From Bacteroidales bacterium (GTDB lineage: Bacteria > Bacteroidota > Bacteroidia > Bacteroidales > UBA932): a DNA stretch of 64,000 nt. The notes under the pieces are model-generated. The model was not told the origin of the DNA, did no database searches, and saw only the letters and a program-made list of their open reading frames with translations. The stretch is from NCBI GenBank assembly GCA_017550525.1, contig JAFZOU010000096.1:51443-115442 (forward strand). Direction: 5' to 3'. This document shows positions 1-64,000 of the stretch, one piece after another. Numbering within the stretch: the stretch's first letter is position 1; each line of letters begins with the position of its first letter. Both the position numbers and the translations under genes were made by a program.

Positions 1-2
1 CC

Positions 3-698
<696 letters not shown>

Positions 699-700
699 CT

Positions 701-728
701 GTCATTTCGAGCGAAGTCGAGAAATCTC
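701..728. repeat. GTCAT...ATCTC palindromic unit (intergenic copy)
   Basis: A 28-bp unit, GTCAT at one end and ATCTC at the other, with partly complementary interior (ATTTC/GAAAT). It fills nearly the whole atpD-atpC gap and ends directly against the atpC ATG, so the atpC leader is made of repeat DNA. Other copies lie in atpG, rnfG and upstream of the TolC gene. Confidence 0.6.
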
Positions 729-974
729 ATGTCAGAACTGACTTTACATATCCTAAGTCCTGAAGGCACGCTGGTAGATGCTTCCGTGTCCCTGGTATCA
801 CTGCCAGGGACTCTGAGTCCTTTCACCGTCCTTCCCGGTCACGCCCCAATAGTCACTTCCCTGGAAAAGGGCAGCGTCCGCTATGTTGAAGATGGTGAAG
901 AGAAGTTCCTTCAGATTACCGGCGGCTTCGCAAGGGTTCAGGACAACACAGTAACCGTCTGCGCAGAGATATGA
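729..974 (+). CDS. atpC: F1Fo ATP synthase epsilon subunit (short form)
   Basis: 81-residue epsilon subunit, part of the central stalk that couples the c-ring to F1. The sequence begins MSELTLHILSPEGTL and carries the LPGHAPIVTSLEKGSVRY core of the N-terminal beta-sandwich domain. The C-terminal two-helix domain that inhibits ATP hydrolysis in longer homologues (about 130-140 residues) is absent. Short epsilon subunits are common in Bacteroidota, so this is probably native and not a truncation. The start ATG follows a palindromic repeat and the stop overlaps the atpB start by 4 bp, suggesting translational coupling. Confidence 0.93.
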   Translation: MSELTLHILSPEGTLVDASVSLVSLPGTLSPFTVLPGHAPIVTSLEKGSVRYVEDGEEKFLQITGGFARVQDNTVTVCAEI

Positions 975-1930
975 TCCTTACCTTCCTCATATCGCTGTTT
1001 CTCCTACAGGAGATCAATGTGTCGGAGATTATCTTTGAGCACATTGGTGATGAGTATGAGTGGCACATTACGGAATGGAAGGGGAAGCCGGTGGCAATTC
1101 CGCTGCCGTGCATAGTGATAGATAAGGGCGTGAAGGTGTTTACGGCGCATCACGCAGAAGAACATGGATACACGTTCAATGAGGACGGAAAGCTTGTGAA
1201 TGCTACTACGGGTAAGCGCCCCGTGGACATTTCCATAACCAAGAACGTGCTGGCCCTTATGATGAGTACGGCGCTCCTTCTTGTCATAATCCTTCTTACG
1301 GCAAGTTGGTATAAAAAGCACGACGCCCTTGAGGAGGCTCCAACGGGCCTTGCGGCCGCCATGGAGCCGCTTGTGATGATGGTGCATGACATGGCAAAGG
1401 AGAATATCGGCCCGGATTACAGGAAGTTCTCCCCTTACCTTTGCATGGCCTTCCTGTGGATCCTTCTCAACAACTTCCTTGGAATCATGCCGTTCTTCCC
1501 GGGCGGGGCCAATCTCACCGGTAACATCGCCATTACCCTTGTTCTGGCCCTCTGCACCTTCTTCACTGTGAATTTCAACGGCACCAGGCACTATTACAAA
1601 GAGATTTTTGCCCCGGAGGTTCCGGGCTTCCTTAAACCCATAATGCCGGTCATTGAGGTGTTCAGCGCCATCATGAAGCCGGTTTCCCTCACCATCCGTC
1701 TTTTTGCCAACATGCTGGCAGGTCATATTATGATACTCAGTATGGTATGTATCATTTTCATAATGGCCAAATACGGCCCGCTCCTTGGCGGAGGAATGAC
1801 GGTTGTGAGCGTGCTCTTCGGGGTGTTCCTGGATGCCCTGGAGTGCCTTGTGGCCTTTATCCAGGCTTATGTTTTCACCATGCTCAGCTCCATTTACATA
1901 GGACTGGCAAGGCAGAAAGAAGAGGAATAA
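971..1930 (+). CDS. atpB: F1Fo ATP synthase subunit a
   Basis: 319-residue membrane subunit forming the ion half-channels next to the c-ring. The essential arginine is in the motif SLTIRLFANMLAGH (Arg about residue 243), and the last helix region contains the conserved AFIQAYVFTMLSSIYIG stretch. The N-terminus has a hydrophobic segment (residues 1-14) and then about 75 polar residues before the first core helix; such an extracytoplasmic extension is typical of Bacteroidota subunit a. The start overlaps atpC by 4 bp (ATGA). Confidence 0.96.
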   Translation: MILTFLISLFLLQEINVSEIIFEHIGDEYEWHITEWKGKPVAIPLPCIVIDKGVKVFTAHHAEEHGYTFNEDGKLVNATTGKRPVDISITKNVLALMMSTALLLVIILLTASWYKKHDALEEAPTGLAAAMEPLVMMVHDMAKENIGPDYRKFSPYLCMAFLWILLNNFLGIMPFFPGGANLTGNIAITLVLALCTFFTVNFNGTRHYYKEIFAPEVPGFLKPIMPVIEVFSAIMKPVSLTIRLFANMLAGHIMILSMVCIIFIMAKYGPLLGGGMTVVSVLFGVFLDALECLVAFIQAYVFTMLSSIYIGLARQKEEE

Positions 1931-1949
1931 ACTTTAAAACTTTGATATT

Positions 1950-2210
1950 ATGATTCTAAGTACATTGATTCTCCAGGCAGCCGCGGGCGCAGCCCTCGGA
2001 AAGGCAGGTGCGGCCCTTGGCGCGGCCATTGCAGCCATCGCCGCCGCTATCGGCATCGGTAAAATCGGCAAATCCACCATGGAAGCCATCGCACGCCAGC
2101 CGGAAAGCGCCGGCAACCTGCGTACCTCCATGATTATCGCCGCCGGTATGGTTGAGGGCGCAGCCCTTTTCGCCATCATTGTAGCACTGCTTGCCATCGT
2201 AATTAAGTAG
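1950..2210 (+). CDS. atpE: F1Fo ATP synthase subunit c
   Basis: 86-residue proteolipid with two transmembrane hairpin helices that oligomerise into the rotor ring. The first helix is Gly/Ala-rich, the polar loop has the hallmark ARQPE (residues 48-52), and the ion-carrying carboxylate is Glu69 in AAGMVEGAALF. The glutamine that marks sodium-binding c subunits is replaced by a hydrophobic residue in the first helix, and no Ser/Thr follows Glu69, so proton coupling is the simpler reading. Located 19 bp after atpB and 2 bp before atpF. Confidence 0.96.
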   Translation: MILSTLILQAAAGAALGKAGAALGAAIAAIAAAIGIGKIGKSTMEAIARQPESAGNLRTSMIIAAGMVEGAALFAIIVALLAIVIK

Positions 2211-2212
2211 CC

Positions 2213-2719
2213 ATGAACCTTGTGACGCCGGATTTCGGCCTTCTCTTCTGGATGGTCGTGATTTTTGGCATTGTGTTTTTCCTCCTTGCAAAGTTCGGTT
2301 TCCCTATTATAACCGACATGGTGGATAAACGCAGCGCCAAGATTGCGCAGTCCCTCAAGGATGCCGATACAATCAAGGCGCAGATGGCTCAGTGGAAAGA
2401 CGAGCAGGCCCGCATGCTGGAGGAAACCCGCAAGGAGCAGACAAATATGATTCGTGAGGCCACGGAAACAAAGGCAAAGATCCTTGCCGAGGCCAAGGCC
2501 CAGGCCAAATCTGAGGCCGATGCAATCATAGCAAACGCAAAGCTCCAGATAGAGGCGGAGAAAGAGAGCGCCCTTAGGGATGTCCGTAAGGAAATAGCCC
2601 TTCTGAGCGTTGAGGTGGCGGAAAAAGTTCTCCGCCACGAACTCCAGGATACCGGCAGCCAGAGGGCTTTCATAGAGTCCCTGGTGGACGAAGCAAATGA
2701 GGCCAGACTTGGATCGTGA
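2213..2719 (+). CDS. atpF: F1Fo ATP synthase subunit b
   Basis: 168-residue peripheral stalk subunit. One N-terminal transmembrane helix (about residues 8-28, FGLLFWMVVIFGIVFFLLAK) is followed by a long, charged, alanine-rich helix expected to dimerise as a coiled coil and bind delta. Length and architecture match bacterial b subunits. It begins 2 bp after atpE, and its stop overlaps the GTG start of atpH by 4 bp. Confidence 0.95.
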   Translation: MNLVTPDFGLLFWMVVIFGIVFFLLAKFGFPIITDMVDKRSAKIAQSLKDADTIKAQMAQWKDEQARMLEETRKEQTNMIREATETKAKILAEAKAQAKSEADAIIANAKLQIEAEKESALRDVRKEIALLSVEVAEKVLRHELQDTGSQRAFIESLVDEANEARLGS

Positions 2720-3276
2720 ACCGTAGCATCGTCATAATCCGCTATGCCACAGCGCTTGTGAAATATGCCCGTGAGAGCGGGCAGGGGGAACTTGTATGCT
2801 CTGAGGCTCAGACCCTTCTTGGTGCCATCCGCACCGTCCCGGAACTCAGGCGTATGGTTACAGCCGCCGATGACGTGGTGTCTCCCTTCGACAAGAAGAA
2901 ACTCCTCCAATCGGCCCTTGGAAACAGGCTCTCCACTGAGATGAGCCGCTTCCTCACCCTCCTTAACCAAAATGGGCGAATGGACCTTGTGGAGGATATC
3001 CTGAGGGATTTTGTAGAGTTCTACCACAGGAGCATCGGCATAAGGAAAGCCCGTCTTACTACTGCGCGTGAGCCGTCGGAACGCCTTCTTCAGCGCCTGA
3101 AGGCCCTTGTGAAGCAAAAGACCGGGGACGATGTAATGATTGAAGTCGAGGTGGACCCTGACCTTGTGGGAGGGTTTGTCTTTGACCTTGACGACTACCT
3201 TCTGGATGCCAGCGTACGGCGCCAGCTGGACCTTATCCGTGAACAGTTTATAGAAAAGAATAGAAGAATTATCTGA
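2716..3276 (+). CDS. atpH: F1Fo ATP synthase delta subunit
   Basis: 186-residue delta (OSCP) subunit joining the peripheral stalk to the top of F1. The N-terminal helical domain ([16 protein letters not shown]...) and the C-terminal segment ending in [17 protein letters not shown] are characteristic; the family signature near [20 protein letters not shown] is present. The start codon is GTG in the sequence GTGA overlapping the atpF stop; no better ATG exists upstream. The stop overlaps the atpA ATG by one base. Confidence 0.94.
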
Positions 3277-4886
3277 TGAGCGTATCTCTTAAACCAAGCG
3301 AAGTAAGCGACATCCTGCTAAGTCAGCTCAGGGATATGAAAAACGATCTCCAGTTTGAGGAGATCGGAAAGGCCCTTCAGGTGAGTGACGGCGTAGTTCG
3401 CATATATGGCCTTGATCACGCCGAGGCAGGGGAACTCCTTGACTGCGGCGGCGGAGTCATGGCCGTTGTGATGAACCTTGAGGCCGATAACGTGGGTGCC
3501 GTCCTTATGGGCCCCACGGACCACGTGAAGGAAGGAATGCTGGTGCGCCGTACAGGTCGCATCGCCTCCGTGGGGGTGAACGACAGCCTCCTTGGCAGGG
3601 TGATAGACCCTCTTGGCAACCCCCTGGACGGCCTCGGTGCCGTTGGCGGGGAGAAAATAGATATGCCTCTGGAGCGTAAGGCTCCGGGCGTCATCTACCG
3701 CCAGCCGGTTTCAGAGCCTCTCCAGACAGGCCTGAAGGCTATTGATGCAATGATTCCTATCGGCCGCGGTCAGCGTGAGCTCATCATTGGAGACCGCCAG
3801 ACCGGTAAGACAGCTATAGCCATAGATACCATCATCAATCAGAGAAGCGCCTATGAGGCCGGAGACCCCGTGTACTGCATCTATGTGGCCGTGGGCCAGA
3901 AGGGCTCCACGGTGGCTTCCATAGTCCAGACTCTGAGGGAACATAAGGCAATGGACTACACCATTGTGGTGGCTGCTACGGCTGCAGATCCCGCCGCACT
4001 GCAGTATTATGCTCCGTTTGCAGGAGCCGCAATTGGAGAGTACTTCCGTGACACCGGCCGCCACGCCCTTGTGGTGTTCGACGACCTCTCGAAGCAGGCC
4101 GTGGCATACCGTGAGGTGTCTCTGATTTTGAAACGTCCTTCCGGCCGTGAGGCATATCCCGGAGATATTTTCTACCTGCATTCACGCCTTCTTGAGCGCG
4201 CAGCCCGCATCATCGACCAGCAAGAGGTTGCGGCTCAGATGAACGATCTCCCTGAGGCCCTGAAGGACAAGGTGAAGGGCGGAGGATCCCTTACGGCTCT
4301 TCCCATAATCGAGACTCAGGCTGGTGATGTATCGGCCTATATCCCTACAAACGTGATTTCCATCACGGACGGTCAGATTTACCTGGAGCAGGCGCTATTC
4401 AACCAGGGCGTACGTCCCGCAATCAATGTGGGTATATCCGTGTCCCGTGTAGGTGGCAGCGCCCAGGTGAAGTCCATGAAGAAGGTGGCAGGTACACTTA
4501 AGATAGACCAGGCCCAGTGGGCGGAGCTTGAGGCCTTCTCAAAGTTCTCGTCCGATGTTGATAAAGTAACTGAACTTGCTCTGGATAAGGGTAGGAAGAA
4601 CAATCAGCTCCTTATCCAGCCCCAGTACAGCCCCATGCCGGTAGGGGAGCAGGTGGCGGTGCTCTACTGCGGCACGCACGGCCTTATGAGGGACATTCCA
4701 GTCTCCTCTGTCCGCGCCTTCCAGGACGCCTTCCTTGACCGCCTCCGCGCCACGCACTCTTCTGATGTCCTTGCCCCTCTTGGAGAAGGCAAACTTACCC
4801 CTGAGATTGAAAAGATCCTCTCAGACACGGCCGAATCAGTAATTATGGGCCTGGCAGATAAGTGGTTGAGTATAAGTGAATTATGA
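3276..4886 (+). CDS. atpA: F1Fo ATP synthase alpha subunit
   Basis: 536-residue regulatory nucleotide-binding F1 subunit. Walker A is GDRQTGKT (residues 172-179), the beta-barrel domain precedes it, and the arginine-finger region appears as [14 protein letters not shown]. Full length for the family, with no internal anomaly. Translation is probably coupled to atpH through the TGATG overlap. A 73-bp gap without obvious structure separates it from atpG, the only real spacer in this part of the operon. Confidence 0.97.
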
Positions 4887-4959
4887 AAATATGGTTGTGC
4901 ATATTGTCAAACCTGATTAATGTAAAGTATTGACTATAAGTTAGATAAGCGCCAGGGCC

Positions 4960-5883
4960 ATGCCAACGTTAAAGGAAATAAAGGGCCGGATAGGGTCTGT
5001 GAAGAGTACGCTGAAGATAACATCGGCGATGAAGCTGGTGTCATCGGCCAAACTGCGTAAGGCACAGAATGCAATTGCGGCTATGAGACCTTATGAGGAG
5101 GCGCTGCAAAAGATGCTGGCGATGGCTCAGGGTGCAGGTAACGTGCCCGGAAATGTCCCGTTACCTTCAAAAATGGCCGATTTTGCGGGTAACGTGCTGG
5201 AAAAAGTCCCGTCACCTGCAGTGATTGTGGCAATAGCGTCCAACTCTTCCCTTTGCGGCGGGTTCAATGCCAATGTGATTGCCAAGGTTAGGTCCGTTCG
5301 CCGTTCAGGTGACGTGGTGTATTCCATCGGCCGTAAGATGGCCGATGCAATGGCCCGTGACGGGTTCCGTTCCCCTAAGGATTACTCATCCCTTTCAGAG
5401 CATCCGGCATACGCAGAGGCTGCGGCGCTTGTGGAGAAGCTCTCAGAAGACTTCTATGATGGTAGGATAAGCGGCGTGACGCTTGTGTACACGCACTTTG
5501 TGTCCACTTCCAGGCAGGTTCCGGTGGCTGAGCGCCTGCTGCCGGTGGAGACCCCCGATCGAGTCGGGGGTGACGAGGAGGCCGTCATACCCGGCCCATC
5601 CTCAGTCATACCCGCCCCCGACCGGGTATCCGAGGCCATCCTGGAGCCATCGGCCCGGGAACTTCTGGAGGCCCTGCTTCCCCGTACACTGAAACTGAAA
5701 CTTTACGCGGCGCTCCTTGACAGCGCGGCGGCGGAACATGCGGCCCGCACGGTTGCCATGCAAACGGCAACTGACAATGCAGAGGACCTGCTTTCCGAAC
5801 TTACTCTGCAGTACAACAAGGGCCGTCAGCAGAAGATTACGTCGGAAATCCTGGACCTCGCTGGAGGCCAGGCCGCCGAATAA
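4960..5883 (+). CDS. atpG: F1Fo ATP synthase gamma subunit with two in-frame repeat-derived segments
   Basis: 307-residue central shaft of F1. The N-terminal helix (KEIKGRIGSVKSTLKITSAM) and the C-terminal helix (ASEHAARTVAMQTATDNAEDLLSEL-type region, here AAAEHAARTVAMQTATDNAE) are canonical, as is SNSSLCGGFNANVI. Two stretches are not: residues about 58-87 (GNVPGNVPLP...GNVLEKVPSP) and about 197-225 (TPDRVGGDEEAVIPGPSSVI...), both encoded by inverted-repeat DNA. They fall in surface loops that vary in length among gamma subunits, so the protein is probably functional. The ATG follows a 73-bp gap after atpA. Confidence 0.95.
   Translation: MPTLKEIKGRIGSVKSTLKITSAMKLVSSAKLRKAQNAIAAMRPYEEALQKMLAMAQGAGNVPGNVPLPSKMADFAGNVLEKVPSPAVIVAIASNSSLCGGFNANVIAKVRSVRRSGDVVYSIGRKMADAMARDGFRSPKDYSSLSEHPAYAEAAALVEKLSEDFYDGRISGVTLVYTHFVSTSRQVPVAERLLPVETPDRVGGDEEAVIPGPSSVIPAPDRVSEAILEPSARELLEALLPRTLKLKLYAALLDSAAAEHAARTVAMQTATDNAEDLLSELTLQYNKGRQQKITSEILDLAGGQAAE
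5133..5220. repeat. Nested hairpin pair inside atpG (first insertion)
   Basis: Two related hairpin units, 5137-5165 and 5187-5216, each beginning GGTAACGTGC and ending GTCCCGT(T/C)ACC; the first closes as GGTAACG/CGTTACC. Outer arms TGCAGGT (5133-5139) and ACCTGCA (5214-5220) enclose both. The whole stretch is read in frame within the gamma subunit, upstream of the conserved CGGFN region. Confidence 0.6.
5548..5634. repeat. Two opposed GTCAT...ATCTC palindromic units inside atpG (second insertion)
   Basis: Unit 1 (5548-5574, reverse orientation) is a hairpin with arms ACCCCCGA/TCGGGGGT around a 5-nt loop. Unit 2 (5605-5634) has arms ATACCCG/CGGGTAT. An extra half unit GTCATACCCG lies at 5584-5593. 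The ends match the unit seen at 701-728 and 31045-31101. All are in frame without stop codons. Confidence 0.72.
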
Positions 5884-5903
5884 GACTAGACTAACCACAT
5901 AAA

Positions 5904-6836
5904 ATGAAAAACATTCTCGAAATTCTGAAAACCTGGAAATTCTGGAAGGAACTGTTCATAATGACTGCCGGTATGACCATAGCGGCAGCGGCTGTGTACT
6001 ACTTCCTTATGCCTTCAAAACTTGTTGTAGGTTCCATCACGGGTCTTTCCATCGTGATTGGAAAACTGCTGAATATGGCGGGTATCGGCATCAGGGTGTC
6101 GCAGGTGATTGTTATAATCAATGCTATCCTTCTGGTGCTGGCCTGGATTCTCATCGGTAAGGAATTCGGCGCCAAGACCGTTTACACGGCACTTATCCTT
6201 GGTCCGCTGGTGGATTTCTGGGAGAAGGTGCTGCCCATAGAACGCCTTCTGGAGCCGGGGCAGATGTCCCTTATGAACGACCCCTGGTTCGACCTCCTTT
6301 GTTTTGTGCTTATCCTCAGTGCTTCCCAGACCATCCTGTTTCATATAAATGCATCAACGGGAGGGCTGGATATCCTGGCAAAGATTGTGAACAAGTACAT
6401 GCACGTTGATATCGGCACATCAGTTTCCGTTGCCGGAGCCATCATCTGCTGCACGGCGTTCGCCATCAACCCGTTCAGGCTGGTTGTAATCGGCCTTATC
6501 GGAACCTGGATCAACGGCATTGCGCTGGATTATTTCACCGCGGGCCTTAACCGCAGAAAGAGGGTGTGCATCATTTCCTCTCAGTACGAGCGTCTGCGCA
6601 AGTACATCATCGAGGACCTTGAGCGAGGCTGCTCACTGTACAACGTAACCGGCGGCTATAATGGCCATCAGAACGTTGAGATCCAGGCCCTCCTGACCCA
6701 GGATGAGTTTGCCCATCTTATGGATTATATGAAGAAGAACGACATCCACGGATTCATCACCGCCGGCAATGTGAGCGAAATTTACGGTGACTGGCACAAA
6801 AAAACTCGTAAAAAGAAGAGTTTGGCACAGAATTAG
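5904..6836 (+). CDS. YitT family membrane protein with C-terminal DUF2179 domain
   Basis: 310 residues. Five or so hydrophobic helices occupy residues 15-215, with the YitT-type motif LMPSKLVVGSITGLSIVIGK near the N-terminus and the STGGLDILAKIVNKY stretch in the middle. The last about 85 residues (RKRVCIISSQYERLRKYIIE...) form the soluble DUF2179 domain found behind YitT membrane regions. Function of the family is not settled; transport has been suggested. It follows atpG by 20 bp on the same strand but is not a known ATP synthase component. Two hairpins downstream probably end transcription. Confidence 0.88.
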   Translation: MKNILEILKTWKFWKELFIMTAGMTIAAAAVYYFLMPSKLVVGSITGLSIVIGKLLNMAGIGIRVSQVIVIINAILLVLAWILIGKEFGAKTVYTALILGPLVDFWEKVLPIERLLEPGQMSLMNDPWFDLLCFVLILSASQTILFHINASTGGLDILAKIVNKYMHVDIGTSVSVAGAIICCTAFAINPFRLVVIGLIGTWINGIALDYFTAGLNRRKRVCIISSQYERLRKYIIEDLERGCSLYNVTGGYNGHQNVEIQALLTQDEFAHLMDYMKKNDIHGFITAGNVSEIYGDWHKKTRKKKSLAQN

Positions 6837-6843
6837 ATATAAG

Positions 6844-6920
6844 AGGTATCAGACATAAATATTGATACCTTACCATATACCCGCCGCCAATTGTGAAATT
6901 CGCGTGCGGGTTTCTTTTTT
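6844..6920 (+). terminator. Double hairpin ending the atp-yitT transcript
   Basis: First stem AGGTATCA (6844-6851) with TGATACCT (6863-6870). A second hairpin, CCCGC (6880-6884) with GCGGG (6906-6910), is followed at once by TTTCTTTTTT (6911-6920), a classical intrinsic terminator layout. Confidence 0.65.
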
Positions 6921-6947
6921 GCCTTTGCGCTATGCCGCCGTATTTAA

Positions 6948-7065
6948 TGCCGATGCGGTGGGGCTTAACTCGCTTACTGTCAGTCGCTTACACAATCGTT
7001 TGGGATTACTGGTAATCCCAAAGAACTCCACAACTAACTGTGTATCAGTCGTTTGGCTTCCACTG
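6948..7065. repeat. Nested-palindrome element A1 (left array)
   Basis: About 118 bp. Outer imperfect arms GTGGGGCTTAAC (6957-6968) and GTTTGGCTTCCAC (7051-7063) enclose a small dyad ACTGTCAGT and a near-perfect central palindrome with arms TTTGGGATTAC (6999-7009) and GTAATCCCAAA (7012-7022), then CACA/TGTG. The first 20 bases match element A5 at 33498 almost exactly. Together with what follows up to 7330 it fills the 529-bp gap before the MFS gene. Confidence 0.65.
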
Positions 7066-7077
7066 GTTCGGGGGGCT

Positions 7078-7163
7078 GGACCTGGTCCACCACATTCTTG
7101 GACCTGGTCCACCGCCTTGCAACCTGACTGCTGTCCTGCTGACCGCATTCTTGGACCTGGTCC
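7078..7163. repeat. Three copies of GGACCTGGTCC (left array)
   Basis: The 11-bp dyad GGACC-T-GGTCC occurs at 7078-7088, 7100-7110 and 7153-7163, each followed by ACC. The same three-copy group appears in reverse complement at 9553-9607 on the far side of the MFS/HAD genes. Confidence 0.75.
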
Positions 7164-7196
7164 ACCGCCTCGTGACCTGGCGGCAGTCCTGCCTCA

Positions 7197-7330
7197 GCCG
7201 TGTTGACAGCTAGAACGCCTAGAATGAGGTTTTTGTGTCAACACGGCAAAGAAATCGGTCCAAAACGCCAAAAACGTTGCCGTGTGGGCACCGGAATCGG
7301 CCACAGGAGCGTTTTACGTGTCAACACGGC
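7197..7330. repeat. GCCGTGTTGACA/TGTCAACACGGC hairpin array (left copy)
   Basis: Arm GCCGTGTTGACA (7197-7208) pairs perfectly with TGTCAACACGGC (7236-7247). A half arm GCCGTGT (7279-7285) is followed by a spacer starting GGAATCGGCCACAGGAGC (7293) and a third arm TGTCAACACGGC (7319-7330). The stretch 7153-7330 is about 93% identical by hand alignment to the reverse complement of 9386-9563. It could act as a terminator for the MFS gene or as a recombination substrate. Confidence 0.75.
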
Positions 7331-7365
7331 AAAGGGCGAACATCACGGAAACCGCCCTTCCAAAC

Positions 7366-8718
7366 CTATTTCCGCAGGTATTTCCACCCTATGACCGGCA
7401 GGGTGAAGGCCAGGAGGCATGCGGCTATCCAGAAGATGGATACCGGTGCAAAGTTGTAGGCCCCAGCAACGGTGTTCCCCTCAATTAGGAAGCCGCTCAC
7501 AACGCTCTGAAGGCCGGCAGCTGCATAACTGGAGATTCCCACTATACCAAGCGCCGCGCCGGTAGCTTTGCGGGGCACGAAGTCCAAAGCCATGAGCCCG
7601 GCCACAATGCAGAAAACCACGCTGAAGGCAAAGCTGAACAGGGCCACAAAGGCCATGTTGCCCCAGAAACCGCCTCCAAGGAACAGGAACGCAGCCAGTG
7701 AGCACACGGCAAGGATGCCAGAAACCACCACCGGCCTTACACGGTTGCCTCTGAGAAGGACATCCGATATCCACCCTGCGGCAAGGTTACCCGCCACGCC
7801 AAAAATCTCGGCCAGGCCAATCACCTGCGTAGCTCTCTCAAGGGAGAAGCCCTTCTGCTTCTGGAGGAACAGCACGCCCCAGTCGGAGACCGCGTGCTGA
7901 GTCACGTACAAAAATGCCGTGGAGATGGCTATGACCCAGATTCCGGGATGTTTGAACACCCATTTCTGGAGTTCCCGCGTTGGTTTTTTGTCAAGGGGCC
8001 GGGTTTCTTCTCCGGAGAGTTCCTGGACGGAAGGGAGGCCCTGGCTTTCGGGGGTATCGGCAATGAAAATGAGGGACACGGCTAGGCCGATAATCCCCGC
8101 CACCGCGGCAGCCATAAATCCCCACTGCCAACCCGCTGCGGCAACGATAAAGCCCGTCATCATCATTGAGAGGGCCTTTCCAAGCTGAGGGGTGGAGGAG
8201 AAGATGCTGTAGTATCGGCCCCTCATGGAGAGGGGAAACCAGCGGGAGAGGCTGATTGTTCCGGGCGGGGAGCCCATAGACTGCATCCAGCCGTTGATGC
8301 CCCAGAGGAGGGTGAAGGTAACCAACATCACAATGGAGCCAAAGCCCAGAGGGCCTTGCAGGAGGCCCATCAGCCCAAGAATCAGGTTGACTGCGGCCGA
8401 TATCCCTATGCCCACCGCCATGAACCGGCGGATGTTGCAATAATCGGCAATGAAGCCGTTGAGGAATTTCCCCACCGCGTAGACAAAGTAGAATGCGGAT
8501 CCTATGATGCCAAGCTGCCCCGCCGAAAGCACGCCTCCGTCAATGAGCGGCTGCTTCACCACGCCAAGGGTCATCCGGCATACATAATATAATGTATAGG
8601 CCACGGTGACGCCCCAGAATGTGCGGCTCCTCAGGCGCCTGTATGTGGCGTCCACCTCACCTGACGGCACTTTTGCTGCCGACGGCTTGCTTATGCGGAA
8701 GTGACTATAGAGGGACAT
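7366..8718 (-). CDS. MFS transporter, organophosphate:phosphate antiporter type (UhpC/GlpT-like)
   Basis: 450 residues with about twelve hydrophobic helices. The N-terminal region WGVTVAYTLYYVCRMTLGVVK and the stretch WGINGWMQSMGSPPGTISLSRWF are characteristic of the OPA family (GlpT, UhpT, UhpC), which exchange phosphorylated sugars or glycerol-3-phosphate for phosphate or sense them. The exact substrate cannot be read from sequence. It starts 2 bp after the HAD phosphatase gene, so both form one transcript; transporter plus phosphatase suggests uptake and dephosphorylation of a sugar phosphate. The two genes stand alone between mirrored repeat arrays. Confidence 0.85.
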   Translation of the reverse strand: MSLYSHFRISKPSAAKVPSGEVDATYRRLRSRTFWGVTVAYTLYYVCRMTLGVVKQPLIDGGVLSAGQLGIIGSAFYFVYAVGKFLNGFIADYCNIRRFMAVGIGISAAVNLILGLMGLLQGPLGFGSIVMLVTFTLLWGINGWMQSMGSPPGTISLSRWFPLSMRGRYYSIFSSTPQLGKALSMMMTGFIVAAAGWQWGFMAAAVAGIIGLAVSLIFIADTPESQGLPSVQELSGEETRPLDKKPTRELQKWVFKHPGIWVIAISTAFLYVTQHAVSDWGVLFLQKQKGFSLERATQVIGLAEIFGVAGNLAAGWISDVLLRGNRVRPVVVSGILAVCSLAAFLFLGGGFWGNMAFVALFSFAFSVVFCIVAGLMALDFVPRKATGAALGIVGISSYAAAGLQSVVSGFLIEGNTVAGAYNFAPVSIFWIAACLLAFTLPVIGWKYLRK

Positions 8719-8720
8719 TT

Positions 8721-9335
8721 CTAGCAGTCTGAGAGTAGAAGGCCAAGATCCGTTCCGGGATTGTAGAGGCGGGCATCCAGGCCTACCGCCCTGGCGCCGT
8801 CTACGTTGGCCTTGTTGTCATCTATGAAAAGGATCTCCTGCGGAGGCAGACCAATCCTCTGGATCACGTACCGGTAGAACTCCGGGGCCGGTTTCATAAG
8901 CTTAAGGTCTGACGATATGAACTGACCCTTGAATGTTTCATCGGGGTCCAGCCCGTTGTCCTTCAGTATCCTGAGGCAGTGCCTCATGGAGATTGGATTG
9001 TTGTTGGAAAGAAGGTAGAGAGGGTACTTCCCCTTAAGGTCTTTCACTGCCTGGACAGTACGGGGATCCATCTTTCTGTCCAGAAGTTCCCCCATGGCGT
9101 ACTCCACATCCTGAGGCTTTGTTCCGGGGCGGGACTCTGCAATGACAAGATCCTTGAAGTGCTGCTCGCTGAGGCGGCCACCCTCCAGCTCCCCGTAAAT
9201 ACCCTTCTGGTGATAAGGGTCCAGGAGCTCAGTGATTCTTTCAAAGCCAAGGGTGGAGCGGAATGCTTCTATGCATCTGCTCATATTGAGGCCGATAAGT
9301 ACCCCACCTATGTCAAATACTATTGCTTTAGGCAT
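8721..9335 (-). CDS. HAD-superfamily phosphatase (subfamily IA-like)
   Basis: 204 residues. Motif I is VFDIGGVLIGL near the N-terminus: the nucleophile Asp is present but the usual second Asp (general acid, D+2) is Gly, as in the glucose-1-phosphatase-like and some other HAD groups. Motif II is YLLSNNNPIS, and motif IV is LFIDDNKANVDGARAVGL with the metal-binding acid pair. The cap region lies between. Likely hydrolyses a small phosphorylated metabolite. A TACCTTTG promoter lies 11 bp upstream, and the MFS gene follows 2 bp downstream. Confidence 0.8.
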   Translation of the reverse strand: MPKAIVFDIGGVLIGLNMSRCIEAFRSTLGFERITELLDPYHQKGIYGELEGGRLSEQHFKDLVIAESRPGTKPQDVEYAMGELLDRKMDPRTVQAVKDLKGKYPLYLLSNNNPISMRHCLRILKDNGLDPDETFKGQFISSDLKLMKPAPEFYRYVIQRIGLPPQEILFIDDNKANVDGARAVGLDARLYNPGTDLGLLLSDC

Positions 9336-9346
9336 AATTCAGTGCA

Positions 9347-9354
9347 CAAAGGTA
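9347..9354 (-). promoter_or_regulatory. Bacteroidota -7 box for HAD-MFS pair
   Basis: TACCTTTG on the minus strand (TAnnTTTG consensus) ends 11 bp before the HAD ATG. It lies inside the segment bracketed by the inverted arrays, so it would move with the genes if the segment inverted. Confidence 0.65.
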
Positions 9355-9385
9355 GTCATTTGCCACGGCATTCGCAAAAGTCCCG

Positions 9386-9519
9386 GCCATGTTGACACGT
9401 AAAACGCTCCTGTGTCCGATTCCGGTGCCCACACGGCAACGTTTTTGGCGTTTTGGGGTAATTTCCTTGCCGTGTTGACACAAAAACCCCATTCTGAGCG
9501 TTTTGGCTGTCAACACGGC
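9386..9519. repeat. GCCGTGTTGACA/TGTCAACACGGC hairpin array (right copy, inverted)
   Basis: Reverse complement of the array at 7197-7330: arms at 9386-9397 (one mismatch), 9431-9437 (half arm), 9469-9480 and 9508-9519. It is upstream of the HAD gene. Left and right copies with their flanking GGACC-dyad groups form a long inverted repeat about 2.1 kb apart. Confidence 0.75.
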
Positions 9520-9552
9520 TGAGGCAGGACTGCCGCCAGGTTACGAGGCGGT

Positions 9553-9607
9553 GGACCAGGTCCAAGAATGCGGTGGACCAGGTCCAGGCAGGTGGTGGAC
9601 TAGGTCC
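9553..9607. repeat. Three copies of GGACC(A/T)GGTCC (right array, inverted)
   Basis: Dyads at 9553-9563, 9575-9585 and 9597-9607 (the last GGACTAGGTCC). Mirror image of the group at 7078-7163. Confidence 0.72.
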
Positions 9608-9620
9608 AAGGGTAGAATCG

Positions 9621-9726
9621 GTGGAGGCTAAGTGGTTGATATACAGTGAATTGCAAGAGTGTCTACCAGAATTATTTCTGGTAGAAGATGCCGTAAGTTG
9701 CTGTAAATGAGATGGTTGGCTTCCAC
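9621..9726. repeat. Nested-palindrome element A2 (right array, inverted)
   Basis: Outer arms GTGGAGGCTAAG (from 9621) and GGTTGGCTTCCAC (to 9726) enclose a central palindrome TCTACCAGAA (9662-9671) / TTCTGGTAGA (9676-9685). The outer arms match element A1, but the central palindrome is a different sequence, closest to that of A3 at 17681. Confidence 0.65.
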
Positions 9727-9729
9727 TGA

Positions 9730-9771
9730 CAGGGGAGAACCGTCAGGGGAGAACCGCCAGGGGAGAACCGC
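9730..9771. repeat. Tandem repeat, 3 x 14 bp
   Basis: CAGGGGAGAACCG(T/C) three times (9730, 9744, 9758). The core GGGGAGAACC also occurs once, in reverse, at 17630-17640 beside element A3. The 496-bp gap 9336-9831 holds this plus the inverted arrays and no gene. Confidence 0.7.
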
Positions 9772-9831
9772 TACAGGTGGGACCGTGGAGAATGGAGAAC
9801 TGCCGAGGAAGAAAACCAGGGAAGGACGGGA

Positions 9832-10779
9832 CTATTTCCCGGTGGGATGGGCGAAGTGGGTGGGCTGGGCCTTGGGCTTGGAGGCGGGTTCCGGGTGAAC
9901 GGCCATGGCGGGCTGCTTCTTCACGTAGGCGTACACCAGGAAGCCTATACCAAGGAGTACGAACGGGATGGAGAGGAGCTGGCCCATGTTGAGGGCCATG
10001 TTGGCCTCAAAGTCCACCTGGTCGTTTTTCACAAACTCAATGAGGAAGCGGCTGCCGAAGCACACAATCAGGAATATGCCGATAAACGTGCCCCGGTACA
10101 GTTTCTCCAGCCTGTTACGGTACAGCCAGATAAGGAGTAAGCCAAGAAGGAGATATGTGAGGGCCTCATAGAGCTGCGTGGGATGGCAGGGTACGGTTTC
10201 TCCGTTTCTCTCAAATACAAAGCCCCAGGGAAGGGTGGTGGGGCCGCCGTAGATCTCTGAGTTAAAGAGGTTGCCAAGGCGGATGAAGCACGCTGCAAAG
10301 GCCACAGGGATGGCAATGTGGTCAATGACCCAAACGAAGTCGAAGCCGTTTGCCGGGCCGTACTTACGGGCATACCAGATGATACCAAGGATGATGGCGA
10401 TGGTGCCGCCATGGCTGGCAAGGCCGCCTTTCCAGGGCATGAAGATTTCCCAGAAGGCCTGCCAATTGGTCATGCCGCGGGCTGCCACCTGGGGGGAAAC
10501 GGTACCTCCGAACATCTGGAAGAAAGGTGCCAGATAGTAATCCGGCTCATAGAACAGGCAGTGGCCTAGGCGTGCGCCCACTATGGTGCATATGAGAAGC
10601 ATGTATAGCATGGGGTCCAGGAGGGCCTCGCTTATCTTTTCACGATTAAAGAAGCTCTTCATGATGAACCAGCCCAGGATGAAGCCGCTCACAAAAAGCA
10701 GTGAATACCATCTGAGTTCAAAGCCGCCGAGGTGAAGGATGGCGGGGTTCACATTCCAATGTACAATGAGTGTTTCCAT
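9832..10779 (-). CDS. lgt: Prolipoprotein diacylglyceryl transferase
   Basis: 315-residue integral membrane enzyme that transfers diacylglyceryl from phosphatidylglycerol to the lipobox cysteine of prolipoproteins, the first step of lipoprotein maturation. Seven hydrophobic helices are visible, with the catalytic-region stretch GGLASHGGTIAIILG and the signature FAACFIRLGNLFNSEIYG. The C-terminal tail is charged and proline-rich. An ATG 18 bp upstream is possible, but the TATATTTG promoter overlaps it, so METLIVHW is the better start and the message would be nearly leaderless. It serves the many lipoproteins of the window (SusD, adaptor, GH proteins). Confidence 0.95.
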   Translation of the reverse strand: METLIVHWNVNPAILHLGGFELRWYSLLFVSGFILGWFIMKSFFNREKISEALLDPMLYMLLICTIVGARLGHCLFYEPDYYLAPFFQMFGGTVSPQVAARGMTNWQAFWEIFMPWKGGLASHGGTIAIILGIIWYARKYGPANGFDFVWVIDHIAIPVAFAACFIRLGNLFNSEIYGGPTTLPWGFVFERNGETVPCHPTQLYEALTYLLLGLLLIWLYRNRLEKLYRGTFIGIFLIVCFGSRFLIEFVKNDQVDFEANMALNMGQLLSIPFVLLGIGFLVYAYVKKQPAMAVHPEPASKPKAQPTHFAHPTGK

Positions 10780-10783
10780 ACTG

Positions 10784-10791
10784 CAAATATA
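10784..10791 (-). promoter_or_regulatory. -7 box for lgt
   Basis: TATATTTG on the minus strand, four bases before the lgt ATG (TTTGCAGTATG). The same TTTGCAGTATG junction is found before the DUF3825 gene at 61129, implying transcripts with almost no 5' leader. Confidence 0.7.
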
Positions 10792-10801
10792 ATACATTTT
10801 T

Positions 10802-10852
10802 GAGATTCCTCGGCTACGCTCGGAATGACAGAGAAGCTACGCTTGGAATGAC
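10802..10852. repeat. GTCAT...ATCTC palindromic unit, one and a half copies
   Basis: A full 28-bp unit in reverse (GAGAT 10802 to ATGAC 10829) and a shorter one (10831-10852) ending GGAATGAC. Lies between the divergent lgt and TolC genes. Confidence 0.65.
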
Positions 10853-10929
10853 AGGGGGCGAATGAATGACATGTACACTACGTGGGCCCGATTTTTGCAG
10901 TAAATTGCCAGCTTATTCAGTTAGTTATT

Positions 10930-12447
10930 ATGTGTGTTAAGAAATTGATCCTTATGCTTGCCATTCTGCTGCCTTCCGCGGCATGGGCGCAGTATAAGGA
11001 TTCACCTCAGGAGGCGGCGGACTCTACGCTTATACTTACGCTGGACGACGCCCTCAAAATAGCCCTCAGTGAAAATACTTCAGTAAAGGTGGCCGATATG
11101 GAGGTCCAGCGCCAGAAATATGCCCGTAAGGGTGCCTACGGCGCGCTTTTCCCCCAGATTAATGCAACTGGAATGTACAGTTATGCCATCCAGAAGCAGA
11201 AGGTGTTCTTTGGCTCTGACGACGAATCCTCCGGCAGCGGAGGTGGCGGTATGGCATCAATGATGACAAGCGCCTTCGAGCCCATCATGTACTACATCCA
11301 GCAGCTCTATACCGCAACGGCAACTCCGTTTGTGCCCTACCAGGCCCCGCCCCAGGAAGAGAAGGCTTCTTCCAGCAGTGACCCCATTGAAATGGGCCGT
11401 CGCAACCAGGTCCAGCTAGGCCTGAGCGCCTCAATGCCCATCATCAACGCCCAGCTGTGGGAAAGCCTGTGCCTCACCGGGGACCAGGTGGAACTTGCGG
11501 TTGAAAAGGCCCGTGAAAGCCGCCTTGGAACGGTTACCCAGGTAAAGCAGGCCTACTATGCCGTCCTCATGGCTAAGGCTTCCTACGACGTTTACAACGC
11601 TGTTTTTGAAAACGCCGCCCAGAATCTCAAGACTACGGAGAGCCGCTACAATGTCCAGAAGGCATCTGAACTTGACCTCGCCCGTGCGCAGAGCTCCCTT
11701 GCAGCCGCAATCCCCAACATGTACAACGCAGAGAATGCCATATACCTTTCCCTGTGGCAGCTCAAGGCCGTGATGGGCCTGGACCTTGACCGCCCGGTGG
11801 ATATTGTGGGAACACTTGAGGATTACGCGGAGCACATGTTCTATGACATCAACGAGGGCACGGAGGCCTCACTGGACCGCAACACCCAGCTTCGCCAGCT
11901 GGCCGCCCAGGCGGAAATGCTTTCCAAGCAGATAAGGATGCAGCAGTATGCGTACATCCCCACTTTATCGGCCCAGATATCATATAATTACTATACGCAG
12001 AGCGACAAATTCAATCTGAGCCAGTGGAAATGGCTGCCGTCCTCAACGGCGGTATTCTCCCTGAACATCCCCATCTTCTCCGGCGGGCAGCGCTACCATA
12101 CCATCAAGCAAACGCGCGTTCAGGCCGATGAACTGGACCTCCAGAGGGAAAACACTGAGCGTCAGATCCGTATAGGTATCCGCCAGAGCCTCTCCACTAT
12201 GGATACGGCTATGAAGACGTACGATGCCGCAAAAGAGGCCCTCACCAGCGCAGAGAAGGCTTACAGCATTGCCTCCAAGAGCTTTGAGGTTGGAAAGAGC
12301 ACGCTCACGGACCTTAACAACACGGAACTCACTCTCACCCAGACCCGCCTTCAGGCGGCGCAGGCCGTATACAACTTTGTAGTAGCAAAGGCCGGCCTTG
12401 AACAGACATTAGGTTACGATTTTACAGAAGAAAAGACATATGATTAA
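10930..12447 (+). CDS. TolC-family outer membrane efflux protein
   Basis: 505 residues. A signal peptide (MCVKKLILMLAILLPSAAWA) precedes a mature protein with two long-helix repeats typical of TolC channels (DLARAQSSLAAAIPNMYNAE region and the C-terminal TLTDLNNTELTLTQTRLQAAQ). An upstream in-frame ATG at 10882 would place 16 extra residues before the signal peptide and is less likely. A low-complexity Ser/Gly/Gln-rich insert lies at about residues 95-170. First gene of a three-component efflux operon; its stop overlaps the adaptor gene by 8 bp. Confidence 0.92.
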   Translation: MCVKKLILMLAILLPSAAWAQYKDSPQEAADSTLILTLDDALKIALSENTSVKVADMEVQRQKYARKGAYGALFPQINATGMYSYAIQKQKVFFGSDDESSGSGGGGMASMMTSAFEPIMYYIQQLYTATATPFVPYQAPPQEEKASSSSDPIEMGRRNQVQLGLSASMPIINAQLWESLCLTGDQVELAVEKARESRLGTVTQVKQAYYAVLMAKASYDVYNAVFENAAQNLKTTESRYNVQKASELDLARAQSSLAAAIPNMYNAENAIYLSLWQLKAVMGLDLDRPVDIVGTLEDYAEHMFYDINEGTEASLDRNTQLRQLAAQAEMLSKQIRMQQYAYIPTLSAQISYNYYTQSDKFNLSQWKWLPSSTAVFSLNIPIFSGGQRYHTIKQTRVQADELDLQRENTERQIRIGIRQSLSTMDTAMKTYDAAKEALTSAEKAYSIASKSFEVGKSTLTDLNNTELTLTQTRLQAAQAVYNFVVAKAGLEQTLGYDFTEEKTYD

Positions 12448-13468
12448 AAGAGGAATTGCAATATTTGCAGCCCTTGCAGCCGCCGTGTCATGCGGCAATT
12501 TTGGAACAAAAAAGGCCGATTCTCCCGCAGCACAGGCTCCCGCAGAGATTGTCCCCAACGTGGAAGTAGCCGTGGCCGAGGCCCGCATGGTGCCCCAGGA
12601 GAGCGTTTACGCCTCTACCGTTGAGGCCTACGCCGTGAACAACATCATGCCCCAGAGCGGCGGCCGTATCCGCAAGATCAACGTTGAGGTAGGGGACTAC
12701 GTCCAGAAGGGACAGGTCCTGGCCGAAATGGACCGCATCCAGCTTGAGCAGCTGGAGCTCCAGGTGAAAAACGACGAAATTGAGTACGAGCGCCTGAAGA
12801 GCCTCTACGCAGAAGGCGGCGTCTCCCAGAGCGACTTCGAGACAGCAGAACTTGGCTACAAGGTCCGTAAGTCCAATTACAATAACGTCAAGGAGAACAC
12901 CATCCTTCGCAGCCCCATCACGGGTTATGTATCGGCCAGAAACTTTGACAAAGGCGATATGTTCGGGATGAGCGCCCCCATCTTCACCGTCCAGCAGGTG
13001 GTTCCCGTAAAGCTCCTTGTGGGCATCTCAGAAAGCGAATACACCAAGGTGAAAAAGGGAGACAAGGTGTCCCTCACCGTCGACGCCATCCCCGGAAAGA
13101 CCTTCCAGGGCAAGGTGGAGCGCCTCTATCCCACCATCGACGCCGCCACCCATACCTTCAAGGCGGAGGTTGTGGTTCCCAATGCCGATAAAGTCCTCCG
13201 CCCCGGCATGTACGCCCGCGTGACGGTGAACTTCGGCACCCGCAACAGCATCGTGGTCCCGGACAGGAGCATAGTCAAGCAGGAAGGCACCGGAACAAGG
13301 TTCATCTATGTCCTTTCAGAGGACGGCACCGTAAGTTATACTCCCGTAACCGTGGGCCGTCACCTTGGAGCGGAATATGAGATCACGGCCGGTCTTGAAG
13401 CCGGAAGCACCATTGTGGTAAAGGGCCAGTCGGCACTTAAGGACGGAGTCAAGGTGAAGGTACTATGA
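12440..13468 (+). CDS. RND efflux periplasmic adaptor (AcrA/MexA type), lipoprotein
   Basis: 342 residues. The lipobox AAAVSC places the acylated Cys at residue 18, anchoring the protein in a membrane facing the periplasm. It contains a lipoyl/barrel-sandwich half (INVEVGDYVQKGQVLAEMD), a short helical hairpin, the second lipoyl half (LRSPITGYVSARNFDKGDMFG) and a beta-barrel with membrane-proximal domain. It links the inner membrane pump to the TolC channel encoded on either side. Overlaps the TolC gene by 8 bp and the pump gene by 4 bp. Confidence 0.93.
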   Translation: MIKRGIAIFAALAAAVSCGNFGTKKADSPAAQAPAEIVPNVEVAVAEARMVPQESVYASTVEAYAVNNIMPQSGGRIRKINVEVGDYVQKGQVLAEMDRIQLEQLELQVKNDEIEYERLKSLYAEGGVSQSDFETAELGYKVRKSNYNNVKENTILRSPITGYVSARNFDKGDMFGMSAPIFTVQQVVPVKLLVGISESEYTKVKKGDKVSLTVDAIPGKTFQGKVERLYPTIDAATHTFKAEVVVPNADKVLRPGMYARVTVNFGTRNSIVVPDRSIVKQEGTGTRFIYVLSEDGTVSYTPVTVGRHLGAEYEITAGLEAGSTIVVKGQSALKDGVKVKVL

Positions 13469-16400
13469 GCATTTACAGAACATCGGTAGAGCACCCGGTT
13501 ACAACCTGCCTTGTATTCCTGGCCTTCGCCATACTGGGCATCTTCGCCCTCACAAGGCTCCCGGTAAACAATTTCCCGGAAATAGAGTCCAACACCATCA
13601 TGGTGATGAGCTCCTATCCCGGGGCATCGGCCGAGGACGTTGAGAATAACCTCACAAAGGTGCTTGAAAACACCCTGAACGGTGTTGCAAACCTTAAGAA
13701 CCTCACATCCAATTCCCGTGAGAACATATCCATCCTCACGCTGGAGTTCGAGTACGGTACAGACATAGACGAGGCCACCAACGACGTCCGTGACAAGCTT
13801 GACATGGTGTCCCAGCAGCTTCCTGACGGCGCTTCGCTTCCGTATCTGTTCAAGTTCAGCGTAGACGACATGCCCATCATGATGATGTCGGCTACCGCAA
13901 ACCAGAGCGTGAGCGCCCTGGACAAGATCCTGGACGACAAAGTGGCAACTCCGCTTGCCCGTGTCTCCGGTGTGGGTCAGGTGACCGTTGCAGGTGCCCC
14001 CAAGCGTGAGATCCAGGTGTACTGTGACCCTGCAAAGCTGGAGTCCTATCACCTCTCCATTGCGGCAATCGCGCAGGTCATAGCCGCAGAGAACCGTAAC
14101 GTCCCTTCCGGCAGCATCGATATAGGCTCCGATACCTATACGCTCCGTATCAAGAAGGAATTCCAGGACCCCCAGGAGATTCTTGACGTGGTCCTTGGAA
14201 ACTTTGGCGGATCGGCCGTGTACCTCAGGGACGTAGCCCGCGTGGACGACACCCTTGAGGAGAAGTCCCAGGAGTCTTACACCAACGGCAGCCGCGGTGC
14301 GCAGATCATAATCCAGAAGCAGTCCGGATACAATACGGTTGAGGTTGTGAGGAAGATCAAACAGGAGATGAAGACTATCTCCAGAAACCTTCCTTCCGAT
14401 ATCAAGATAACAACCATCGTGGATAATTCGGAGGACATCCTCCTTACCATCAAGTCTCTCCGTGACACCATCATGATCACCTTCCTGGTAGTTATGCTGG
14501 TGGTGTTCCTCTTCCTTGGAAGGCTCAAGGGAACCCTCATTGTGGTGCTCTCCATTCCTATCGCCCTGCTGGCGTCCCTCCTTTATCTGTTTGCAACTGG
14601 CAGTACCCTTAATATCATCTCCATGAGCGCCCTTGCCATTGCCATAGGTATGGTGGTGGACGACGCAATTGTGGTGCTTGAGAATGTGACCACGCACCTG
14701 GAAAGGGGAGAAAAACCCAAGGAGGCGGCCGTTCACGGCACCGCAGAGGTTGGTATCTCCGTTATTGCATCCACGCTCACCATGCTGTGCGTGTTCCTGC
14801 CGCTCACAATGATCACCGGTATGGCCGGAATCATGTTCAAGCAGCTTGGCTGGATTGTTTCCATCATCATGATAGTGTCCACGACGGCGGCCCTTACCCT
14901 GGTGCCCACCCTGTGCGCTCTCCTCATGAACAACAAGCCCGTGAACAACAAGGCGTACAGGATTGTGTTCGGCCCTGTGAACAAGGTCCTGGACGCAATC
15001 TCCCGCGGTTATTCCCGCCTTATCGGCTGGTGCATGAATCGCAAGAAGCTAATCATGATTGCGGCGGTGGCGATATTCGGCGTGGTGCTGTATATCTTCA
15101 TCCCCAAGATGCGTACGGAATTCTTCCCTCAGGAGGACGAGGGCCGTATATCGGCCACCATTGAACTGCCTATAGGAACGGCCCAGCACGTCACAGGAGA
15201 CGTTGCCTGGCGCATATATGAGCGCATCAAGGCCGATGTCCCGGAACTCAAGGTCCTGAGTTACCGTTATGGTCAGGCCGATTCCGAGAACGCGTTCGCC
15301 TCCATGCGTCAGAACGGAACGTACCTCATCACCATGAACATCAATATCGGCTCCATCTCTACCCGTACGCGGTCTGTCAACGAGATTGCCGATATCATCC
15401 GTGCCGACCTCCGTGAATTCCCGGAACTCAACCGTTTCAACGTGACCGAAGGCGGTATGGGCATGGGCGGCCGCGCCAACGTCCAGGTGGAAATCTACGG
15501 CTATGACTTTGAAGAGACAGAGGCCGAGGCCCGCCGCGTGCGTGCCGCTATGATGGAAACCGGTTTCTTCACCCAGGCAATCCTTTCCAGGGACCAGTAC
15601 ACTCCGGAATACGAGGTTGACTTTGACCGTGAGAAACTGGCCCTCAATGGCCTCACGTCCACAACCGCTGCCGCATATGTATCGGCCGCAATGTCCGGTA
15701 CCGTGGCCTCCTTCTTCCGCGAAGACGGTGAGGAGTACAACATCCGCGTGCGCTATGCCCCGGAGTTCAGAAGTTCCATCGAGGACCTTGAGAATATTGT
15801 GATTTACAATACCCAGGGACAGGGAATAAGGGTACGTGACCTGGGAACCATCAAGGAATCCAAGGTGCCTCCTACAATCCAGAGAAAGAACCGTGACCGC
15901 TACATTACCGTAACCGGCATGATGGCCCGCGGAAAGGCCCTCAGTGAAGGCGTCGAGATAGTGAACGGCCTTATGGCCTCCAACCCTCTTCCCTCACACA
16001 TGAGCTGGAGGATAGGCGGAGACTATGAGGAGCAGCAGAAATCCTTCAAGGACATGTTCCTGCTGTTTGTGCTCATTGTGATCCTTGTGTACATGGTCAT
16101 GGCATCCCAGTTTGAATCCCTCCTGGGACCGTTTGTGATTATGTTCTCCATTCCTTTCGCCCTTGTTGGCGTAGCGCTTGGAAGCATGGTTCACGGATGG
16201 ATGCCAATAAGTATGATGGGTATGGTGGGTATAATAATCCTGCTTGGTATTGTGGTGAAAAACGGTATTGTGCTCATTGACTATACCATCCTTCTGCAGG
16301 AGAGGGGAGTAGCGGTGAGGGAAGCCTCCGTAACCGCTGCAAGAAGCCGTCTGAGGCCTATCCTCATGACCACACTCACCACCGTCCTTGGTATGCTTCC

Positions 16401-16575
16401 CATGGCCTGGGGAACCGGAGAGGGCGCAGACCTCTGGAGGGGCCTTGGCATCACCGTGGCCTGGGGTCTTTCCATCTCAACCCTCATCACCCTTGTCATC
16501 ATTCCTGTCCTTTACTGCGGCTTCACGGAGCACCGTGCCCGCCGCAAGGCCCGCAGGGAAGCGAAAAACAGTTAA
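13465..16575 (+). CDS. RND multidrug efflux pump, inner membrane subunit (AcrB/HAE1 type)
   Basis: 1036-residue proton-driven trimeric pump. The topology is the standard duplicated one: TM1 at the N-terminus, a large periplasmic loop, TM2-6, and the same again. The proton-relay pair is in IAIGMVVDDAIVVLENV (TM4, about residues 395-410), and the second repeat has MMGMVGIIILLGIVVKNGIVL. The length agrees with hydrophobe/amphiphile exporters such as AcrB (about 1050). Third gene of the efflux operon, followed 3 bp later by the PG0541-like gene. Substrates cannot be told from sequence. Confidence 0.95.
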   Translation: MSIYRTSVEHPVTTCLVFLAFAILGIFALTRLPVNNFPEIESNTIMVMSSYPGASAEDVENNLTKVLENTLNGVANLKNLTSNSRENISILTLEFEYGTDIDEATNDVRDKLDMVSQQLPDGASLPYLFKFSVDDMPIMMMSATANQSVSALDKILDDKVATPLARVSGVGQVTVAGAPKREIQVYCDPAKLESYHLSIAAIAQVIAAENRNVPSGSIDIGSDTYTLRIKKEFQDPQEILDVVLGNFGGSAVYLRDVARVDDTLEEKSQESYTNGSRGAQIIIQKQSGYNTVEVVRKIKQEMKTISRNLPSDIKITTIVDNSEDILLTIKSLRDTIMITFLVVMLVVFLFLGRLKGTLIVVLSIPIALLASLLYLFATGSTLNIISMSALAIAIGMVVDDAIVVLENVTTHLERGEKPKEAAVHGTAEVGISVIASTLTMLCVFLPLTMITGMAGIMFKQLGWIVSIIMIVSTTAALTLVPTLCALLMNNKPVNNKAYRIVFGPVNKVLDAISRGYSRLIGWCMNRKKLIMIAAVAIFGVVLYIFIPKMRTEFFPQEDEGRISATIELPIGTAQHVTGDVAWRIYERIKADVPELKVLSYRYGQADSENAFASMRQNGTYLITMNINIGSISTRTRSVNEIADIIRADLREFPELNRFNVTEGGMGMGGRANVQVEIYGYDFEETEAEARRVRAAMMETGFFTQAILSRDQYTPEYEVDFDREKLALNGLTSTTAAAYVSAAMSGTVASFFREDGEEYNIRVRYAPEFRSSIEDLENIVIYNTQGQGIRVRDLGTIKESKVPPTIQRKNRDRYITVTGMMARGKALSEGVEIVNGLMASNPLPSHMSWRIGGDYEEQQKSFKDMFLLFVLIVILVYMVMASQFESLLGPFVIMFSIPFALVGVALGSMVHGWMPISMMGMVGIIILLGIVVKNGIVLIDYTILLQERGVAVREASVTAARSRLRPILMTTLTTVLGMLPMAWGTGEGADLWRGLGITVAWGLSISTLITLVIIPVLYCGFTEHRARRKARREAKNS

Positions 16576-16578
16576 GCC

Positions 16579-16872
16579 ATGAAAGCGATATTTATAGCAT
16601 ATAATCAGGCATACAATCAGGAGATTGTCCAGCTTCTGGAAGGCCTGGGCCAGAGAGGTTACACGGTCTGGACAGAAGTTGGCGGAAGGGGATCCGTGGA
16701 CGGAGAGCCCCACCTTGGGTCCCACGCCTGGCCCACCCAGAACCACGCCGTTCTTGCTGCCGTGGAAGATTCCCTGGCACCAAAGATCATGGATGCGCTG
16801 CGTGAAAAGGATGCCGCCAACAAGGCCCTTGGCCTCAGGGCATACCTTCTTCCCGTAGAGGATGCAATTTAG
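16579..16872 (+). CDS. PG0541-like transporter-associated protein (PII-like fold)
   Basis: 97-residue cytoplasmic protein. The pattern MKAIFIAYNQAYNQEIVQLLEGLGQRGYTVW..., a glycine-rich central loop (EVGGRGSVDGEP) and a C-terminal AYLLPVE strand fit the small PII-like proteins that sit directly behind RND pump genes in Bacteroidales (PG0541 type). PII-like proteins usually trimerise and bind a small ligand in the loop region; a role in controlling the pump is inferred from position only. It starts 3 bp after the pump stop. Confidence 0.72.
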   Translation: MKAIFIAYNQAYNQEIVQLLEGLGQRGYTVWTEVGGRGSVDGEPHLGSHAWPTQNHAVLAAVEDSLAPKIMDALREKDAANKALGLRAYLLPVEDAI

Positions 16873-16882
16873 TTTTTTTTGC

Positions 16883-16890
16883 TACCTTTG
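16883..16890 (+). promoter_or_regulatory. -7 box for the beta-barrel gene
   Basis: TACCTTTG (TAnnTTTG) 35 bp before the ATG at 16926, immediately after the efflux operon ends. It makes the beta-barrel gene a separate unit. Confidence 0.65.
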
Positions 16891-16925
16891 CGTTTGGACA
16901 AATTGAATAAACCTAATAGAGTAAA

Positions 16926-17621
16926 ATGAAAAAACTGTTTACAGTATTTGCTGCTGCCCTTTTGAGCGCAGTTATGCTTAATGCCCAGAGTTTTGGTGTC
17001 ATCGGCGGCTTCACGTCATCTGCTACCGGTATAGACACCAAGGACGCAATGGCAAACTTCAAGAATGTGAGCCTTTACCACGTTGGCGCTGCCGTGCGTT
17101 GGGAATTGGGTGATATATTTGCCGTCCAGCCCCAGCTGGCATATCAGGTCAAGGGTGCAAACCTTCATCAGGCAATAGTGGATAACAACACCCAGAGCGT
17201 TACCAATTCTTTCCAGAGCAAAACCGGTTTCATTGAACTCTCTGCAGGCCTCCATGCCGGGATAGACCTCCTTGCTTTCCGTCCATTTGTACTTGTGGAG
17301 CCTTTCGTAGGTTTTGCCGTCAGCGGTCAGGAGAATTATGATGTCCTTCTGGAAGGTGTGGTGAATAACACTACCTCACCAGAGCAAATCAATGCTGCCG
17401 CAAATGAGGTGAAGAACAAGCTTGAGTACGGCTTTGGCGTTGGCGGCGGTGTCCAGATCCTGGATCACTTCCAGCTTACTGTGCAGTGGTTCATGAACCT
17501 TGGCAACCTCTATGACAACGGCAAGATTGACGCAAACGAGAAACTGACCGTGGTCAAGGAATCTTACAAGGACATCAAGAACTATAATGGTATAAAGGTC
17601 ACCCTGGGACTCTTCTTCTAG
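16926..17621 (+). CDS. Outer membrane beta-barrel protein (PorT/OmpA-barrel-like)
   Basis: 231 residues. A signal peptide (MKKLFTVFAAALLSAVMLNAQ) is followed by alternating amphipathic strands with tight turns (FGVIGGFTSSATG, VGAAVRWELGDIFAVQPQLAYQVKGA, IELSAGLHAGIDLLAFRPFVLVEPF) and a C-terminal aromatic residue (TLGLFF), as expected of an eight- to ten-stranded barrel inserted by BamA. No enzymatic motif is seen, so a structural or small-pore role is the cautious call. It has its own promoter. Confidence 0.75.
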   Translation: MKKLFTVFAAALLSAVMLNAQSFGVIGGFTSSATGIDTKDAMANFKNVSLYHVGAAVRWELGDIFAVQPQLAYQVKGANLHQAIVDNNTQSVTNSFQSKTGFIELSAGLHAGIDLLAFRPFVLVEPFVGFAVSGQENYDVLLEGVVNNTTSPEQINAAANEVKNKLEYGFGVGGGVQILDHFQLTVQWFMNLGNLYDNGKIDANEKLTVVKESYKDIKNYNGIKVTLGLFF

Positions 17622-17645
17622 TCCCCGGTGGTTCTCCCCTTTGGG

Positions 17646-17750
17646 TGGAGCCTAATGGCCTAAGGGCCAGCTATTTACGGAATGTTCTACTAGAAAATCT
17701 TCTGGTAGAACATTTTGTATTTATCTGATTGTCAACGAATTAAGTCGCAC
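17646..17750. repeat. Nested-palindrome element A3
   Basis: Outer arm GTGGAGCCTAA (17646-17656) with a weak partner near 17740-17750, a small dyad TGGCC/GGCCA (17656-17669), and a central palindrome AATGTTCTACTAGA (17681-17694) / TCTGGTAGAACATT (17701-17714) with one mismatch. It occupies the gap between the beta-barrel gene and the thioredoxin promoter and may also serve as terminator. Confidence 0.6.
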
Positions 17751-17775
17751 TACTTGAAGTGAGAAAATTTTTTTG

Positions 17776-17783
17776 TATCTTTG
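17776..17783 (+). promoter_or_regulatory. -7 box for trxA operon
   Basis: TATCTTTG 22 bp before the trxA ATG, preceded by a T-run. It is the last clear Bacteroidota promoter before the long co-directional run ending at 32317. Confidence 0.7.
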
Positions 17784-17805
17784 TGAATCAATATAATGTA
17801 CAGTT

Positions 17806-18117
17806 ATGAAAGTTGCAACAAATACCAATTTCAATGAGCTTCTTCAGGATGAGAAGCTTGTAATAGTTGATTTCTGGGCCACCTGGTGCGGCCCCTGCCG
17901 CATGCTCTCTCCCATCCTGGACCAGGTAGAGGAAGAGATGCCGGACCAGATCACTGTTGTGAAGGTGAACGTGGATGACGCAGATGAAATTGCCGCCCAG
18001 TACCGCATCATGAGCATTCCCACCCTCCTCTTTGTGAAGAACGGTGAGATTGTGGACAAGACCGTTGGCGCAATGCCCAAGCCCGCCCTCCTGGAAAAGA
18101 TCAAGGCAAACCTGTAG
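17806..18117 (+). CDS. trxA: Thioredoxin
   Basis: 103-residue cytoplasmic thiol-disulfide reductase. The active site WCGPC is at residues 27-31 in VDFWATWCGPCRML, and the cis-proline loop is MSIPTLLFVKNG. No signal peptide is present. It leads a long run of housekeeping genes, with the LOG-family gene 2 bp downstream. Function is assigned with high confidence from motif, size and complete fold. Confidence 0.96.
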   Translation: MKVATNTNFNELLQDEKLVIVDFWATWCGPCRMLSPILDQVEEEMPDQITVVKVNVDDADEIAAQYRIMSIPTLLFVKNGEIVDKTVGAMPKPALLEKIKANL

Positions 18118-18119
18118 GG

Positions 18120-18653
18120 ATGAAAAAGGTTGCCGTTTTCTGCTCGGCCAGCAATAAGATTGACCCTAAGTACAATGAGGCCGCAAGGGAACTCACCCGC
18201 GGGCTTCACGCCAAAGGATATGGTCTTGTATCCGGCGGCGGCGCAATAGGCACTATGGGAGCCATCACTGATGAATCCATTAAATGGGGCGGAGATCATA
18301 CCGCAGTGCTTCCTGAATTCATGAGGGGTCTTGAGAATCCCGGTGTTTCCAGAGTAATCTGGACAGACACCATGGCAAGCCGCAAGGCCGCAATGCGTGA
18401 GGGCACGGTGGCCGTGATAGCGCTTCCTGGAGGTATCGGCACACTTGATGAACTCATTGAGACCCATACCCTCAGGAAACTCCATAAGTACTCCGGGAAC
18501 CTTTACGCCCTTAATATTGACGGCTTCTATAATCCCCTGAAGGCCCTTCTGGACCATTTTGTGGAGACTGGGATGCTTGAGCCCCAGGACCGTGCCCTTG
18601 TGAAATTCCCGGAAACCGTGGAAGAGCTTCTTAACTGCTTTGAAGGAGATTAA
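18120..18653 (+). CDS. LOG-family protein (TIGR00730-type, putative cytokinin riboside phosphoribohydrolase fold)
   Basis: 177 residues with the Rossmann-like LOG fold. The nucleotide-binding signature GLVSGGGAIGTMG is near residues 35-50, and the PGGxGTxxE motif is ALPGGIGTLDELIE. In plants and some bacteria LOG enzymes release nucleobases from nucleoside monophosphates; the bacterial substrate is often unknown. It starts 2 bp after trxA and its end overlaps the prenyl synthase gene by 14 bp. Confidence 0.88.
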   Translation: MKKVAVFCSASNKIDPKYNEAARELTRGLHAKGYGLVSGGGAIGTMGAITDESIKWGGDHTAVLPEFMRGLENPGVSRVIWTDTMASRKAAMREGTVAVIALPGGIGTLDELIETHTLRKLHKYSGNLYALNIDGFYNPLKALLDHFVETGMLEPQDRALVKFPETVEELLNCFEGD

Positions 18654-19608
18654 AGCATATCTGCAGCCCTGGCTGGACAAGGTGGAGAGTGTCATCGAAG
18701 ACGCCCTCCGCTCGGACGTGTCCCTCCTTGAAGCCACCAACCGTTCCCTCAGGGAAAACCCCGGCAAGATGATGAGGCCGTCCCTGGCACTCCTCTGCGC
18801 CGCAGCGGTGGGTGCGCCCAATGAAGACACCATAAAGTTTGCCGCGGCGGCGGAACTTCTCCATAACGCCACCCTTCTCCACGATGACGTAGTGGACTGT
18901 GCTTCTGAGCGCAGGGGCCGTCCCACGGTGGCAAGTTTCCTTAACCCGCACGCCTCCGTCCTCATAGGAGATTACTGGCTGGTTAAGGCGGTGTCCACCA
19001 TCCTTGGCGCATCCCGTAACACAGACCGCGTAACAAGGATCTTTGCCGCAACCCTTGGTCACCTTGCGGAGGGTGAACTCCTCCAGATGGAGAAGGCGGT
19101 AAAGGGTGACACCACCCAGCAGGATTACGAGCGCATCATCTACTGCAAGACGGCATCGCTCTTTGAGGCATCGGCCCTTAGCGCAGCGGTCTCTGTTGGC
19201 GCGCCGGAAGAGTCTGTCAAGGCCCTTGGAGAGTTTGCAAGGCTTCTTGGAATGGCCTTTCAGGTAAAGGACGACTGGATGGATTACGCCTCCGGAGAAG
19301 ACACCCTTGGAAAGCCCGTCGGGATAGACCTTAAGGAGCAGAAGATAACCCAGCCGCTCCTCTGCGCCCTTGAGGGTGCGGAGAATGAGGCCGATATAAG
19401 GGATAAGGTTACAAGGATTGCCGATAACCCCGCCCTTGCCGGAGAGGTCCTTTCATTCGTAAAGGACCGCGGCGGCATTGAAAAGAGCGCAGTCAAGGTG
19501 GATGAACATATTGAAAAGGCTATCGGCCTGTTGGGTTTCCTCCCGGAAGGCCCTGCCAAAGACCGCCTTGTAACCATAGCCCGTTACGTTGGGGAGAGGG
19601 GAAAATGA
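18640..19608 (+). CDS. Trans-polyprenyl diphosphate synthase
   Basis: 322-residue all-helical isoprenoid chain-elongating enzyme, probably making the octa- or heptaprenyl tail of menaquinone. The first Asp-rich motif is LLHDDVVD (residues 79-86) followed by RRGRPT; the second is DDWMDYASGEDTLGKPVG. Chain length cannot be fixed from sequence alone. The start codon is TTG at 18640: no ATG exists upstream and the next Met is within the fold (residue 45). The 14-bp overlap with the LOG gene suggests coupled translation. Confidence 0.9.
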   Translation: MKEIKAYLQPWLDKVESVIEDALRSDVSLLEATNRSLRENPGKMMRPSLALLCAAAVGAPNEDTIKFAAAAELLHNATLLHDDVVDCASERRGRPTVASFLNPHASVLIGDYWLVKAVSTILGASRNTDRVTRIFAATLGHLAEGELLQMEKAVKGDTTQQDYERIIYCKTASLFEASALSAAVSVGAPEESVKALGEFARLLGMAFQVKDDWMDYASGEDTLGKPVGIDLKEQKITQPLLCALEGAENEADIRDKVTRIADNPALAGEVLSFVKDRGGIEKSAVKVDEHIEKAIGLLGFLPEGPAKDRLVTIARYVGERGK

Positions 19609-20585
19609 TGAAGGTGTACGGTAATACGGACGTTGTGGATGCCCTTCACCGTATGGTGGAAAGCGGCCATGTGCCTCATGCCATCCTCCTTCATCAGGAC
19701 GACGGAGCCGGTGCCTTCCCAATTGCCCTTAACTTCCTTGAGGATCTGTATGGCGGCAATCCCCGCGTCCAGAAATTAATCCACCCTGATATCCACTTCG
19801 TGTTCCCGGTTGCGGGTTCAGACAAACCCGTCTCACAGAATTTCATCGGCCCTTTCAGGGAGCTTCTACAGGACAATCCGTACTTCTTTGAGAACGAGCT
19901 TTATGAGGCTATCGGCATAGAAGGGAAGCAGAGTAACATCTCCGTCAATGAGGCCAGGGCTCTCCTGGATAAGCTCTCCCTCAGCGCTGTGGAAGGAGGA
20001 TACCGCACCGTTGTGATGTACCTCCCGGAAAAGATGAACGCCCAGGCAGCAAACGCCCTTCTCAAAATGGTGGAGGAACCGCCTCAGAAAACGCTGTTCC
20101 TTCTCATTACGCAGGCTCCTGAAAAGGTGCTTGTGACCATCGCCTCCCGCTGCCTGCATATCAGGATTCAGCCGCTTTCAATGGAGGCCGATTCCATTGT
20201 CCACGCACGTGAAGTGGCAGGTGCGGCAGTCCTAAGGGACCTCTTCCACGATATCCTGGAGGCTATATCGGCCAGAAATCTCCTTCAGGCGCTTGAAACG
20301 GCCGATGCCGTGGCTGATCTTAAGGACAGGGAAAAGCAGAAGTCTTTCTGCAGGCTTGCATCGGAGGATCTCCGCCGCATCTTCCTTGTCCAGAAAACTC
20401 CTGGGCTGGCGGTTCTCCCGGAGGGGGAGGAAGACTGGTTCCGCCGTATGGCGGGAGCCCTCAAACCCACTTTCCCCAGAAAGGCAAATGAGGCGCTGGA
20501 GCGTGCCCTCACGCTCCTTGAGCGCAATGTTAACCAGAAAATCCTGTTCACAGACCTTGTGAGCAAACTATATATATCGCTATGA
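19605..20585 (+). CDS. holB: DNA polymerase III delta' subunit
   Basis: 326-residue clamp-loader subunit of the AAA+ fold. It contains PHAILLHQDDGAG in the position of the P-loop, which is degenerate, as expected for delta', and the sensor-type signature NAQAANALLKMVEEPPQKT. It helps load the sliding clamp during replication. The start overlaps the prenyl synthase stop by 4 bp, and its stop overlaps ricT by 4 bp, so the genes are translated as a coupled set. Confidence 0.88.
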   Translation: MMKVYGNTDVVDALHRMVESGHVPHAILLHQDDGAGAFPIALNFLEDLYGGNPRVQKLIHPDIHFVFPVAGSDKPVSQNFIGPFRELLQDNPYFFENELYEAIGIEGKQSNISVNEARALLDKLSLSAVEGGYRTVVMYLPEKMNAQAANALLKMVEEPPQKTLFLLITQAPEKVLVTIASRCLHIRIQPLSMEADSIVHAREVAGAAVLRDLFHDILEAISARNLLQALETADAVADLKDREKQKSFCRLASEDLRRIFLVQKTPGLAVLPEGEEDWFRRMAGALKPTFPRKANEALERALTLLERNVNQKILFTDLVSKLYISL

Positions 20586-21718
20586 AAGATTATAGCAATG
20601 AATCAATCCAGTTCGACTGCTTCCGCGGCTGCACTGTTGTGACAGACGAGGAAACGGGAGAAAAAGATATACGCTACCGTCAGGGCTGCTGCAAGCTTGA
20701 GGTGTATGACACCCTTAAGGGCATAGCCCAGGAGCAGTGGGACGGCTATTTCGAGGTCCGTTTCAAGAATACCCGCAAGGGCATCTACGTGAATGCTTCC
20801 GGCCAGAGTATCAAAACCGGAGACCTTGTGGTGGTTGAGGCCGCTACGGGCCATGATTTAGGAATTGTAACACTTGAAGGGCCCATAGTTGCCCGTCAGA
20901 TGAAGTGCCGTGGGATAGACCCCGCTCAGCAGGAGCTAAAGAAAATCTACCGCAAGGCGCGCCCTTTTGACATCCAGCGCTGGCAGGAGGCAATTGCCCG
21001 CGAGGAGGAGACCATGATCCGCGCACGCGTTCTTGCCGCAAATCTTGGCCTTGAGATGAAGATAGGGGATGTAGAGTTCCAGGGAGACGGCACCAAGGCC
21101 ATTTTCTATTACATTGCCGATGGCCGCGTGGACTTCCGCCAGCTCATCAAGGATTTTGCGGAAGAGTTCCATATCCGCGTGGAGATGAAGCAGATAGGCG
21201 CCCGTCAGGAAGCAGGTCTCATCGGCGGTCTTGGCGTTTGCGGCCGTGAGCTTTGCTGCGCCAACTACATCACGGAGTTCAAGTCCATCACTACCGCCGC
21301 AGCCCGCGTCCAGGACCTCTCCCTGAACCCTCAGAAACTGGCCGGCCAGTGCGGAAAGCTCAAGTGCTGCCTCAATTATGAGGTTGCGGCTTATACGGAT
21401 GCCCGCTCCCGCCTTCCCCGTGTGAATGAGCCTCTGGAGCTGGAGGACGGCCAGGCTTTCCTTGTAAAAACGGACATCCTTGCCGGAATGCTGTACTTCT
21501 CTTATGAGAAGGGCTCCCTCACAAAGGTATATGGATTGACTGCCGATGAAGTGAGGGAAATCCAGGCCATGAACCGCCGCGGAGAACGTCCCGCCACGCT
21601 TCAGGAAGAGCCTGAGCGCTCTCCGGAGTTTATATCGGCCGTTGGCGATGACGCAATCAATCGCTTCGACCCTGAAAAGAAACGCAAGAAACGCCGCAAA
21701 AACCGTAACAGGAAGTAA
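20582..21718 (+). CDS. ricT: PSP1-domain / RicT (YaaT)-like protein
   Basis: 378 residues. The PSP1 core includes the paired-cysteine signatures GGLGVCGRELCCANY and CGKLKCCLNYE (about residues 215-265), which in B. subtilis RicT help hold iron-sulfur clusters of the Ric complex. The C-terminus is a lysine/arginine-rich tail (KKRKKRRKNRNRK) likely to bind nucleic acid. In many Bacteroidota it sits next to holB, as here. Its role in this phylum is not settled; RNA metabolism or cell-fate regulation is by analogy. Confidence 0.85.
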   Translation: MKDYSNESIQFDCFRGCTVVTDEETGEKDIRYRQGCCKLEVYDTLKGIAQEQWDGYFEVRFKNTRKGIYVNASGQSIKTGDLVVVEAATGHDLGIVTLEGPIVARQMKCRGIDPAQQELKKIYRKARPFDIQRWQEAIAREEETMIRARVLAANLGLEMKIGDVEFQGDGTKAIFYYIADGRVDFRQLIKDFAEEFHIRVEMKQIGARQEAGLIGGLGVCGRELCCANYITEFKSITTAAARVQDLSLNPQKLAGQCGKLKCCLNYEVAAYTDARSRLPRVNEPLELEDGQAFLVKTDILAGMLYFSYEKGSLTKVYGLTADEVREIQAMNRRGERPATLQEEPERSPEFISAVGDDAINRFDPEKKRKKRRKNRNRK

Positions 21719-22626
21719 TGGGTCACGGAAAACTGAAAAAATTTGCTCAGAATGCCACTTTCCGCTGCCTCCTGCAGCCGGACGCCTCTGCCGTGCTGGC
21801 TCCAAAGGTCCCCGGCTCCAAGGCTCTTGTCCTTAAGGATCATCCCATCAAGGGCAACTGGGGGAAGGAGATGTTCGGCAATGACCATCCCATTGTCCTG
21901 GAACTTGGATGCGGCAAGGGGGATTACACCATCGCCCTGGCCCTGAGGCATCCTGAAATCAACTTTATTGGCGTTGACATCAAGGGCGCCCGCCTCTGGT
22001 CCGGTGCCAAATACGCAACTGAGAACGCCCTTCCAAACGTAGCTTTCCTACGTACCCGGATTGAGTTCATAGGGGCTTTCTTCGGCCCCTCTGAGGTTTC
22101 TGAAATCTGGCTCACCTTCTCCGATCCCCAGCTTCGCGGCTCAGAGAACGCCAGACTCTCATCGCCCATGTTCCTGGAGCGTTACAGCGGCTTCCTCCGC
22201 CCCGGAGGAATAGTCCACCTAAAGACTGATTCACGCTACCTCTACGAATACACTCAGGCTGTCTGTAAGGTCAATAACCTTCAGGTACTTGCATACGGTA
22301 CTGATATTTACAGAGAGGGGATACATATCCTTGAACCGTCGGCTGCGCCGACCCCTCCCACTTCGTGGGCCCCTCCCTCTTATCCGGCCGAGGGTGGCCA
22401 GAGGTTCCAGGACATGTATCCCCTCTCTATTGAGGAAGTGACCTCTGTGCAGACGTTCTATGAGAAGATGTTCCTTGAGATGGGGCTGCCAATAACGTAT
22501 ATGGCGTTTACGTTGGAGCATGAGGGGGCGTTTGTGGGGCCGGGAGAGGCTTTTGACCATGAGTTTTGGCTTCAGAAGGAAGGGCCAAGACGCACATTTT
22601 CGCATCAACCTAACAAAAAACAGTAA
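21718..22626 (+). CDS. trmB: tRNA (guanine46-N7)-methyltransferase with inserted repeat segment
   Basis: 302 residues, longer than the usual 215-240. The SAM-binding motif is LELGCGKGDYTIALA, followed by FIGVDIKGARLWSG and the family motif WLTFSDPQ. The C-terminal part TFYEKMFLEMGLPITYMAF is also conserved. Between TDIYREG and SIEEVTSVQ lies a proline/alanine-rich stretch of about 35 residues (199-237) encoded by palindromic DNA and not expected in TrmB. Because it falls in a loop before the last helix, activity could be retained. Its start overlaps the ricT stop by 1 bp. Confidence 0.9.
   Translation: MGHGKLKKFAQNATFRCLLQPDASAVLAPKVPGSKALVLKDHPIKGNWGKEMFGNDHPIVLELGCGKGDYTIALALRHPEINFIGVDIKGARLWSGAKYATENALPNVAFLRTRIEFIGAFFGPSEVSEIWLTFSDPQLRGSENARLSSPMFLERYSGFLRPGGIVHLKTDSRYLYEYTQAVCKVNNLQVLAYGTDIYREGIHILEPSAAPTPPTSWAPPSYPAEGGQRFQDMYPLSIEEVTSVQTFYEKMFLEMGLPITYMAFTLEHEGAFVGPGEAFDHEFWLQKEGPRRTFSHQPNKKQ
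22312..22428. repeat. Compound palindromic insertion inside trmB
   Basis: Perfect 15-bp outer arms, AGAGAGGGGATACAT (22312-22326) and ATGTATCCCCTCTCT (22414-22428). Between them are three small hairpins: GTCGGC/GCCGAC, CCCAC/GTGGG and CCCTC/GAGGG. The whole 117 bp (39 codons) is read in frame with no stop. Confidence 0.75.
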
Positions 22627-22627
22627 T

Positions 22628-22951
22628 ATGGCTAAACTGCTGTACACAATGGGAGAGGTGGCCGATATGCTTTCAGAAGCACCGTCGGCCGTACGTTACT
22701 GGAGCAACTACTTTGAGAAGTACGTGAAGCCCCAGCGTAACGCAAAGGGCAACCGCCTGTACCATCCTGAAGATATCGAGACCTTGAAGCAGATCCAGTT
22801 CATGGTGAAGAATCAGGGACTTACACTGGAAGGCGCAATGCAGAGATTGAAGGAGGACCACCGTAGCGTAGACCGCCGCGTGAAGGCCCTTGACAGCCTT
22901 AAGGCTATCCGTGAACAGCTTGTAGCAGTGAGGGACGTGATATGCAAGTAA
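22628..22951 (+). CDS. MerR-family transcriptional regulator (short)
   Basis: 107 residues. The N-terminal winged helix is MAKLLYTMGEVADMLSEAPSAVRYWSNYF, with the wing NRLYHPEDIETLKQIQFMVKNQGLTLEGA; a short coiled coil follows and no effector domain. An ATG further upstream (22520) lies inside trmB in another frame and would add unrelated residues, so 22628, 1 bp after the trmB stop, is chosen. Bacteroidetes genomes commonly carry this small MerR beside the nif3-like gene. Target genes are unknown. Confidence 0.85.
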   Translation: MAKLLYTMGEVADMLSEAPSAVRYWSNYFEKYVKPQRNAKGNRLYHPEDIETLKQIQFMVKNQGLTLEGAMQRLKEDHRSVDRRVKALDSLKAIREQLVAVRDVICK

Positions 22952-23733
22952 GGGATATAGTTAGGGCTATAGAGGAATTTGCACCCCGCGGAGTGCAGGA
23001 GAGCTGGGATAACAGCGGGCTTCTCATTGGGAGTCCAGAGGATGAGGTGAAGGGCGTCCTGGTGGGTTTTGACTGCACCGTAGAACTCATTGAGGAAGCT
23101 GTCTCAAGGGGCTGTGACATGGTTGTGACCCATCATCCGCTTATTTTCCGCGGGCTCAAGCAGATTGGTCCTCAGGACCCCGTGGGGGCAACCGTGATGG
23201 CTGCAATCCGTAATGGAGTGGCCGTTTATGCCGCCCATACATCGGCCGATAAAGTGCCTCAGGGGGTTAGCTGGGCTATGGCCCTGAAACTTGGTCTCCG
23301 GGATATTGAAATCCTGGAGAAGGATGAGGCCGGGAATGGCCTTGGATGCATCGGCACCCTGCCCACGCCGCTTTCCGGAAATGAGGCCCTGGAGTATGTT
23401 GGAAAGGCTTTCGGCCTTACTCTTATCAGGAGCTCTAAGCCTATTGACGGGCCAATCAGCCGGGTGGCGGTGCTTGGCGGAAGCGGCGGCGGGGAGATTG
23501 AATCGGCCTTCTGTGCCGGAGCGCAGCTTTACATTACGGCCGATGTTTCCTATCACAATTTCTTCGTGAGGGACGGCTTCATGGTGATGGATATCGGCCA
23601 TTTTGAGAGCGAAGTTGACATTGTGGACATTTTGCTTACGCAAATACGGAAAAAATTTCCTACCTTTGCAAGCTATTCATCCGGCACGCTGGACAGGAGC
23701 AATCCCGTCCACTATTTTGTGATGCATAAATAA
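22942..23733 (+). CDS. Nif3-like dinuclear metal center protein (NIF3/YbgI family)
   Basis: 263 residues. Metal-binding positions are visible as MVVTHHPLIFRGLK (His-His), AAHTSADKVPQGVSWAMA and, near the C-terminus, DIGHFESE. Some homologues carry an extra middle domain and reach about 365 residues; this one lacks it, like E. coli YbgI. The family assembles as a hexameric toroid and binds two metals; GTP cyclohydrolase-type activity is annotated for some members but not proven here. It overlaps the MerR gene by 10 bp. Confidence 0.88.
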   Translation: MQVRDIVRAIEEFAPRGVQESWDNSGLLIGSPEDEVKGVLVGFDCTVELIEEAVSRGCDMVVTHHPLIFRGLKQIGPQDPVGATVMAAIRNGVAVYAAHTSADKVPQGVSWAMALKLGLRDIEILEKDEAGNGLGCIGTLPTPLSGNEALEYVGKAFGLTLIRSSKPIDGPISRVAVLGGSGGGEIESAFCAGAQLYITADVSYHNFFVRDGFMVMDIGHFESEVDIVDILLTQIRKKFPTFASYSSGTLDRSNPVHYFVMHK

Positions 23734-23748
23734 ATCGATTTATAACAT

Positions 23749-24573
23749 ATGGCAACCAAAAAAACTACAGCAGCCAAGAAAGTAGAGGCTCCCATCGACA
23801 ACAGGGAAACCTTCGTATCTCTTCAGAAATCCTTCGGAGACTCTGAGATGAGCGTAGAGGAAAAACTCAAGACCCTCTATCAGCTTCAGGCCGCAGATTC
23901 AGAGATTGACAAGATTATCCAGCTCCGTGGCGCCCTCCCCGCAGAGGTAGAGGCCCTGGAAAATGAGATCGCAACCCTCAAGGAGCGCAGCGCTTCAATA
24001 TCGGCCGTGGTGGATCAGCTCACCCGCAATATTGCCGATGCAAAACTCTCAATCGCAGAGCACGAGGGAACCATCCAGAAATACCAGCACCAGCTGGAGA
24101 GCATCACCAACTCCCGTGAGTACGATTCCCTGAACAAGGAAATCGAGAACCAGGACCTTCTCCGTCAGATTGATGAAAAGACTATCAACGACACCCGCTA
24201 TGAGATTGGTGAGAAGAAGGCAGAACTGGACGACATAAAGGACCGCCTCACCATCCGTGAAGAGGACCTTGCCGCCAAGAAGGCAGAGCTTGAGACCATC
24301 GTAGAGGAAACCGCCAAGGAAGAGGCTGTTCTCCGCCAGCGCCGTGAAGAGTGCGCCGGCAAGATTGACGCCCGTACAATGAGCGCATATGAGCGTATCC
24401 GTGCAAGCGTGAACAACCACCTTGCCGTTGTGGGTATCTACAACGGAGACTCCTGCGGAGGATGCTTCAATACCATCACTCCCCAGCGTCGTGTAGAGAT
24501 TGCATCAAACCGCAAACTCATCATCTGCGAGCACTGCGGCCGAATCATCATCAACCCCGAATTTGATGCCTAG
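23749..24573 (+). CDS. Coiled-coil zinc-ribbon protein (CT398-like / zf-RING_7)
   Basis: 274 residues. A long coiled coil occupies residues about 40-205 (ENEIATLKERSASISAVVDQ..., ETIVEETAKEEAVLRQRREE), followed by a C-terminal C4 zinc ribbon: CGGCFN and, about 25 residues on, CEHCGRIII. The N-terminus is lysine/alanine-rich. Homologues pair with nif3-like genes in many bacteria, as here (15 bp apart), which suggests a linked but undefined role. The gene end overlaps dnaB by 8 bp. Confidence 0.87.
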   Translation: MATKKTTAAKKVEAPIDNRETFVSLQKSFGDSEMSVEEKLKTLYQLQAADSEIDKIIQLRGALPAEVEALENEIATLKERSASISAVVDQLTRNIADAKLSIAEHEGTIQKYQHQLESITNSREYDSLNKEIENQDLLRQIDEKTINDTRYEIGEKKAELDDIKDRLTIREEDLAAKKAELETIVEETAKEEAVLRQRREECAGKIDARTMSAYERIRASVNNHLAVVGIYNGDSCGGCFNTITPQRRVEIASNRKLIICEHCGRIIINPEFDA

Positions 24574-26035
24574 GAAACCTCAGGAACCCCTCAACCTGGA
24601 AGCCCTGATGGGGAACAAACCCCCTCAGGCGCTTGACGTTGAGGAGGCCGTGCTGGGTGCCATGCTGGTAGAACCGGCAACCATTGACGAATCAATGGAG
24701 GAGCTCAGCGCGGGTTGTTTCTATGACCCCCGCCACCGCAAGATCTTCGAGGCCATGAGTGCTCTTGTCAATGAGCACGTGAGCATTGACATAGTCACCG
24801 TAAGTGAGAAACTCCGTTCACGCGGAGACCTTGAGGAGATTGGCGGCCCCGTGGAGCTTGCACGCCTGTCCCAGAACATTGGCGCTGCCGCCCACATTGA
24901 GTACTACATCAAGATCCTCAAGCAGAAGACCATCCAGAGGGACCTCATAACGGCCTCCTACGATATCCTGAAGCAGTCATTTGATGAGTCCACAAACGTG
25001 GATGACCTCATTGACAACGCCCAGACAAAGGTCTTCGCCGCCATCCAGAACAACGTAAAGAGGGACGTCCAGGACATTGGATCCATCATCAATTCCGTGC
25101 TGGACAACCTTCAGGAGCTGCAGGGCCTCACCGGCCCTTCCGGAGTTCCTTCCGGTTATCCTTCCATAGATAGGGTAACTCAGGGCTGGCAGAAGAGTGA
25201 CCTCATTATCCTTGCGGCCCGTCCTTCCGTCGGTAAAACCGCATTTGCCCTCAACATTGCGCGCAATGCGGCCGTAGATGCCAATATGCCCGTGGCGGTG
25301 TTCTCACTGGAAATGAGTGCAGACCAGCTTGGAAAGCGTCTTATCACCACAGAGAGCGGCCTTTCCGGAGAAAAGATCAAGGGTGGTGTCAAGCTGGAAA
25401 GCTTTGAGTGGATTCAGCTTGAAGATACCCTCAAGCGCCTTGCAAAAGCACCTCTCTACATAGACGATACTCCCGGCATTCCCATCATGGAATTCCGCAC
25501 CAAGGCAAAGCGCCTTGTAAAGCAGAAGGGCGTCCGCCTCATTGTGGTGGACTATCTTCAGCTCATGCAGGGCCCCGTAGAACTAAGGGGTCTCCGTGAG
25601 CAGGAGGTGGCGGCCATTTCACGTACCCTCAAGGCTACCGCTAAGGAACTTAATATCCCTATCATAGCCCTGTCCCAGCTGTCCCGTAATGCGGTTCAGC
25701 GTACAGGCGGTATGGGTAAGCCCCAGCTCAGCGACCTCCGTGAATCCGGCTCCATCGAGCAGGATGCCGATATGGTCATCTTCATCCATCGCCCGGATTT
25801 TGTAGGTATGAGTGAAAACCCGGAGGATAAGGAGAAGGCATACATTGTGATAGCAAAGCACCGTAACGGAGAGGTCTGTGACATTGAGATGAAGTACAAG
25901 GCCGGTCAGGTGAAGTTTGTTGAGGCCGATCAAAGCCTTGACATCTATGCCCAGAGGGGCCCGGTGGCAAGTGCCGCCAATGAACCAGCTTCAGGAGGAA
26001 GCTATCAGGATTTTGATTCGTCCCAGGATTTCTGA
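24566..26035 (+). CDS. dnaB: Replicative DNA helicase DnaB
   Basis: 489-residue hexameric helicase that unwinds DNA at the replication fork. The N-terminal primase-interacting domain (LDVEEAVLGAMLVEPATIDE...) precedes the RecA-like motor with Walker A AARPSVGKTAFAL and Walker B LIVVDYLQLMQG. The motif SQLSRNAVQRTGG...LSDLRESGSIEQDAD confirms the family. No intein is present. The ATG at 24566 lies 8 bp inside the preceding gene; an ATG at 24500 would add 22 serine-rich residues that are only a frame-shifted reading of the zinc-ribbon gene. Confidence 0.96.
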   Translation: MPRKPQEPLNLEALMGNKPPQALDVEEAVLGAMLVEPATIDESMEELSAGCFYDPRHRKIFEAMSALVNEHVSIDIVTVSEKLRSRGDLEEIGGPVELARLSQNIGAAAHIEYYIKILKQKTIQRDLITASYDILKQSFDESTNVDDLIDNAQTKVFAAIQNNVKRDVQDIGSIINSVLDNLQELQGLTGPSGVPSGYPSIDRVTQGWQKSDLIILAARPSVGKTAFALNIARNAAVDANMPVAVFSLEMSADQLGKRLITTESGLSGEKIKGGVKLESFEWIQLEDTLKRLAKAPLYIDDTPGIPIMEFRTKAKRLVKQKGVRLIVVDYLQLMQGPVELRGLREQEVAAISRTLKATAKELNIPIIALSQLSRNAVQRTGGMGKPQLSDLRESGSIEQDADMVIFIHRPDFVGMSENPEDKEKAYIVIAKHRNGEVCDIEMKYKAGQVKFVEADQSLDIYAQRGPVASAANEPASGGSYQDFDSSQDF

Positions 26036-26853
26036 TGAAAAGGATAACCGTCATACTGCTTTTTACTTTGCTGGCCAGTTTTGCGGCAGGGGCACAGGGC
26101 TGCTTCCCCACGGGGGAGGAGCTCCCCTTCAAGGCAGGTGAAAAAATCAGGATGGGACTCTATTTCAAATGGGGTGCGGTGAACACGGAGGTTGCAACCG
26201 GAGACCTTGCGCTGGAGGAATCGGCCCTGAATGGGAAAAGCGTCTACAGGGCGTCCCTTATTGCCGACAGCGCACCTTTTTTCAGCGTCTTCTACGACAT
26301 GCACGAGCGTTTCGAGACCTGGTTCGCAAAGGACGCCGTGCGTCCCCTCAAGTATTACCGTAACACCAAGCAGGGGGATTACCGCGCCTTCAACAATTAT
26401 ATCTACGACTGGGACAAGAAGGAGATTCATGCCGATATAAACTTCGAGGGCAGGGGACAGCAGATCCTGGATATTCCCATCCACGACTGCGTGTGTGACA
26501 TAACGTCCATCCTGTACCTTATAAGGACTATGGACTTTTCTTCGCTTACCACCGGCCAGAAGATACCTGTAAGCTTTGCAATAGACGATACCGTGTTTGA
26601 TATCCGTCTCACATACCGTGGACGTGAGGCCGTGAAGACAAAGCGTCTTGGGAAGGTGAATTCACTAAGGTTCAGCTGCTCCGTTGTGTCAGGAGCAATG
26701 TTTGACGGTGAAACGGAGATGACTCTCTGGTTCTCCGATGACTCAAACCATGTCCCCATCGGGTTTATGGCTCCACTCAGGATTGGTTCAGTCCAGGGGT
26801 GGGTGAAGCAGCTTGAAGACCTTAAATATCCTTTTGAAGCCAGGGTAAAATGA
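26035..26853 (+). CDS. DUF3108-family exported protein
   Basis: 272 residues with a signal peptide (MKRITVILLFTLLASFAAGAQ) and a beta-rich body beginning FKAGEKIRMGLYFKWGAVNTEVATG, the usual opening of DUF3108. The segment PLKYYRNTKQGDYRAFNNYIYDW is also typical. No catalytic motif is recognised; the family is periplasmic or outer-membrane associated, of unknown role. ATG overlaps the dnaB stop by 1 bp; the rseC-like gene overlaps its end by 4 bp. Confidence 0.8.
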   Translation: MKRITVILLFTLLASFAAGAQGCFPTGEELPFKAGEKIRMGLYFKWGAVNTEVATGDLALEESALNGKSVYRASLIADSAPFFSVFYDMHERFETWFAKDAVRPLKYYRNTKQGDYRAFNNYIYDWDKKEIHADINFEGRGQQILDIPIHDCVCDITSILYLIRTMDFSSLTTGQKIPVSFAIDDTVFDIRLTYRGREAVKTKRLGKVNSLRFSCSVVSGAMFDGETEMTLWFSDDSNHVPIGFMAPLRIGSVQGWVKQLEDLKYPFEARVK

Positions 26854-27263
26854 GTGAAAGCATTTCCCATAAAGGAAAGATAGTTAAGATCACCCCGCAG
26901 TCGACAACCGTTGCCTTTGTGCAGCACGGAGCATGCTCAGAGTGTCATGCGGCAGGTCTTTGCAGCATGGGAGACGTTGCGGAAAAAGTGGTGGAACTCC
27001 CCACGGACCCTTATAACAAGCACGCCGAGGGAGATGAAGTTGAGGTCCTTCTCAAAGCCTCCATGGGCTTCAAGGCAGTGTACCTTGCATACCTTATACC
27101 TCTTATAATACTGCTTGCTGCAATCCTCGGGCTCATGGCCCTTGGGGTTGGGGAAGTAGTTGCAGGGCTCTCTGGCATTGCCGCAGTTGGAGTTTATTAT
27201 CTCCTTCTGTGGCTTTTCCGTGGAAAACTTCAAAACGAGTACGTATTTACTATTAAACGATAA
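26850..27263 (+). CDS. rseC: SoxR-reducing system protein RseC family
   Basis: 137 residues. The N-terminal domain has the four-cysteine cluster CSECHAAGLC (about residues 31-40), and two hydrophobic helices follow (AVYLAYLIPLIILLAAILGL and EVVAGLSGIAAVGVYYLLLW). RseC homologues commonly sit with rnf genes and may assemble or reduce redox centres in the membrane; here it directly precedes rnfB by 3 bp, supporting that link. Exact role in Bacteroidales is inferred. Confidence 0.85.
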   Translation: MSESISHKGKIVKITPQSTTVAFVQHGACSECHAAGLCSMGDVAEKVVELPTDPYNKHAEGDEVEVLLKASMGFKAVYLAYLIPLIILLAAILGLMALGVGEVVAGLSGIAAVGVYYLLLWLFRGKLQNEYVFTIKR

Positions 27264-27266
27264 ACT

Positions 27267-28163
27267 ATGTCATCAACAATCATTTGGACGATTGCGGTGA
27301 TTACCGTCCTTGGCCTTCTGCTTGCCCTGGTCCTGTACCTTGTGGCCCAGAAGTTCAAGGTGGAGGAAGACCCCCGCATCGACGAAGTCGAGAAAGCCAT
27401 GCCCGGTGCAAACTGCGGCGGCTGCGGCTTCGCCGGCTGCCGCGCTTTTGCAGAGGCTGCCGTGAAAGCGCCCAATCTGGACAATAATTACTGTCCTGTG
27501 GGAGGCAACGACACAATGGCAAAGGTTGCGGCCATCCTTGGCTATGAGGTGAAGGCCAAAGCCCCTATGGTGGCCGTGGTAAGGTGTAACGGCACCTGCG
27601 CCGTGCGCCCCAAGGTCAACGAGTGGGGAGGCACCGAGTCCTGCGCCGTCAAAGCCCAGCTGTATACCGGAGACACGGGCTGCGCGTATGGCTGCCTTGG
27701 CTGTGGAGACTGCGTGAAGGCCTGCCAGTTTGGAGCCCTCTCAATGAATCCTGAAACCGGTCTTCCGGAAGTGGATGATGAGAAGTGCACAGCTTGCGGC
27801 GCCTGCGTGAAGGCTTGCCCCAAGAACGTCATCGAGTTAAGGCCCAAGGGCCCCCGCGGGATGCGCGTCTTCGTGAGCTGCCTTAACCGTGACAAGGGTC
27901 CCGTTGCAAAGAAGGCGTGTGCATCGGCCTGCATTGGCTGCGGCATCTGCGCCAAGACCTGCACCCATGATGCCATTGTGGTGGAAGGCAACATCGCTTA
28001 TATCGATGCGTCCAAGTGTAAGCTCTGCCGCGAGTGCGAGGCTATGTGCCCCACCGGCGCCATCCACGGCGTGAATTTCCCCAAGCCGCTGGACAAGGAC
28101 GCCATCAAGGAGCGTATTAAAATCCGTAACCAGAAAGCGAAGGAGGCTGCAGCAAATGAGTAA
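27267..28163 (+). CDS. rnfB: Rnf complex subunit B (ferredoxin-type electron entry)
   Basis: 298 residues. An N-terminal membrane anchor (IIWTIAVITVLGLLLALVLYLVAQK) is followed by the 4Fe-4S motif region PGANCGGCGFAGCRAFAEA, then several ferredoxin-type CxxCxxCxxxC clusters (CLGCGDCVKAC, CTACGACVKAC, CIGCGICAKTC, CKLCRECEAMC). RnfB accepts electrons from reduced ferredoxin on the cytoplasmic side. The stop overlaps the rnfC start by 8 bp. The order B-C-D-G-E-A is the one typical of Bacteroidales. Confidence 0.96.
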   Translation: MSSTIIWTIAVITVLGLLLALVLYLVAQKFKVEEDPRIDEVEKAMPGANCGGCGFAGCRAFAEAAVKAPNLDNNYCPVGGNDTMAKVAAILGYEVKAKAPMVAVVRCNGTCAVRPKVNEWGGTESCAVKAQLYTGDTGCAYGCLGCGDCVKACQFGALSMNPETGLPEVDDEKCTACGACVKACPKNVIELRPKGPRGMRVFVSCLNRDKGPVAKKACASACIGCGICAKTCTHDAIVVEGNIAYIDASKCKLCRECEAMCPTGAIHGVNFPKPLDKDAIKERIKIRNQKAKEAAANE

Positions 28164-29529
28164 GAGAACATTCTCCATCGGCGGAGTCCATCCGCACGAC
28201 AGCAAGATTTCAAGGGGCTGTCCCATCTGCCCCCTGCCTCTTGCCCCCACAGTGTATATTTCTGTGGCACAGCATATTGGCGCGCCCTCCGTTCCCTGCG
28301 TTGCCGTAGGAGACAAGGTTAAGGTGGGTCAGGTGATTGCAGAGCCCGGCGGCTTTGTGAGCGCCTTCATCCACTCCTCCGTTTCAGGTACCGTCAAATC
28401 TATCGGCCCCCGCCCGGACCTTGCCGGACGTCCCGTGACGCACATTGAGATTGCCGTTGAGGGTGATGAATGGGCCGATGGAATTGATACCACCGATACC
28501 CTTATTACAGAGATTCCCTCCGACAACAAGGCCATAGTGGAGAAGATCCGCCTTGGCGGTGTTGTGGGTCTTGGCGGCGCAACATTCCCCACTCACGTGA
28601 AGCTTTCCCCGCCTCCCGGATCAAAGTGCGAGAGAGTCATCATAAACGGCTGCGAATGTGAGCCTTACCTCACCTCCGACTTCCGCACCCTCCTTGAAAA
28701 GGGAGAGCAGGTGGTGGTTGGAGCAGCTATCCTCCGCAAGGTTATGGGTGACGTTCCCTGCACCATTGCAATTGAGGAGAACAAGCCCGAGGCCATCGCT
28801 CATATCCGTGAAGTCATCGCAAAGCTTGGCTATGACGGCATTGAGGTGATGGAAATGAAGATGATGTATCCGCAGGGAGGTGAAAAGCAGCTCATTGATG
28901 CCGTGATGCACAGGCAGGTTGGTTCCGGCGCACTTCCTATAAGTGTTGGCGCAGTTGTCCAGAACGTTGCAACCGCCCTTGCAGTGTATGACGCCGTTCA
29001 GAAGAACAAGCCCATCGTGGACAACTCCGTAACCGTTACCGGTGAGTGCTTCCCCAACCAGGCAAACCTTCTGGTGCGCGTGGGAACCCCTCTCCGCTAC
29101 ATCCTGGATTACCTTGGCGGTATTCCCGCAGATGCAGCAAAGGTTATCAGCGGCGGCCCCATGATGGGACGTGCCGTTGCAAACCTTGACGCCGCAACCG
29201 TAAAGGGAACGGGAGCTCTCCTTCTTCTCACGGAGGCCCAGACCCGCCGCGGCGAGGAATCCGAGTGTATCCGCTGCGGCCGCTGTGCCGAAGCCTGCCC
29301 TATGGGTCTTGAACCCTTCCTTCTCCAAAAGCTGTCCCGCAATGCCGATGTAGAGGCGCTGGAGGCAAATGCCGCCCACGACTGCATCGAGTGCGGCTGC
29401 TGCCTGTATTCCTGCCCTGCCAACATTCCTCTGCTGGACTGGGTACGTCTGGGTAAAGGCCTGGCCATGGGTGCCATCCGCGCCCGTGCCGCTGCCGCAA
29501 AGGCCGCCGCTGAAGCCGCTAAAAAGTAA
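28156..29529 (+). CDS. rnfC: Rnf complex subunit C (NADH/FMN and Fe-S subunit)
   Basis: 457 residues. It opens with FSIGGVHPHDSKISRG, contains the nucleotide/flavin-binding core (IRLGGVVGLGGATFPTHVKL), and ends with two 4Fe-4S motifs, CIRCGRCAEACPMGLEP and CIECGCCLYSCPANIPL. RnfC is the peripheral subunit that reduces NAD+ (or oxidises NADH). The C-terminal tail is alanine-rich. It overlaps rnfB by 8 bp and precedes rnfD by 6 bp. Confidence 0.96.
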   Translation: MSKRTFSIGGVHPHDSKISRGCPICPLPLAPTVYISVAQHIGAPSVPCVAVGDKVKVGQVIAEPGGFVSAFIHSSVSGTVKSIGPRPDLAGRPVTHIEIAVEGDEWADGIDTTDTLITEIPSDNKAIVEKIRLGGVVGLGGATFPTHVKLSPPPGSKCERVIINGCECEPYLTSDFRTLLEKGEQVVVGAAILRKVMGDVPCTIAIEENKPEAIAHIREVIAKLGYDGIEVMEMKMMYPQGGEKQLIDAVMHRQVGSGALPISVGAVVQNVATALAVYDAVQKNKPIVDNSVTVTGECFPNQANLLVRVGTPLRYILDYLGGIPADAAKVISGGPMMGRAVANLDAATVKGTGALLLLTEAQTRRGEESECIRCGRCAEACPMGLEPFLLQKLSRNADVEALEANAAHDCIECGCCLYSCPANIPLLDWVRLGKGLAMGAIRARAAAAKAAAEAAKK

Positions 29530-29535
29530 CCGACT

Positions 29536-30507
29536 ATGGAAAAGTTGTTAGTATCTCCCAATCCCCATATCCACGCTCCGGTTTCCACCAAAACCCTGAT
29601 GCGTGACGTTATTATCGCGCTTATTCCTGCGGTAATATGCTCCTTCGTATTCTACGGATGGAGAGAGATCCTTCTGATGGCGGTGAGCGTGGCTTCATGC
29701 GTACTGCTTGAGTGGGCCATCACAAAGTATATGCTCCGGAAGCCCTCCACCATTGGAGACCTTTCCGCAGTCATTACGGGTATCCTCCTGGCGCTGAACC
29801 TTCCGTACAGCACGCCCTGGTGGGTTGTGATGATCGGTGCGGTGGTTGCCATCGGCGTTGCCAAGATGACATTTGGCGGTATCGGCCAGAATATCTGGAA
29901 TCCCGCCCTTGTGGGCCGTGTTTTCCTGCTTGTTTCCTTCCCTACTTATATGACCACCTGGGGCGCCCCCAAGGGATTTGTGGATGCCGTTTCCGGTCCC
30001 ACTCCGCTTGGCGCCATCCAGGAAGGCCTCATGCAGGGGGCTTCCGTACAGGAACTTACATCGGCCTTCAATTATAAGGACCTCCTGTTTGCAAACCTTG
30101 GCGGCAGCGCAGGTGAGGCATGCGCACTGGCTCTCCTGGCCGGTTTCGTGTACCTCTGCTGCCGTAAGGTCATCAAGCCCTGGATCACTCTCAGCATCTT
30201 TGGAACGGTGGCTCTCACTTCCCTCATCTTCTGGGGAATCGATCCTTCCCGTTTCACGGATCCTCTTTTCAACCTTCTCACCGGTGGTCTCATCCTTGGT
30301 GCATGCTTCATGGCCACGGACTATGTGACTTCTCCTATGAGCCTCTGGGGCGGCGTGATATTCGGCGTTGGAATAGGCTTCCTTACCATGATGATCCGTT
30401 ACTTCGGCTCCTATCCGGAGGGCGTTTCATTTGCAATCCTTATCATGAACTCAGTGGTCCCGCTGCTTAACATGTGGTTCCACCAGAAAAAATTCGGGAG
30501 GAAATAG
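29536..30507 (+). CDS. rnfD: Rnf complex subunit D (membrane, covalent FMN)
   Basis: 323-residue membrane subunit with about nine hydrophobic helices. The motif VSGPTPLGAI near residue 155 corresponds to the S(G)ATPL site whose threonine carries covalent FMN in RnfD and NqrB. The conserved NLPYSTPWWVVMIGA and FGGIGQNIWNPALVGRVFL stretches confirm the family. It takes part in electron transfer across the membrane coupled to ion translocation. Confidence 0.95.
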   Translation: MEKLLVSPNPHIHAPVSTKTLMRDVIIALIPAVICSFVFYGWREILLMAVSVASCVLLEWAITKYMLRKPSTIGDLSAVITGILLALNLPYSTPWWVVMIGAVVAIGVAKMTFGGIGQNIWNPALVGRVFLLVSFPTYMTTWGAPKGFVDAVSGPTPLGAIQEGLMQGASVQELTSAFNYKDLLFANLGGSAGEACALALLAGFVYLCCRKVIKPWITLSIFGTVALTSLIFWGIDPSRFTDPLFNLLTGGLILGACFMATDYVTSPMSLWGGVIFGVGIGFLTMMIRYFGSYPEGVSFAILIMNSVVPLLNMWFHQKKFGRK

Positions 30508-30510
30508 TGT

Positions 30511-31134
30511 ATGGCAGCAAAATCCAATCTTACCAATATGGTCCTTGTGCTGGGCGTAACCTGCCTGTTCTGCAGTGCGGTTCTTGGCGGTGCCTATGCC
30601 CTCACGAAGGATCCCATCGATGCGGCCGCTGCGGCAAAGACCCAGCAGGCCGTGGCCCAGGTGCTTCCTCATTTTGAGAGCCTTGAGTTCAATGAAGAGG
30701 GCAACTACTACACCGCAAAGGACGGAGATGCCACTGTGGGTTATGCCATCGAGTCCACCGTCGTGGGCTTCGGCGGTCCTCTGTCACTGATGGTTGGAGT
30801 TACTGTGGATGGTGTTGTGTACAATACTTCAGTGCTGTCTCACACGGAAACTCCCGGCCTTGGAGCAAAGTGCTCCACGGATGCCAAGTTCATGGATCAG
30901 TGGAGGGGCTTTGACCCTGCCGTCAAGATACTTTCCGTGAAGAAGGACGGCGGAGACGTAGATGCCATTACGGCTTCCACAATCACATCAAGGGCATATA
31001 CGCTTGCCGTGGAGAATGCCCTGAAGGTGTTTGACACTATTTCCGTCATTCCCGGCGTGACCGGGAATCTCTCCGAGATGGCCGATCAGGTCGGCCATGA
31101 CGATAACGAAGAAGGAGGACAGGACAATGAGTAA
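30511..31134 (+). CDS. rnfG: Rnf complex subunit G (covalent FMN) with repeat-derived C-terminal tail
   Basis: 207 residues. One N-terminal membrane helix (NMVLVLGVTCLFCSAVLGGAY) and an extracytoplasmic FMN domain. The FMN-threonine site is DAITASTITSRAYT; the usual SGATIT is TASTIT, with the acceptor Thr kept. The normal fold seems complete at VENALKVFDTI; the remaining about 28 residues (SVIPGVTGNLSEMADQVGHDDN...) are largely encoded by two palindromic units (31045-31101). The stop overlaps the rnfE ATG by 8 bp. Confidence 0.93.
   Translation: MAAKSNLTNMVLVLGVTCLFCSAVLGGAYALTKDPIDAAAAAKTQQAVAQVLPHFESLEFNEEGNYYTAKDGDATVGYAIESTVVGFGGPLSLMVGVTVDGVVYNTSVLSHTETPGLGAKCSTDAKFMDQWRGFDPAVKILSVKKDGGDVDAITASTITSRAYTLAVENALKVFDTISVIPGVTGNLSEMADQVGHDDNEEGGQDNE
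31045..31101. repeat. Convergent pair of GTCAT...ATCTC palindromic units inside rnfG
   Basis: Unit 1 (31045-31071): arms ATTCCCGG/CCGGGAAT, 5-nt loop. Unit 2 (31075-31101, opposite orientation): arms ATGGCCGA/TCGGCCAT, 5-nt loop. The two 27-bp units have the same layout but unrelated stems and together form a larger dyad. Both are in the rnfG reading frame. Confidence 0.75.
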
Positions 31135-31714
31135 AATCAAACTTCTTACGGACGGGTTTGTAAAGAACAACCCTACCTTTGTGCTTCTGCTGGGCATGTG
31201 CCCCACGCTGGCCACAACCACATCGGCCATAAACGGCCTCTCTATGGGCCTTGCAACCCTCTTTGTGCTGGTCCTTTCAAATATGGCAATTTCCCTCATC
31301 GCACCGGTGGTGCCTGATAAGGTGCACATCCCCGTGTACATTGTGGTCATAGCAACGTTTGTGACCCTTCTTCAGCTGCTTATGCAGGCGTACACCCCGG
31401 CTATGTATGAGACCCTGGGCCTGTTCATCCCGCTTATTGTGGTGAACTGCATAGTCCTTGGCCGTGCAGAGGCTTTTGCCAACAAGCATGGCGTAGGGGA
31501 GAGTGCCCTGGACGGAATCGGCGTGGGCCTTGGCTTCACCTGCTCACTCACCGTCCTTGGCCTTGTGCGTGAAATCCTTGGTTCCGGAAGTGCCTTTGGA
31601 TGGAATTTCATCGGCGGCTCAGACGGTATGCTGGCATTTGTGATGGCCCCCGGCGCATTCCTGTGCCTTGGCTATCTTATGGTACTGTTTAATAAATATC
31701 TCAAAAAGAACTAG
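31127..31714 (+). CDS. rnfE: Rnf complex subunit E
   Basis: 195-residue membrane subunit with six helices, homologous to NqrD. Starts MSKIKLLTDGFVKNNPTFVLLLGMCPTLATTTSA, the usual N-terminus. The segment GLFIPLIVVNCIVLGRAEAFA holds the conserved Asn-Cys of the half-helix that binds the intramembrane iron-sulfur centre together with RnfA. An upstream ATG (31097) lies in rnfG and would add ten charged residues; 31127 is preferred. Confidence 0.95.
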   Translation: MSKIKLLTDGFVKNNPTFVLLLGMCPTLATTTSAINGLSMGLATLFVLVLSNMAISLIAPVVPDKVHIPVYIVVIATFVTLLQLLMQAYTPAMYETLGLFIPLIVVNCIVLGRAEAFANKHGVGESALDGIGVGLGFTCSLTVLGLVREILGSGSAFGWNFIGGSDGMLAFVMAPGAFLCLGYLMVLFNKYLKKN

Positions 31715-31717
31715 GCT

Positions 31718-32317
31718 ATGGAGTACTTTCTCATAATTATATCGGCAATATTCGTAAACAATATTGTCCTGGCCCAGTTCCTGGGAATCTGCCCCTTTCT
31801 GGGTGTATCCAACAAGCTCTCCACCGCCAGCGGCATGTCAATGGCCGTGTGCTTTGTGATCACCCTCGCAACGCTGGTTACATATCTTATAAACAAGTAC
31901 CTGCTTGTTCCGTTTGGAATCACATTCCTCCAGACCATCGCCTTCATACTTGTGATAGCGGCTCTGGTGCAGATGGTGGAGATCGTGCTCAAGAAAGTGT
32001 CCCCGTCCCTGTATCAGGCACTGGGTATCTTCCTTCCGCTTATCACCACAAACTGCGCGGTCCTTGGTGTTGCCATCAACGTGGTAACTAAGGAGTTCTC
32101 CTTTGTTCCCGGCGGCATGCTCAACCTTGGTCAGGCACTGGTTTACGCCTTTGCCACATCCCTTGGTTACGGCCTTGCCATGGTGATCTTTGCAGGTATC
32201 CGTGAGCACCTTGCCCTCATGAACGTTCCCAAGAGCTTCAAGGGTGTTCCCATCGCTATCATCTCCGTAGGTATCCTTGCCCTTGCCTTCATGGGCTTCA
32301 GCGGAATGGTGAAGTAG
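31718..32317 (+). CDS. rnfA: Rnf complex subunit A
   Basis: 199-residue membrane subunit with six helices, homologous to NqrE and to RnfE in inverted topology. It begins [31 protein letters not shown], and the second conserved site [18 protein letters not shown] supplies the partner cysteine of the RnfA/E iron centre. Last gene of the long run that began at trxA; downstream hairpins (32334-32501) probably end transcription. Confidence 0.96.
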
Positions 32318-32333
32318 TCCTGGTCAAGAACTC

Positions 32334-32426
32334 GCTGATTATCAGCTATTTACTTATTTTCGGGTGCACCTGCAGGTGCACCCGACTTTGCGTAATGCGC
32401 TGAGTTACAGGTATTTATGCGCCAGG
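32334..32426. repeat. Nested-palindrome element A4
   Basis: A 13-bp dyad GCTGAT-T-ATCAGC (32334-32346) is followed by TTTAC and a perfect 24-bp palindrome (32361-32384; half site CGGGTGCACCTG), then GTAA and GCGC/GCGC arms to about 32422. Layout and the CTATTTAC flank match element A3 at 17671, but the central palindrome is unrelated. Confidence 0.65.
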
Positions 32427-32437
32427 CGCTATTGGAT

Positions 32438-32578
32438 GTCGCAGGTCAGATAGCAAAACGTCGCAAGTCTGCAAAAAACTTCGGACCTGCGACGTTTTTT
32501 TGCTTCTGTGGCCGATTTCCGTCGCAGGTGGCGCGAAAAACGCAGACCTGCGACGGAATGGCGGATAACCTGCGACGG
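32438..32578. repeat. GTCGCAGGTC hairpin array
   Basis: Arms GTCGCAGGTC (32438), CGTCGCAAGTC (32459-32469), GACCTGCGACG (32484-32494), CCGTCGCAGGT (32519-32529), ACCTGCGACGG (32546-32556) and again (32568-32578). The spacer 32495-32520, read in reverse, starts GGAAATCGGCCACAGAAGC, nearly the same as the spacer of the TGTCAACACGGC array at 7293, though the arms differ completely. The 295-bp gap between rnfA and the EamA gene holds only these elements and a promoter. Confidence 0.7.
32459..32501 (+). terminator. Probable rnf operon terminator
   Basis: Hairpin CGTCGCAAGTC/GACCTGCGACG (one mismatch) followed directly by seven T residues. It belongs to the hairpin array and probably ends the rnf transcript. 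Confidence 0.6.
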
Positions 32579-32595
32579 TTTAGAGTGAAAAGTTG

Positions 32596-32603
32596 TATCT
32601 TTG
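32596..32603 (+). promoter_or_regulatory. -7 box for the EamA transporter gene
   Basis: TATCTTTG, ending 9 bp before the ATG at 32613; transcription would begin almost at the start codon. It excludes the TTG at 32601 as start. Confidence 0.7.
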
Positions 32604-32612
32604 CATCCTGAT

Positions 32613-33482
32613 ATGACCTGGTGGTTACTGGCATTCTGTTCCGCGGCCCTTCTGGGCGGGTATGATTCCTTCAAGAAGATATCCCTGAAGGACAATGCAG
32701 TAGTCCCCGTACTTCTTATAAATACTGTTTTAAGCGCGGCCATATTCTCCCCGTTCCTATTCACTACCGGCTGGGGAGGATGGGCCGTGCAAAAGTATAT
32801 ACTCCTTAAGAGCGCGCTGGTCCTCAGTTCCTGGATGGCGGGGTACTTTGCCATGAAGAACCTTCCGCTAACTATTGTAGGGCCCATAAATGCCACCAGG
32901 CCTGTGCTGGTGCTACTGGGCGCAATCTTCATCTTTGACGAGCACCTGAACGCCCTTCAGTGGGGCGGTGTGATCCTTGCCATGGTGGCGTATTTCCTTA
33001 TGCGCCTGAGCGGGCATAAGGAAGGCATAAAACCGGGTAACAAGTGGCTGGTATGCCTTATACTGGCTGTGATCCTTGGGGCCGCCAGCGGGCTGTATGA
33101 CAAGTTCCTGATGTCTCCGGAGCGCCTTGGTCTTGACCGCAGCCAGGTTCTGGCATGGTACACGCTGTATCAGGCGGGGATGATGGCTCTGGTGCTGGTT
33201 TTCCTGTGGCTTCCGGTGCGGCGCAGAACCACGCCTTTCCGCTGGGACTGGTCCATCCCGTTTATCAGCATCTTCCTCTGCGGGGCCGATTACCTCTACA
33301 TGCAGGCCCTTTCCCAGCCCGATGCCCTCATAGCCGTGGTGTCAATGATCCGCCGCGGCAGCGTGCTGGTGAGTTTTGCAATCGGCGCTTTTATCCTGAA
33401 AGAAAAGAACATACGTTCCAAGGCCATGGACCTTGTGCTCCTCCTGGCCAGCATGGTCCTTCTGTACTTCGGTTCCAAGTAA
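32613..33482 (+). CDS. EamA/DMT-family transporter
   Basis: 289 residues, about ten hydrophobic helices in two EamA repeats. The first repeat ends in VGPINATRPVLVLLGAIFIFDEHLNALQWGGVILAM, the second in VSMIRRGSVLVSFAIGAFILKEKNIRSKAMDL, both typical EamA signatures with the R(R/G)xSV...FxxE pattern. Substrate unknown; the family moves metabolites such as amino acids or sugars. The gene stands alone between repeat arrays of the same families as those around the MFS/HAD pair. Confidence 0.87.
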   Translation: MTWWLLAFCSAALLGGYDSFKKISLKDNAVVPVLLINTVLSAAIFSPFLFTTGWGGWAVQKYILLKSALVLSSWMAGYFAMKNLPLTIVGPINATRPVLVLLGAIFIFDEHLNALQWGGVILAMVAYFLMRLSGHKEGIKPGNKWLVCLILAVILGAASGLYDKFLMSPERLGLDRSQVLAWYTLYQAGMMALVLVFLWLPVRRRTTPFRWDWSIPFISIFLCGADYLYMQALSQPDALIAVVSMIRRGSVLVSFAIGAFILKEKNIRSKAMDLVLLLASMVLLYFGSK

Positions 33483-33497
33483 TCACCCACATTGTAA

Positions 33498-33613
33498 TGC
33501 CGATGCGGTGGGGTCTAACCGGCTTATTTTCAATCACTTATAAGATCCTTTGGGATTACCGGTTATCCCAAATACCTCTGTAACGTGCTGTGCGTCAACG
33601 GTTTAGGCTCCAC
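33498..33613. repeat. Nested-palindrome element A5
   Basis: Outer arms GTGGGGTCTAACC (33508-33520) and GGTTTAGGCTCCAC (33600-33613) enclose a 24-bp palindrome (TTTGGGATTACC 33549-33560 with one mismatch in 33561-33572). The first 20 bases and the core are close to A1 at 6948. It begins 16 bp after the EamA stop. Confidence 0.68.
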
Positions 33614-33647
33614 TGATTATTCATAGATGGCGCCTGGTGGCCAAACG

Positions 33648-33740
33648 GCTGATTGTGAGCATTTTACGTAATTATGATTGGACCGTGTGCACAATCAGAA
33701 GTTATTAATGCGTTGTTTATCAGGCAGTTAATTGCCAGGG
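33648..33740. repeat. Nested-palindrome element A6 (degenerate)
   Basis: Starts GCTGATTGTGAGCATTTTAC, resembling A4, with a short core dyad TGATTG (33675-33680) / CAATCA (33692-33697). Weaker than the others. With A5 it makes up the 296-bp gap between the EamA and GH109-type genes; no gene is seen there. Confidence 0.4.
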
Positions 33741-33778
33741 CTGGTTGGGGCTGGGGATTATGGATGGGGGCAGGGGAA

Positions 33779-34972
33779 TTATCGGCCACGGGTGAAATCA
33801 GGGACCTGGACAGGAACGGAACCGCCAAGAATGGACTGCTCAGAAAGCTCTACAATTGAGCTCCACTCTGCGGCATCATACACGTCCATATCCAGCGGGA
33901 GGCCCTTGTGGAGGCATTCCACCAGGCGGTAGTCCATTATGTAATCTATGCCGTTGTGGCCGCCAACAGTTAGAGCCTTCTCCTCCAGCTCCTGCCAAAC
34001 GGGATGTTTGTATCGCTTAAGAAGGGCCGATACTTCCTCCTGCGGCATATACTCCTTCCCTTCATCGAACACAAAGCCCGGAGCGGGGTACTTGTTGGCA
34101 AAGCCACGGGTGCCATAAATGCGGTACAGGCGGCTGTAGGGCTGGGGCGTCATCACCGAGTGCTGAAGCAGGATGCTACGGCCGCGGGCGGTGCGGATGA
34201 GGGTGGAAGTGATGTCTCCGTTAGAAAATGAAACATTTCCGGCGCCGTAACGGGAATCGGCCGCCGCCTGACCGGCAATGGCCGCCGAATCCATGGACAC
34301 AAGGTATGAGAGTTTATCTCCGCGATGGATGCCAAGAAGCTGGCAAAGGGGGCCGATACCATGCGTTGGATAGACGTCCCCGTGGTGCTCTGCGCTGAAG
34401 CGCATGCTCCAGTCGTCACGGTATTTGTCCCAGTACGTGGAAAGGTTGTGGCAGTAACCGCCCTCAACGTGCACTATATCTCCAAAAACGCCCTCCTGGG
34501 CCATCCTGAGGCAGGTCATCTCAAAGGAATCGTAGCAGCTGTTTTCCAGCATCATGCAGTGCATGCGCGTACGCTCTGCCGTATCTACAAGCGCCCAGCA
34601 TTCCTCCACGGTGGTGGCCGCAGGAACTTCCAGGGCAACGTTCTTGCCGCATTCCATGGCGTAGATACCCATTGCGGCGTGAAGCTGCCAGGGGGCCGCC
34701 ACGTACACAAGGTCAAGGTCCGGGAGCTCGCAGAGGCGCTTCCAGGCATCGGCCCCAACAAACTCCTTTGCCGGAGCGCAACCGTGGTCTGCAAGGATTT
34801 TCTGAGAATCCGCCACAGGACCGGGATACAGGTCACATAGCGCCGCCACCGTAGCGTGTTCCAGGGAAATGAAACGCTCCACGGCGCCGGGACCTCTCAT
34901 CCCAAGGCCGATAAAACCCACACGGACTTTATCTATGGGCTTACGTGCAAGACGCAGTACTGAAGATTCCAT
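33779..34972 (-). CDS. Gfo/Idh/MocA-family protein, GH109-like (alpha-N-acetylgalactosaminidase family)
   Basis: 397 residues. N-terminal NAD-binding Rossmann motif VGFIGLGMRGPGAV, then VEGGYCHNLSTYWDKY, a YPTHGIGPLCQLLGIHRGD stretch and a C-terminal VECLHKGLPLDMDVYDAAEW, all matching glycosidase family 109, which cleaves terminal alpha-GalNAc by an NAD-dependent redox mechanism. No signal peptide, unlike the copy at 46619. The start chosen (MESSVLRLARK) begins at the family's usual point; a longer frame upstream runs across the dcuB promoter region. Divergent from the Dcu transporter. Confidence 0.82.
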   Translation of the reverse strand: MESSVLRLARKPIDKVRVGFIGLGMRGPGAVERFISLEHATVAALCDLYPGPVADSQKILADHGCAPAKEFVGADAWKRLCELPDLDLVYVAAPWQLHAAMGIYAMECGKNVALEVPAATTVEECWALVDTAERTRMHCMMLENSCYDSFEMTCLRMAQEGVFGDIVHVEGGYCHNLSTYWDKYRDDWSMRFSAEHHGDVYPTHGIGPLCQLLGIHRGDKLSYLVSMDSAAIAGQAAADSRYGAGNVSFSNGDITSTLIRTARGRSILLQHSVMTPQPYSRLYRIYGTRGFANKYPAPGFVFDEGKEYMPQEEVSALLKRYKHPVWQELEEKALTVGGHNGIDYIMDYRLVECLHKGLPLDMDVYDAAEWSSIVELSEQSILGGSVPVQVPDFTRGR

Positions 34973-35072
34973 AATGCGAATTTCAGAAAAATTAATCACA
35001 ATAGCAAGCGCGCCCCTGCAAGGATTGTCACCGTTTTTTTGTATATTAGCGGTCGCAAACCACATTGGCACT

Positions 35073-36446
35073 ATGACTTTCACTATGATCATTGAGCTGC
35101 TCATCGTTCTGGCAGCACTGTACGTTGGCTCACGTTACGGGTCACTGGCCCTTGGAGCAATCAGCGGTATCGGCCTTGCTATCCTTGTATTTGGCTTTGG
35201 CCTCAAGCCCGGCACGCCCCCCACGGACGTTATCTATATCATCATCGCAGCAGTAACCTGCGCAGGCACGCTGCAGGCCTCAGGCGGTATGGACTGGATG
35301 ATCCAGATAGCGGAGAAAATGCTAAGGAAGAACCCCCAGCACATCACTTTCCTGGGTCCCCTTGTGACTTTCTTCCTCACCGTCCTGGTTGGCACGGGCC
35401 ATGTGGTTTACACCATCATGCCCATCATCTGCGACATCGCCCTCAAGAAGAATATCCGTCCGGAGCGTCCATGTGGCGTAGCTTCAGTTGCATCCCAGGT
35501 GGGCATCACATGCTCTCCCATAGCTGCGGCAGTTGTGGCGTTTGTTACAATTTCAAATGCTAACGGTTACATGGTCAGCATCCCCCAGGTCCTTATGGTT
35601 ACAATTCCGGCATGTGTGTGCGGCCTCATGTGCGCCGCCGCGGCATCCTACAAGAGGGGTAAGGACCTTGACAAAGACCCTGATTTCCTTGCCCGTAAGG
35701 CCGATCCCGAGATGTACCAGTACATGTACGGTCACAGCGCCACCACCCTTGACAAGGAAATCACCAAGGAGGCAAAGGCTTCCGTGTTTGTGTTCCTGGG
35801 CGCCCTGCTGGTCATTGTGGGATTCGCTTTCTGTCAGATGATAAAGATTGACGGAGTCTCGCTTGCCAAGACCATCAACCTTCCCAAGATGAATATCTGC
35901 ATCCAGATAATCATGCTCACAGCCGCAGCCGCCAACATCATCTTCTGTAAGGCCCAGCCCAAGAAGGCCGTTGCCGGTGCCGTGTGGCAGTCCGGAATGG
36001 TGGCCGTTGTTGCAATCTACGGCATTGCCTGGCTGGCCGATACCTACTTTGGAAACTATATGGACCAGATGAAGGAAATGCTTACCGGCCTTGTCACCAA
36101 CTACCCCTGGAGCATTGCTTTTGTGTTCTTCCTGGTATCAGTTCTCATCAACTCCCAGGGCGCCGTGGTTGTGGCCATGCTGCCCCTGGCCTATGAACTG
36201 GGCATTGCAGGTCCCGTGCTCCTTGGCGTTCTCCCCAGCGTGTACGGATACTTCTTCATCCCCAATTATCCGTCCGATATCGCAACCGTTAACTTCGACC
36301 GCTCCGGCACCACTGTTATCGGCAAATATCTCCTAAACCACAGCTTCATGATGCCTGGACTCATATGCGTATTTGTGTCCACCATAATTGGCTACCTTGT
36401 GACCAACGTGTTCTTTGCCGGATACTTTGCCAGCTTTGTTCAGTAG
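35073..36446 (+). CDS. dcuB: Anaerobic C4-dicarboxylate transporter (DcuA/DcuB family)
   Basis: 457 residues, about ten to twelve helices. It begins MTFTMIIELLIVLAALYVGSR and includes GGMDWMIQIAEKMLR, GTGHVVYTIMPIICDIA and a C-terminal VYGYFFIPNYPSDIATVNFDRSGTT, all typical of Dcu. The family exchanges fumarate, malate or aspartate for succinate in anaerobes, which suits fumarate respiration in Bacteroidales. Codons upstream of 35073 are open but overlap the divergent GH109-type gene; a TATATTAG near-match to the -7 box lies at 35042-35049. DcuA versus DcuB cannot be separated with certainty. Confidence 0.88.
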   Translation: MTFTMIIELLIVLAALYVGSRYGSLALGAISGIGLAILVFGFGLKPGTPPTDVIYIIIAAVTCAGTLQASGGMDWMIQIAEKMLRKNPQHITFLGPLVTFFLTVLVGTGHVVYTIMPIICDIALKKNIRPERPCGVASVASQVGITCSPIAAAVVAFVTISNANGYMVSIPQVLMVTIPACVCGLMCAAAASYKRGKDLDKDPDFLARKADPEMYQYMYGHSATTLDKEITKEAKASVFVFLGALLVIVGFAFCQMIKIDGVSLAKTINLPKMNICIQIIMLTAAAANIIFCKAQPKKAVAGAVWQSGMVAVVAIYGIAWLADTYFGNYMDQMKEMLTGLVTNYPWSIAFVFFLVSVLINSQGAVVVAMLPLAYELGIAGPVLLGVLPSVYGYFFIPNYPSDIATVNFDRSGTTVIGKYLLNHSFMMPGLICVFVSTIIGYLVTNVFFAGYFASFVQ

Positions 36447-36456
36447 CGCGGTCACG

Positions 36457-36487
36457 TTTGCAATTAGAGGAAAAATAACTAACTTTG
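36457..36487 (+). promoter_or_regulatory. Promoter of tRNA-Arg
   Basis: TTTG (36457-36460), a 19-bp spacer, then TAACTTTG (36480-36487): both parts of the Bacteroidota consensus with correct spacing, 16 bp before the tRNA. Confidence 0.75.
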
Positions 36488-36503
36488 CAGTCCCATTGAG
36501 GAT

Positions 36504-36577
36504 GGTTCCGTAGCTCAGCTGGATAGAGCAACAGCCTTCTAAGCTGTGGGTCACGCGTTCGAATCGCGTCGGAATCA
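36504..36577 (+). tRNA. tRNA-Arg (anticodon TCT)
   Basis: 74-nt cloverleaf. Acceptor GGTTCCG (36504-36510) pairs with CGGAATC (36570-36576); D-arm region TAGCTCAGCTGGATAGAGCA; anticodon arm CAGCC-TTCTAAG-CTG with anticodon TCT; T-loop GTTCGAATC. CCA is not encoded, usual for this phylum. It has its own promoter and terminator. Confidence 0.95.
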
Positions 36578-36584
36578 CAAGGAA

Positions 36585-36616
36585 AAGCAAGATCTCCAGA
36601 AGGTCTTGCTTTTTTT
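36585..36616 (+). terminator. Terminator after tRNA-Arg
   Basis: Stem AAGCAAGA (36585-36592) / TCTTGCTT (36604-36611) running into seven T residues. The rest of the gap to 36928 shows no gene or repeat that I recognise. Confidence 0.8.
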
Positions 36617-36928
36617 GTGACTGGCCGGCTGCAAAAGTGAAACGCTTCGATTCTTTCCTTTCCATTACATTTCCAAACCTGCATTACTCGTTTTTGGCTC
36701 ATCGACCAAATTGCTGACATGCTGGAATACAAAGGAATATAAACTCGGTCGTCCTATTAAAAATAACATCAGATAGTGTGGGAAGAAGATGATTTTGGTT
36801 AAAACGAAACACTTTGAAACATTTTTTTAAAAAAGCTTAATATGCTGAAATTCAATAGGTTGGATAAAAGTCCCTGCAGAAACGGTAATTATATGATATC
36901 TGAAGGTGTTTCATTTGCTTTTTTTGAG

Positions 36929-36936
36929 TAACTTTG
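36929..36936 (+). promoter_or_regulatory. -7 box for the PUL
   Basis: TAACTTTG, 25 bp before the SusC-like start, preceded by an AT-rich region. Likely the promoter of the susC-to-GH109 operon. No regulator gene (SusR-like, hybrid two-component or sigma/anti-sigma) is found next to it. Confidence 0.7.
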
Positions 36937-36961
36937 CATTAACTAAAATAATTAATAACTA

Positions 36962-39900
36962 ATGGCATCAGCAATGAGAAAACTATTCATCAGTGTGTTT
37001 GCCGTACTGGCATTCGCACTGTCCTCAAACGGCCAGAATATAACCATAACAGGCCGTGTTTTGGACTCTGCTGACGGTCAGCCTCTTGCCGGGGTTGGGG
37101 TCATACCCTCCACCGGAGGCGGTACCGTGACAGATTTTGACGGTAATTATCAAATCTCTGCCCCTTCAAATGCCTCTCTTACCTTCTCATCACTGGGTTA
37201 TGTCTCCGTGACGGAAGTTATTGGAGGCAGAGGCGTCATCAACGTCTCCCTTGACCCGGACAATCAGGTTATTGATGAGGTGGTCGTGATGGGTTATACA
37301 ACCCAGAAAAAGGCAGAAATTTCCAGCGCCGTTGTAACAATGTCCGGAGAAAAGCTCCATGACGTGGTTACTCCAGACGTGGGAAATATGCTTCAGGGAA
37401 AGGTTGCCGGCGTGCTTGTCTACAACGCTTCCGGCCAGCCTGGTGAATCGGCCCAGATACGCGTCCGCGGTACAGGTTCAATCTCCGCTTCTGCAGATCC
37501 TTTGTACGTTGTTGACGGCATCCCCGGCGGTTCTTTCAACCCTAACGACGTTGAAACCATCTCGGTTCTTAAAGATGCTGGTGCAACCGCAATCTATGGT
37601 TCAGATGCAGCCGGCGGCGTCATCGTTGTTACAACTAAGAAAGCAAAGGCAGGTCAGAAGACAGCGCTGGAATTCAAAGCCCAGGCAGGTGTCAAGCAGG
37701 CTCTTAGCGGCCGTTTCCGTCCTATGAGATCTGAAGAGGTTTACTACTTCTGTAAAGATCTGGTAAGTGATGTCATGGCCCCTTCAATGTTCAAGAAGGC
37801 TTATCCTGAATCACTGCTTGAGCGTGACTTCGACTGGATGAATGCTTCCTTTAAGCTTGGTGTCACCCAAAACTACTATGCTTCAGCAGCCGGCAGTGCA
37901 GAGGGTATCACTTATTTTGCCAGTCTTGACCACTACCGTGAGAAAGGTACTCTTATCAATACCAACTACAACCGTACTACCGGTCGTCTCAATCTGGGAG
38001 CAAAGCTTGCAAAGAGGCTTGACATGAATGTGCGTCTGCAGTTTGACAATTCCAACACGCAGTCTGCATCCAGCTATGTTACCCTTGAGTCGGCTTACCG
38101 TATGTCTCCCTGGGATAATCCCTATGATGAGGCCGGTAACCCCGTCTACGTCCCCCAGGATGGTCTCAAGTGGTATTCCCACGACAAATTCAATATCTTC
38201 CAGAACGAACTTTTCAATTATGAGAAGTCAAATGGTCACGACATTACCGGAGACCTGCAGTTCATTTGGAGAATAACTGACTGGCTCAGCTTTACCAGCA
38301 CCAATCGTTATTCCACATCAGCATCCACCTGGAAGAGCCTGATAGATCCCCGCACGGCAATCGCAGATTCAGGCGGCAGCATTACCAAGGTTACTTCTAC
38401 CGGGAACAGTTTCTCCACATCAAACCTCCTCAAGTACAGCCAGGTCTTTGGTGGCGCACACAATGTGAACGCCATGATCGGTTGGGAATGGAGTACATGG
38501 AAGAACGACAACACTACCGCAGAAGGTATCGGCCTCAAGGGCGGTCTTACTGTTCTTAACGCAGCTGCGCCAAGCGGCGTTGGCGGATACTACACTGAGG
38601 GAGAAGGATGGTCTGTCTTCGGCCAGGCACAGTACAGCTATCTTGAGAAGTACATCCTCACAGCTTCAATACGTGCCGATGCAAGTTCAGTATTTGCCCC
38701 CAATCACAGAATCGGTGTATTCCCTTCGGTTTCGGCCGCGTGGGTTGCTTCTTCAGAAGACTTCCTTAAAGATGTCAAGGCAATCTCCCTGTTGAAACTA
38801 CGTGCCAGCTATGGACAAACCGGTAATTCCGGAATTCAGCCCTACGCTTATTTCGCAACTTATGCTGCAAGTCCCCGTGTGCAGTACCAGGGTGTTGTGG
38901 GTATGTATCCCGACAAAATGGAAAACATGGACCTCCACTGGGAAAGGGCAAATATGACCAATATCGGTATCGATCTCGGCATCAAGAAATTCCTTGAGGT
39001 TAACCTGGACCTTTACCACATCCTCAACGATGATCTCCTTCTTAACGTTCCCACTTCTCCTTCCACAGGTTTCACCAGCATAACCAAGAACAGTGGTGCC
39101 GTGAGAAATATGGGTGTTGAACTGAACATCGCTTCTACCAATATCAATAAGAAGAATTTCACCTGGACAACCGGTTTCAATATCGGCTTCAACAGGAACA
39201 CAGTGGTGTCCATCCCTAATGGAGAAGACATTGTCCAAACCGTAGGCTCCAACAGTGCCCGCCAGATTATCCGTCAGGGAGAGTCCCTGTACAGTTGGTA
39301 TATGCCTAAGTGGATGGGAGTAGATCCCGATAACGGTGATCCTCTTTGGTATCACTATGAGAGGGATGAAGACGGCAATGTCCTCTCTGAGGGCCCGGCA
39401 CCTGTCTTTGATCCGGACAGTGATTCCCAGATTGTAGGATGCGCTTCTCCTCTTTTCAGCGGCGGTCTTGTGAATAATTTCCGCCTTGGAAACTTCTCTC
39501 TGGCCATCAACCTCAACTATGTTGTTGGTAACAAGATATTCAACTACACCCGTGTTACAATGGATACTGACGGTCACTATACCACAGACTACAACCAGAT
39601 GTCCATTGACAACGGTCTTGGTTGGACCCGTTGGCAGCAGCCCGGAGATATTGCTACCCATCCCAAGGCGGTTCCCGGCGGAAACAAGAACTCGGATGGC
39701 GTAAGTTCCCGTTACCTTGAAGACGGAAGTTTCCTCCGCATCAAGAACGTGACACTTGCCTATGACCTTCCGGCGGAATTCCTCAAGAAAATCCATATGC
39801 GGGAAGCTCGCGTCTTCATTTCCGGGGACAACCTTTACACCCTTTCGGCATTCTCCGGAATGGATCCCGAAGTAAGACTTGAGAGCACCATGTATGAGCT

Positions 39901-39970
39901 GGCAGGTATGTATTCCATGAACTATCCTGTAGGCCGCGTGTTCTCACTTGGAGTTAACGTAAAATTCTAG
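36962..39970 (+). CDS. susC-like: SusC/RagA-family TonB-dependent outer membrane transporter
   Basis: 1002 residues. Signal peptide (MRKLFISVFAVLAFALSSNG; start may be 36974), then a carboxypeptidase-regulatory-like domain (ITGRVLDSADGQPLAGVGVI, residues about 25-105), a plug domain (MLQGKVAGVLVYNASGQPGE, IRVRGTGSISASADPLYVVDG) and a large beta-barrel ending in FSLGVNVKF. It imports oligosaccharides using TonB energy together with the SusD-like lid encoded 7 bp downstream. First gene of the PUL. The plug contains the family's ATAIYGSDAAGGVIVVTTK stretch. Confidence 0.96.
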   Translation: MASAMRKLFISVFAVLAFALSSNGQNITITGRVLDSADGQPLAGVGVIPSTGGGTVTDFDGNYQISAPSNASLTFSSLGYVSVTEVIGGRGVINVSLDPDNQVIDEVVVMGYTTQKKAEISSAVVTMSGEKLHDVVTPDVGNMLQGKVAGVLVYNASGQPGESAQIRVRGTGSISASADPLYVVDGIPGGSFNPNDVETISVLKDAGATAIYGSDAAGGVIVVTTKKAKAGQKTALEFKAQAGVKQALSGRFRPMRSEEVYYFCKDLVSDVMAPSMFKKAYPESLLERDFDWMNASFKLGVTQNYYASAAGSAEGITYFASLDHYREKGTLINTNYNRTTGRLNLGAKLAKRLDMNVRLQFDNSNTQSASSYVTLESAYRMSPWDNPYDEAGNPVYVPQDGLKWYSHDKFNIFQNELFNYEKSNGHDITGDLQFIWRITDWLSFTSTNRYSTSASTWKSLIDPRTAIADSGGSITKVTSTGNSFSTSNLLKYSQVFGGAHNVNAMIGWEWSTWKNDNTTAEGIGLKGGLTVLNAAAPSGVGGYYTEGEGWSVFGQAQYSYLEKYILTASIRADASSVFAPNHRIGVFPSVSAAWVASSEDFLKDVKAISLLKLRASYGQTGNSGIQPYAYFATYAASPRVQYQGVVGMYPDKMENMDLHWERANMTNIGIDLGIKKFLEVNLDLYHILNDDLLLNVPTSPSTGFTSITKNSGAVRNMGVELNIASTNINKKNFTWTTGFNIGFNRNTVVSIPNGEDIVQTVGSNSARQIIRQGESLYSWYMPKWMGVDPDNGDPLWYHYERDEDGNVLSEGPAPVFDPDSDSQIVGCASPLFSGGLVNNFRLGNFSLAINLNYVVGNKIFNYTRVTMDTDGHYTTDYNQMSIDNGLGWTRWQQPGDIATHPKAVPGGNKNSDGVSSRYLEDGSFLRIKNVTLAYDLPAEFLKKIHMREARVFISGDNLYTLSAFSGMDPEVRLESTMYELAGMYSMNYPVGRVFSLGVNVKF

Positions 39971-39977
39971 TTGCCGT

Positions 39978-41699
39978 ATGAAAAAGATTGTTTATTTACT
40001 CTCAATTGTGCTGCTTGCGGCAGCTTGCAACCTTGAAAAGTTCCCTTCAGATGCACTTTCATCTGATTCAATGAAGAATCCGGACAATGCCTCTACGGTG
40101 ACTGACGGTACTTATGCAATGTTCAAGGCTATCCTTATGTATAGCGGAATGGACTACTCCGCAAACTCTTATGTCCGCCATTTCTTCCAGATGGCAGAGT
40201 TCCGGGGAGACAACATTGTCCTTTGCGCAAAGACAACGGACCCTCTTAACAACGCAGTCTGTTACTCGGATGTTTCCACGGAAGGTAATACCGGTTATTA
40301 CTGGTGGATTTCCTACAAGATTATCCTCAGCGCCAATGCAATGATTGAGGCTATTCCCGAAGGCCAGTCCGAGACCCTTGACCATATCCTTGGCGAGAAT
40401 TATTTCATGAGAGCCGTATCTCATTTGAATCTGCTCCAGATTTATTCAAAACCTTATTCTTTTGGCAGGGAAAATCCGGGTGTCGTTCTCCGTCTGTCCT
40501 CCGATTGCAGCACTACCGTCCGTGCAACTGTGGGTGATTGCTATGATGCAGTTGAGGCAGATCTCACCAAGGCTGCTGAACTGATGAAAGGTGGATCCCG
40601 CCGCGGAAACAACGGCTATGCAAGCTATGAAGCTGCAATGGGCATCCTCTCCAGGGTTCAGCTGTATATGGGCAAATATGACGAATGCATACAGACGGTT
40701 ACAACAGTGCTGAATGGTGCAGAACCCGTTTCCAAGCTTGATCCTGATTATGAGAATCTTTTCCAGCACTCAAAGACTTCCCCTGAAGTCCTCTGGTGTG
40801 TTGCAATGATTCCCAGCGACTGGACCAGCCAGAAGGGTTCCATGGGCTCAATGTTCTACTCCTGCAGCCAGAAGAGTGGCACATCGGCCCCTCCTGGAGC
40901 AGATGGTTGGGGAGAGATGTATTACTCTCAGCCCCTTATGGATCTGTTTGGCCGCTATCCTGAGGATATCCGCTTCAAGACCATGGCCGAACCTTACAAT
41001 CAGTCCGACAAACTAATGGTTTATTGGCCCAAGAAGAACACCACCGACGGATTCTTCCGCCTTATGTTCGTAGACGAAAATCCTACAGTTAATGGTGCCG
41101 GTGAGCCTACCGCTTGCAAGGATTCCGACGGTAATTCTTATCCCATCGAGAAACGTATTGTCAATACATATCCTGAGTACCATATCTCCTACGGTGGTGA
41201 TGATGTAAGGCTTGGCGTAATGAATAGGTGTGACCAGAACAACACTTATCCTGTTGTTTACATGAAGAAGTTCTCCAATATGGACGGAGCCGTCAATGTC
41301 CTCAACTCTCCTATTATGGTGCGCTGGTCAGAGGTTATCCTCAACAGGGCCGAGGCTTACGCCCATAAGGGAATGGAAACAGAAGCCCTTGACGATGTAA
41401 ATGCAATCCGTACCCGTGCCGGTCTTGTAGGTGATGCCCAGATGAGCGACGCCAATCGTGCCGACCGCGGATATGCAGGAAATGAGGGGCTTCTTGACCT
41501 TGTGCTTGACGAGCGCCGTATGGAACTTTGTTTCGAGGGCTTCCGCCCGTACGACCTTATCCGCAACAAGAAGGATATCGACCGCCGTTATGGTGGCTAC
41601 CATCCTTATGCGGTGGTGAAATATGATGATCCAAAGATTCCTTACCTCATTCCCAATGAGGAGATTTCAACCAGTCATATCCCTCAGAATCAAAGATAA
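39978..41699 (+). CDS. susD-like: SusD/RagB-family surface glycan-binding lipoprotein
   Basis: 573 residues. Lipobox LLAAACNLEKFP gives an acylated Cys near residue 17. The body has SusD features: an N-terminal helical TPR-like part (GENYFMRAVSHLNLLQIYSKPYSFG), and near the C-terminus LILNRAEAYAHKG-like (VILNRAEAYAHKGMETEALDD) and LDLVLDERRMELCFEGFRPYDLIR, the typical signature. It ends in IPQNQR. It forms the lid of the SusC barrel and binds glycans at the cell surface. Confidence 0.96.
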   Translation: MKKIVYLLSIVLLAAACNLEKFPSDALSSDSMKNPDNASTVTDGTYAMFKAILMYSGMDYSANSYVRHFFQMAEFRGDNIVLCAKTTDPLNNAVCYSDVSTEGNTGYYWWISYKIILSANAMIEAIPEGQSETLDHILGENYFMRAVSHLNLLQIYSKPYSFGRENPGVVLRLSSDCSTTVRATVGDCYDAVEADLTKAAELMKGGSRRGNNGYASYEAAMGILSRVQLYMGKYDECIQTVTTVLNGAEPVSKLDPDYENLFQHSKTSPEVLWCVAMIPSDWTSQKGSMGSMFYSCSQKSGTSAPPGADGWGEMYYSQPLMDLFGRYPEDIRFKTMAEPYNQSDKLMVYWPKKNTTDGFFRLMFVDENPTVNGAGEPTACKDSDGNSYPIEKRIVNTYPEYHISYGGDDVRLGVMNRCDQNNTYPVVYMKKFSNMDGAVNVLNSPIMVRWSEVILNRAEAYAHKGMETEALDDVNAIRTRAGLVGDAQMSDANRADRGYAGNEGLLDLVLDERRMELCFEGFRPYDLIRNKKDIDRRYGGYHPYAVVKYDDPKIPYLIPNEEISTSHIPQNQR

Positions 41700-41748
41700 C
41701 TGTACAAACCAAACTATATTATTAATTAATTTTTAAACTTTCATTATT

Positions 41749-42579
41749 ATGAAAAAAACTTTACTTTTCATTGCAATGGCAATGGTAATGGTAGTTGGTT
41801 GCCAAAACAAGAACAATCCTTCCAAGCCCGGTGGTGGGAAGGAAGATGACAATCAGAACGCCTCAGAGGAGCTTATCGCCATCGACGGTGACTTCGCCGA
41901 CTGGGATGCTGCAGGTGACAGAGTTGTTACCATTAAGAACGTCAAGTCATATGAGGGTCAGGAAATTTCCGAAGACCTTCAGAGAATCGACGCCCTTAAG
42001 GTTGCAAAGTTTGCTTCCGACAAATACAATCTCTATGTTTACTGTGAGGTAGACAAGAGCATTGTATACAAAGGCGGTGTTCCTAACTGGGCAGGCGAAA
42101 TTCTTGAGCCTTCTACTGCAGGTCCTGTCGACATTTACATCGATGCAGACTGCAAGACCGTAACCCAGGGAGAAACTGTCATTTACACCGGCGGTATCAA
42201 CTGGATTTGGGAAGAAACCGGTTGGGAGTATGGCTTTGAGGCTTCAAGCGCTTTCTCATCAGAAGGCGAAATCGAAAGTGGTGAGCTCTTCAAATTCACC
42301 GGTGCAGACGGCACTGATATTTGGGCCGTTGATCCTCCGGCAAAGGAGAATATCACTGGCGAAGGTATCTTCAGCGCATTCAGCAAGAAGGAAGGTAACA
42401 TCGTAAAGTTTGAGATCGCCATTACCCGTGCCTTTATGCCCAAGCTTGGCGACAAGATCAAGATTGGCGTAGAGGTCATGTCAGAGAACTGGATGCTCAT
42501 GGGCGTCCTTCCTCAGGCAAACGGCACCGCAGAAGGTGCATGGCAGGGCCTGCTTCAGGAGATCACCCTCTTCAAGTAG
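41749..42579 (+). CDS. Surface lipoprotein in SusE/F position, CBM9-like
   Basis: 276 residues. Lipobox MVVGCQNKN near residue 19, a Gly/Asp/Asn-rich linker (SKPGGGKEDDNQNASEE), then a single beta-rich domain beginning IAIDGDFADWDAAGD, which is the usual start of carbohydrate-binding family 9-type domains. Position directly behind susD is that of SusE/SusF-type glycan-binding proteins. No match to SusE or SusF sequence itself is evident. A strong terminator follows, so expression of downstream genes may be lower. Confidence 0.72.
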   Translation: MKKTLLFIAMAMVMVVGCQNKNNPSKPGGGKEDDNQNASEELIAIDGDFADWDAAGDRVVTIKNVKSYEGQEISEDLQRIDALKVAKFASDKYNLYVYCEVDKSIVYKGGVPNWAGEILEPSTAGPVDIYIDADCKTVTQGETVIYTGGINWIWEETGWEYGFEASSAFSSEGEIESGELFKFTGADGTDIWAVDPPAKENITGEGIFSAFSKKEGNIVKFEIAITRAFMPKLGDKIKIGVEVMSENWMLMGVLPQANGTAEGAWQGLLQEITLFK

Positions 42580-42592
42580 TTTTAACCTTATG

Positions 42593-42630
42593 AAGGGCTG
42601 GCCAAAACAACTTTGGCCGGCCCTTTTTTA
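42593..42630 (+). terminator. Attenuating terminator inside the PUL
   Basis: 14-bp arms AAGGGCTGGCCAAA (42593-42606) / TTTGGCCGGCCCTT (42612-42625) with one G-T pair, then six T residues. It lies between the binding proteins and the enzymes, as in many Sus-like operons where the susCD part is made in excess. Confidence 0.85.
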
Positions 42631-42639
42631 CTTTTTTAT

Positions 42640-44172
42640 ATGAAATCAGGCAGTTTAAAGTATCTTTTGATTATTCTCGCCTTTACGGCGTGTAATGGCA
42701 GCAAGACTGTCATTCCTTTGTCTTCAGGAGAGAAGGTATGGGGTGGTCAGATAAAAAAAGGCTCAGTTATGCCGTATGAGGCGGGCTTTGAAACATCCCT
42801 TTCAGACAACCTCTCGAACCAGGTAGCTCCACTTCTGCTTACCTCCGAGGGACAATGGGTATGGAGTGACGCCCCCTTTGACTTCCAGGTCACCGACAAA
42901 GGGATTATCATAAAGAACGCGTCTGCGCCAATCCACAAGGGTAAGGCGGGCAGTACCCTCTCAGATGCGTATAAGGCTGCCTCAAAGGCGTTTTTCCCTG
43001 CCGATGGCGTGATGCCTCCAAGGGAATTTTACCAGGTGCCGCAGTATAACACCTGGATAGAACTTTTATATGATCAAAACCAGGAAGGCGTGCTTTCTTA
43101 TGCCCGTGGCATCCTGGAGCATGGTCTGCCCCCGGGGATTATTATGATAGATGATACCTGGCAGGAAGACTATGGCAAATGGAATTTCCATCCCGGCCGT
43201 TTCCCCAACCCTGCGGCCATGTGCGACCAACTTCACAAGATGGGTTTCAAGGTTATGCTTTGGGTGTGCCCCTTCGTGAGTATGGACCAGTATCAGATTT
43301 GCCGGGAAATCAATTCTTTCCAGGGTTTCCTGATGGATGACGACGGCCCGCTTCCTGTGCGCTGGTGGAATGGAACTTCCGCAGTGCTGGATCTCTCTAA
43401 TGAAAAATCGGCCCAATGGTTCAATGGAGAGCTGCACCGTCTTATGGACGACTATGGCGTTGATGGATTCAAGTTTGACGCCGCCGATTTTATTTTCTAT
43501 CCGGAAGACGGATACAGACAGTGTGACCTGTTTGTCAAATTGGCAAGGAATTACCCCTATAATGAACTTAGGGCAGGTTGGTGCAATGCCGGTACTCCTG
43601 TAGTGAATCGCTTGCACGATAAGGCCCACTCTTGGGAAGACCTTGCAAAACTTATCCCGGAAATGATGGCCGAAAGCCTCATGGGATTCAGCTTCTGTTG
43701 CCCCGATATGGTGGGCGGCGGCAGCTTTGAAACATTCTTGAGCGGGGACACCGATCAAGATATCATAGTCCGATCTGCTCAGGTACACGCCCTGATGCCG
43801 ATGATTCAATTCTCACTTGCACCATGGCGGGTTTTGGATAGCGAGCATTATAACGCGGTGCTGAAAGCCGTTCAAATCAGGAATTCCAAGCTTGAGCTTA
43901 TTGAAAAACTATTTAAGAGAGCCTCTGAGACGGGTGAGCCCATTGTGGCCCCTATGGAGTATGTTTTTCCTCATCAGGGCCTCCATTCGGTCAAAGACCA
44001 ATTTGTACTTGGCGACAGCATAATAGTAGCGCCGGTCATCGGCCCCGGTACTGTCAGGGAAGTCATTCTCCCGGAAGGCAGGTGGATTTCCGATGACGGT
44101 ACGGAGTACGACGGTGGCAAATATACTATACAAGTTCCTATTGACAGATTACCTTATTTCCAAAAGATATGA
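42640..44172 (+). CDS. Glycoside hydrolase family 31 lipoprotein (possible alpha-N-acetylgalactosaminidase)
   Basis: 510 residues. Lipobox ILAFTACNGSK near residue 19. A short N-terminal beta domain precedes a TIM barrel with IIMIDDTWQEDYGKWNFHPGRFP, GFKVMLWVCPFVSM and the nucleophile motif YGVDGFKFDAADF (Asp280). The motif W-x-D-x-x-E-type around the subsite is not obvious. GH31 contains alpha-glucosidases, alpha-galactosidases and alpha-GalNAc-ases; the neighbours (GH109, NahK-like kinase) favour GalNAc, but this is inference. It starts 10 bp after the terminator T-run and overlaps the next gene by 4 bp. Confidence 0.83.
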   Translation: MKSGSLKYLLIILAFTACNGSKTVIPLSSGEKVWGGQIKKGSVMPYEAGFETSLSDNLSNQVAPLLLTSEGQWVWSDAPFDFQVTDKGIIIKNASAPIHKGKAGSTLSDAYKAASKAFFPADGVMPPREFYQVPQYNTWIELLYDQNQEGVLSYARGILEHGLPPGIIMIDDTWQEDYGKWNFHPGRFPNPAAMCDQLHKMGFKVMLWVCPFVSMDQYQICREINSFQGFLMDDDGPLPVRWWNGTSAVLDLSNEKSAQWFNGELHRLMDDYGVDGFKFDAADFIFYPEDGYRQCDLFVKLARNYPYNELRAGWCNAGTPVVNRLHDKAHSWEDLAKLIPEMMAESLMGFSFCCPDMVGGGSFETFLSGDTDQDIIVRSAQVHALMPMIQFSLAPWRVLDSEHYNAVLKAVQIRNSKLELIEKLFKRASETGEPIVAPMEYVFPHQGLHSVKDQFVLGDSIIVAPVIGPGTVREVILPEGRWISDDGTEYDGGKYTIQVPIDRLPYFQKI

Positions 44173-45566
44173 GATATTTGAATATTATTCTTCCGCTTAT
44201 CCTTATGGTGTCTTGCGGAAAAACCCAGGGGCCGGGAGATACTCCTTTTCCGTATGACGTGACTTACAAGGTGGATGACAGTAATTTCTGTAATCCGGAG
44301 CGAGGCTTGTATGTCCCCACAATCAAGTATTTCCGAAATGGGAGTACACCTGTTAAGACATCGGTTGAAGGCATTCGTAATATAAGAAAATCGGGAAAGA
44401 CTTTCACATATTCCGAATTCTATGTTATCGATTATGTCTACAAGGACTTTGACGATGCCCTGCTTGATTTTGTCAGGGAGACTTTCAGGGCTCATCGCGA
44501 GGGTGGAGCCAAAACCATAGTCCGGTTTGCCTATTCTGACGGAATGGGCGCAAAGAACAAACCTTGGGATGCCCCCCTTGAGCAGACGCTTCGTCACGTT
44601 GAACAGCTGAAACCCATTTTCCATGAGTTTGCCGACGTCATTTATGTAGTCCAGTACGGCTTTGTGGGTTCTTGGGGAGAAGGTTATTATACAGATAATT
44701 ACGGGATGAATCCACGCACAGATGAGGATTTCTACTCTCGTCGTGAGTTGATGAATGCACTTTTGGATGCTGTCCCTGAAAGTCGCCAGATAGCTGTTCG
44801 TTATCCTCAGTATAAGAGGGGTATTCTTGGAATTGCTCAGGGAGATACAATAACCGCTGCTACAGCATTTGGTACTACAGCCAATGCCAGGGTGGCCGGA
44901 TTCAATGACTGTTTTGTGTCGGCGGCTGATGACGTTGGAACATATAAGTCTCCTTATGACAGGGAGCAATGGGCAACAGAAACCAACTACGTGTCCATGG
45001 GCGGCGAAACCTGCAGGGATCCTGAAAACTACTGTAATTGTAACAGTACCCTTTATAATCTCCGTCGTTATCACTGGACATATCTCAACGAGGCATACAA
45101 TAAGGAGACTCATGCCGTATGGTCAAAAGGCGGTTGTTATGACTACATAGTCAGCCACCTTGGTTACCGCTTTGTCCTAAAGGGTGCCGCATTTGGCGGC
45201 GCTTTAAAGGCAGGTGGGCAATTGGATGTAAAACTGCATATCCAGAATGAAGGTTTTGCTTCAATCATTAACAAACGCCCTATGCAATGGGTTATTGTCA
45301 ATGCCTCAAATCCTGACGAGAAATACGTAATCCCCTCACCAAAGGATCCACGTGACTGGAAAGGCAGTCAGACATATGTATATGAGGAAAGCCTGAAGCT
45401 CCCTAATGGCCTCAAGGCCGGTCAAAAGTATAAATTAGCACTTGAACTCCCGGATGAAGCTCCCACCCTTGCAGGCAACCCCGATTTCAGCATCCGTTTT
45501 GCTAACGAAGGTGTCTGGGAGGAAACTACCGGATTGAACATCCTTACTACACTAACTGCAGAATAA
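44169..45566 (+). CDS. DUF4874/DUF4832 lipoprotein (putative glycan-active protein)
   Basis: 465 residues. Lipobox LMVSCGKTQ near residue 17. The N-terminal half has FCNPERGLYVPTIKYF and FAYSDGMGAKNKPWDAPLEQTLRHVEQL, a TIM-barrel-like layout typical of DUF4874; FADVIYVVQYGFVGSWGEGYY carries conserved acidic and aromatic residues. The C-terminal half (from about 330) is the beta-rich DUF4832 part (GRFVLKGAAFGGAL-like, LDVKLHIQNEGFASIINKRP). Families like this are found in PULs and may bind or cut glycans; no activity can be assigned. Confidence 0.75.
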   Translation: MRYLNIILPLILMVSCGKTQGPGDTPFPYDVTYKVDDSNFCNPERGLYVPTIKYFRNGSTPVKTSVEGIRNIRKSGKTFTYSEFYVIDYVYKDFDDALLDFVRETFRAHREGGAKTIVRFAYSDGMGAKNKPWDAPLEQTLRHVEQLKPIFHEFADVIYVVQYGFVGSWGEGYYTDNYGMNPRTDEDFYSRRELMNALLDAVPESRQIAVRYPQYKRGILGIAQGDTITAATAFGTTANARVAGFNDCFVSAADDVGTYKSPYDREQWATETNYVSMGGETCRDPENYCNCNSTLYNLRRYHWTYLNEAYNKETHAVWSKGGCYDYIVSHLGYRFVLKGAAFGGALKAGGQLDVKLHIQNEGFASIINKRPMQWVIVNASNPDEKYVIPSPKDPRDWKGSQTYVYEESLKLPNGLKAGQKYKLALELPDEAPTLAGNPDFSIRFANEGVWEETTGLNILTTLTAE

Positions 45567-45569
45567 ACT

Positions 45570-46622
45570 ATGTTACCTTCAGAAATTGTCAATTTCTTTG
45601 CTATCAAAGGCAATGTAAAGGAGATCAAACCCCTTGGAAACGGTCTTATCAATGACACCCTTCTGGTGAAGACCGACGGCCCTGACGACTACGTGCTTCA
45701 GAAAATCAACAATGCCATTTTCCAGGACGTTGAACTGCTCCAGCACAATATAGACTGCGCAACGGCTCATATCCGGAAGAAGGGTGCCATGAGCCTTACC
45801 TTCATCCCCTGCAAGGAAACGGGCAAAACCTACTGGACAGACGGCAAAGAGTACTGGCGCGTATCCATCTTCATCAAGAACGCCTTCACCTTTGAGACCG
45901 TGAATCCGGAGTATTCCTATTACGCCGGAAAGGCTTTCGGTGCATTTGAGGCTATGCTTGCCGATATCCCCGATACCCTTGGCGAGACCATCCCGGATTT
46001 CCACAACATGGAGCTCCGTGCCCGCCAGCTCCATGAGGCTGTAAATGCCGATAAAGCCGGCCGTATGGCAGAACCTGAGGTAAAGGCCATCCTTGAGGAC
46101 CTTCTCCCCTATGAGGAGGAAATGTGCAAGGCAGAGCGCCTTTACCGTGAAGGGAAACTCCCCAAGAGAATCTGCCACTGCGACACAAAGGTTAACAATA
46201 TGCTCTTTGACAAGGACGGCAACATCATCTGCGTCATAGACCTTGATACCCTTATGCCCAGTTTTGTATTCTCTGATTTCGGGGATTTCCTCCGTACTGC
46301 CGCAAATACCGTGGCCGAGGACAGTCCTGAGGTGGATAAGGTAGATTTCAAGATGGACATCTTTGAGGCTTTTGCAAAAGGCTATCTTGAAAGCGCAAAG
46401 GTGTTCCTCACCCCCATTGAGATAGAGAACCTGCCGTATGCGGCATGCCTGTTCCCTTACATGCAGGCAGTCCGTTTCTTTGCCGATTACATTAACGGAG
46501 ACACCTACTACAAGATCAAATACCCGGAGCACAACCTTGTGCGCACCCGCAACCAGGTTGCCCTGTTCCATGCCGCAATGGCAAAGGTTCCAGAGATGAA
46601 AGCATTTATTGAAAAGATATGA
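45570..46622 (+). CDS. Sugar kinase of the aminoglycoside-phosphotransferase fold (N-acetylhexosamine 1-kinase-like)
   Basis: 350 residues, cytoplasmic. The N-lobe has PLGNGLINDTLLVK and VLQKINNAIF; the catalytic loop is CHCDTKVNNMLFD (H-x-D-x4-N) and the metal-binding motif IDLDTLMP. This pattern is that of NahK, which phosphorylates GlcNAc/GalNAc at C1 in the GNB/LNB pathway. It sits between exported glycosidases, so it would phosphorylate the monosaccharide they release after import. The substrate is inferred from context, not seen. Confidence 0.8.
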   Translation: MLPSEIVNFFAIKGNVKEIKPLGNGLINDTLLVKTDGPDDYVLQKINNAIFQDVELLQHNIDCATAHIRKKGAMSLTFIPCKETGKTYWTDGKEYWRVSIFIKNAFTFETVNPEYSYYAGKAFGAFEAMLADIPDTLGETIPDFHNMELRARQLHEAVNADKAGRMAEPEVKAILEDLLPYEEEMCKAERLYREGKLPKRICHCDTKVNNMLFDKDGNIICVIDLDTLMPSFVFSDFGDFLRTAANTVAEDSPEVDKVDFKMDIFEAFAKGYLESAKVFLTPIEIENLPYAACLFPYMQAVRFFADYINGDTYYKIKYPEHNLVRTRNQVALFHAAMAKVPEMKAFIEKI

Positions 46623-47992
46623 AACTAAGAGCCATTATCCTTACGGCCGCTTTCCTTGCGGCCGTTTCCTGCAGCCAGTCTGCAAAGATTATCAAGACCC
46701 CCGTTCCTCCCCGTCCTGCAGGTCAGGAAACCATGCTCCAGTTTGCCGCTGAGCCCATTGCGGATGTAGGTATCGGCGTTGTGGGACTTGGAGATCGCGG
46801 TTCAGGCGCCGTGTATCGTCTTTCCTATGTTCCCGGTAGTCACGTGGCAGCCATCTGCGATGTAGAACCGGACAGGGCGGAAAAGAACCTCAAGGTACTT
46901 GAAAGCCGCGGTATGACCGCAAAGGTATATGCCGGTGACGAGGAAGTTTACAAGCAGCTCTGCGAGGACCCTGACGTAGACTTGGTGTACATCTGCACCG
47001 ACTGGGTACATCACGTTCCCGTGGCTCTCTATGCTATGGAGCACGGCAAGCACGTTGCTCTGGAAGTACCTTCGGCAGAAACCCTCCAGGCCTGCTGGGA
47101 CCTTGTGAACACCTCCGAGCGCACCCGCAAGCACTGCATGATCCTTGAGAACTGCTGCTACGATTTCTTTGAACTTACCGCCCTCACAATGGCTCAGCAG
47201 GGTGTATTTGGTGACATTATCCACGCGGAAGGCTCCTACCACCACAACCTTGATCCCTACTGGGACAACTACTGGCATAACTGGCGCCTTGAGTTCAACC
47301 AGAAGTACAGGGGAGACCTCTATCCCACACATGGATTCGGCCCTGTATGCCAGGTTCTTGACATCCACCGCGGAGACCGCCTTACCACCCTTGTAGCTAT
47401 GGATACGGATCCTTTCAATGGTCCCAAACTTGTTGAGGCCCGCACAGGAAAGCCCTGCACTGATTTCCAGAATGGTGACGAGACTATGACCATGATCCGC
47501 ACCGCAAAGGGAAAGAGCATCCTCATTGAACATGACGTAATGACTCCCCGTCCCTATGACCGTATGTACCAGCTTGTGGGCACGGACGGCTATGCCGCCA
47601 AGTACCCTGTGGGCCAGGTATGCCTTAGGACTGAGACCACAGGAGAAGTGGACTACGAGGACCTTGAGTTTGAGAAAGTCTATGAAGGAGATGAACTTGA
47701 AGCCCTTATGGCTCAGTACCGTAACCCCATCCTTACCCCTGAGCTTGAGGCTCTGGCCAAGGAGGTCGGCGGTCATGGAGGCATGGATTTCATCATGGAC
47801 TACCGCCTTGTGTACTGCCTCAACAACGGTCTGCCTCTTGATATGGACGTGTATGACCTTGCCGAATGGTGCTGCGTAACGGAACTTTCCAGAATCTCAA
47901 TCGAGAACGGCTGCGTTCCCGTGGAGATTCCGGACTTCACACGCGGAGACTGGGACAAGATCCAGGGCTTCAGTTACGCTTTTGCAAACTAG
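46619..47992 (+). CDS. GH109-family lipoprotein (alpha-N-acetylgalactosaminidase family)
   Basis: 457 residues. Lipobox AAVSCSQS near residue 18. The NAD-binding motif IGVVGLGDRGSGAV follows; then ALEVPSAETLQACWDLV, ENCCYDFFELTAL, EGSYHHNLDPYWDNYWHNW, LYPTHGFGPVCQVLDIHRGD and VYCLNNGLPLDMDVYDLAEW, all family hallmarks including the His of THGFGP. Expected to remove terminal alpha-GalNAc with catalytic NAD. It overlaps the kinase gene by 4 bp. Its stop overlaps the stop of the convergent gene. Confidence 0.9.
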   Translation: MKLRAIILTAAFLAAVSCSQSAKIIKTPVPPRPAGQETMLQFAAEPIADVGIGVVGLGDRGSGAVYRLSYVPGSHVAAICDVEPDRAEKNLKVLESRGMTAKVYAGDEEVYKQLCEDPDVDLVYICTDWVHHVPVALYAMEHGKHVALEVPSAETLQACWDLVNTSERTRKHCMILENCCYDFFELTALTMAQQGVFGDIIHAEGSYHHNLDPYWDNYWHNWRLEFNQKYRGDLYPTHGFGPVCQVLDIHRGDRLTTLVAMDTDPFNGPKLVEARTGKPCTDFQNGDETMTMIRTAKGKSILIEHDVMTPRPYDRMYQLVGTDGYAAKYPVGQVCLRTETTGEVDYEDLEFEKVYEGDELEALMAQYRNPILTPELEALAKEVGGHGGMDFIMDYRLVYCLNNGLPLDMDVYDLAEWCCVTELSRISIENGCVPVEIPDFTRGDWDKIQGFSYAFAN

Positions 47993-48966
47993 CGGGGGCT
48001 TATTGACAACAGTAGTTGAAGCTGCTGTCCTACCGCCGAAGAAAAATCTTCATTAGAAGCGGGGATGGTATCCTGAAGGGTTCCATCCTCGCATTGTATT
48101 GAGATGAAGGCAACCCCTATGTCGGCAATCCTGTGCATGTCTTCCAGAGAAGGGTAGACGTAGAAGAAATTGTAGTCATCCCTTGTCTGGATGAGATTAA
48201 TCTCGGAGCCGTCACGGAGGATGAACTTGACGGGAGCGTCATATGGTATGTGATGCTTTGAATTGGTGCCGATAACAACGGCAAGATCAAGGTCTTCCTT
48301 GCCTGAGTTTTTGTAATACAGGTGGGAAAGGAGCACGTTGTAGTCCATGCTGGCGCCGCGGGCGACGATGGGATTGGCGGCCGTGAGGACACTGCCGGCA
48401 TTGTCTGTATGGGAGGCTATGGTGGCCGTCAGGTCAATTGTGGAATCGGCCGCCTTGAGGATAGCCTCGCAGTGGGACTTGAGGAGCTTTGCAAATTCAT
48501 CCTGGGCAAAGGTTGCCTGGACATAATCGTCCGGGTTCCAGCCGGTCACAAGGTCTATGGACTTTACTCCACGCACCATCTTTTCCATGTCTGAGGGCTC
48601 TGCGGCATACTTGAGGCGGTTTATGAAAGTTCCGTCCTCCAGACGCCTTTTAGTGGCTGAGTCCTGGCCGATCTGCTCCAGGCGCACGAACTTTCCGCCG
48701 GGCAGGGTGGCCGACATCTTCACGCCCTTGGGCGTAACCACGGCTTCTTTCTGGATGAGGTTTATGTACAGGAGGTACATGGATGAACCGTCAGGGAGAC
48801 CCACAAGTTCCACCCTTGCCTCCGAGGGGATATCGGCCAGTTTGATGGCTTCATAATCAGTGGAAATATGCGTAAAACCGCCGCTACGGTAGTTTGTGCG
48901 GACCTGCTGGGAGAAAGCGCTGCAGCAGATGGTGGCTGCAAGGATGCTTAAAAATGCTCTTTTCAT
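47989..48966 (-). CDS. Exported protein of unknown function
   Basis: 325 residues with a signal peptide (MKRAFLSILAATICCSAFSQ). Not recognised. The body has conserved-looking beta segments (ARVELVGLPDGSSMYLLYINLIQKEAVV, DAPVKFILRDGSEINLIQTRD) and a central region rich in helices (EFAKLLKSHCEAILKAADSTIDL). No cysteine motif or catalytic pattern. The start is set by the TATATTTG promoter, which lies just upstream and inside a longer frame. It converges on the GH109 gene, with both stop codons overlapping in CTAG. Confidence 0.7.
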   Translation of the reverse strand: MKRAFLSILAATICCSAFSQQVRTNYRSGGFTHISTDYEAIKLADIPSEARVELVGLPDGSSMYLLYINLIQKEAVVTPKGVKMSATLPGGKFVRLEQIGQDSATKRRLEDGTFINRLKYAAEPSDMEKMVRGVKSIDLVTGWNPDDYVQATFAQDEFAKLLKSHCEAILKAADSTIDLTATIASHTDNAGSVLTAANPIVARGASMDYNVLLSHLYYKNSGKEDLDLAVVIGTNSKHHIPYDAPVKFILRDGSEINLIQTRDDYNFFYVYPSLEDMHRIADIGVAFISIQCEDGTLQDTIPASNEDFSSAVGQQLQLLLSISPR

Positions 48967-48983
48967 AATGTCAAATTCCTCTG

Positions 48984-48991
48984 CAAATATA
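48984..48991 (-). promoter_or_regulatory. -7 box for the exported protein gene
   Basis: TATATTTG on the minus strand, 17 bp before the ATG at 48966. Confidence 0.65.
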
Positions 48992-49041
48992 CACTTTCTG
49001 TACCAAATAGCCACACGCTTTATTGATTCAATTAATTTTTG

Positions 49042-49049
49042 TAAATTTG
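49042..49049 (+). promoter_or_regulatory. -7 box for the export operon
   Basis: TAAATTTG, 39 bp before the OPX gene. Back to back with the promoter at 48984. Confidence 0.6.
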
Positions 49050-49088
49050 TAGGCTAAATATAGAATTAATTAAACTAAAGATATAGCT

Positions 49089-52088
49089 ATGAAGAGATTT
49101 ATCCTCTCATTACTGATGATTTCGGTGTCGGTCATTGCCATGGCGCAGTCCGCATCAATGCTATCAATGGCCCGTGCAGAACTTGACAAGCGCGGTCTCT
49201 CGGAAGCCGAGGTCCGTACACGCCTCATGCAAGAGGGAATAGACCCAGAAGCAATTCCCCCGTCAGACTATCCCAAGTATCAGGGCCGCGTGATGGCAAT
49301 CCTCAATGAGATGCAGGCAGAGAAGGCTGCAGAGAATCAGTCTACGGGTGTTGCCGGAGGCACCGTTGCAGTTGCCGATGTCAATCCTACCGTAATTGAA
49401 GTGGGCCCTGTATCGGCCGATGACGTCCCTCAGACAACCATAGGCGAAGCCGCCGCAGAAAGCGCCCTTGAGAAGGCCCTTGAGGAGGCACATGTTTCTC
49501 CTACCGCCGGTAATGACATCTATGGCCATTCCATATTCACCGGCAAGTCCCTGGACGTTTTCCGCACAACTGACGGCGCCCAGGCTCCGGACACATACAT
49601 CCTTGGTGAAGGGGATGAGGTGCATATTTCCATCTTCGGTTCTTCCCAGACGGAAATCCACCAGAGGATATCCCCGGACGGATCCATCCAGCCTGCCGGT
49701 TCCACCAAGATCTTCCTCAAGGGAATGACTCTTGCCCAGGCCCGCGCAGCAATCCGCAGTAAGCTGTCCCACCACTATTCCTTCCGTCCGGACCAGATTG
49801 CAGTTACCATCACCACGGCCCGTACCATCACCGTGAGCATTTTCGGTGAGGTTGGCGTTCAGGGAGGTTTCACCCTCAGCGCCCTCAACACTGCGTTCAA
49901 CGCCCTGGCAGCAGCCGGTGGTCCCACGGCGCAGGGCTCAATCCGTAATATCCAGCTCTCACGTGCCGGTAAAACCAGCCGCCTGGACCTTTACCAGTAC
50001 ATGACAAACCCCACCTCCGGTCTTCCCTATGACCTCCAGAACAACGATGTAATCTTTGTCCCTATCTCCCAGAAGATAGTAAGCATTGAAGGTGGTGTTA
50101 AGCGCCCCATGAGGTATGAGATGGTTGAGGGAGAAGACCTTGCCAAACTCATCGAGTATGCCGGCGGCCTTACGTATGACGTATATCCTGAGTTTGTCCA
50201 GATTGAGCGCCACATGGACGGTGAGATAAGCTATCAGGAATACAAGCTCAAGTCCGTTATGGACGGGAACCAGAAAGTTTCCCTTGAGCCCGGTGACATT
50301 GTGAGGATTAAATCGGCTGCACGTCCGCTTGAGAACTTTGTGACAATCAAAGGTGACGTCTACTATGGCGGCAACTTTGACTATGATGAGAACAAGAGCC
50401 TCAAGACCCTCATTGAGAAGGCAGAGCTCAAATACACTGCCCGCAAGGATTATGTGTTTGTAGAGCGCACAAGCCCTGATGAGACCGTTGAGGTTCTCAC
50501 CGTTCCTTTCCCCGGAGAGAACGGTAACCCTGACTTCAAGCTGGAGCAGCGGGACGTAGTGACCGTGCTGGCCCTTGACAGCTATCTTGAGAAATGGACT
50601 GTAGGCGTAAGCGGGGAAGTACGCAACCCCTTTGAACGCACATTCGGCCTCAATGACATCATGACCCTTGGCCAGGCAGTGGAACTTGCCGGCGGTCCCA
50701 GTCACAGCGCCCGCACAGACTTCGTGTACGTAGAGCGTACCCGTCCGGACCAGACCGTTGAGATTCTCACTCTCCCGTTCCCTGAAAAGGACTCCGAAAG
50801 CTACAACTTCCCCCTGCAGGCAAAGGACAAGATCCGCGTCCTCAGCCTCACCTCATTCCGTGACGTGGACCAGATCTCCGTCCAGGGTCAGGTACGCGCA
50901 CCGTTCACGCGCAGCTTCAGTCTCAATGACCGCATGACCGTGAACCAGGCCATTGAATACGCAAACGGTCTCAAGCCCAGCGTGTTCCCCGTAGCTTATA
51001 TCACCCGTACAGATATCACCAACCCTGAAAAGAAGGAGTACATCCGCGTAGACCTTAACAAGGACGGAGAAACTCTCCTCCAGCCCGGTGATGTCCTGAA
51101 CGTATATGACAACACCACTTTCACCAATATCGGAGAAGTCCGTGTGAGCGGAGCCGTAAAGAATTCCGTGGGAGTTACTTATGATCCTTCTGTAACTATG
51201 CATGACCTTATCATGATGGCCGGCGGTTTTGCCGTGGGTGCTGCTTATGACAAGGTTCAGGTGTTCCGCGTGAATATCTCCAAGAGCGAGGAAGTCCAGT
51301 ATGATCTCATCACCCTTGCCGTGGATGAGGATTATAACCCCATTGACAAGAACTTCGTCCTCCAGCCTTATGACCATGTTGTGGTGCGTATGACTCCCAA
51401 CTTCGCCACAGACCGCGTAGTTGAGATCAATGGCCGCGTAAGGTATCCCGGCGTGTATGTGCTCAATGATTCCCGTACCCAGCTTTCTGAAATCATCAAG
51501 ATGGCCGGCGGTCTTCTTGACGACGCAGACCCTTATGCCAGCATCTTCCGCACGTACCGCAACCGCGGCCGTATCGGCATAGATCTCAAGAAGGCAAAGA
51601 ATCATCCCAAGAACATGAAGCATGACCCTATCCTCATGGCTGGCGATGTCCTTAACATCAACCGTCAGGAGAATACCGTCATCATCCGTCCTACCGGAAC
51701 CCTCATGAACCAGTATGTGGCGGAGGACTTTGTGAGCGACCAGAAGAATATAGTGTTCAAGGGACGTCACAGTGCGGCCTGGTACATCAAGAACTACGCC
51801 GGAGGCTTTGACAAGTACGCGGACAGAAAGAGCGTTACAGTCACTCTTCCCAACAACCAGTCCAAGGGTACCAAGCAGTTCATCTTCCGTGCTACACCTA
51901 TCGTAGAGCCCGGAAGCGTCATCACCATCAAGATGAACCAGGACAAGATAGACAACCGCAACCGCAGGATGGAAGAACCTAAGACCAGGGTGGACTTTGA
52001 AACCGTGGCGGCCAAGACACTGTCTTCAGTAACGTCAATCATTTCAGTCATCATCCTGGGTAGGAACCTCCTCAGGACATCAAACTAG
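49089..52088 (+). CDS. Polysaccharide export outer membrane protein (OPX, multiple SLBB domains)
   Basis: 999 residues. Signal peptide (MKRFILSLLMISVSVIAMAQ), an N-terminal Poly_export domain (YILGEGDEVHISIFGSSQTEI..., residues about 165-250) and then about six SLBB repeats (VSIFGEVGVQGGFTL, VSIEGGVKRPMRYEM, VSGEVRNPFERTF, VQGQVRAPFTRSF, VSGAVKNSVGVTY, INGRVRYPGVYVL). A hydrophobic segment lies near the C-terminus (SVTSIISVIILGRNLL). It forms the export channel for capsule or exopolysaccharide together with the Wzz-type protein that follows 7 bp later. Larger than E. coli Wza (about 380), as is common in Bacteroidota. Confidence 0.93.
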   Translation: MKRFILSLLMISVSVIAMAQSASMLSMARAELDKRGLSEAEVRTRLMQEGIDPEAIPPSDYPKYQGRVMAILNEMQAEKAAENQSTGVAGGTVAVADVNPTVIEVGPVSADDVPQTTIGEAAAESALEKALEEAHVSPTAGNDIYGHSIFTGKSLDVFRTTDGAQAPDTYILGEGDEVHISIFGSSQTEIHQRISPDGSIQPAGSTKIFLKGMTLAQARAAIRSKLSHHYSFRPDQIAVTITTARTITVSIFGEVGVQGGFTLSALNTAFNALAAAGGPTAQGSIRNIQLSRAGKTSRLDLYQYMTNPTSGLPYDLQNNDVIFVPISQKIVSIEGGVKRPMRYEMVEGEDLAKLIEYAGGLTYDVYPEFVQIERHMDGEISYQEYKLKSVMDGNQKVSLEPGDIVRIKSAARPLENFVTIKGDVYYGGNFDYDENKSLKTLIEKAELKYTARKDYVFVERTSPDETVEVLTVPFPGENGNPDFKLEQRDVVTVLALDSYLEKWTVGVSGEVRNPFERTFGLNDIMTLGQAVELAGGPSHSARTDFVYVERTRPDQTVEILTLPFPEKDSESYNFPLQAKDKIRVLSLTSFRDVDQISVQGQVRAPFTRSFSLNDRMTVNQAIEYANGLKPSVFPVAYITRTDITNPEKKEYIRVDLNKDGETLLQPGDVLNVYDNTTFTNIGEVRVSGAVKNSVGVTYDPSVTMHDLIMMAGGFAVGAAYDKVQVFRVNISKSEEVQYDLITLAVDEDYNPIDKNFVLQPYDHVVVRMTPNFATDRVVEINGRVRYPGVYVLNDSRTQLSEIIKMAGGLLDDADPYASIFRTYRNRGRIGIDLKKAKNHPKNMKHDPILMAGDVLNINRQENTVIIRPTGTLMNQYVAEDFVSDQKNIVFKGRHSAAWYIKNYAGGFDKYADRKSVTVTLPNNQSKGTKQFIFRATPIVEPGSVITIKMNQDKIDNRNRRMEEPKTRVDFETVAAKTLSSVTSIISVIILGRNLLRTSN

Positions 52089-52095
52089 TGCGTAT

Positions 52096-53241
52096 ATGGA
52101 TCAGAACAATCAGTATAATAATCCCATGGTGGAAGAGGAGGAAGGCATTGACATAATGGCTCTTGTGAGGAACCTTTGGGAAGGCCGCAAAACCATCCTC
52201 ATCGTTACCGGTGTGTTCATATTCCTTGGCCTCATTGCGGCTATTACCATGAAACGCACCTATACGGTTTCCACTACCATGGTACCCCAGATGAGTTCCT
52301 CCAGAAACTCATCCCTGGCATCCCTGGCATCCCTGGCTGGCATGGACCTTGGCATGCCCCAGACCGCTGAACTGTCTCCTCTGGTATATCCCCAGATTGT
52401 GTCCAGCGTTCCTTACAGGGTGGAGCTCATGCACACCCCGCTTCACTTTGAGAAGGCCGACACCGCAGTGTCCCTCCTCACCTATGCAAAGGATTATATG
52501 AAGCCAGGCTTTTTTGCTACGGTGAAAAAATACACTATCGGCCTCCCTTTCCTTCTGCTTTCCAAGCTCAGTAAGCCAAAGGATATTACACTTCCTGAAG
52601 GCTGGGAACCTGGGGCCGGCAATGCCGAGCCAAGGCCTTATACCGTCTCCAAGGATGAAGAAAAGATGCTTAAGTATCTTGGCGGCACCGTGAATCTTAC
52701 CGTAGACAAGAAGGAAGGATATCTTACCCTTACCGTGATGGGTATGGAGCCGGTTCAAACCGCAGACCTTGCTGTTAAGGCTCAGGAACTTCTCCAGAAA
52801 GAAGTTACCCGTTTCCGCACGCAGAAAGCTGCCGATGAACTCAAATACATTCAGGAACGCTATGAAGAGGTGAAGAAAGAGGCGGAATCCTATCAGGCCG
52901 CCCTTGCCGTTCTTACAGACCGTTCCCAGAATATGACCACCTCCCGTGCTAGGCTTGAGCGTGAGCGGCTCCAGGCAAAATATGCAGTTGCCAGCTCCGT
53001 TTATTCAGAACTTGCAAAGCAGTTGGAAACTGCCAAGATGAAGGTAAAGAGGGATACCCCTATCCTCACCGTAGTCCAGCCTGTCACCGTTCCCACCAAG
53101 CCGTCCAACAGCAGGGCCAAAACCCTGATCATCTGGACTTTCTTTGGTGGCATCCTTGGATGCGGCATAGTCCTGGGCAAGCAGTACTGGCCCAAGGTAA
53201 AGGAAATGTTCAATTCTCCTGAAGATAAGGAGGAGAACTGA
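52096..53241 (+). CDS. Wzz-type polysaccharide chain-length/co-polymerase protein
   Basis: 381 residues. Two membrane helices near the ends (TILIVTGVFIFLGLIAAITM, residues about 34-54; TLIIWTFFGGILGCGIVLG, about 345-363) flank a periplasmic coiled coil (ELKYIQERYEEVKKEAESYQ). The PTKPSNSRAK motif before the second helix is the proline-rich Wzz signature. No tyrosine-kinase domain is fused. A tandem Ser-Leu-Ala repeat lies at residues 73-81. It acts with the OPX protein. It overlaps the antiporter gene by 1 bp. Confidence 0.9.
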   Translation: MDQNNQYNNPMVEEEEGIDIMALVRNLWEGRKTILIVTGVFIFLGLIAAITMKRTYTVSTTMVPQMSSSRNSSLASLASLAGMDLGMPQTAELSPLVYPQIVSSVPYRVELMHTPLHFEKADTAVSLLTYAKDYMKPGFFATVKKYTIGLPFLLLSKLSKPKDITLPEGWEPGAGNAEPRPYTVSKDEEKMLKYLGGTVNLTVDKKEGYLTLTVMGMEPVQTADLAVKAQELLQKEVTRFRTQKAADELKYIQERYEEVKKEAESYQAALAVLTDRSQNMTTSRARLERERLQAKYAVASSVYSELAKQLETAKMKVKRDTPILTVVQPVTVPTKPSNSRAKTLIIWTFFGGILGCGIVLGKQYWPKVKEMFNSPEDKEEN

Positions 53242-54734
53242 TGCTGCCCCTCGCCGTCTTCTCAGTAGATCTTCTCTCGGACAACCTGTTGCTCCTGGCT
53301 TCCGTCCTGGTGTTTGTAGCCGTGCTCATCACCAAGGTTGGCGTAAAGCTGGGAGCGCCTTCATTACTGCTGTTCCTCCTACTTGGTATGGCAGTAGGCC
53401 GTGAAGGCCTGGGGCTTAACTTTGAAGACTATGAGATAGCGGAATCCATCGGCCATTTTGCAATGACCGTAATTCTGTTTACAGGCGGCTTTGAAACGGT
53501 CCTTAAGGAGACCAAACCCGTGATGACGAGGGGAATCCTGCTCTCTACGGTGGGCATCTGCATTACGGTACTCCTTACCGGCTTTTTCATCTATTTCGCC
53601 ACCGGGCGCATCATTGCCGATACAGGAGTTTCCATCATGGCCTGCCTCCTTGTTGCGGCCATCATGAGCTCTACGGATTCCACATCCGTATTCTCTGTCC
53701 TCAACGGCAAGCGCCTCCGCCTACGCAGTAACCTTGCACCCCTTCTGGAACTTGAGTCCGGAAGCAATGACCCCGTGGCCTACATCCTCACCATCCTCAT
53801 GGTGAAATTCATGACGGAGCCTTCCCTTATGGGACTCAGTGCCGGAGTGAGTGTTGCGGCAGGCATTATAGTGGTGCTTATCCAGATTCTCATTGGCGTT
53901 GCCGTTGGTTTCGGCGTTGGCTTCGGCGCCAAATGGATACTGTCCAAAATAAGGCTTGAGAACAATTCCCTCATGGGTATCCTGGTCCTTAGCACCGGCT
54001 TTTTTGCCAACGGTCTTGCATCAGTCCTTGGCGGCCAAGGCCTCCTTTCAATCTACATTGCTGCGGTAATCATCTCCAATAAGGCCGATATCCCCCGCAA
54101 GAAGGAGATCGCGAAGTTCTTCGACGGCATCACATGGATCATGCAGCTTGCCATGTTCCTAATCCTGGGACTCCTTGCCCGTCCGTCCAGCATGGTGTCC
54201 GTGGCTCTCCCCGCCGTCCTTACGGGCCTTTTCCTCATCTTTGTGGCAAGGCCGGCAAGCGTGTTCCTAACTCTGGCTCCTTTCAAGGGCGTCAAGTTCA
54301 AGGAAAAGCTCTTTGTGTCCTGGGTGGGCCTAAAGGGCGCTGGCCCCATCCTATTTGCCCTCTACCCTGTAGTTCATGAAGTTCAGGGTTCCAGCGACAT
54401 ATTCAATGTTGTGTTCATTGTGAGCCTTATGTCCCTCATCCTGCAGGGAATGTCCCTTACGCCCGTTGCAAAATGGCTCAACCTCTCTTATCCCGAGGAT
54501 CCTGAGGTTGAGAGCTTTGGAATGGAACTTCCGGAAGAGATGGGAATGCTCAGTGACCATGTTGTAACCCCTGATGATTTATCGGCCGGAAAGACCCTTA
54601 GGGAGCTGCACCTTCCACACGGCATCCGCGTCATGATGGTAAAGCGTGAAGGCAAATTCCTTGTGCCCCACGGCAGCATGGAGCTCATGGAAGGGGACCA
54701 CCTAATAATTGTAATGGGAGAAAGCGACGACTGA
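53241..54734 (+). CDS. Potassium/proton antiporter (CPA1, NhaP2/CvrA type) with RCK_C domain
   Basis: 497 residues. About twelve hydrophobic helices carry the CPA1 motifs SSTDSTSVFSVLNG and LELESGSNDPVAYIL, with the ion-binding Asp in ESGSNDP. The last about 75 residues (LSAGKTLRELHLPHGIRVMMVKREGKF...DHLIIVMG) form an RCK/TrkA C-terminal domain that likely senses a ligand. Such proteins expel potassium under alkaline or hyperosmotic stress. It is translationally coupled to the Wzz gene and is followed 1 bp later by the MscS-type channel. Confidence 0.9.
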   Translation: MLPLAVFSVDLLSDNLLLLASVLVFVAVLITKVGVKLGAPSLLLFLLLGMAVGREGLGLNFEDYEIAESIGHFAMTVILFTGGFETVLKETKPVMTRGILLSTVGICITVLLTGFFIYFATGRIIADTGVSIMACLLVAAIMSSTDSTSVFSVLNGKRLRLRSNLAPLLELESGSNDPVAYILTILMVKFMTEPSLMGLSAGVSVAAGIIVVLIQILIGVAVGFGVGFGAKWILSKIRLENNSLMGILVLSTGFFANGLASVLGGQGLLSIYIAAVIISNKADIPRKKEIAKFFDGITWIMQLAMFLILGLLARPSSMVSVALPAVLTGLFLIFVARPASVFLTLAPFKGVKFKEKLFVSWVGLKGAGPILFALYPVVHEVQGSSDIFNVVFIVSLMSLILQGMSLTPVAKWLNLSYPEDPEVESFGMELPEEMGMLSDHVVTPDDLSAGKTLRELHLPHGIRVMMVKREGKFLVPHGSMELMEGDHLIIVMGESDD

Positions 54735-54735
54735 T

Positions 54736-57111
54736 ATGAAAAAGAAACTATCCACAATCCTATTTGCCGTTGCGGTTCTGGCACTGCCGCTGTTTGCAAT
54801 CGCCGACGAAATCCAGACCCTTGACAAGGCCATGGCCGATGCAAGGGTAGAACTCAAGCGTGACTTCGTGCGCCGCCAGAAGATGCAGGAGAGGATGAGC
54901 TCCAACTTCCAGCATCAGCACGGCCGCATGCTTGCCCTCATCAAGAAGTGCAACGAGCTCTCCGTGATGCTGTACCTCCAGAAGAAGGAGTACACCTTTG
55001 ACCTCAGCTACGCACTCCAGCAGGTTACCGACGAATACGAGGACTTCAACAAGAAGCGCACCCCCTATGACAGGATTGTGGCCGATATGGACCTGGAGAT
55101 AGACCGTTATGCCCGTCTTCTTGAGTCCATGCGCCGCCTCCCTCCGGCACTGGACAGCTCTGCCGTGGCATACCCTGACGACAGCCTCCGCTTCCACAAC
55201 GACTCCCTGGAGCACCACATACAGGCCGCCGAAACAACCCTTGAAGAGGATGTTGAGGCAGCAGTTGACTCCCTCCTTCCGGTGAGGGAGATTACGCCTT
55301 TCTTCCTGAGTGAGCAGGGCCAGACCGACAGAGATACCTCCATGTACTATGCCTCAGAAATCCTGAGGATGTACGTTGAGAGCAAGGCCCAGATGGTTGC
55401 CGACAGCACCCATTACCAGGAAGCATACCTCCGCCTCAAAGAGTCCTACGACTACGCCAAGGCCCGTTACATGCTCCTCCAGAAGGAGATCTTCCGTGAC
55501 GGCCAATTTGCAGTGTGGGAGATACTTGCCCGCCCTCAGTTCTTTAAGAAAATGGCCCAGAACGCCCTTACAAGGCGAGAGACCGGCCTTCATATGACGG
55601 CCCCGCTCTGGACCTTCTTCTGGCTGCTTCTTGCCATTGCCGGCGCCCTTGCGGTGCGCTTCAAGAAGATCAAGGTCCGTAAGACCGTAAGGCTTCTCCT
55701 GCCCACGGTGGTCCTTACCCTTGTGGTGATCTTCTGCCGCATCACCTTCATGCCCAACATCCTGATGAACCTCCTGTTCCCCATAGTGATGACTCTGGGA
55801 TTCATCTGGCAGGCCCTGGCCTGCGGCTTCAACCTTGGGAAGGTGGATAAGGAAAACCGCGGTATGGGCCTTATGTCACTTCTTGTGATGGGCGCAGCTG
55901 CCATTGCCGCAATCTTTGGCTATATCTTCATAGCCCTCATGATAGTGACCTGGTGGTACTTCCAGCTGGCCGCAGTGCTTGCCCTGCTTGCCGTAAGCCA
56001 TCTTATGGGCCTCTACAAGGAAAGGCGCCTCACAAAGCGCATCGCTTCCTTCCAGGACAATATAAGCTATGTAACCGGAGCCGCCAAAAAGTCCCTGATG
56101 TTTGGCGCCACATGGTTCTATGACCTCCTGAGGGACGTATTCATTCCCGTCCTCATCCTGGTATCAATCCCCCTGTGCATACGCTATTCCCTGGATATCT
56201 TTGACTTCACGGACCTATTCCAGACCTTCTACAACACTCCGTTCTTCCAGGTTCTGGATCCTACCACCGGTGCTGTGTCATTCCGCCTGTCCGTAAGTAA
56301 CATAGTGCTACTGGTTGCCCTGTTCTTCGTGTTCCAGTACCTCAATAAGGTGGTCCAGACCCTGTGGCAATACCTTAAGTTTGTCACCTACCTTGCCAAG
56401 ACCGGCCAGAGCACCGTTCAGTCAAATGACGTTAACCTTTCCCTTGGAAAGAGCGTCATAAGCGTAATAGTGTGGTTCACCTACATTACAGTGATAGTGC
56501 TCCTCCTCAAGATCCCCACGGGGTCCCTCGGCCTTGTTGCGGGAGGTCTCAGCGCCGGTATCGGCCTTGCCATGAAGGATATCCTGAATAACTTCATCTA
56601 CGGCATGCAGCTCATGAGCGGCCGCCTGAGGGTAGGGGACTGGATTGAATGTGACGGCATCCGCGGTAAGGTCACGGACATAAACTACCAGACCACCCAG
56701 ATAGAGACAATCTCCGGTACCCTTGTGGCCTTCCTCAATGCAAACCTCTTTGGAAAGAGCTTCCAGAACCTTACAAGAAACAATGAGTACGAGTTCACCA
56801 AGGTCACCGTGGGCGTAGCCTACGGCGTGGACATTGAGAAGGTAAGGACCGTGCTCACGGAGGCCCTTGAAGTGCTCAAGACAAAGGACAAGTACGGAAG
56901 GGCCATAGTTGAACCTAAGTTTGGCATAAACATCCGCTTCGGGGACTTTGGAGATAGCTCCGTGGAAATTGCCGTGAAGCAGTTTGTGCTGGTTCCGGAA
57001 AGGGGCCTGTTCATTGACAGGGAGAAGGAGATTATCTACAAGGCGCTCAACGATGCCGGTATCACAATCCCGTTCCCGCAGTGCGACGTACACCTTATAA
57101 AAGACGAATAA
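54736..57111 (+). CDS. MscS-family mechanosensitive channel, large form
   Basis: 791 residues. Signal peptide-like start (MKKKLSTILFAVAVLALPLFAIADE), a long helical periplasmic N-domain (residues about 30-285), multiple membrane helices (about 285-540), and the MscS core: pore helix SLGLVAGGLSAGIGLAMKDILNNFIYG, beta domain (LRVGDWIECDGIRGKVTDINYQTTQIETISG) and the C-terminal alpha/beta domain. Similar in layout to MscK/YnaI-type large channels. It releases solutes upon hypo-osmotic shock, which suits the neighbouring K+ antiporter and capsule export genes. Confidence 0.92.
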   Translation: MKKKLSTILFAVAVLALPLFAIADEIQTLDKAMADARVELKRDFVRRQKMQERMSSNFQHQHGRMLALIKKCNELSVMLYLQKKEYTFDLSYALQQVTDEYEDFNKKRTPYDRIVADMDLEIDRYARLLESMRRLPPALDSSAVAYPDDSLRFHNDSLEHHIQAAETTLEEDVEAAVDSLLPVREITPFFLSEQGQTDRDTSMYYASEILRMYVESKAQMVADSTHYQEAYLRLKESYDYAKARYMLLQKEIFRDGQFAVWEILARPQFFKKMAQNALTRRETGLHMTAPLWTFFWLLLAIAGALAVRFKKIKVRKTVRLLLPTVVLTLVVIFCRITFMPNILMNLLFPIVMTLGFIWQALACGFNLGKVDKENRGMGLMSLLVMGAAAIAAIFGYIFIALMIVTWWYFQLAAVLALLAVSHLMGLYKERRLTKRIASFQDNISYVTGAAKKSLMFGATWFYDLLRDVFIPVLILVSIPLCIRYSLDIFDFTDLFQTFYNTPFFQVLDPTTGAVSFRLSVSNIVLLVALFFVFQYLNKVVQTLWQYLKFVTYLAKTGQSTVQSNDVNLSLGKSVISVIVWFTYITVIVLLLKIPTGSLGLVAGGLSAGIGLAMKDILNNFIYGMQLMSGRLRVGDWIECDGIRGKVTDINYQTTQIETISGTLVAFLNANLFGKSFQNLTRNNEYEFTKVTVGVAYGVDIEKVRTVLTEALEVLKTKDKYGRAIVEPKFGINIRFGDFGDSSVEIAVKQFVLVPERGLFIDREKEIIYKALNDAGITIPFPQCDVHLIKDE

Positions 57112-57123
57112 TCAGATATAGAA

Positions 57124-58050
57124 ATGAAGAAAACTATCGTTGCAGCTCTCATGATGCTTTCCTTCCAGGCTTTTGCCCAGACACCAATTGCCGGCATCCT
57201 GAACCGTTTCTCGGATCCTGACAAAGGACACACCGTATTTGTAGAAAAGGGCTACCACGCTATTGGTTTCAGCGGAAACTACTACAATTTCAACGCAGCC
57301 GGCTACACAGACGGAGACGGCTTCTCCCTGCTGTCCCTGCTCAATATGGGAGATGGAGTTGTGCATTCCTGGAATGTAGCTCCAAGGATGTCCTGGTTTG
57401 TGGCCGATGACGTATCAATCGGCGCAAATCTCCTCTACTCCGGTTATGTGGCCGATACAGATATAAACCTGGATTTCAGGGAAGTCCTTCCCGTGCTTTA
57501 CGAATGGCTTGGAGACAGCTCCGACATTGCTAATGTGGGCATTTCTTCCCGTCACATGGTGCACCATAACTGGGGCCTTGCATTCTCTGCCAGGAGGTAT
57601 CTGTCCTTCTTCGGGTCAAAGACCTTCGGCGTCTTTGGAGAAGCCCGTCTCTTTGCAAAGTACGGCAACACCTTCTCCTGCCCCCGCAACGCAGAAAAGC
57701 TTGGTAAGACACGTACTTCCCAGACTGCCCAGGTTGGTGTGGATATCGCCGGCGGTCTTGCCGTTAAACTGAAGGACAACAGCGCCCTCACCATAAGCGT
57801 CCCTATCATCGGCCTTACCTGGAACGGTGCCTGGCAGAACAGCGAAAGAAGGTACGAAGCCATCAAGAAGGACGGGGAAGGCAATAAGATGAAGAATCCT
57901 GACGGAACTTTCATTACGGAAGAGGTTGTGGTTCCCGGCGGCGGCAAGATGTCCTACCTAAGGGTTTCCCGCGCCACAAATGTCCTGGACCTCATTGGAA
58001 TCCAGATTGGATATACCCACTTCATAGGCCCGAAACCCAAGAATAAGTAA
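57124..58050 (+). CDS. Outer membrane beta-barrel protein of unknown function
   Basis: 308 residues. Signal peptide (MKKTIVAALMMLSFQAFAQ), then repeated amphipathic strands with glycines and aromatic residues (HAIGFSGNYYNFNAAGY, VAPRMSWFVADDVSIGANLLYSGYV, TFGVFGEARLFAKYG, VGVDIAGGLAVKLKDNSALTISVPIIGLTW). No enzymatic signature. Last gene of the operon beginning at 49089 (12-bp gap), with a strong two-way terminator beyond. Confidence 0.75.
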   Translation: MKKTIVAALMMLSFQAFAQTPIAGILNRFSDPDKGHTVFVEKGYHAIGFSGNYYNFNAAGYTDGDGFSLLSLLNMGDGVVHSWNVAPRMSWFVADDVSIGANLLYSGYVADTDINLDFREVLPVLYEWLGDSSDIANVGISSRHMVHHNWGLAFSARRYLSFFGSKTFGVFGEARLFAKYGNTFSCPRNAEKLGKTRTSQTAQVGVDIAGGLAVKLKDNSALTISVPIIGLTWNGAWQNSERRYEAIKKDGEGNKMKNPDGTFITEEVVVPGGGKMSYLRVSRATNVLDLIGIQIGYTHFIGPKPKNK

Positions 58051-58055
58051 ATACG

Positions 58056-58089
58056 AAAAAACGGATGACCGACCGGTCATCCGTTTTTT
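58056..58089. terminator. Bidirectional intrinsic terminator
   Basis: Perfect 15-bp arms AAAAAACGGATGACC (58056-58070) and GGTCATCCGTTTTTT (58075-58089). It works in both directions and separates the chromosomal operon from the tRNA-Val fragment. Confidence 0.9.
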
Positions 58090-58093
58090 CTAG

Positions 58094-58135
58094 TGGGCGG
58101 TACTGGATTCGAACCAGTGACCCCCTGCTTGTAAG
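58094..58135 (-). other. tRNA-Val 3' fragment: attachment site (left end of integrated element)
   Basis: On the minus strand this reads as the 3' part of tRNA-Val(TAC): anticodon loop CTTACAA, stem GCAGG, variable loop, T-arm ACTGG-TTCGAAT-CCAGT and acceptor ACCGCCCA. Upstream of the loop the sequence no longer fits a tRNA, so the 5' half is missing. A 42-bp tRNA 3' segment next to a tyrosine integrase is the usual att site. An intact tRNA-Val is expected at the other end of the element, beyond the window. Confidence 0.8.
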
Positions 58136-58159
58136 TAATGGAAATCGAAGTTATTCGGA

Positions 58160-58190
58160 TTTGTTAAGTCGCTGAAAATGTTTATATTTG
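58160..58190 (+). promoter_or_regulatory. Promoter of the integrase gene
   Basis: TTTG (58160-58163), 19-bp spacer, TATATTTG (58183-58190), 77 bp before the integrase ATG. Confidence 0.65.
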
Positions 58191-58267
58191 CGCGGAATAT
58201 CAGGCTGTTATAAAATCGACGTTTTATAATGGTTTATATCAAAAACTGCGACTAAACTGCGACTTGT

Positions 58268-59608
58268 ATGACGAAGATAAGAACGATTCTCAAAAGCGCT
58301 ATACGCCAGGACGGAAAACAGCAAGTGCTTTTACTCCTTTCCGACAGGGGAACCAGGAGTTATTTCACCACGGGTTTTTTCGCATCGGCCCAGGAGTTTG
58401 ACGAGGGGAAGGACGTTGGCCGATTCATTCAGGGCAGGGGCGTCCGTTCTTTCAACGTCGAGAGAAAGGAAGAGGATGGCAGTTCCAAGACTTACACGAA
58501 CAAAGAGGCAAACGACAAATTGGCCGAGTTGGAAAACCGGGCCAAAGAAATCCTCAAACGTTACAATGACAATCATATTGACTGGGGCTTTGACCAGTTC
58601 CGTTCCGATTTCGTGAATGCGCCCAAGCGTCAGCTGTTCTATGTATTCGCTCAGGAAACCATCGAGCGGGAATATCGCTCAAGGGGACATTATGGCAAGG
58701 CTGATATTGCCGATGGCGCATTGACTTCGCTCAAAGAATATGACCCTCAACTGGAAAAGCGCAGTTTCCACGATGTCACCATCGGCTATCTGAATGATTA
58801 TGTGGCTCACTGCAAGGAAAAGAAGCAGGCCGATGGCACCATCAGTATCCGCCTTCGTGAGATCCGGCACATCTTCAATATTGCCATCCGCGATAAAGTC
58901 ATTGCGGCCGATATGTACCCCTTCAGCAGCGGCAAGGAGGACGGAAAGGTAAGGATTCCAAAGACAGAGATGAACAAGACGGACCAATATCTTCCTCTGG
59001 AGAGTATGAAGAAGATTGCGCAGGCGAAGTTCGGTAATGCCGTTCTTGAGAGAACCCGGCATCTCTTTCTTTTCTCCTACTATTGCCGGGGCATCAACTG
59101 GCGGGATATGGCGCTGCTTACAAAGGATAACCTCTATCAGGCAACGGTAACCGACAATACTACCAAGAACAGCAAGCAGGTCACGATGCTCCAGTACAAG
59201 CGTTCAAAGACCCAGGGTGAGTTTGATATTCTGGTAACGCCCAACATTCGGCGGGAACTGGACTGGTTCAAGGAAAACACAGTATTGTTTGGAGACTACC
59301 TTCTGCCCATCATCAGTTTGAGCGTTGAGCCGGAAAAGCTCAATGACTATTTACATCAGATCCGTAAGCGTTTCAATCACTCACTGAAGGATATTGCCAA
59401 ACAGGTCGGCCTGCCTGAAAGCCAACAGAACATTTCCATTTATTCGGCCCGACACAGCTTTGCCATGACCCTGCAGGATAAAGGCAAATCAGTTGAGATT
59501 ATCAGTCAGGCCCTGGGACATCAGTCAGTGGAGACCACCAAGCACTACCTGGCCAAGTTCAGCACCACCAAGATGGCCGAGGAGACGGATATCGATTTGA
59601 TGGGGTAG
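58268..59608 (+). CDS. int: Tyrosine recombinase (integrase) of an integrated element
   Basis: 446 residues. An N-terminal arm-binding domain (residues about 1-110), a SAM-like core-binding domain (about 115-220, FAQETIEREYRSRGHYGK) and the catalytic domain. Catalytic residues: Arg274 (YYCRGINWRD), Arg395-His396 (YSARHSFAM; the first His of the HxxR box is Tyr, as in many Bacteroidetes integrases), His418 (LGHQS) and Tyr427 (HYLAKF). Directly next to the tRNA-Val att fragment, so it very probably integrates the element there. Confidence 0.93.
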   Translation: MTKIRTILKSAIRQDGKQQVLLLLSDRGTRSYFTTGFFASAQEFDEGKDVGRFIQGRGVRSFNVERKEEDGSSKTYTNKEANDKLAELENRAKEILKRYNDNHIDWGFDQFRSDFVNAPKRQLFYVFAQETIEREYRSRGHYGKADIADGALTSLKEYDPQLEKRSFHDVTIGYLNDYVAHCKEKKQADGTISIRLREIRHIFNIAIRDKVIAADMYPFSSGKEDGKVRIPKTEMNKTDQYLPLESMKKIAQAKFGNAVLERTRHLFLFSYYCRGINWRDMALLTKDNLYQATVTDNTTKNSKQVTMLQYKRSKTQGEFDILVTPNIRRELDWFKENTVLFGDYLLPIISLSVEPEKLNDYLHQIRKRFNHSLKDIAKQVGLPESQQNISIYSARHSFAMTLQDKGKSVEIISQALGHQSVETTKHYLAKFSTTKMAEETDIDLMG

Positions 59609-59731
59609 TCAATGTTGGCCTACTGCATTATAGAGGGGAACTCTTGTAGTTGTTCGATTGTCATCTATAAGGCATAAAGAGAAAGAAATAAAGAGTTTAT
59701 GTGTTGTTTTTACTAGTTCCAAAAACTAAAG

Positions 59732-59759
59732 GGCCGACCATACAATAGTGGCCGGCCCA
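59732..59759. terminator. Hairpin between convergent integrase and DUF3825 genes
   Basis: GGGCCGACCA (59732-59741) / TGGCCGGCCC (59750-59759), one mismatch, between the two convergent genes; probably a shared terminator. Confidence 0.6.
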
Positions 59760-59764
59760 ATATC

Positions 59765-61129
59765 TTATTTTAGTGTCACTGGATTTAGCCAAGACTCATC
59801 TGGTTTAGCAATCAGTCTGGCATCTTGGTATCCAGATTCCAGATCCAAGATAGTCCTAGCGATGTATAACTTATTCTCGCGGTCGGTTTGCAGCACAAGC
59901 GCAAAGTCCGGGGACGCCGAGTACGCACCATCAAGGAAGATGGGCATCAGGAAAGAGATGTTATCAAATCTCGGGTAATAGATCGGTACAATGTACTTGT
60001 AGTTGCGCTGAGCAATGGCCAGTGCGAAATCAATCGCATCATATAGCTTCCTTGCGAGCAGGTCGGGACTCTTGTCCCTCATATGTTGGGGGAACCTTTC
60101 AATTCGAGCCTCAATAATATGAGACAAGGAATTGTAGTCTTTGTCAATACGCCATTCTTTTGAGGTGTTGAAGATTACCTCATTAACATCTTCGAAAAAA
60201 ACCGGAGGCTCTGGACGCTGACCTTCGAAACCATATTTCCGAAGGGTCGAGTAGCTCTCTTCCGCTGTGCGGATGGGGTTGAGATAAACCTCCAGGTCGT
60301 CGGCCTGCTTTACCTCGGCGATGATGTAGAGCGCGTGGAAGAACTTGTCAAGAAGATTGGTGTTGAACATAATGTACCTACCATCTTCGCTCCTCAAGAC
60401 CTTTCCTTCTTTCTTTAGTTTGATGAAAATTGTTTCCAAGTACATCTTTAAGATGGGATGTTTGAGAACAGATTGCTTGTTCTTGAACTTCCAACTTTCC
60501 GGGATGGTACTGTTAGCAATGTCTTCCAGAAACTCCTCGCACGCGTCGATGTTTTCAAAGTAGAAATCACCCATCTTGAAGCTCCTTTCCATTGTTTTTC
60601 GGATACTTCCATATGCGCGAAGTTCTTTGATCGTGCCCCAAGATACGCCTGTGAAGTTGCCTGAAACGGCATCTTTTTCAAACCATCCATATACTGCCTC
60701 TCCTGAAGTAGTCGTATAACCCGAATTGAAGGCTTTGAATTTAATTCCTCGTTCCGAAACCTTGCGACCTTTGCCATCGGTCGTGTATCCGCTCCAATTC
60801 AGAGAAAGGATTTCTGCCGAATTGGCACGATTTCGGATTTCTTGGGGTGTTGGCTCCTGATCGGTACCGCTAAGCACGTCTTGGAGTTCTTTGAGATAAG
60901 CGCCGTTGCGTAAATTCGCAACATAGCCGATGCGTAAGAGGCCATCATAGACCTTGGCGGAAGTGAAATTATCTTCCATAATAATATGCCCTTTCGCGCC
61001 GGACGTTATACTTGGCTTCAAGTCAGACCCGGCGCAAAAGGGAGGACAATGTCTGCGAAGTCTTAAATAGATGGGAACAAGTCGCCCATCTGTGTTTTTA
61101 TAAGTGTTGAGCCGCAACTTATGGCTCAT
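59765..61129 (-). CDS. DUF3825-domain protein with unusual N-terminus
   Basis: 454 residues. From about residue 195 to the end it fits DUF3825: IPESWKFKNKQ...HPILKMYLETIF, EDGRYIMFNTNLLDKFFHALY, then IVPIYYPRFDNISFLMPIFLD and ARTILDLESGYQDARLIAKPD. Function of the family is unknown. The first about 28 residues (KLRLNTYKNTDGRLVPIYLRLR) resemble the opening of a Bacteroidetes integrase arm-binding domain. The start is supported by TATTTTTGCAG just before the ATG; an internal ATG at 60979 (MEDNFTSAKV) is the alternative and would exclude the odd part. Cargo of the integrated element. Confidence 0.7.
   Translation of the reverse strand: MSHKLRLNTYKNTDGRLVPIYLRLRRHCPPFCAGSDLKPSITSGAKGHIIMEDNFTSAKVYDGLLRIGYVANLRNGAYLKELQDVLSGTDQEPTPQEIRNRANSAEILSLNWSGYTTDGKGRKVSERGIKFKAFNSGYTTTSGEAVYGWFEKDAVSGNFTGVSWGTIKELRAYGSIRKTMERSFKMGDFYFENIDACEEFLEDIANSTIPESWKFKNKQSVLKHPILKMYLETIFIKLKKEGKVLRSEDGRYIMFNTNLLDKFFHALYIIAEVKQADDLEVYLNPIRTAEESYSTLRKYGFEGQRPEPPVFFEDVNEVIFNTSKEWRIDKDYNSLSHIIEARIERFPQHMRDKSPDLLARKLYDAIDFALAIAQRNYKYIVPIYYPRFDNISFLMPIFLDGAYSASPDFALVLQTDRENKLYIARTILDLESGYQDARLIAKPDESWLNPVTLK
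60989..61042. repeat. 14-bp inverted repeat in the 5' part of the DUF3825 gene
   Basis: CCCTTTCGCGCCGG (60989-61002) and CCGGCGCAAAAGGG (61029-61042), one mismatch, 26-nt loop. It encodes the stretch between the integrase-like start and MEDN, or forms a leader hairpin if translation starts at 60979. Confidence 0.6.
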
Positions 61130-61133
61130 ACTG

Positions 61134-61141
61134 CAAAAATA
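61134..61141 (-). promoter_or_regulatory. -7 box for the DUF3825 gene
   Basis: TATTTTTG on the minus strand, then CAGT and the ATG at 61129; same junction as at lgt. Confidence 0.6.
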
Positions 61142-61350
61142 GTACTCTTAATATGAATATGCAAATGGAATTGTGAAAAGCGGTAGAAAGTCATTTGTGG
61201 AATAACGAGCCGGGACGAAGGTATTAGACAGAAGGCGAGGCTCTCCCGTGCTCCGTTTTAGCCTGGATACCGATTATCAGGCCGACAAGACCATAACAAA
61301 GATAGATCCGCGTCATCAGAGGCTTCCTGCTACGCCTGGTAAATTAGATA

Positions 61351-61533
61351 ATGGTAAAACCAAAAACTCCTATTACTGACTACTTCTTGGAAAGAAGTCC
61401 TGATGAATTCAAAGGATAGGATTACAAAGAGGATGCTCAGAGAGTTGGGCTTACAGCTCCCGCTACAGGGCAATAATTCGGCGCTTGGATAGGTGCGAGA
61501 CAAAAAAGGTTGTCCGTGGTTGATAAACTGTGA
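61351..61533 (+). pseudogene. Degenerate small frame with two internal stops
   Basis: From ATG 61351 the frame reads MVKPKTPITDYFLERSPDEF..., then TAG (61417), DYKEDAQRVGLTAPATGQ, TAA (61474), FGAWIGARQKRLSVVDKL and TGA (61531). The composition is protein-like, but I recognise no family and it may be chance. The rest of the 463-bp gap 61130-61592 shows nothing else except the terminator at 61553. Confidence 0.25.
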
Positions 61534-61552
61534 ATGATTAACAAGATAAAAT

Positions 61553-61585
61553 GAAGACCATATGCATAAAAGCATAATGGTCTTC
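61553..61585 (-). terminator. Terminator of the SecB-like operon
   Basis: GAAGACCAT (61553-61561) / ATGGTCTTC (61577-61585) with an inner TATGC/GCATA stem; on the minus strand it is followed by ATTTTATCTT. It lies 8 bp beyond the stop of the last gene. Confidence 0.7.
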
Positions 61586-61592
61586 AAACTAT

Positions 61593-62159
61593 TTATATGG
61601 AATAATCTAACCGATAATTCTCAGGATAAACAATAGAGTATGTTTCATTTATTATGTCCTGTTTATTGATAAAGCAAATTTGAATAGGCGGTAGCAAATC
61701 CAGATATGAATCTTTGTCAACTCTAAATAATAATTGCCTTTTCATATCAGGCTCTTTGAAGTAATTTATTGAGCGTCTTCCTTCGGCTCGTATAGCCTTA
61801 AAAGGAAAACTTGTGTGACGTTTCATATGTTCAAGAATCTGTCCCACAGTAAAGTCGCCATGGAAGCAAGGATCTTCCTGAAGCAACTTTTCATATTCCT
61901 CAAACTGCTGAATGTGATCTGTGTTGCCCACGAGATCAAAAATATCATCTGGATTATAGTCAAAAATGATTTTTGTAATCACATATTGCCCATGGTACCC
62001 TTGCCTGCCCCACCAGTGAGCAAGGGGGAGAAAAGAATCCCAGAAGTAATATCCATTACCGAGCCACGGATTGCGAACACACCTATATGGCCCATTCGTA
62101 AGGATATCCTTTGGAGTCCCTTTGTCAGCAATTGTTTGATATATTACCTTTTTTGACAT
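61593..62159 (-). CDS. 188-aa protein, candidate toxin/effector of the SecB-like module
   Basis: Not firmly recognised. The opening VIYQTIADKGTPKDILTNGPYR... followed by WLGNGYYFWDSFLPLAHWWG resembles the start of ADP-ribosyltransferase-like folds in which a short YxT/HxT strand is followed by G-x-G-x-YF(W/T); this is an impression from pattern, not a match to a named family. A second conserved-looking block is FPFKAIRAEGRRSINYF and DLLPPIQICFINKQDI. No signal peptide or membrane helix. It starts 7 bp after the SecB-like gene in a low-GC operon and is last in it. Confidence 0.5.
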   Translation of the reverse strand: MSKKVIYQTIADKGTPKDILTNGPYRCVRNPWLGNGYYFWDSFLPLAHWWGRQGYHGQYVITKIIFDYNPDDIFDLVGNTDHIQQFEEYEKLLQEDPCFHGDFTVGQILEHMKRHTSFPFKAIRAEGRRSINYFKEPDMKRQLLFRVDKDSYLDLLPPIQICFINKQDIINETYSIVYPENYRLDYSI

Positions 62160-62166
62160 GTAAAGA

Positions 62167-62577
62167 CTATTCAGCTTTGGTGTTAGCTTTCAAAATGTCT
62201 TGCAAATCAGAGAGATTTAGTGTTGGTAATACTAAAGGTTGAATGTTCGCTTGGAGAGTGACGGTACTAACGAATGCCCTAACATAGGGGAATAAAATGG
62301 CGATGGCGTTATTATAGAAAAAAGAAGGAATGTCATCAAGGCTATTGACTTCTTTAAAAGAATACAATGCCTTGCACCTAATTGAAATCATTTCCTTCTT
62401 TGATGCAGAGTCAACGGCTGAAAACAGAAAAATCAGTTCATACGTTTTCTTTTCATCGTAAAAAACGCCGGAAGGCTTGAAATCAATCGCAAAAGTTGTA
62501 TTTGCATTTAAATCCTCAAGGTTAAGAAAAACCTGATCAAACTTGTAATTGACAAGAGCGAAACGTGCTGCTTCCAT
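62167..62577 (-). CDS. SecB-like chaperone
   Basis: 136 residues. The middle reads FKPSGVFYDEKKTYELIFLFSAV... and the C-terminal half IPSFFYNNAIAILFPYVRAFVST followed by TLNLSDLQDIL, matching the SecB fold and its hallmark LFPY-x-R and P-x-(L/V)-N-(F/L) positions. Classical SecB delivers preproteins to SecA; SecB-like proteins in toxin-antitoxin-chaperone (TAC) systems instead protect an antitoxin. Bacteroidales normally lack a proteobacterial SecB, and the location on an integrated element between two small genes favours the TAC-like role. Confidence 0.72.
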   Translation of the reverse strand: MEAARFALVNYKFDQVFLNLEDLNANTTFAIDFKPSGVFYDEKKTYELIFLFSAVDSASKKEMISIRCKALYSFKEVNSLDDIPSFFYNNAIAILFPYVRAFVSTVTLQANIQPLVLPTLNLSDLQDILKANTKAE

Positions 62578-62599
62578 ATAATAATAATTAGTGGGGTTG

Positions 62600-62809
62600 C
62601 TATACTAACGAAAAATCCAGAGAAAACTCTGGATTAATACTGCCGTTTGAAATTGAGATTTCGGGAATTGTTTCGGAGATTGTGTCCAGATAGTCTAATA
62701 CTAGAGGACCATAATCTCCAAAAACTGAAAGTTCCTCCCTATCTCTCGCTTTTTGTTCGGCAGGAGTCTTGCGGAGGTACTCTCGAAGTTCTTGAACTAA
62801 ATTTGCCAT
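62600..62809 (-). CDS. 69-aa small protein, candidate antitoxin or partner
   Basis: Small acidic protein, first gene of the operon. Helical, charged N-terminus (LVQELREYLRKTPAEQKARDREEL) and a hydrophobic C-terminal tail (PEISISNGSINPEFSLDFSL) that could be the chaperone-recognised part, as in TAC antitoxins; this is inference. No DNA-binding motif is seen. It is 22 bp upstream of the SecB-like gene. Confidence 0.5.
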   Translation of the reverse strand: MANLVQELREYLRKTPAEQKARDREELSVFGDYGPLVLDYLDTISETIPEISISNGSINPEFSLDFSLV

Positions 62810-62868
62810 AATTCCTTAATATCTTTAAAAACAAATCGTCCCATTAATCGGGATTAATTGTCAGGTTA

Positions 62869-62900
62869 CAAAGTTACAAACTTTATTTTTTTACGCCAAA
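62869..62900 (-). promoter_or_regulatory. Promoter of the SecB-like operon
   Basis: On the minus strand: TTTG (62900-62897), 20-bp spacer, TAACTTTG (62876-62869). It is followed by a leader of about 60 bp. The region 62901-63017 is AT-rich and shows no gene. Confidence 0.75.
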
Positions 62901-63017
62901 TATTTTTGCACTTGCGTTATCGTGTCATGATTATTAGCCATTTACCCCTAACCGATAATTAGTAGGACACCCAAAAAGAATTTGAGTTTGAGAGTATCAA
63001 GGAGACAGTCCAGGTAA

Positions 63018-63293
63018 TACCACGCCCTTTTCGATGTCTATACAGCTCTCTCATCTGGCAATTTGGATATTGACCGAGTAATGGTGGCTTACGATCGCTA
63101 TCTGCGTTTTGTGGCCAGCCACGCCCCCACCTACAAGGAGTATGTGCTCAATGTGGACGAGAAAATGCAGAATCCTGAATTCCTCGGAGATACCACTGGC
63201 CTCCTCAGGCCAAAGCTTGAGTATGATCCTCATGCCGCCTGGGAAATAGTCCGTGACGAACTTGTTGTAAAACTGCGTCCGTCAAATATGTAA
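63018..63293 (+). pseudogene. C-terminal remnant of a larger protein, possibly AbiEii-type nucleotidyltransferase
   Basis: About 91 codons open after a stop at 63015: YHALFDVYTALSSGNLDIDR..., then FVASHAPTYKEYVLNVDEKM and LLRPKLEYDPHAAWEIVRDELV. There is no proper start codon or promoter, and the text reads like the helical C-terminus of a longer protein. It recalls the tail of nucleotidyltransferase toxins of AbiEii/AbiGii type, from memory of the pattern only. GC is higher than in the neighbouring operon. Probably a deletion remnant left by element turnover. Confidence 0.4.
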
Positions 63294-63405
63294 ATGAGTA
63301 TGAACAGGGCTAAAACCTGAGCAGAAATACTGCCGCCACCCAACAGGATGACGGCAGTTCTCATGATGTAGTATTTATGTTTAACCGTGCTTATGAAAGC
63401 CTACC

Positions 63406-64000
63406 TTAGAACAGCATCTTCCACGCCGCCTGCTGCGCCCTTGCACTGTGGACAGCATTCATCTTGCCGAAGTTCCACTTCACCCCAAAGAGAATATACC
63501 TGCCCATACACAGGCGATAGGAATCTTCCTCATAGTTGGCAGTAACCGTGTGCGTCAGTCTCCGCGTCTGGTTCAGGATGTCGTAAACCTTGATACTCAG
63601 GTTGAACGCGCCGATATTCTTTGAAACCGAGGCATACCATCTCCATTCAGGATCTCCGTATCCGGCTGCATACCCCTTGTAGAACACGTAGCTTATGTCG
63701 GTATTGAACTCAAACTCATGCTTGGTGGTGTATGAGCCACGGGCCGTAATCTTCGTATCCAAGGTATTCATATTGATGCTTGGATCGAGCGAGTACCGGG
63801 CGATGCGTCCCTGGGTGTTGGCTTCCAGGCTGATGAAATAATGGTCCTGATTGTACTTTAAGGTGAATCCAGCATAGGGATTGAAGGAACGAGTCCTGCT
63901 CTCTCCGAAGCCGCTGAGCCCGCCATAGAAGCGGTCTCCGTCCGCATTCCCCCAGAAGTCGGCCATGAATGCCGAATAATCAAAGGCGTCCTTGTCCAGC
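63406..64000 (-). CDS. Outer membrane beta-barrel / TonB-dependent-receptor-type protein, C-terminal part
   Basis: At least 197 residues; the gene continues beyond the right edge. Amphipathic barrel strands are clear (SFNPYAGFTLKYNQDHYFIS, HEFEFNTDISYVFYKGYAAG, EWRWYASVSKNIGAFNLSIK), with VYDILNQTRRLTHTVTANY, DSYRLCMGRYILFGVKWNFG near the end, a layout typical of the outer membrane beta-barrel family with a carboxypeptidase-regulatory-like N-domain. The C-terminus extends beyond the usual barrel end with AVHSARAQQAAWKMLF. Whether it belongs to the element or to the chromosome is not decidable here. Confidence 0.72.
   Translation of the reverse strand, partial: LDKDAFDYSAFMADFWGNADGDRFYGGLSGFGESRTRSFNPYAGFTLKYNQDHYFISLEANTQGRIARYSLDPSINMNTLDTKITARGSYTTKHEFEFNTDISYVFYKGYAAGYGDPEWRWYASVSKNIGAFNLSIKVYDILNQTRRLTHTVTANYEEDSYRLCMGRYILFGVKWNFGKMNAVHSARAQQAAWKMLF

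Follow-up and report, generated by a model that had tools for sequence, protein, structure and literature searches.

The window (the whole stretch of 64,000 nucleotides that was analysed) belongs to a rumen-type Bacteroidales bacterium of the UBA932 lineage (GCA_017550525.1) with a 2.38-Mb genome. Its block at 7340-9380 contains two genes on the reverse strand, one for an MFS transporter (7366-8718; ORF of 450 aa, Pfam MFS_1 with 136 bits) and one for a HAD-type hydrolase (8721-9335; ORF of 204 aa, Pfam Hydrolase PF00702 with 71 bits). The outer gene on the left encodes a YitT-family membrane protein (5904-6836, forward strand; Pfam PF02588 with 127 bits, and PF10035) and that on the right prolipoprotein diacylglyceryl transferase (Lgt; 9832-10797, reverse strand; Pfam LGT with 220 bits). 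A terminator-like hairpin with a T run, read by eye, follows the YitT gene at 6880-6920. Upstream of the HAD-MFS pair lies a putative promoter-like site on the reverse strand (9347-9378), in which TTTG (9375-9378) is separated by 20 nt from TACCTTTG (9347-9354) and which we take to be a Bacteroidetes-type promoter motif. Its position just inside the right arm is consistent with the suggestion of the earlier note that the gene pair has a promoter of its own.

Elements of the arrays and RAYT transposases

The block is enclosed by one inverted pair, in which the left arm (7142-7330, forward strand) is 93% complementary over 189 nt to the right arm (9386-9574, reverse strand), with 2055 nt between the arms. 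The right arm matches the left with E = 2.9e-71, which excludes chance. The 178-bp inverted match claimed before at about 93% (7153-7330 against 9386-9563) was 92.7% identical on re-alignment. The order palindrome A, dyads, hairpin, genes, hairpin, dyads, palindrome A also stood, but the two A palindromes are not mirror copies: they differ in their cores and match each other in direct orientation (7038-7065 against 9701-9728, 79%). The mirror is therefore made of the dyads and the hairpin unit. Comparison of the window with Rfam at curated thresholds gave a tRNA as the sole match, and thus no curated RNA family at the arrays.

The innermost element, hairpin unit H, is 134 bp long and forms a double hairpin by fold and alignment, with an outer 11-bp stem that encloses an inner stem (left copy 7197-7330, forward; right copy 9386-9519, reverse). 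In an alignment of 15 copies, 12 from the own genome and three from L026 and L027, two pairs of the outer stem had changes on both sides together in four copies. The left arm or H recurs at 13 further places in the 2.38-Mb genome besides the right arm. H was found in 3 of the 61 genomes searched, the own genome counted, which rules it out as a genus-wide element. Unpaired elements exist as well, for example H without a nearby inverted partner in L010, L014 and L017. GGACC dyads had been described as three on each side; a pattern count confirmed three exact dyads on the left (7077-7089, 7099-7111 and 7152-7164), while on the right two are exact (9552-9564 and 9574-9586) and one is degenerate (9596-9608). 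The genome contains 35 TGGACCNGGTCCA dyads, five of them at the locus, against two occurrences of the reversed control pattern.

Palindrome A measures 106 bp, is imperfect and has GTGG...CCAC at its ends. The left copy (6958-7063, core GGGATTACTGGTAATCCC) has GGGATTAC...GTAATCCC at its centre and the right copy (9621-9726, core CTACCAGAATTATTTCTGGTAG) has CTACCAGAA...TTCTGGTAG; the ends are common to both. A check for a GTAG/GTGG foot tetranucleotide placed the GTGG...CCAC ends about 40 nt from the core hairpin. Copies are dispersed through the own genome, which also has four matches to the Y1 transposase family (PF01797), three over the cut-off and the fourth a decayed gene. The RAYT gene on own contig C80 sits within an inverted pair of palindromes with the GGGATTAC core of the left A. 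Genes of this C80 type have GGGATTAC cores in the own genome, G264 and G180, and the CTACCAGAA core of the window's right A in G184 and G288, where the genes are 84 and 83% identical to the C80 gene. The more distant gene in G125 (79%) has a GGGAT-type core and that in G382 has no palindrome.

Palindromes with the same core were counted by hand on both sides of 8 of 27 RAYT genes and on one side of 10; the remaining nine had no such palindrome, though in some an unrelated hairpin stood at a distance of 300-460 nt (the filter took stems of 9 bp or more and loops up to 16 and is blind to H with its larger loops). A blastn re-test found H within 1 kb of none of the 27 RAYT genes (0/27), and a link between H and RAYT was rejected. 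GGACC dyads lie within 1 kb of seven of the 27, in four cases about 250 nt before the gene. Palindrome A belongs to a kind already known: it is REPIN/TIR-like and linked to RAYT (Y1) transposases.

The block occurs in both orientations between the same outer genes

Relatives of the MFS protein were compared at the best 80 of 92 loci, and the nine closest genomes are the window and L021-L028. The relatives in this comparison all come from metagenome or uncultured-bacterium assemblies and represent different species, and the comparison is one between species only. HAD-MFS runs opposite to atp-YitT in six of the nine (the window, L021, L023, L025, L026 and L027) and collinear with it in three (L022, L024 and L028). 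Synteny and contig alignment show the block reversed between unchanged outer genes in L022 and L024; the proposal that it could invert thus agrees with what is found between species. That the genes could have moved as a unit does not. The atp-YitT-HAD-MFS neighbourhood is kept in L028, which has one dyad and no H, and in more distant loci, and the atp genes adjoin the pair also where arms are absent. A mobile cassette or composite element is not supported on these grounds, and since the neighbourhood is kept without arrays, the genes are older at the locus than the arrays.

The junctions locate the breakpoints. In the window, L022 and L024 a palindrome with the GGGATTAC core adjoins YitT and one with the CTACCAGAA core adjoins Lgt; the right palindrome with the CTACCAGAATTATTTCTGGTAG core adjoins Lgt in L025 also. 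The palindrome adjoining Lgt has a GGGATTAC core in L021 and L023, so this outer marker varies within the clade. The junction sequences of L021-L026 keep the stretch with the TTTG/TACCTTTG promoter-like motif upstream of HAD. Because in the window, L022 and L024 the outer palindromes stay with the flanks and the stretch upstream of HAD moves, the crossover of this reversal lies within the dyad/H arm. Full-length H is present on both sides of the block in four of the nine genomes (the window, L024, L025 and L026) and on one side only in L027 and in L022, which is in the reversed state and has dyads on both sides. L023 has full-length H on one side and a partial copy on the other, and L021 only a partial H on one side. 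Between the two arms, uninterrupted identity extends over at most 41 bp in the window, and the corresponding maximum in five relatives that were inspected is 27-53 bp. Arm identity within a genome is 82.9-95.7% at the locus and not consistently above identity between genomes, which gives no clear sign that the two arms of a genome evolve in concert.

The five-gene tree pairs L022 with L024 and nests the pair within genomes of the opposite orientation (support of 75, 82 and 83 at successive nodes). This nesting requires at minimum one inversion and one reversal. The pairing of the two has a modest support of 75 in this tree and of 48 in the flank-gene tree, in which both are still nested with support of 37-56. 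Over 37 loci the MFS orientation changes at least four times (29 collinear, eight opposite). The neighbouring YitT gene changes at least eight times (21 against 14, and two loci without YitT); shuffled labels gave a mean of 11.1 changes (7-14) against these eight, so that the scatter is nearly chance-like.

Short-read assemblers could have set the segment in either orientation, and the named relatives are indeed metagenome assemblies or uncultured-bacterium records. However, stretches identical between the arms are no longer than 27-53 bases across six genomes, the sisters L022 and L024 have the same orientation, and L028 is collinear without arms. With arms this imperfect and sister genomes that agree, an assembly artefact is highly improbable. 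The long, well-matched arms and the reversal on the tree could also point to a reversible switch within populations, with frequent flips of the block and expression that depends on its orientation. Still, the promoter-like site stays with HAD when the block turns and is not inverted relative to the gene that it would drive, which makes a classic promoter switch unlikely. The terminator-like hairpin and T run after YitT and the agreement of the sisters L022 and L024 likewise speak against frequent switching, which we consider quite unlikely.

Arms and inversions at other loci

Alignment of own contig C111 with contigs of seven relatives revealed several more gene-scale inversions. Four relatives cover a 1.3-kb segment (C111 43030-44349); G184, G288 and G382 have it inverted, G221 has it collinear. 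This segment is flanked by palindrome-A inverted repeats of 122-140 bp in G184 and G288, and no arms were found there in the own genome. A second segment (C111 23267-24746) contains a decayed RAYT gene; only G288 covers it, and there it is inverted. The 3.9-kb inversion at C111 46613-50554 has no arms in the own genome, G184 or G288.

Five further segments of the own genome were picked because elements enclose them, and four of these have the opposite orientation in one relative or more. C29 is inverted in G184, G180, G288 and G382 (4/6), C49 in G264 and G288 (two of four compared; G382 has a larger rearrangement), the RAYT-bearing segment of C80 in G184 and G288 (2/7), and C9 in G125, one of five comparable relatives, G221 being split over two contigs. 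C69 is collinear in six relatives and only partly aligned in G125, so that no inversion was seen where both sides align. The arms consist of H at the window locus and at C9, and of palindrome A at C80 and C49.

A scan of 24 contig pieces from eight genomes (1.72 Mb) gave 2658 scorable runs of one to four genes. Of 17 runs flanked by inverted repeats no shorter than 40 bp, 12 had the opposite orientation in one relative or more; of the 2641 runs without such repeats, 32 did. When both intergenic regions were at least 100 bp, the counts were 11 of 15 with arms against 13 of 153 without (Fisher 4.6e-8, an optimistic value that overstates independence, as runs overlap and loci recur across genomes). 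A hand tally leaves nine distinct loci with arms, of which five are inverted, four of them further to the HAD-MFS block; two of the four that are not have arms of only 41 and 48 bp. The 32 inverted runs without arms comprise both loci that have arms in another genome and distinct loci. Some scan contigs had been picked for element pairs, none of these for inversion, and C29 and C49 were left out. An earlier scan with looser rules and a 30-bp cut-off, since replaced, had given six of six with arms against 38 of 326 without.

That RAYT (Y1) transposases cut the palindromes and thereby cause the inversions directly is suggested by palindrome A flanking RAYT genes, by the RAYT-bearing C80 segment being itself inverted in G184 and G288, and by the E. 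coli enzyme, for which cleavage and recombination of single-stranded REP DNA in vitro are described (PMC8266576). Yet in the window, L022 and L024 the outer genes keep their palindrome A and the crossover falls in the dyad/H arm, and none of the 27 RAYT genes has H within 1 kb. Direct action of these enzymes is therefore very unlikely.

The C9 locus bears on whether arms precede inversions. The own genome has an H pair there, and G264 has H on the right with a collapsed remnant on the left, where G288, G221 and G184 have such a remnant too. In G184 the two genes at this locus lie between matched copies of another hairpin family, GTCGCAGGT/ACCTGCGAC. The sides are unmatched in G180 and G125, and G125, in the inverted state, has H on one side only. 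The elements at C9 are dynamic between species. Mirrored arms could be the result of an inversion, if staggered breaks or fork switching duplicated the end sequence in inverted form, and the difference in matched family between species at C9 (the H pair in the own genome, the GTCGCAGGT pair in G184) would suit such an origin. Against it, the C9 sides are unmatched in G264, G180 and G125, and elements occur without a nearby inverted partner elsewhere, as H does in three relatives (L010, L014 and L017). An origin of the arms from the inversions is therefore unlikely.

Inverted homology as a probable source of inversion, and known systems

We propose, with a probability of roughly 0.75, that palindromic elements scattered through the genome provide the inverted homology by which small gene blocks are repeatedly inverted. 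The arrays would be stacks of such elements, namely RAYT-associated palindrome A, GGACC dyads and the 134-bp H. Where related copies come to lie in opposite orientation on either side of one to three genes, recombination may invert these genes in place. The event between the arms would be homologous recombination or template switching. Two types of arm element and exact matches of 27-53 bp in six genomes fit homology better than a single recombinase, and inversions at inverted repeats of 12-18 bp are reported as experimentally confirmed in another bacterium (PMC3411829). Inversion would probably be occasional and evolutionary, and not a regulated switch. As the promoter-like site is carried along, inversion would mainly alter the neighbours and strand of the genes.

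The nearest known kin appear to be REPINs/BIMEs and the REPtrons/TIRtrons that they form with RAYT (TnpA_REP) genes (PMC3116915, PMC3733652); atypical flanking structures are described for Bacteroidetes TnpA_Y1 subclass 2.6 (PMC6006769). Palindrome A resembles them in being dispersed and imperfect, with copies that flank RAYT genes. The difference is that here H is not linked to RAYT genes and the dyads are linked to them only in part. No word beginning with 'inversion' occurs in the main texts of PMC3116915 and PMC3733652. Invertons and phase-variable promoters are described in Bacteroidales (PMC8748976, PMC10939037, PMC11892184), and they share with the present block DNA between inverted repeats that can take either orientation. 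Unlike those systems, as these reports present them, the block here comprises whole genes with their own promoter-like site between imperfect arms of about 190 bp, the arms belong to several families, and the evidence is between species only. The spontaneous inversions at short inverted repeats in PMC3411829 are likewise inversions at inverted homology, whereas here the homology comes from dispersed palindromic families and individual blocks have flipped repeatedly over evolutionary time. Among the matches listed, open-licence titles and the first parts of abstracts gave no account of gene inversion bounded by palindrome arrays in this group. What is unusual is the combination of paired, mirrored elements around small gene blocks with recurrent inversion between species.

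A wider reading would be a genome-wide gene-flipping system, in which palindromic families, partly seeded by RAYT transposases, mark many blocks of one to three genes as invertible, with flips so frequent that populations are mixtures of orientations and gene neighbourhoods; we regard it as speculative and unlikely. The proposed supply of inverted homology by dispersed elements has implications nevertheless. Gene orientation and neighbourhood are usually deemed slow to change, and here ready-made inverted homology appears to be supplied around small blocks. This offers a cause, concrete and open to test, for the repeated inversion of small gene blocks in a large genus of Bacteroidales, and REP-like elements would gain an evolutionary consequence beyond those usually discussed.

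Inversions elsewhere

Among the relatives' loci encoding relatives of the window's MFS protein (L021-L065), YitT, a single gene beside the HAD-MFS block, likewise lies either way round with respect to the atp genes (21 loci against 14), with at least eight changes of orientation. Outside the window, own contig C111 carries a 3.9-kb segment (46613-50554) that is inverted in the relatives' genomes G184 and G288, and inverted repeats were not detectable at its ends. At 23362-24043 of the same contig (loci L104 and L143), a decayed RAYT gene adjoins an ORF that is SSB-like by eye. The two are enclosed by GGACC dyads and AACGTCTGC-core palindromes, and the orientation of the segment is reversed in G288.

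Hairpin arrays at the C9 locus

A hairpin-array family distinct from H, with GTCGCAGGT/ACCTGCGAC stems and loops similar to those of H, occurs at the C9 locus of relatives in L194 (G184:C16, about 3110-3420 and 5700-6000) and L197 (G180:C10, about 5640-5830). The arrays of G184 form a matched inverted pair enclosing the same two genes as the C9 block. In L193, L194, L195 and L198, a collapsed H remnant lies next to the left-hand flanking gene of this block, at that gene's 3' end; it looks like what a deletion between the two ends of the element would leave behind.

Direct repeats and GGACC dyads

Adjoining the right palindrome A, three direct copies of CAGGGGAGAACCG with a spacing of 14 bp lie at 9725-9770 of the window; similar units are present in L022, L024 and L025.

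Several GGACC dyads fall within mechanically predicted ORFs (L147, 2699-3275; L148, 3512-3691; L149, 2616 and 4556; L151, 3187-3221) and therefore not every copy is intergenic. Dyads also lie about 250 nt upstream of four RAYT genes (L143, L263, L264 and L268) with AAGAGGGTGCG or AAACGTCT cores, and they may therefore be a property of one RAYT group.
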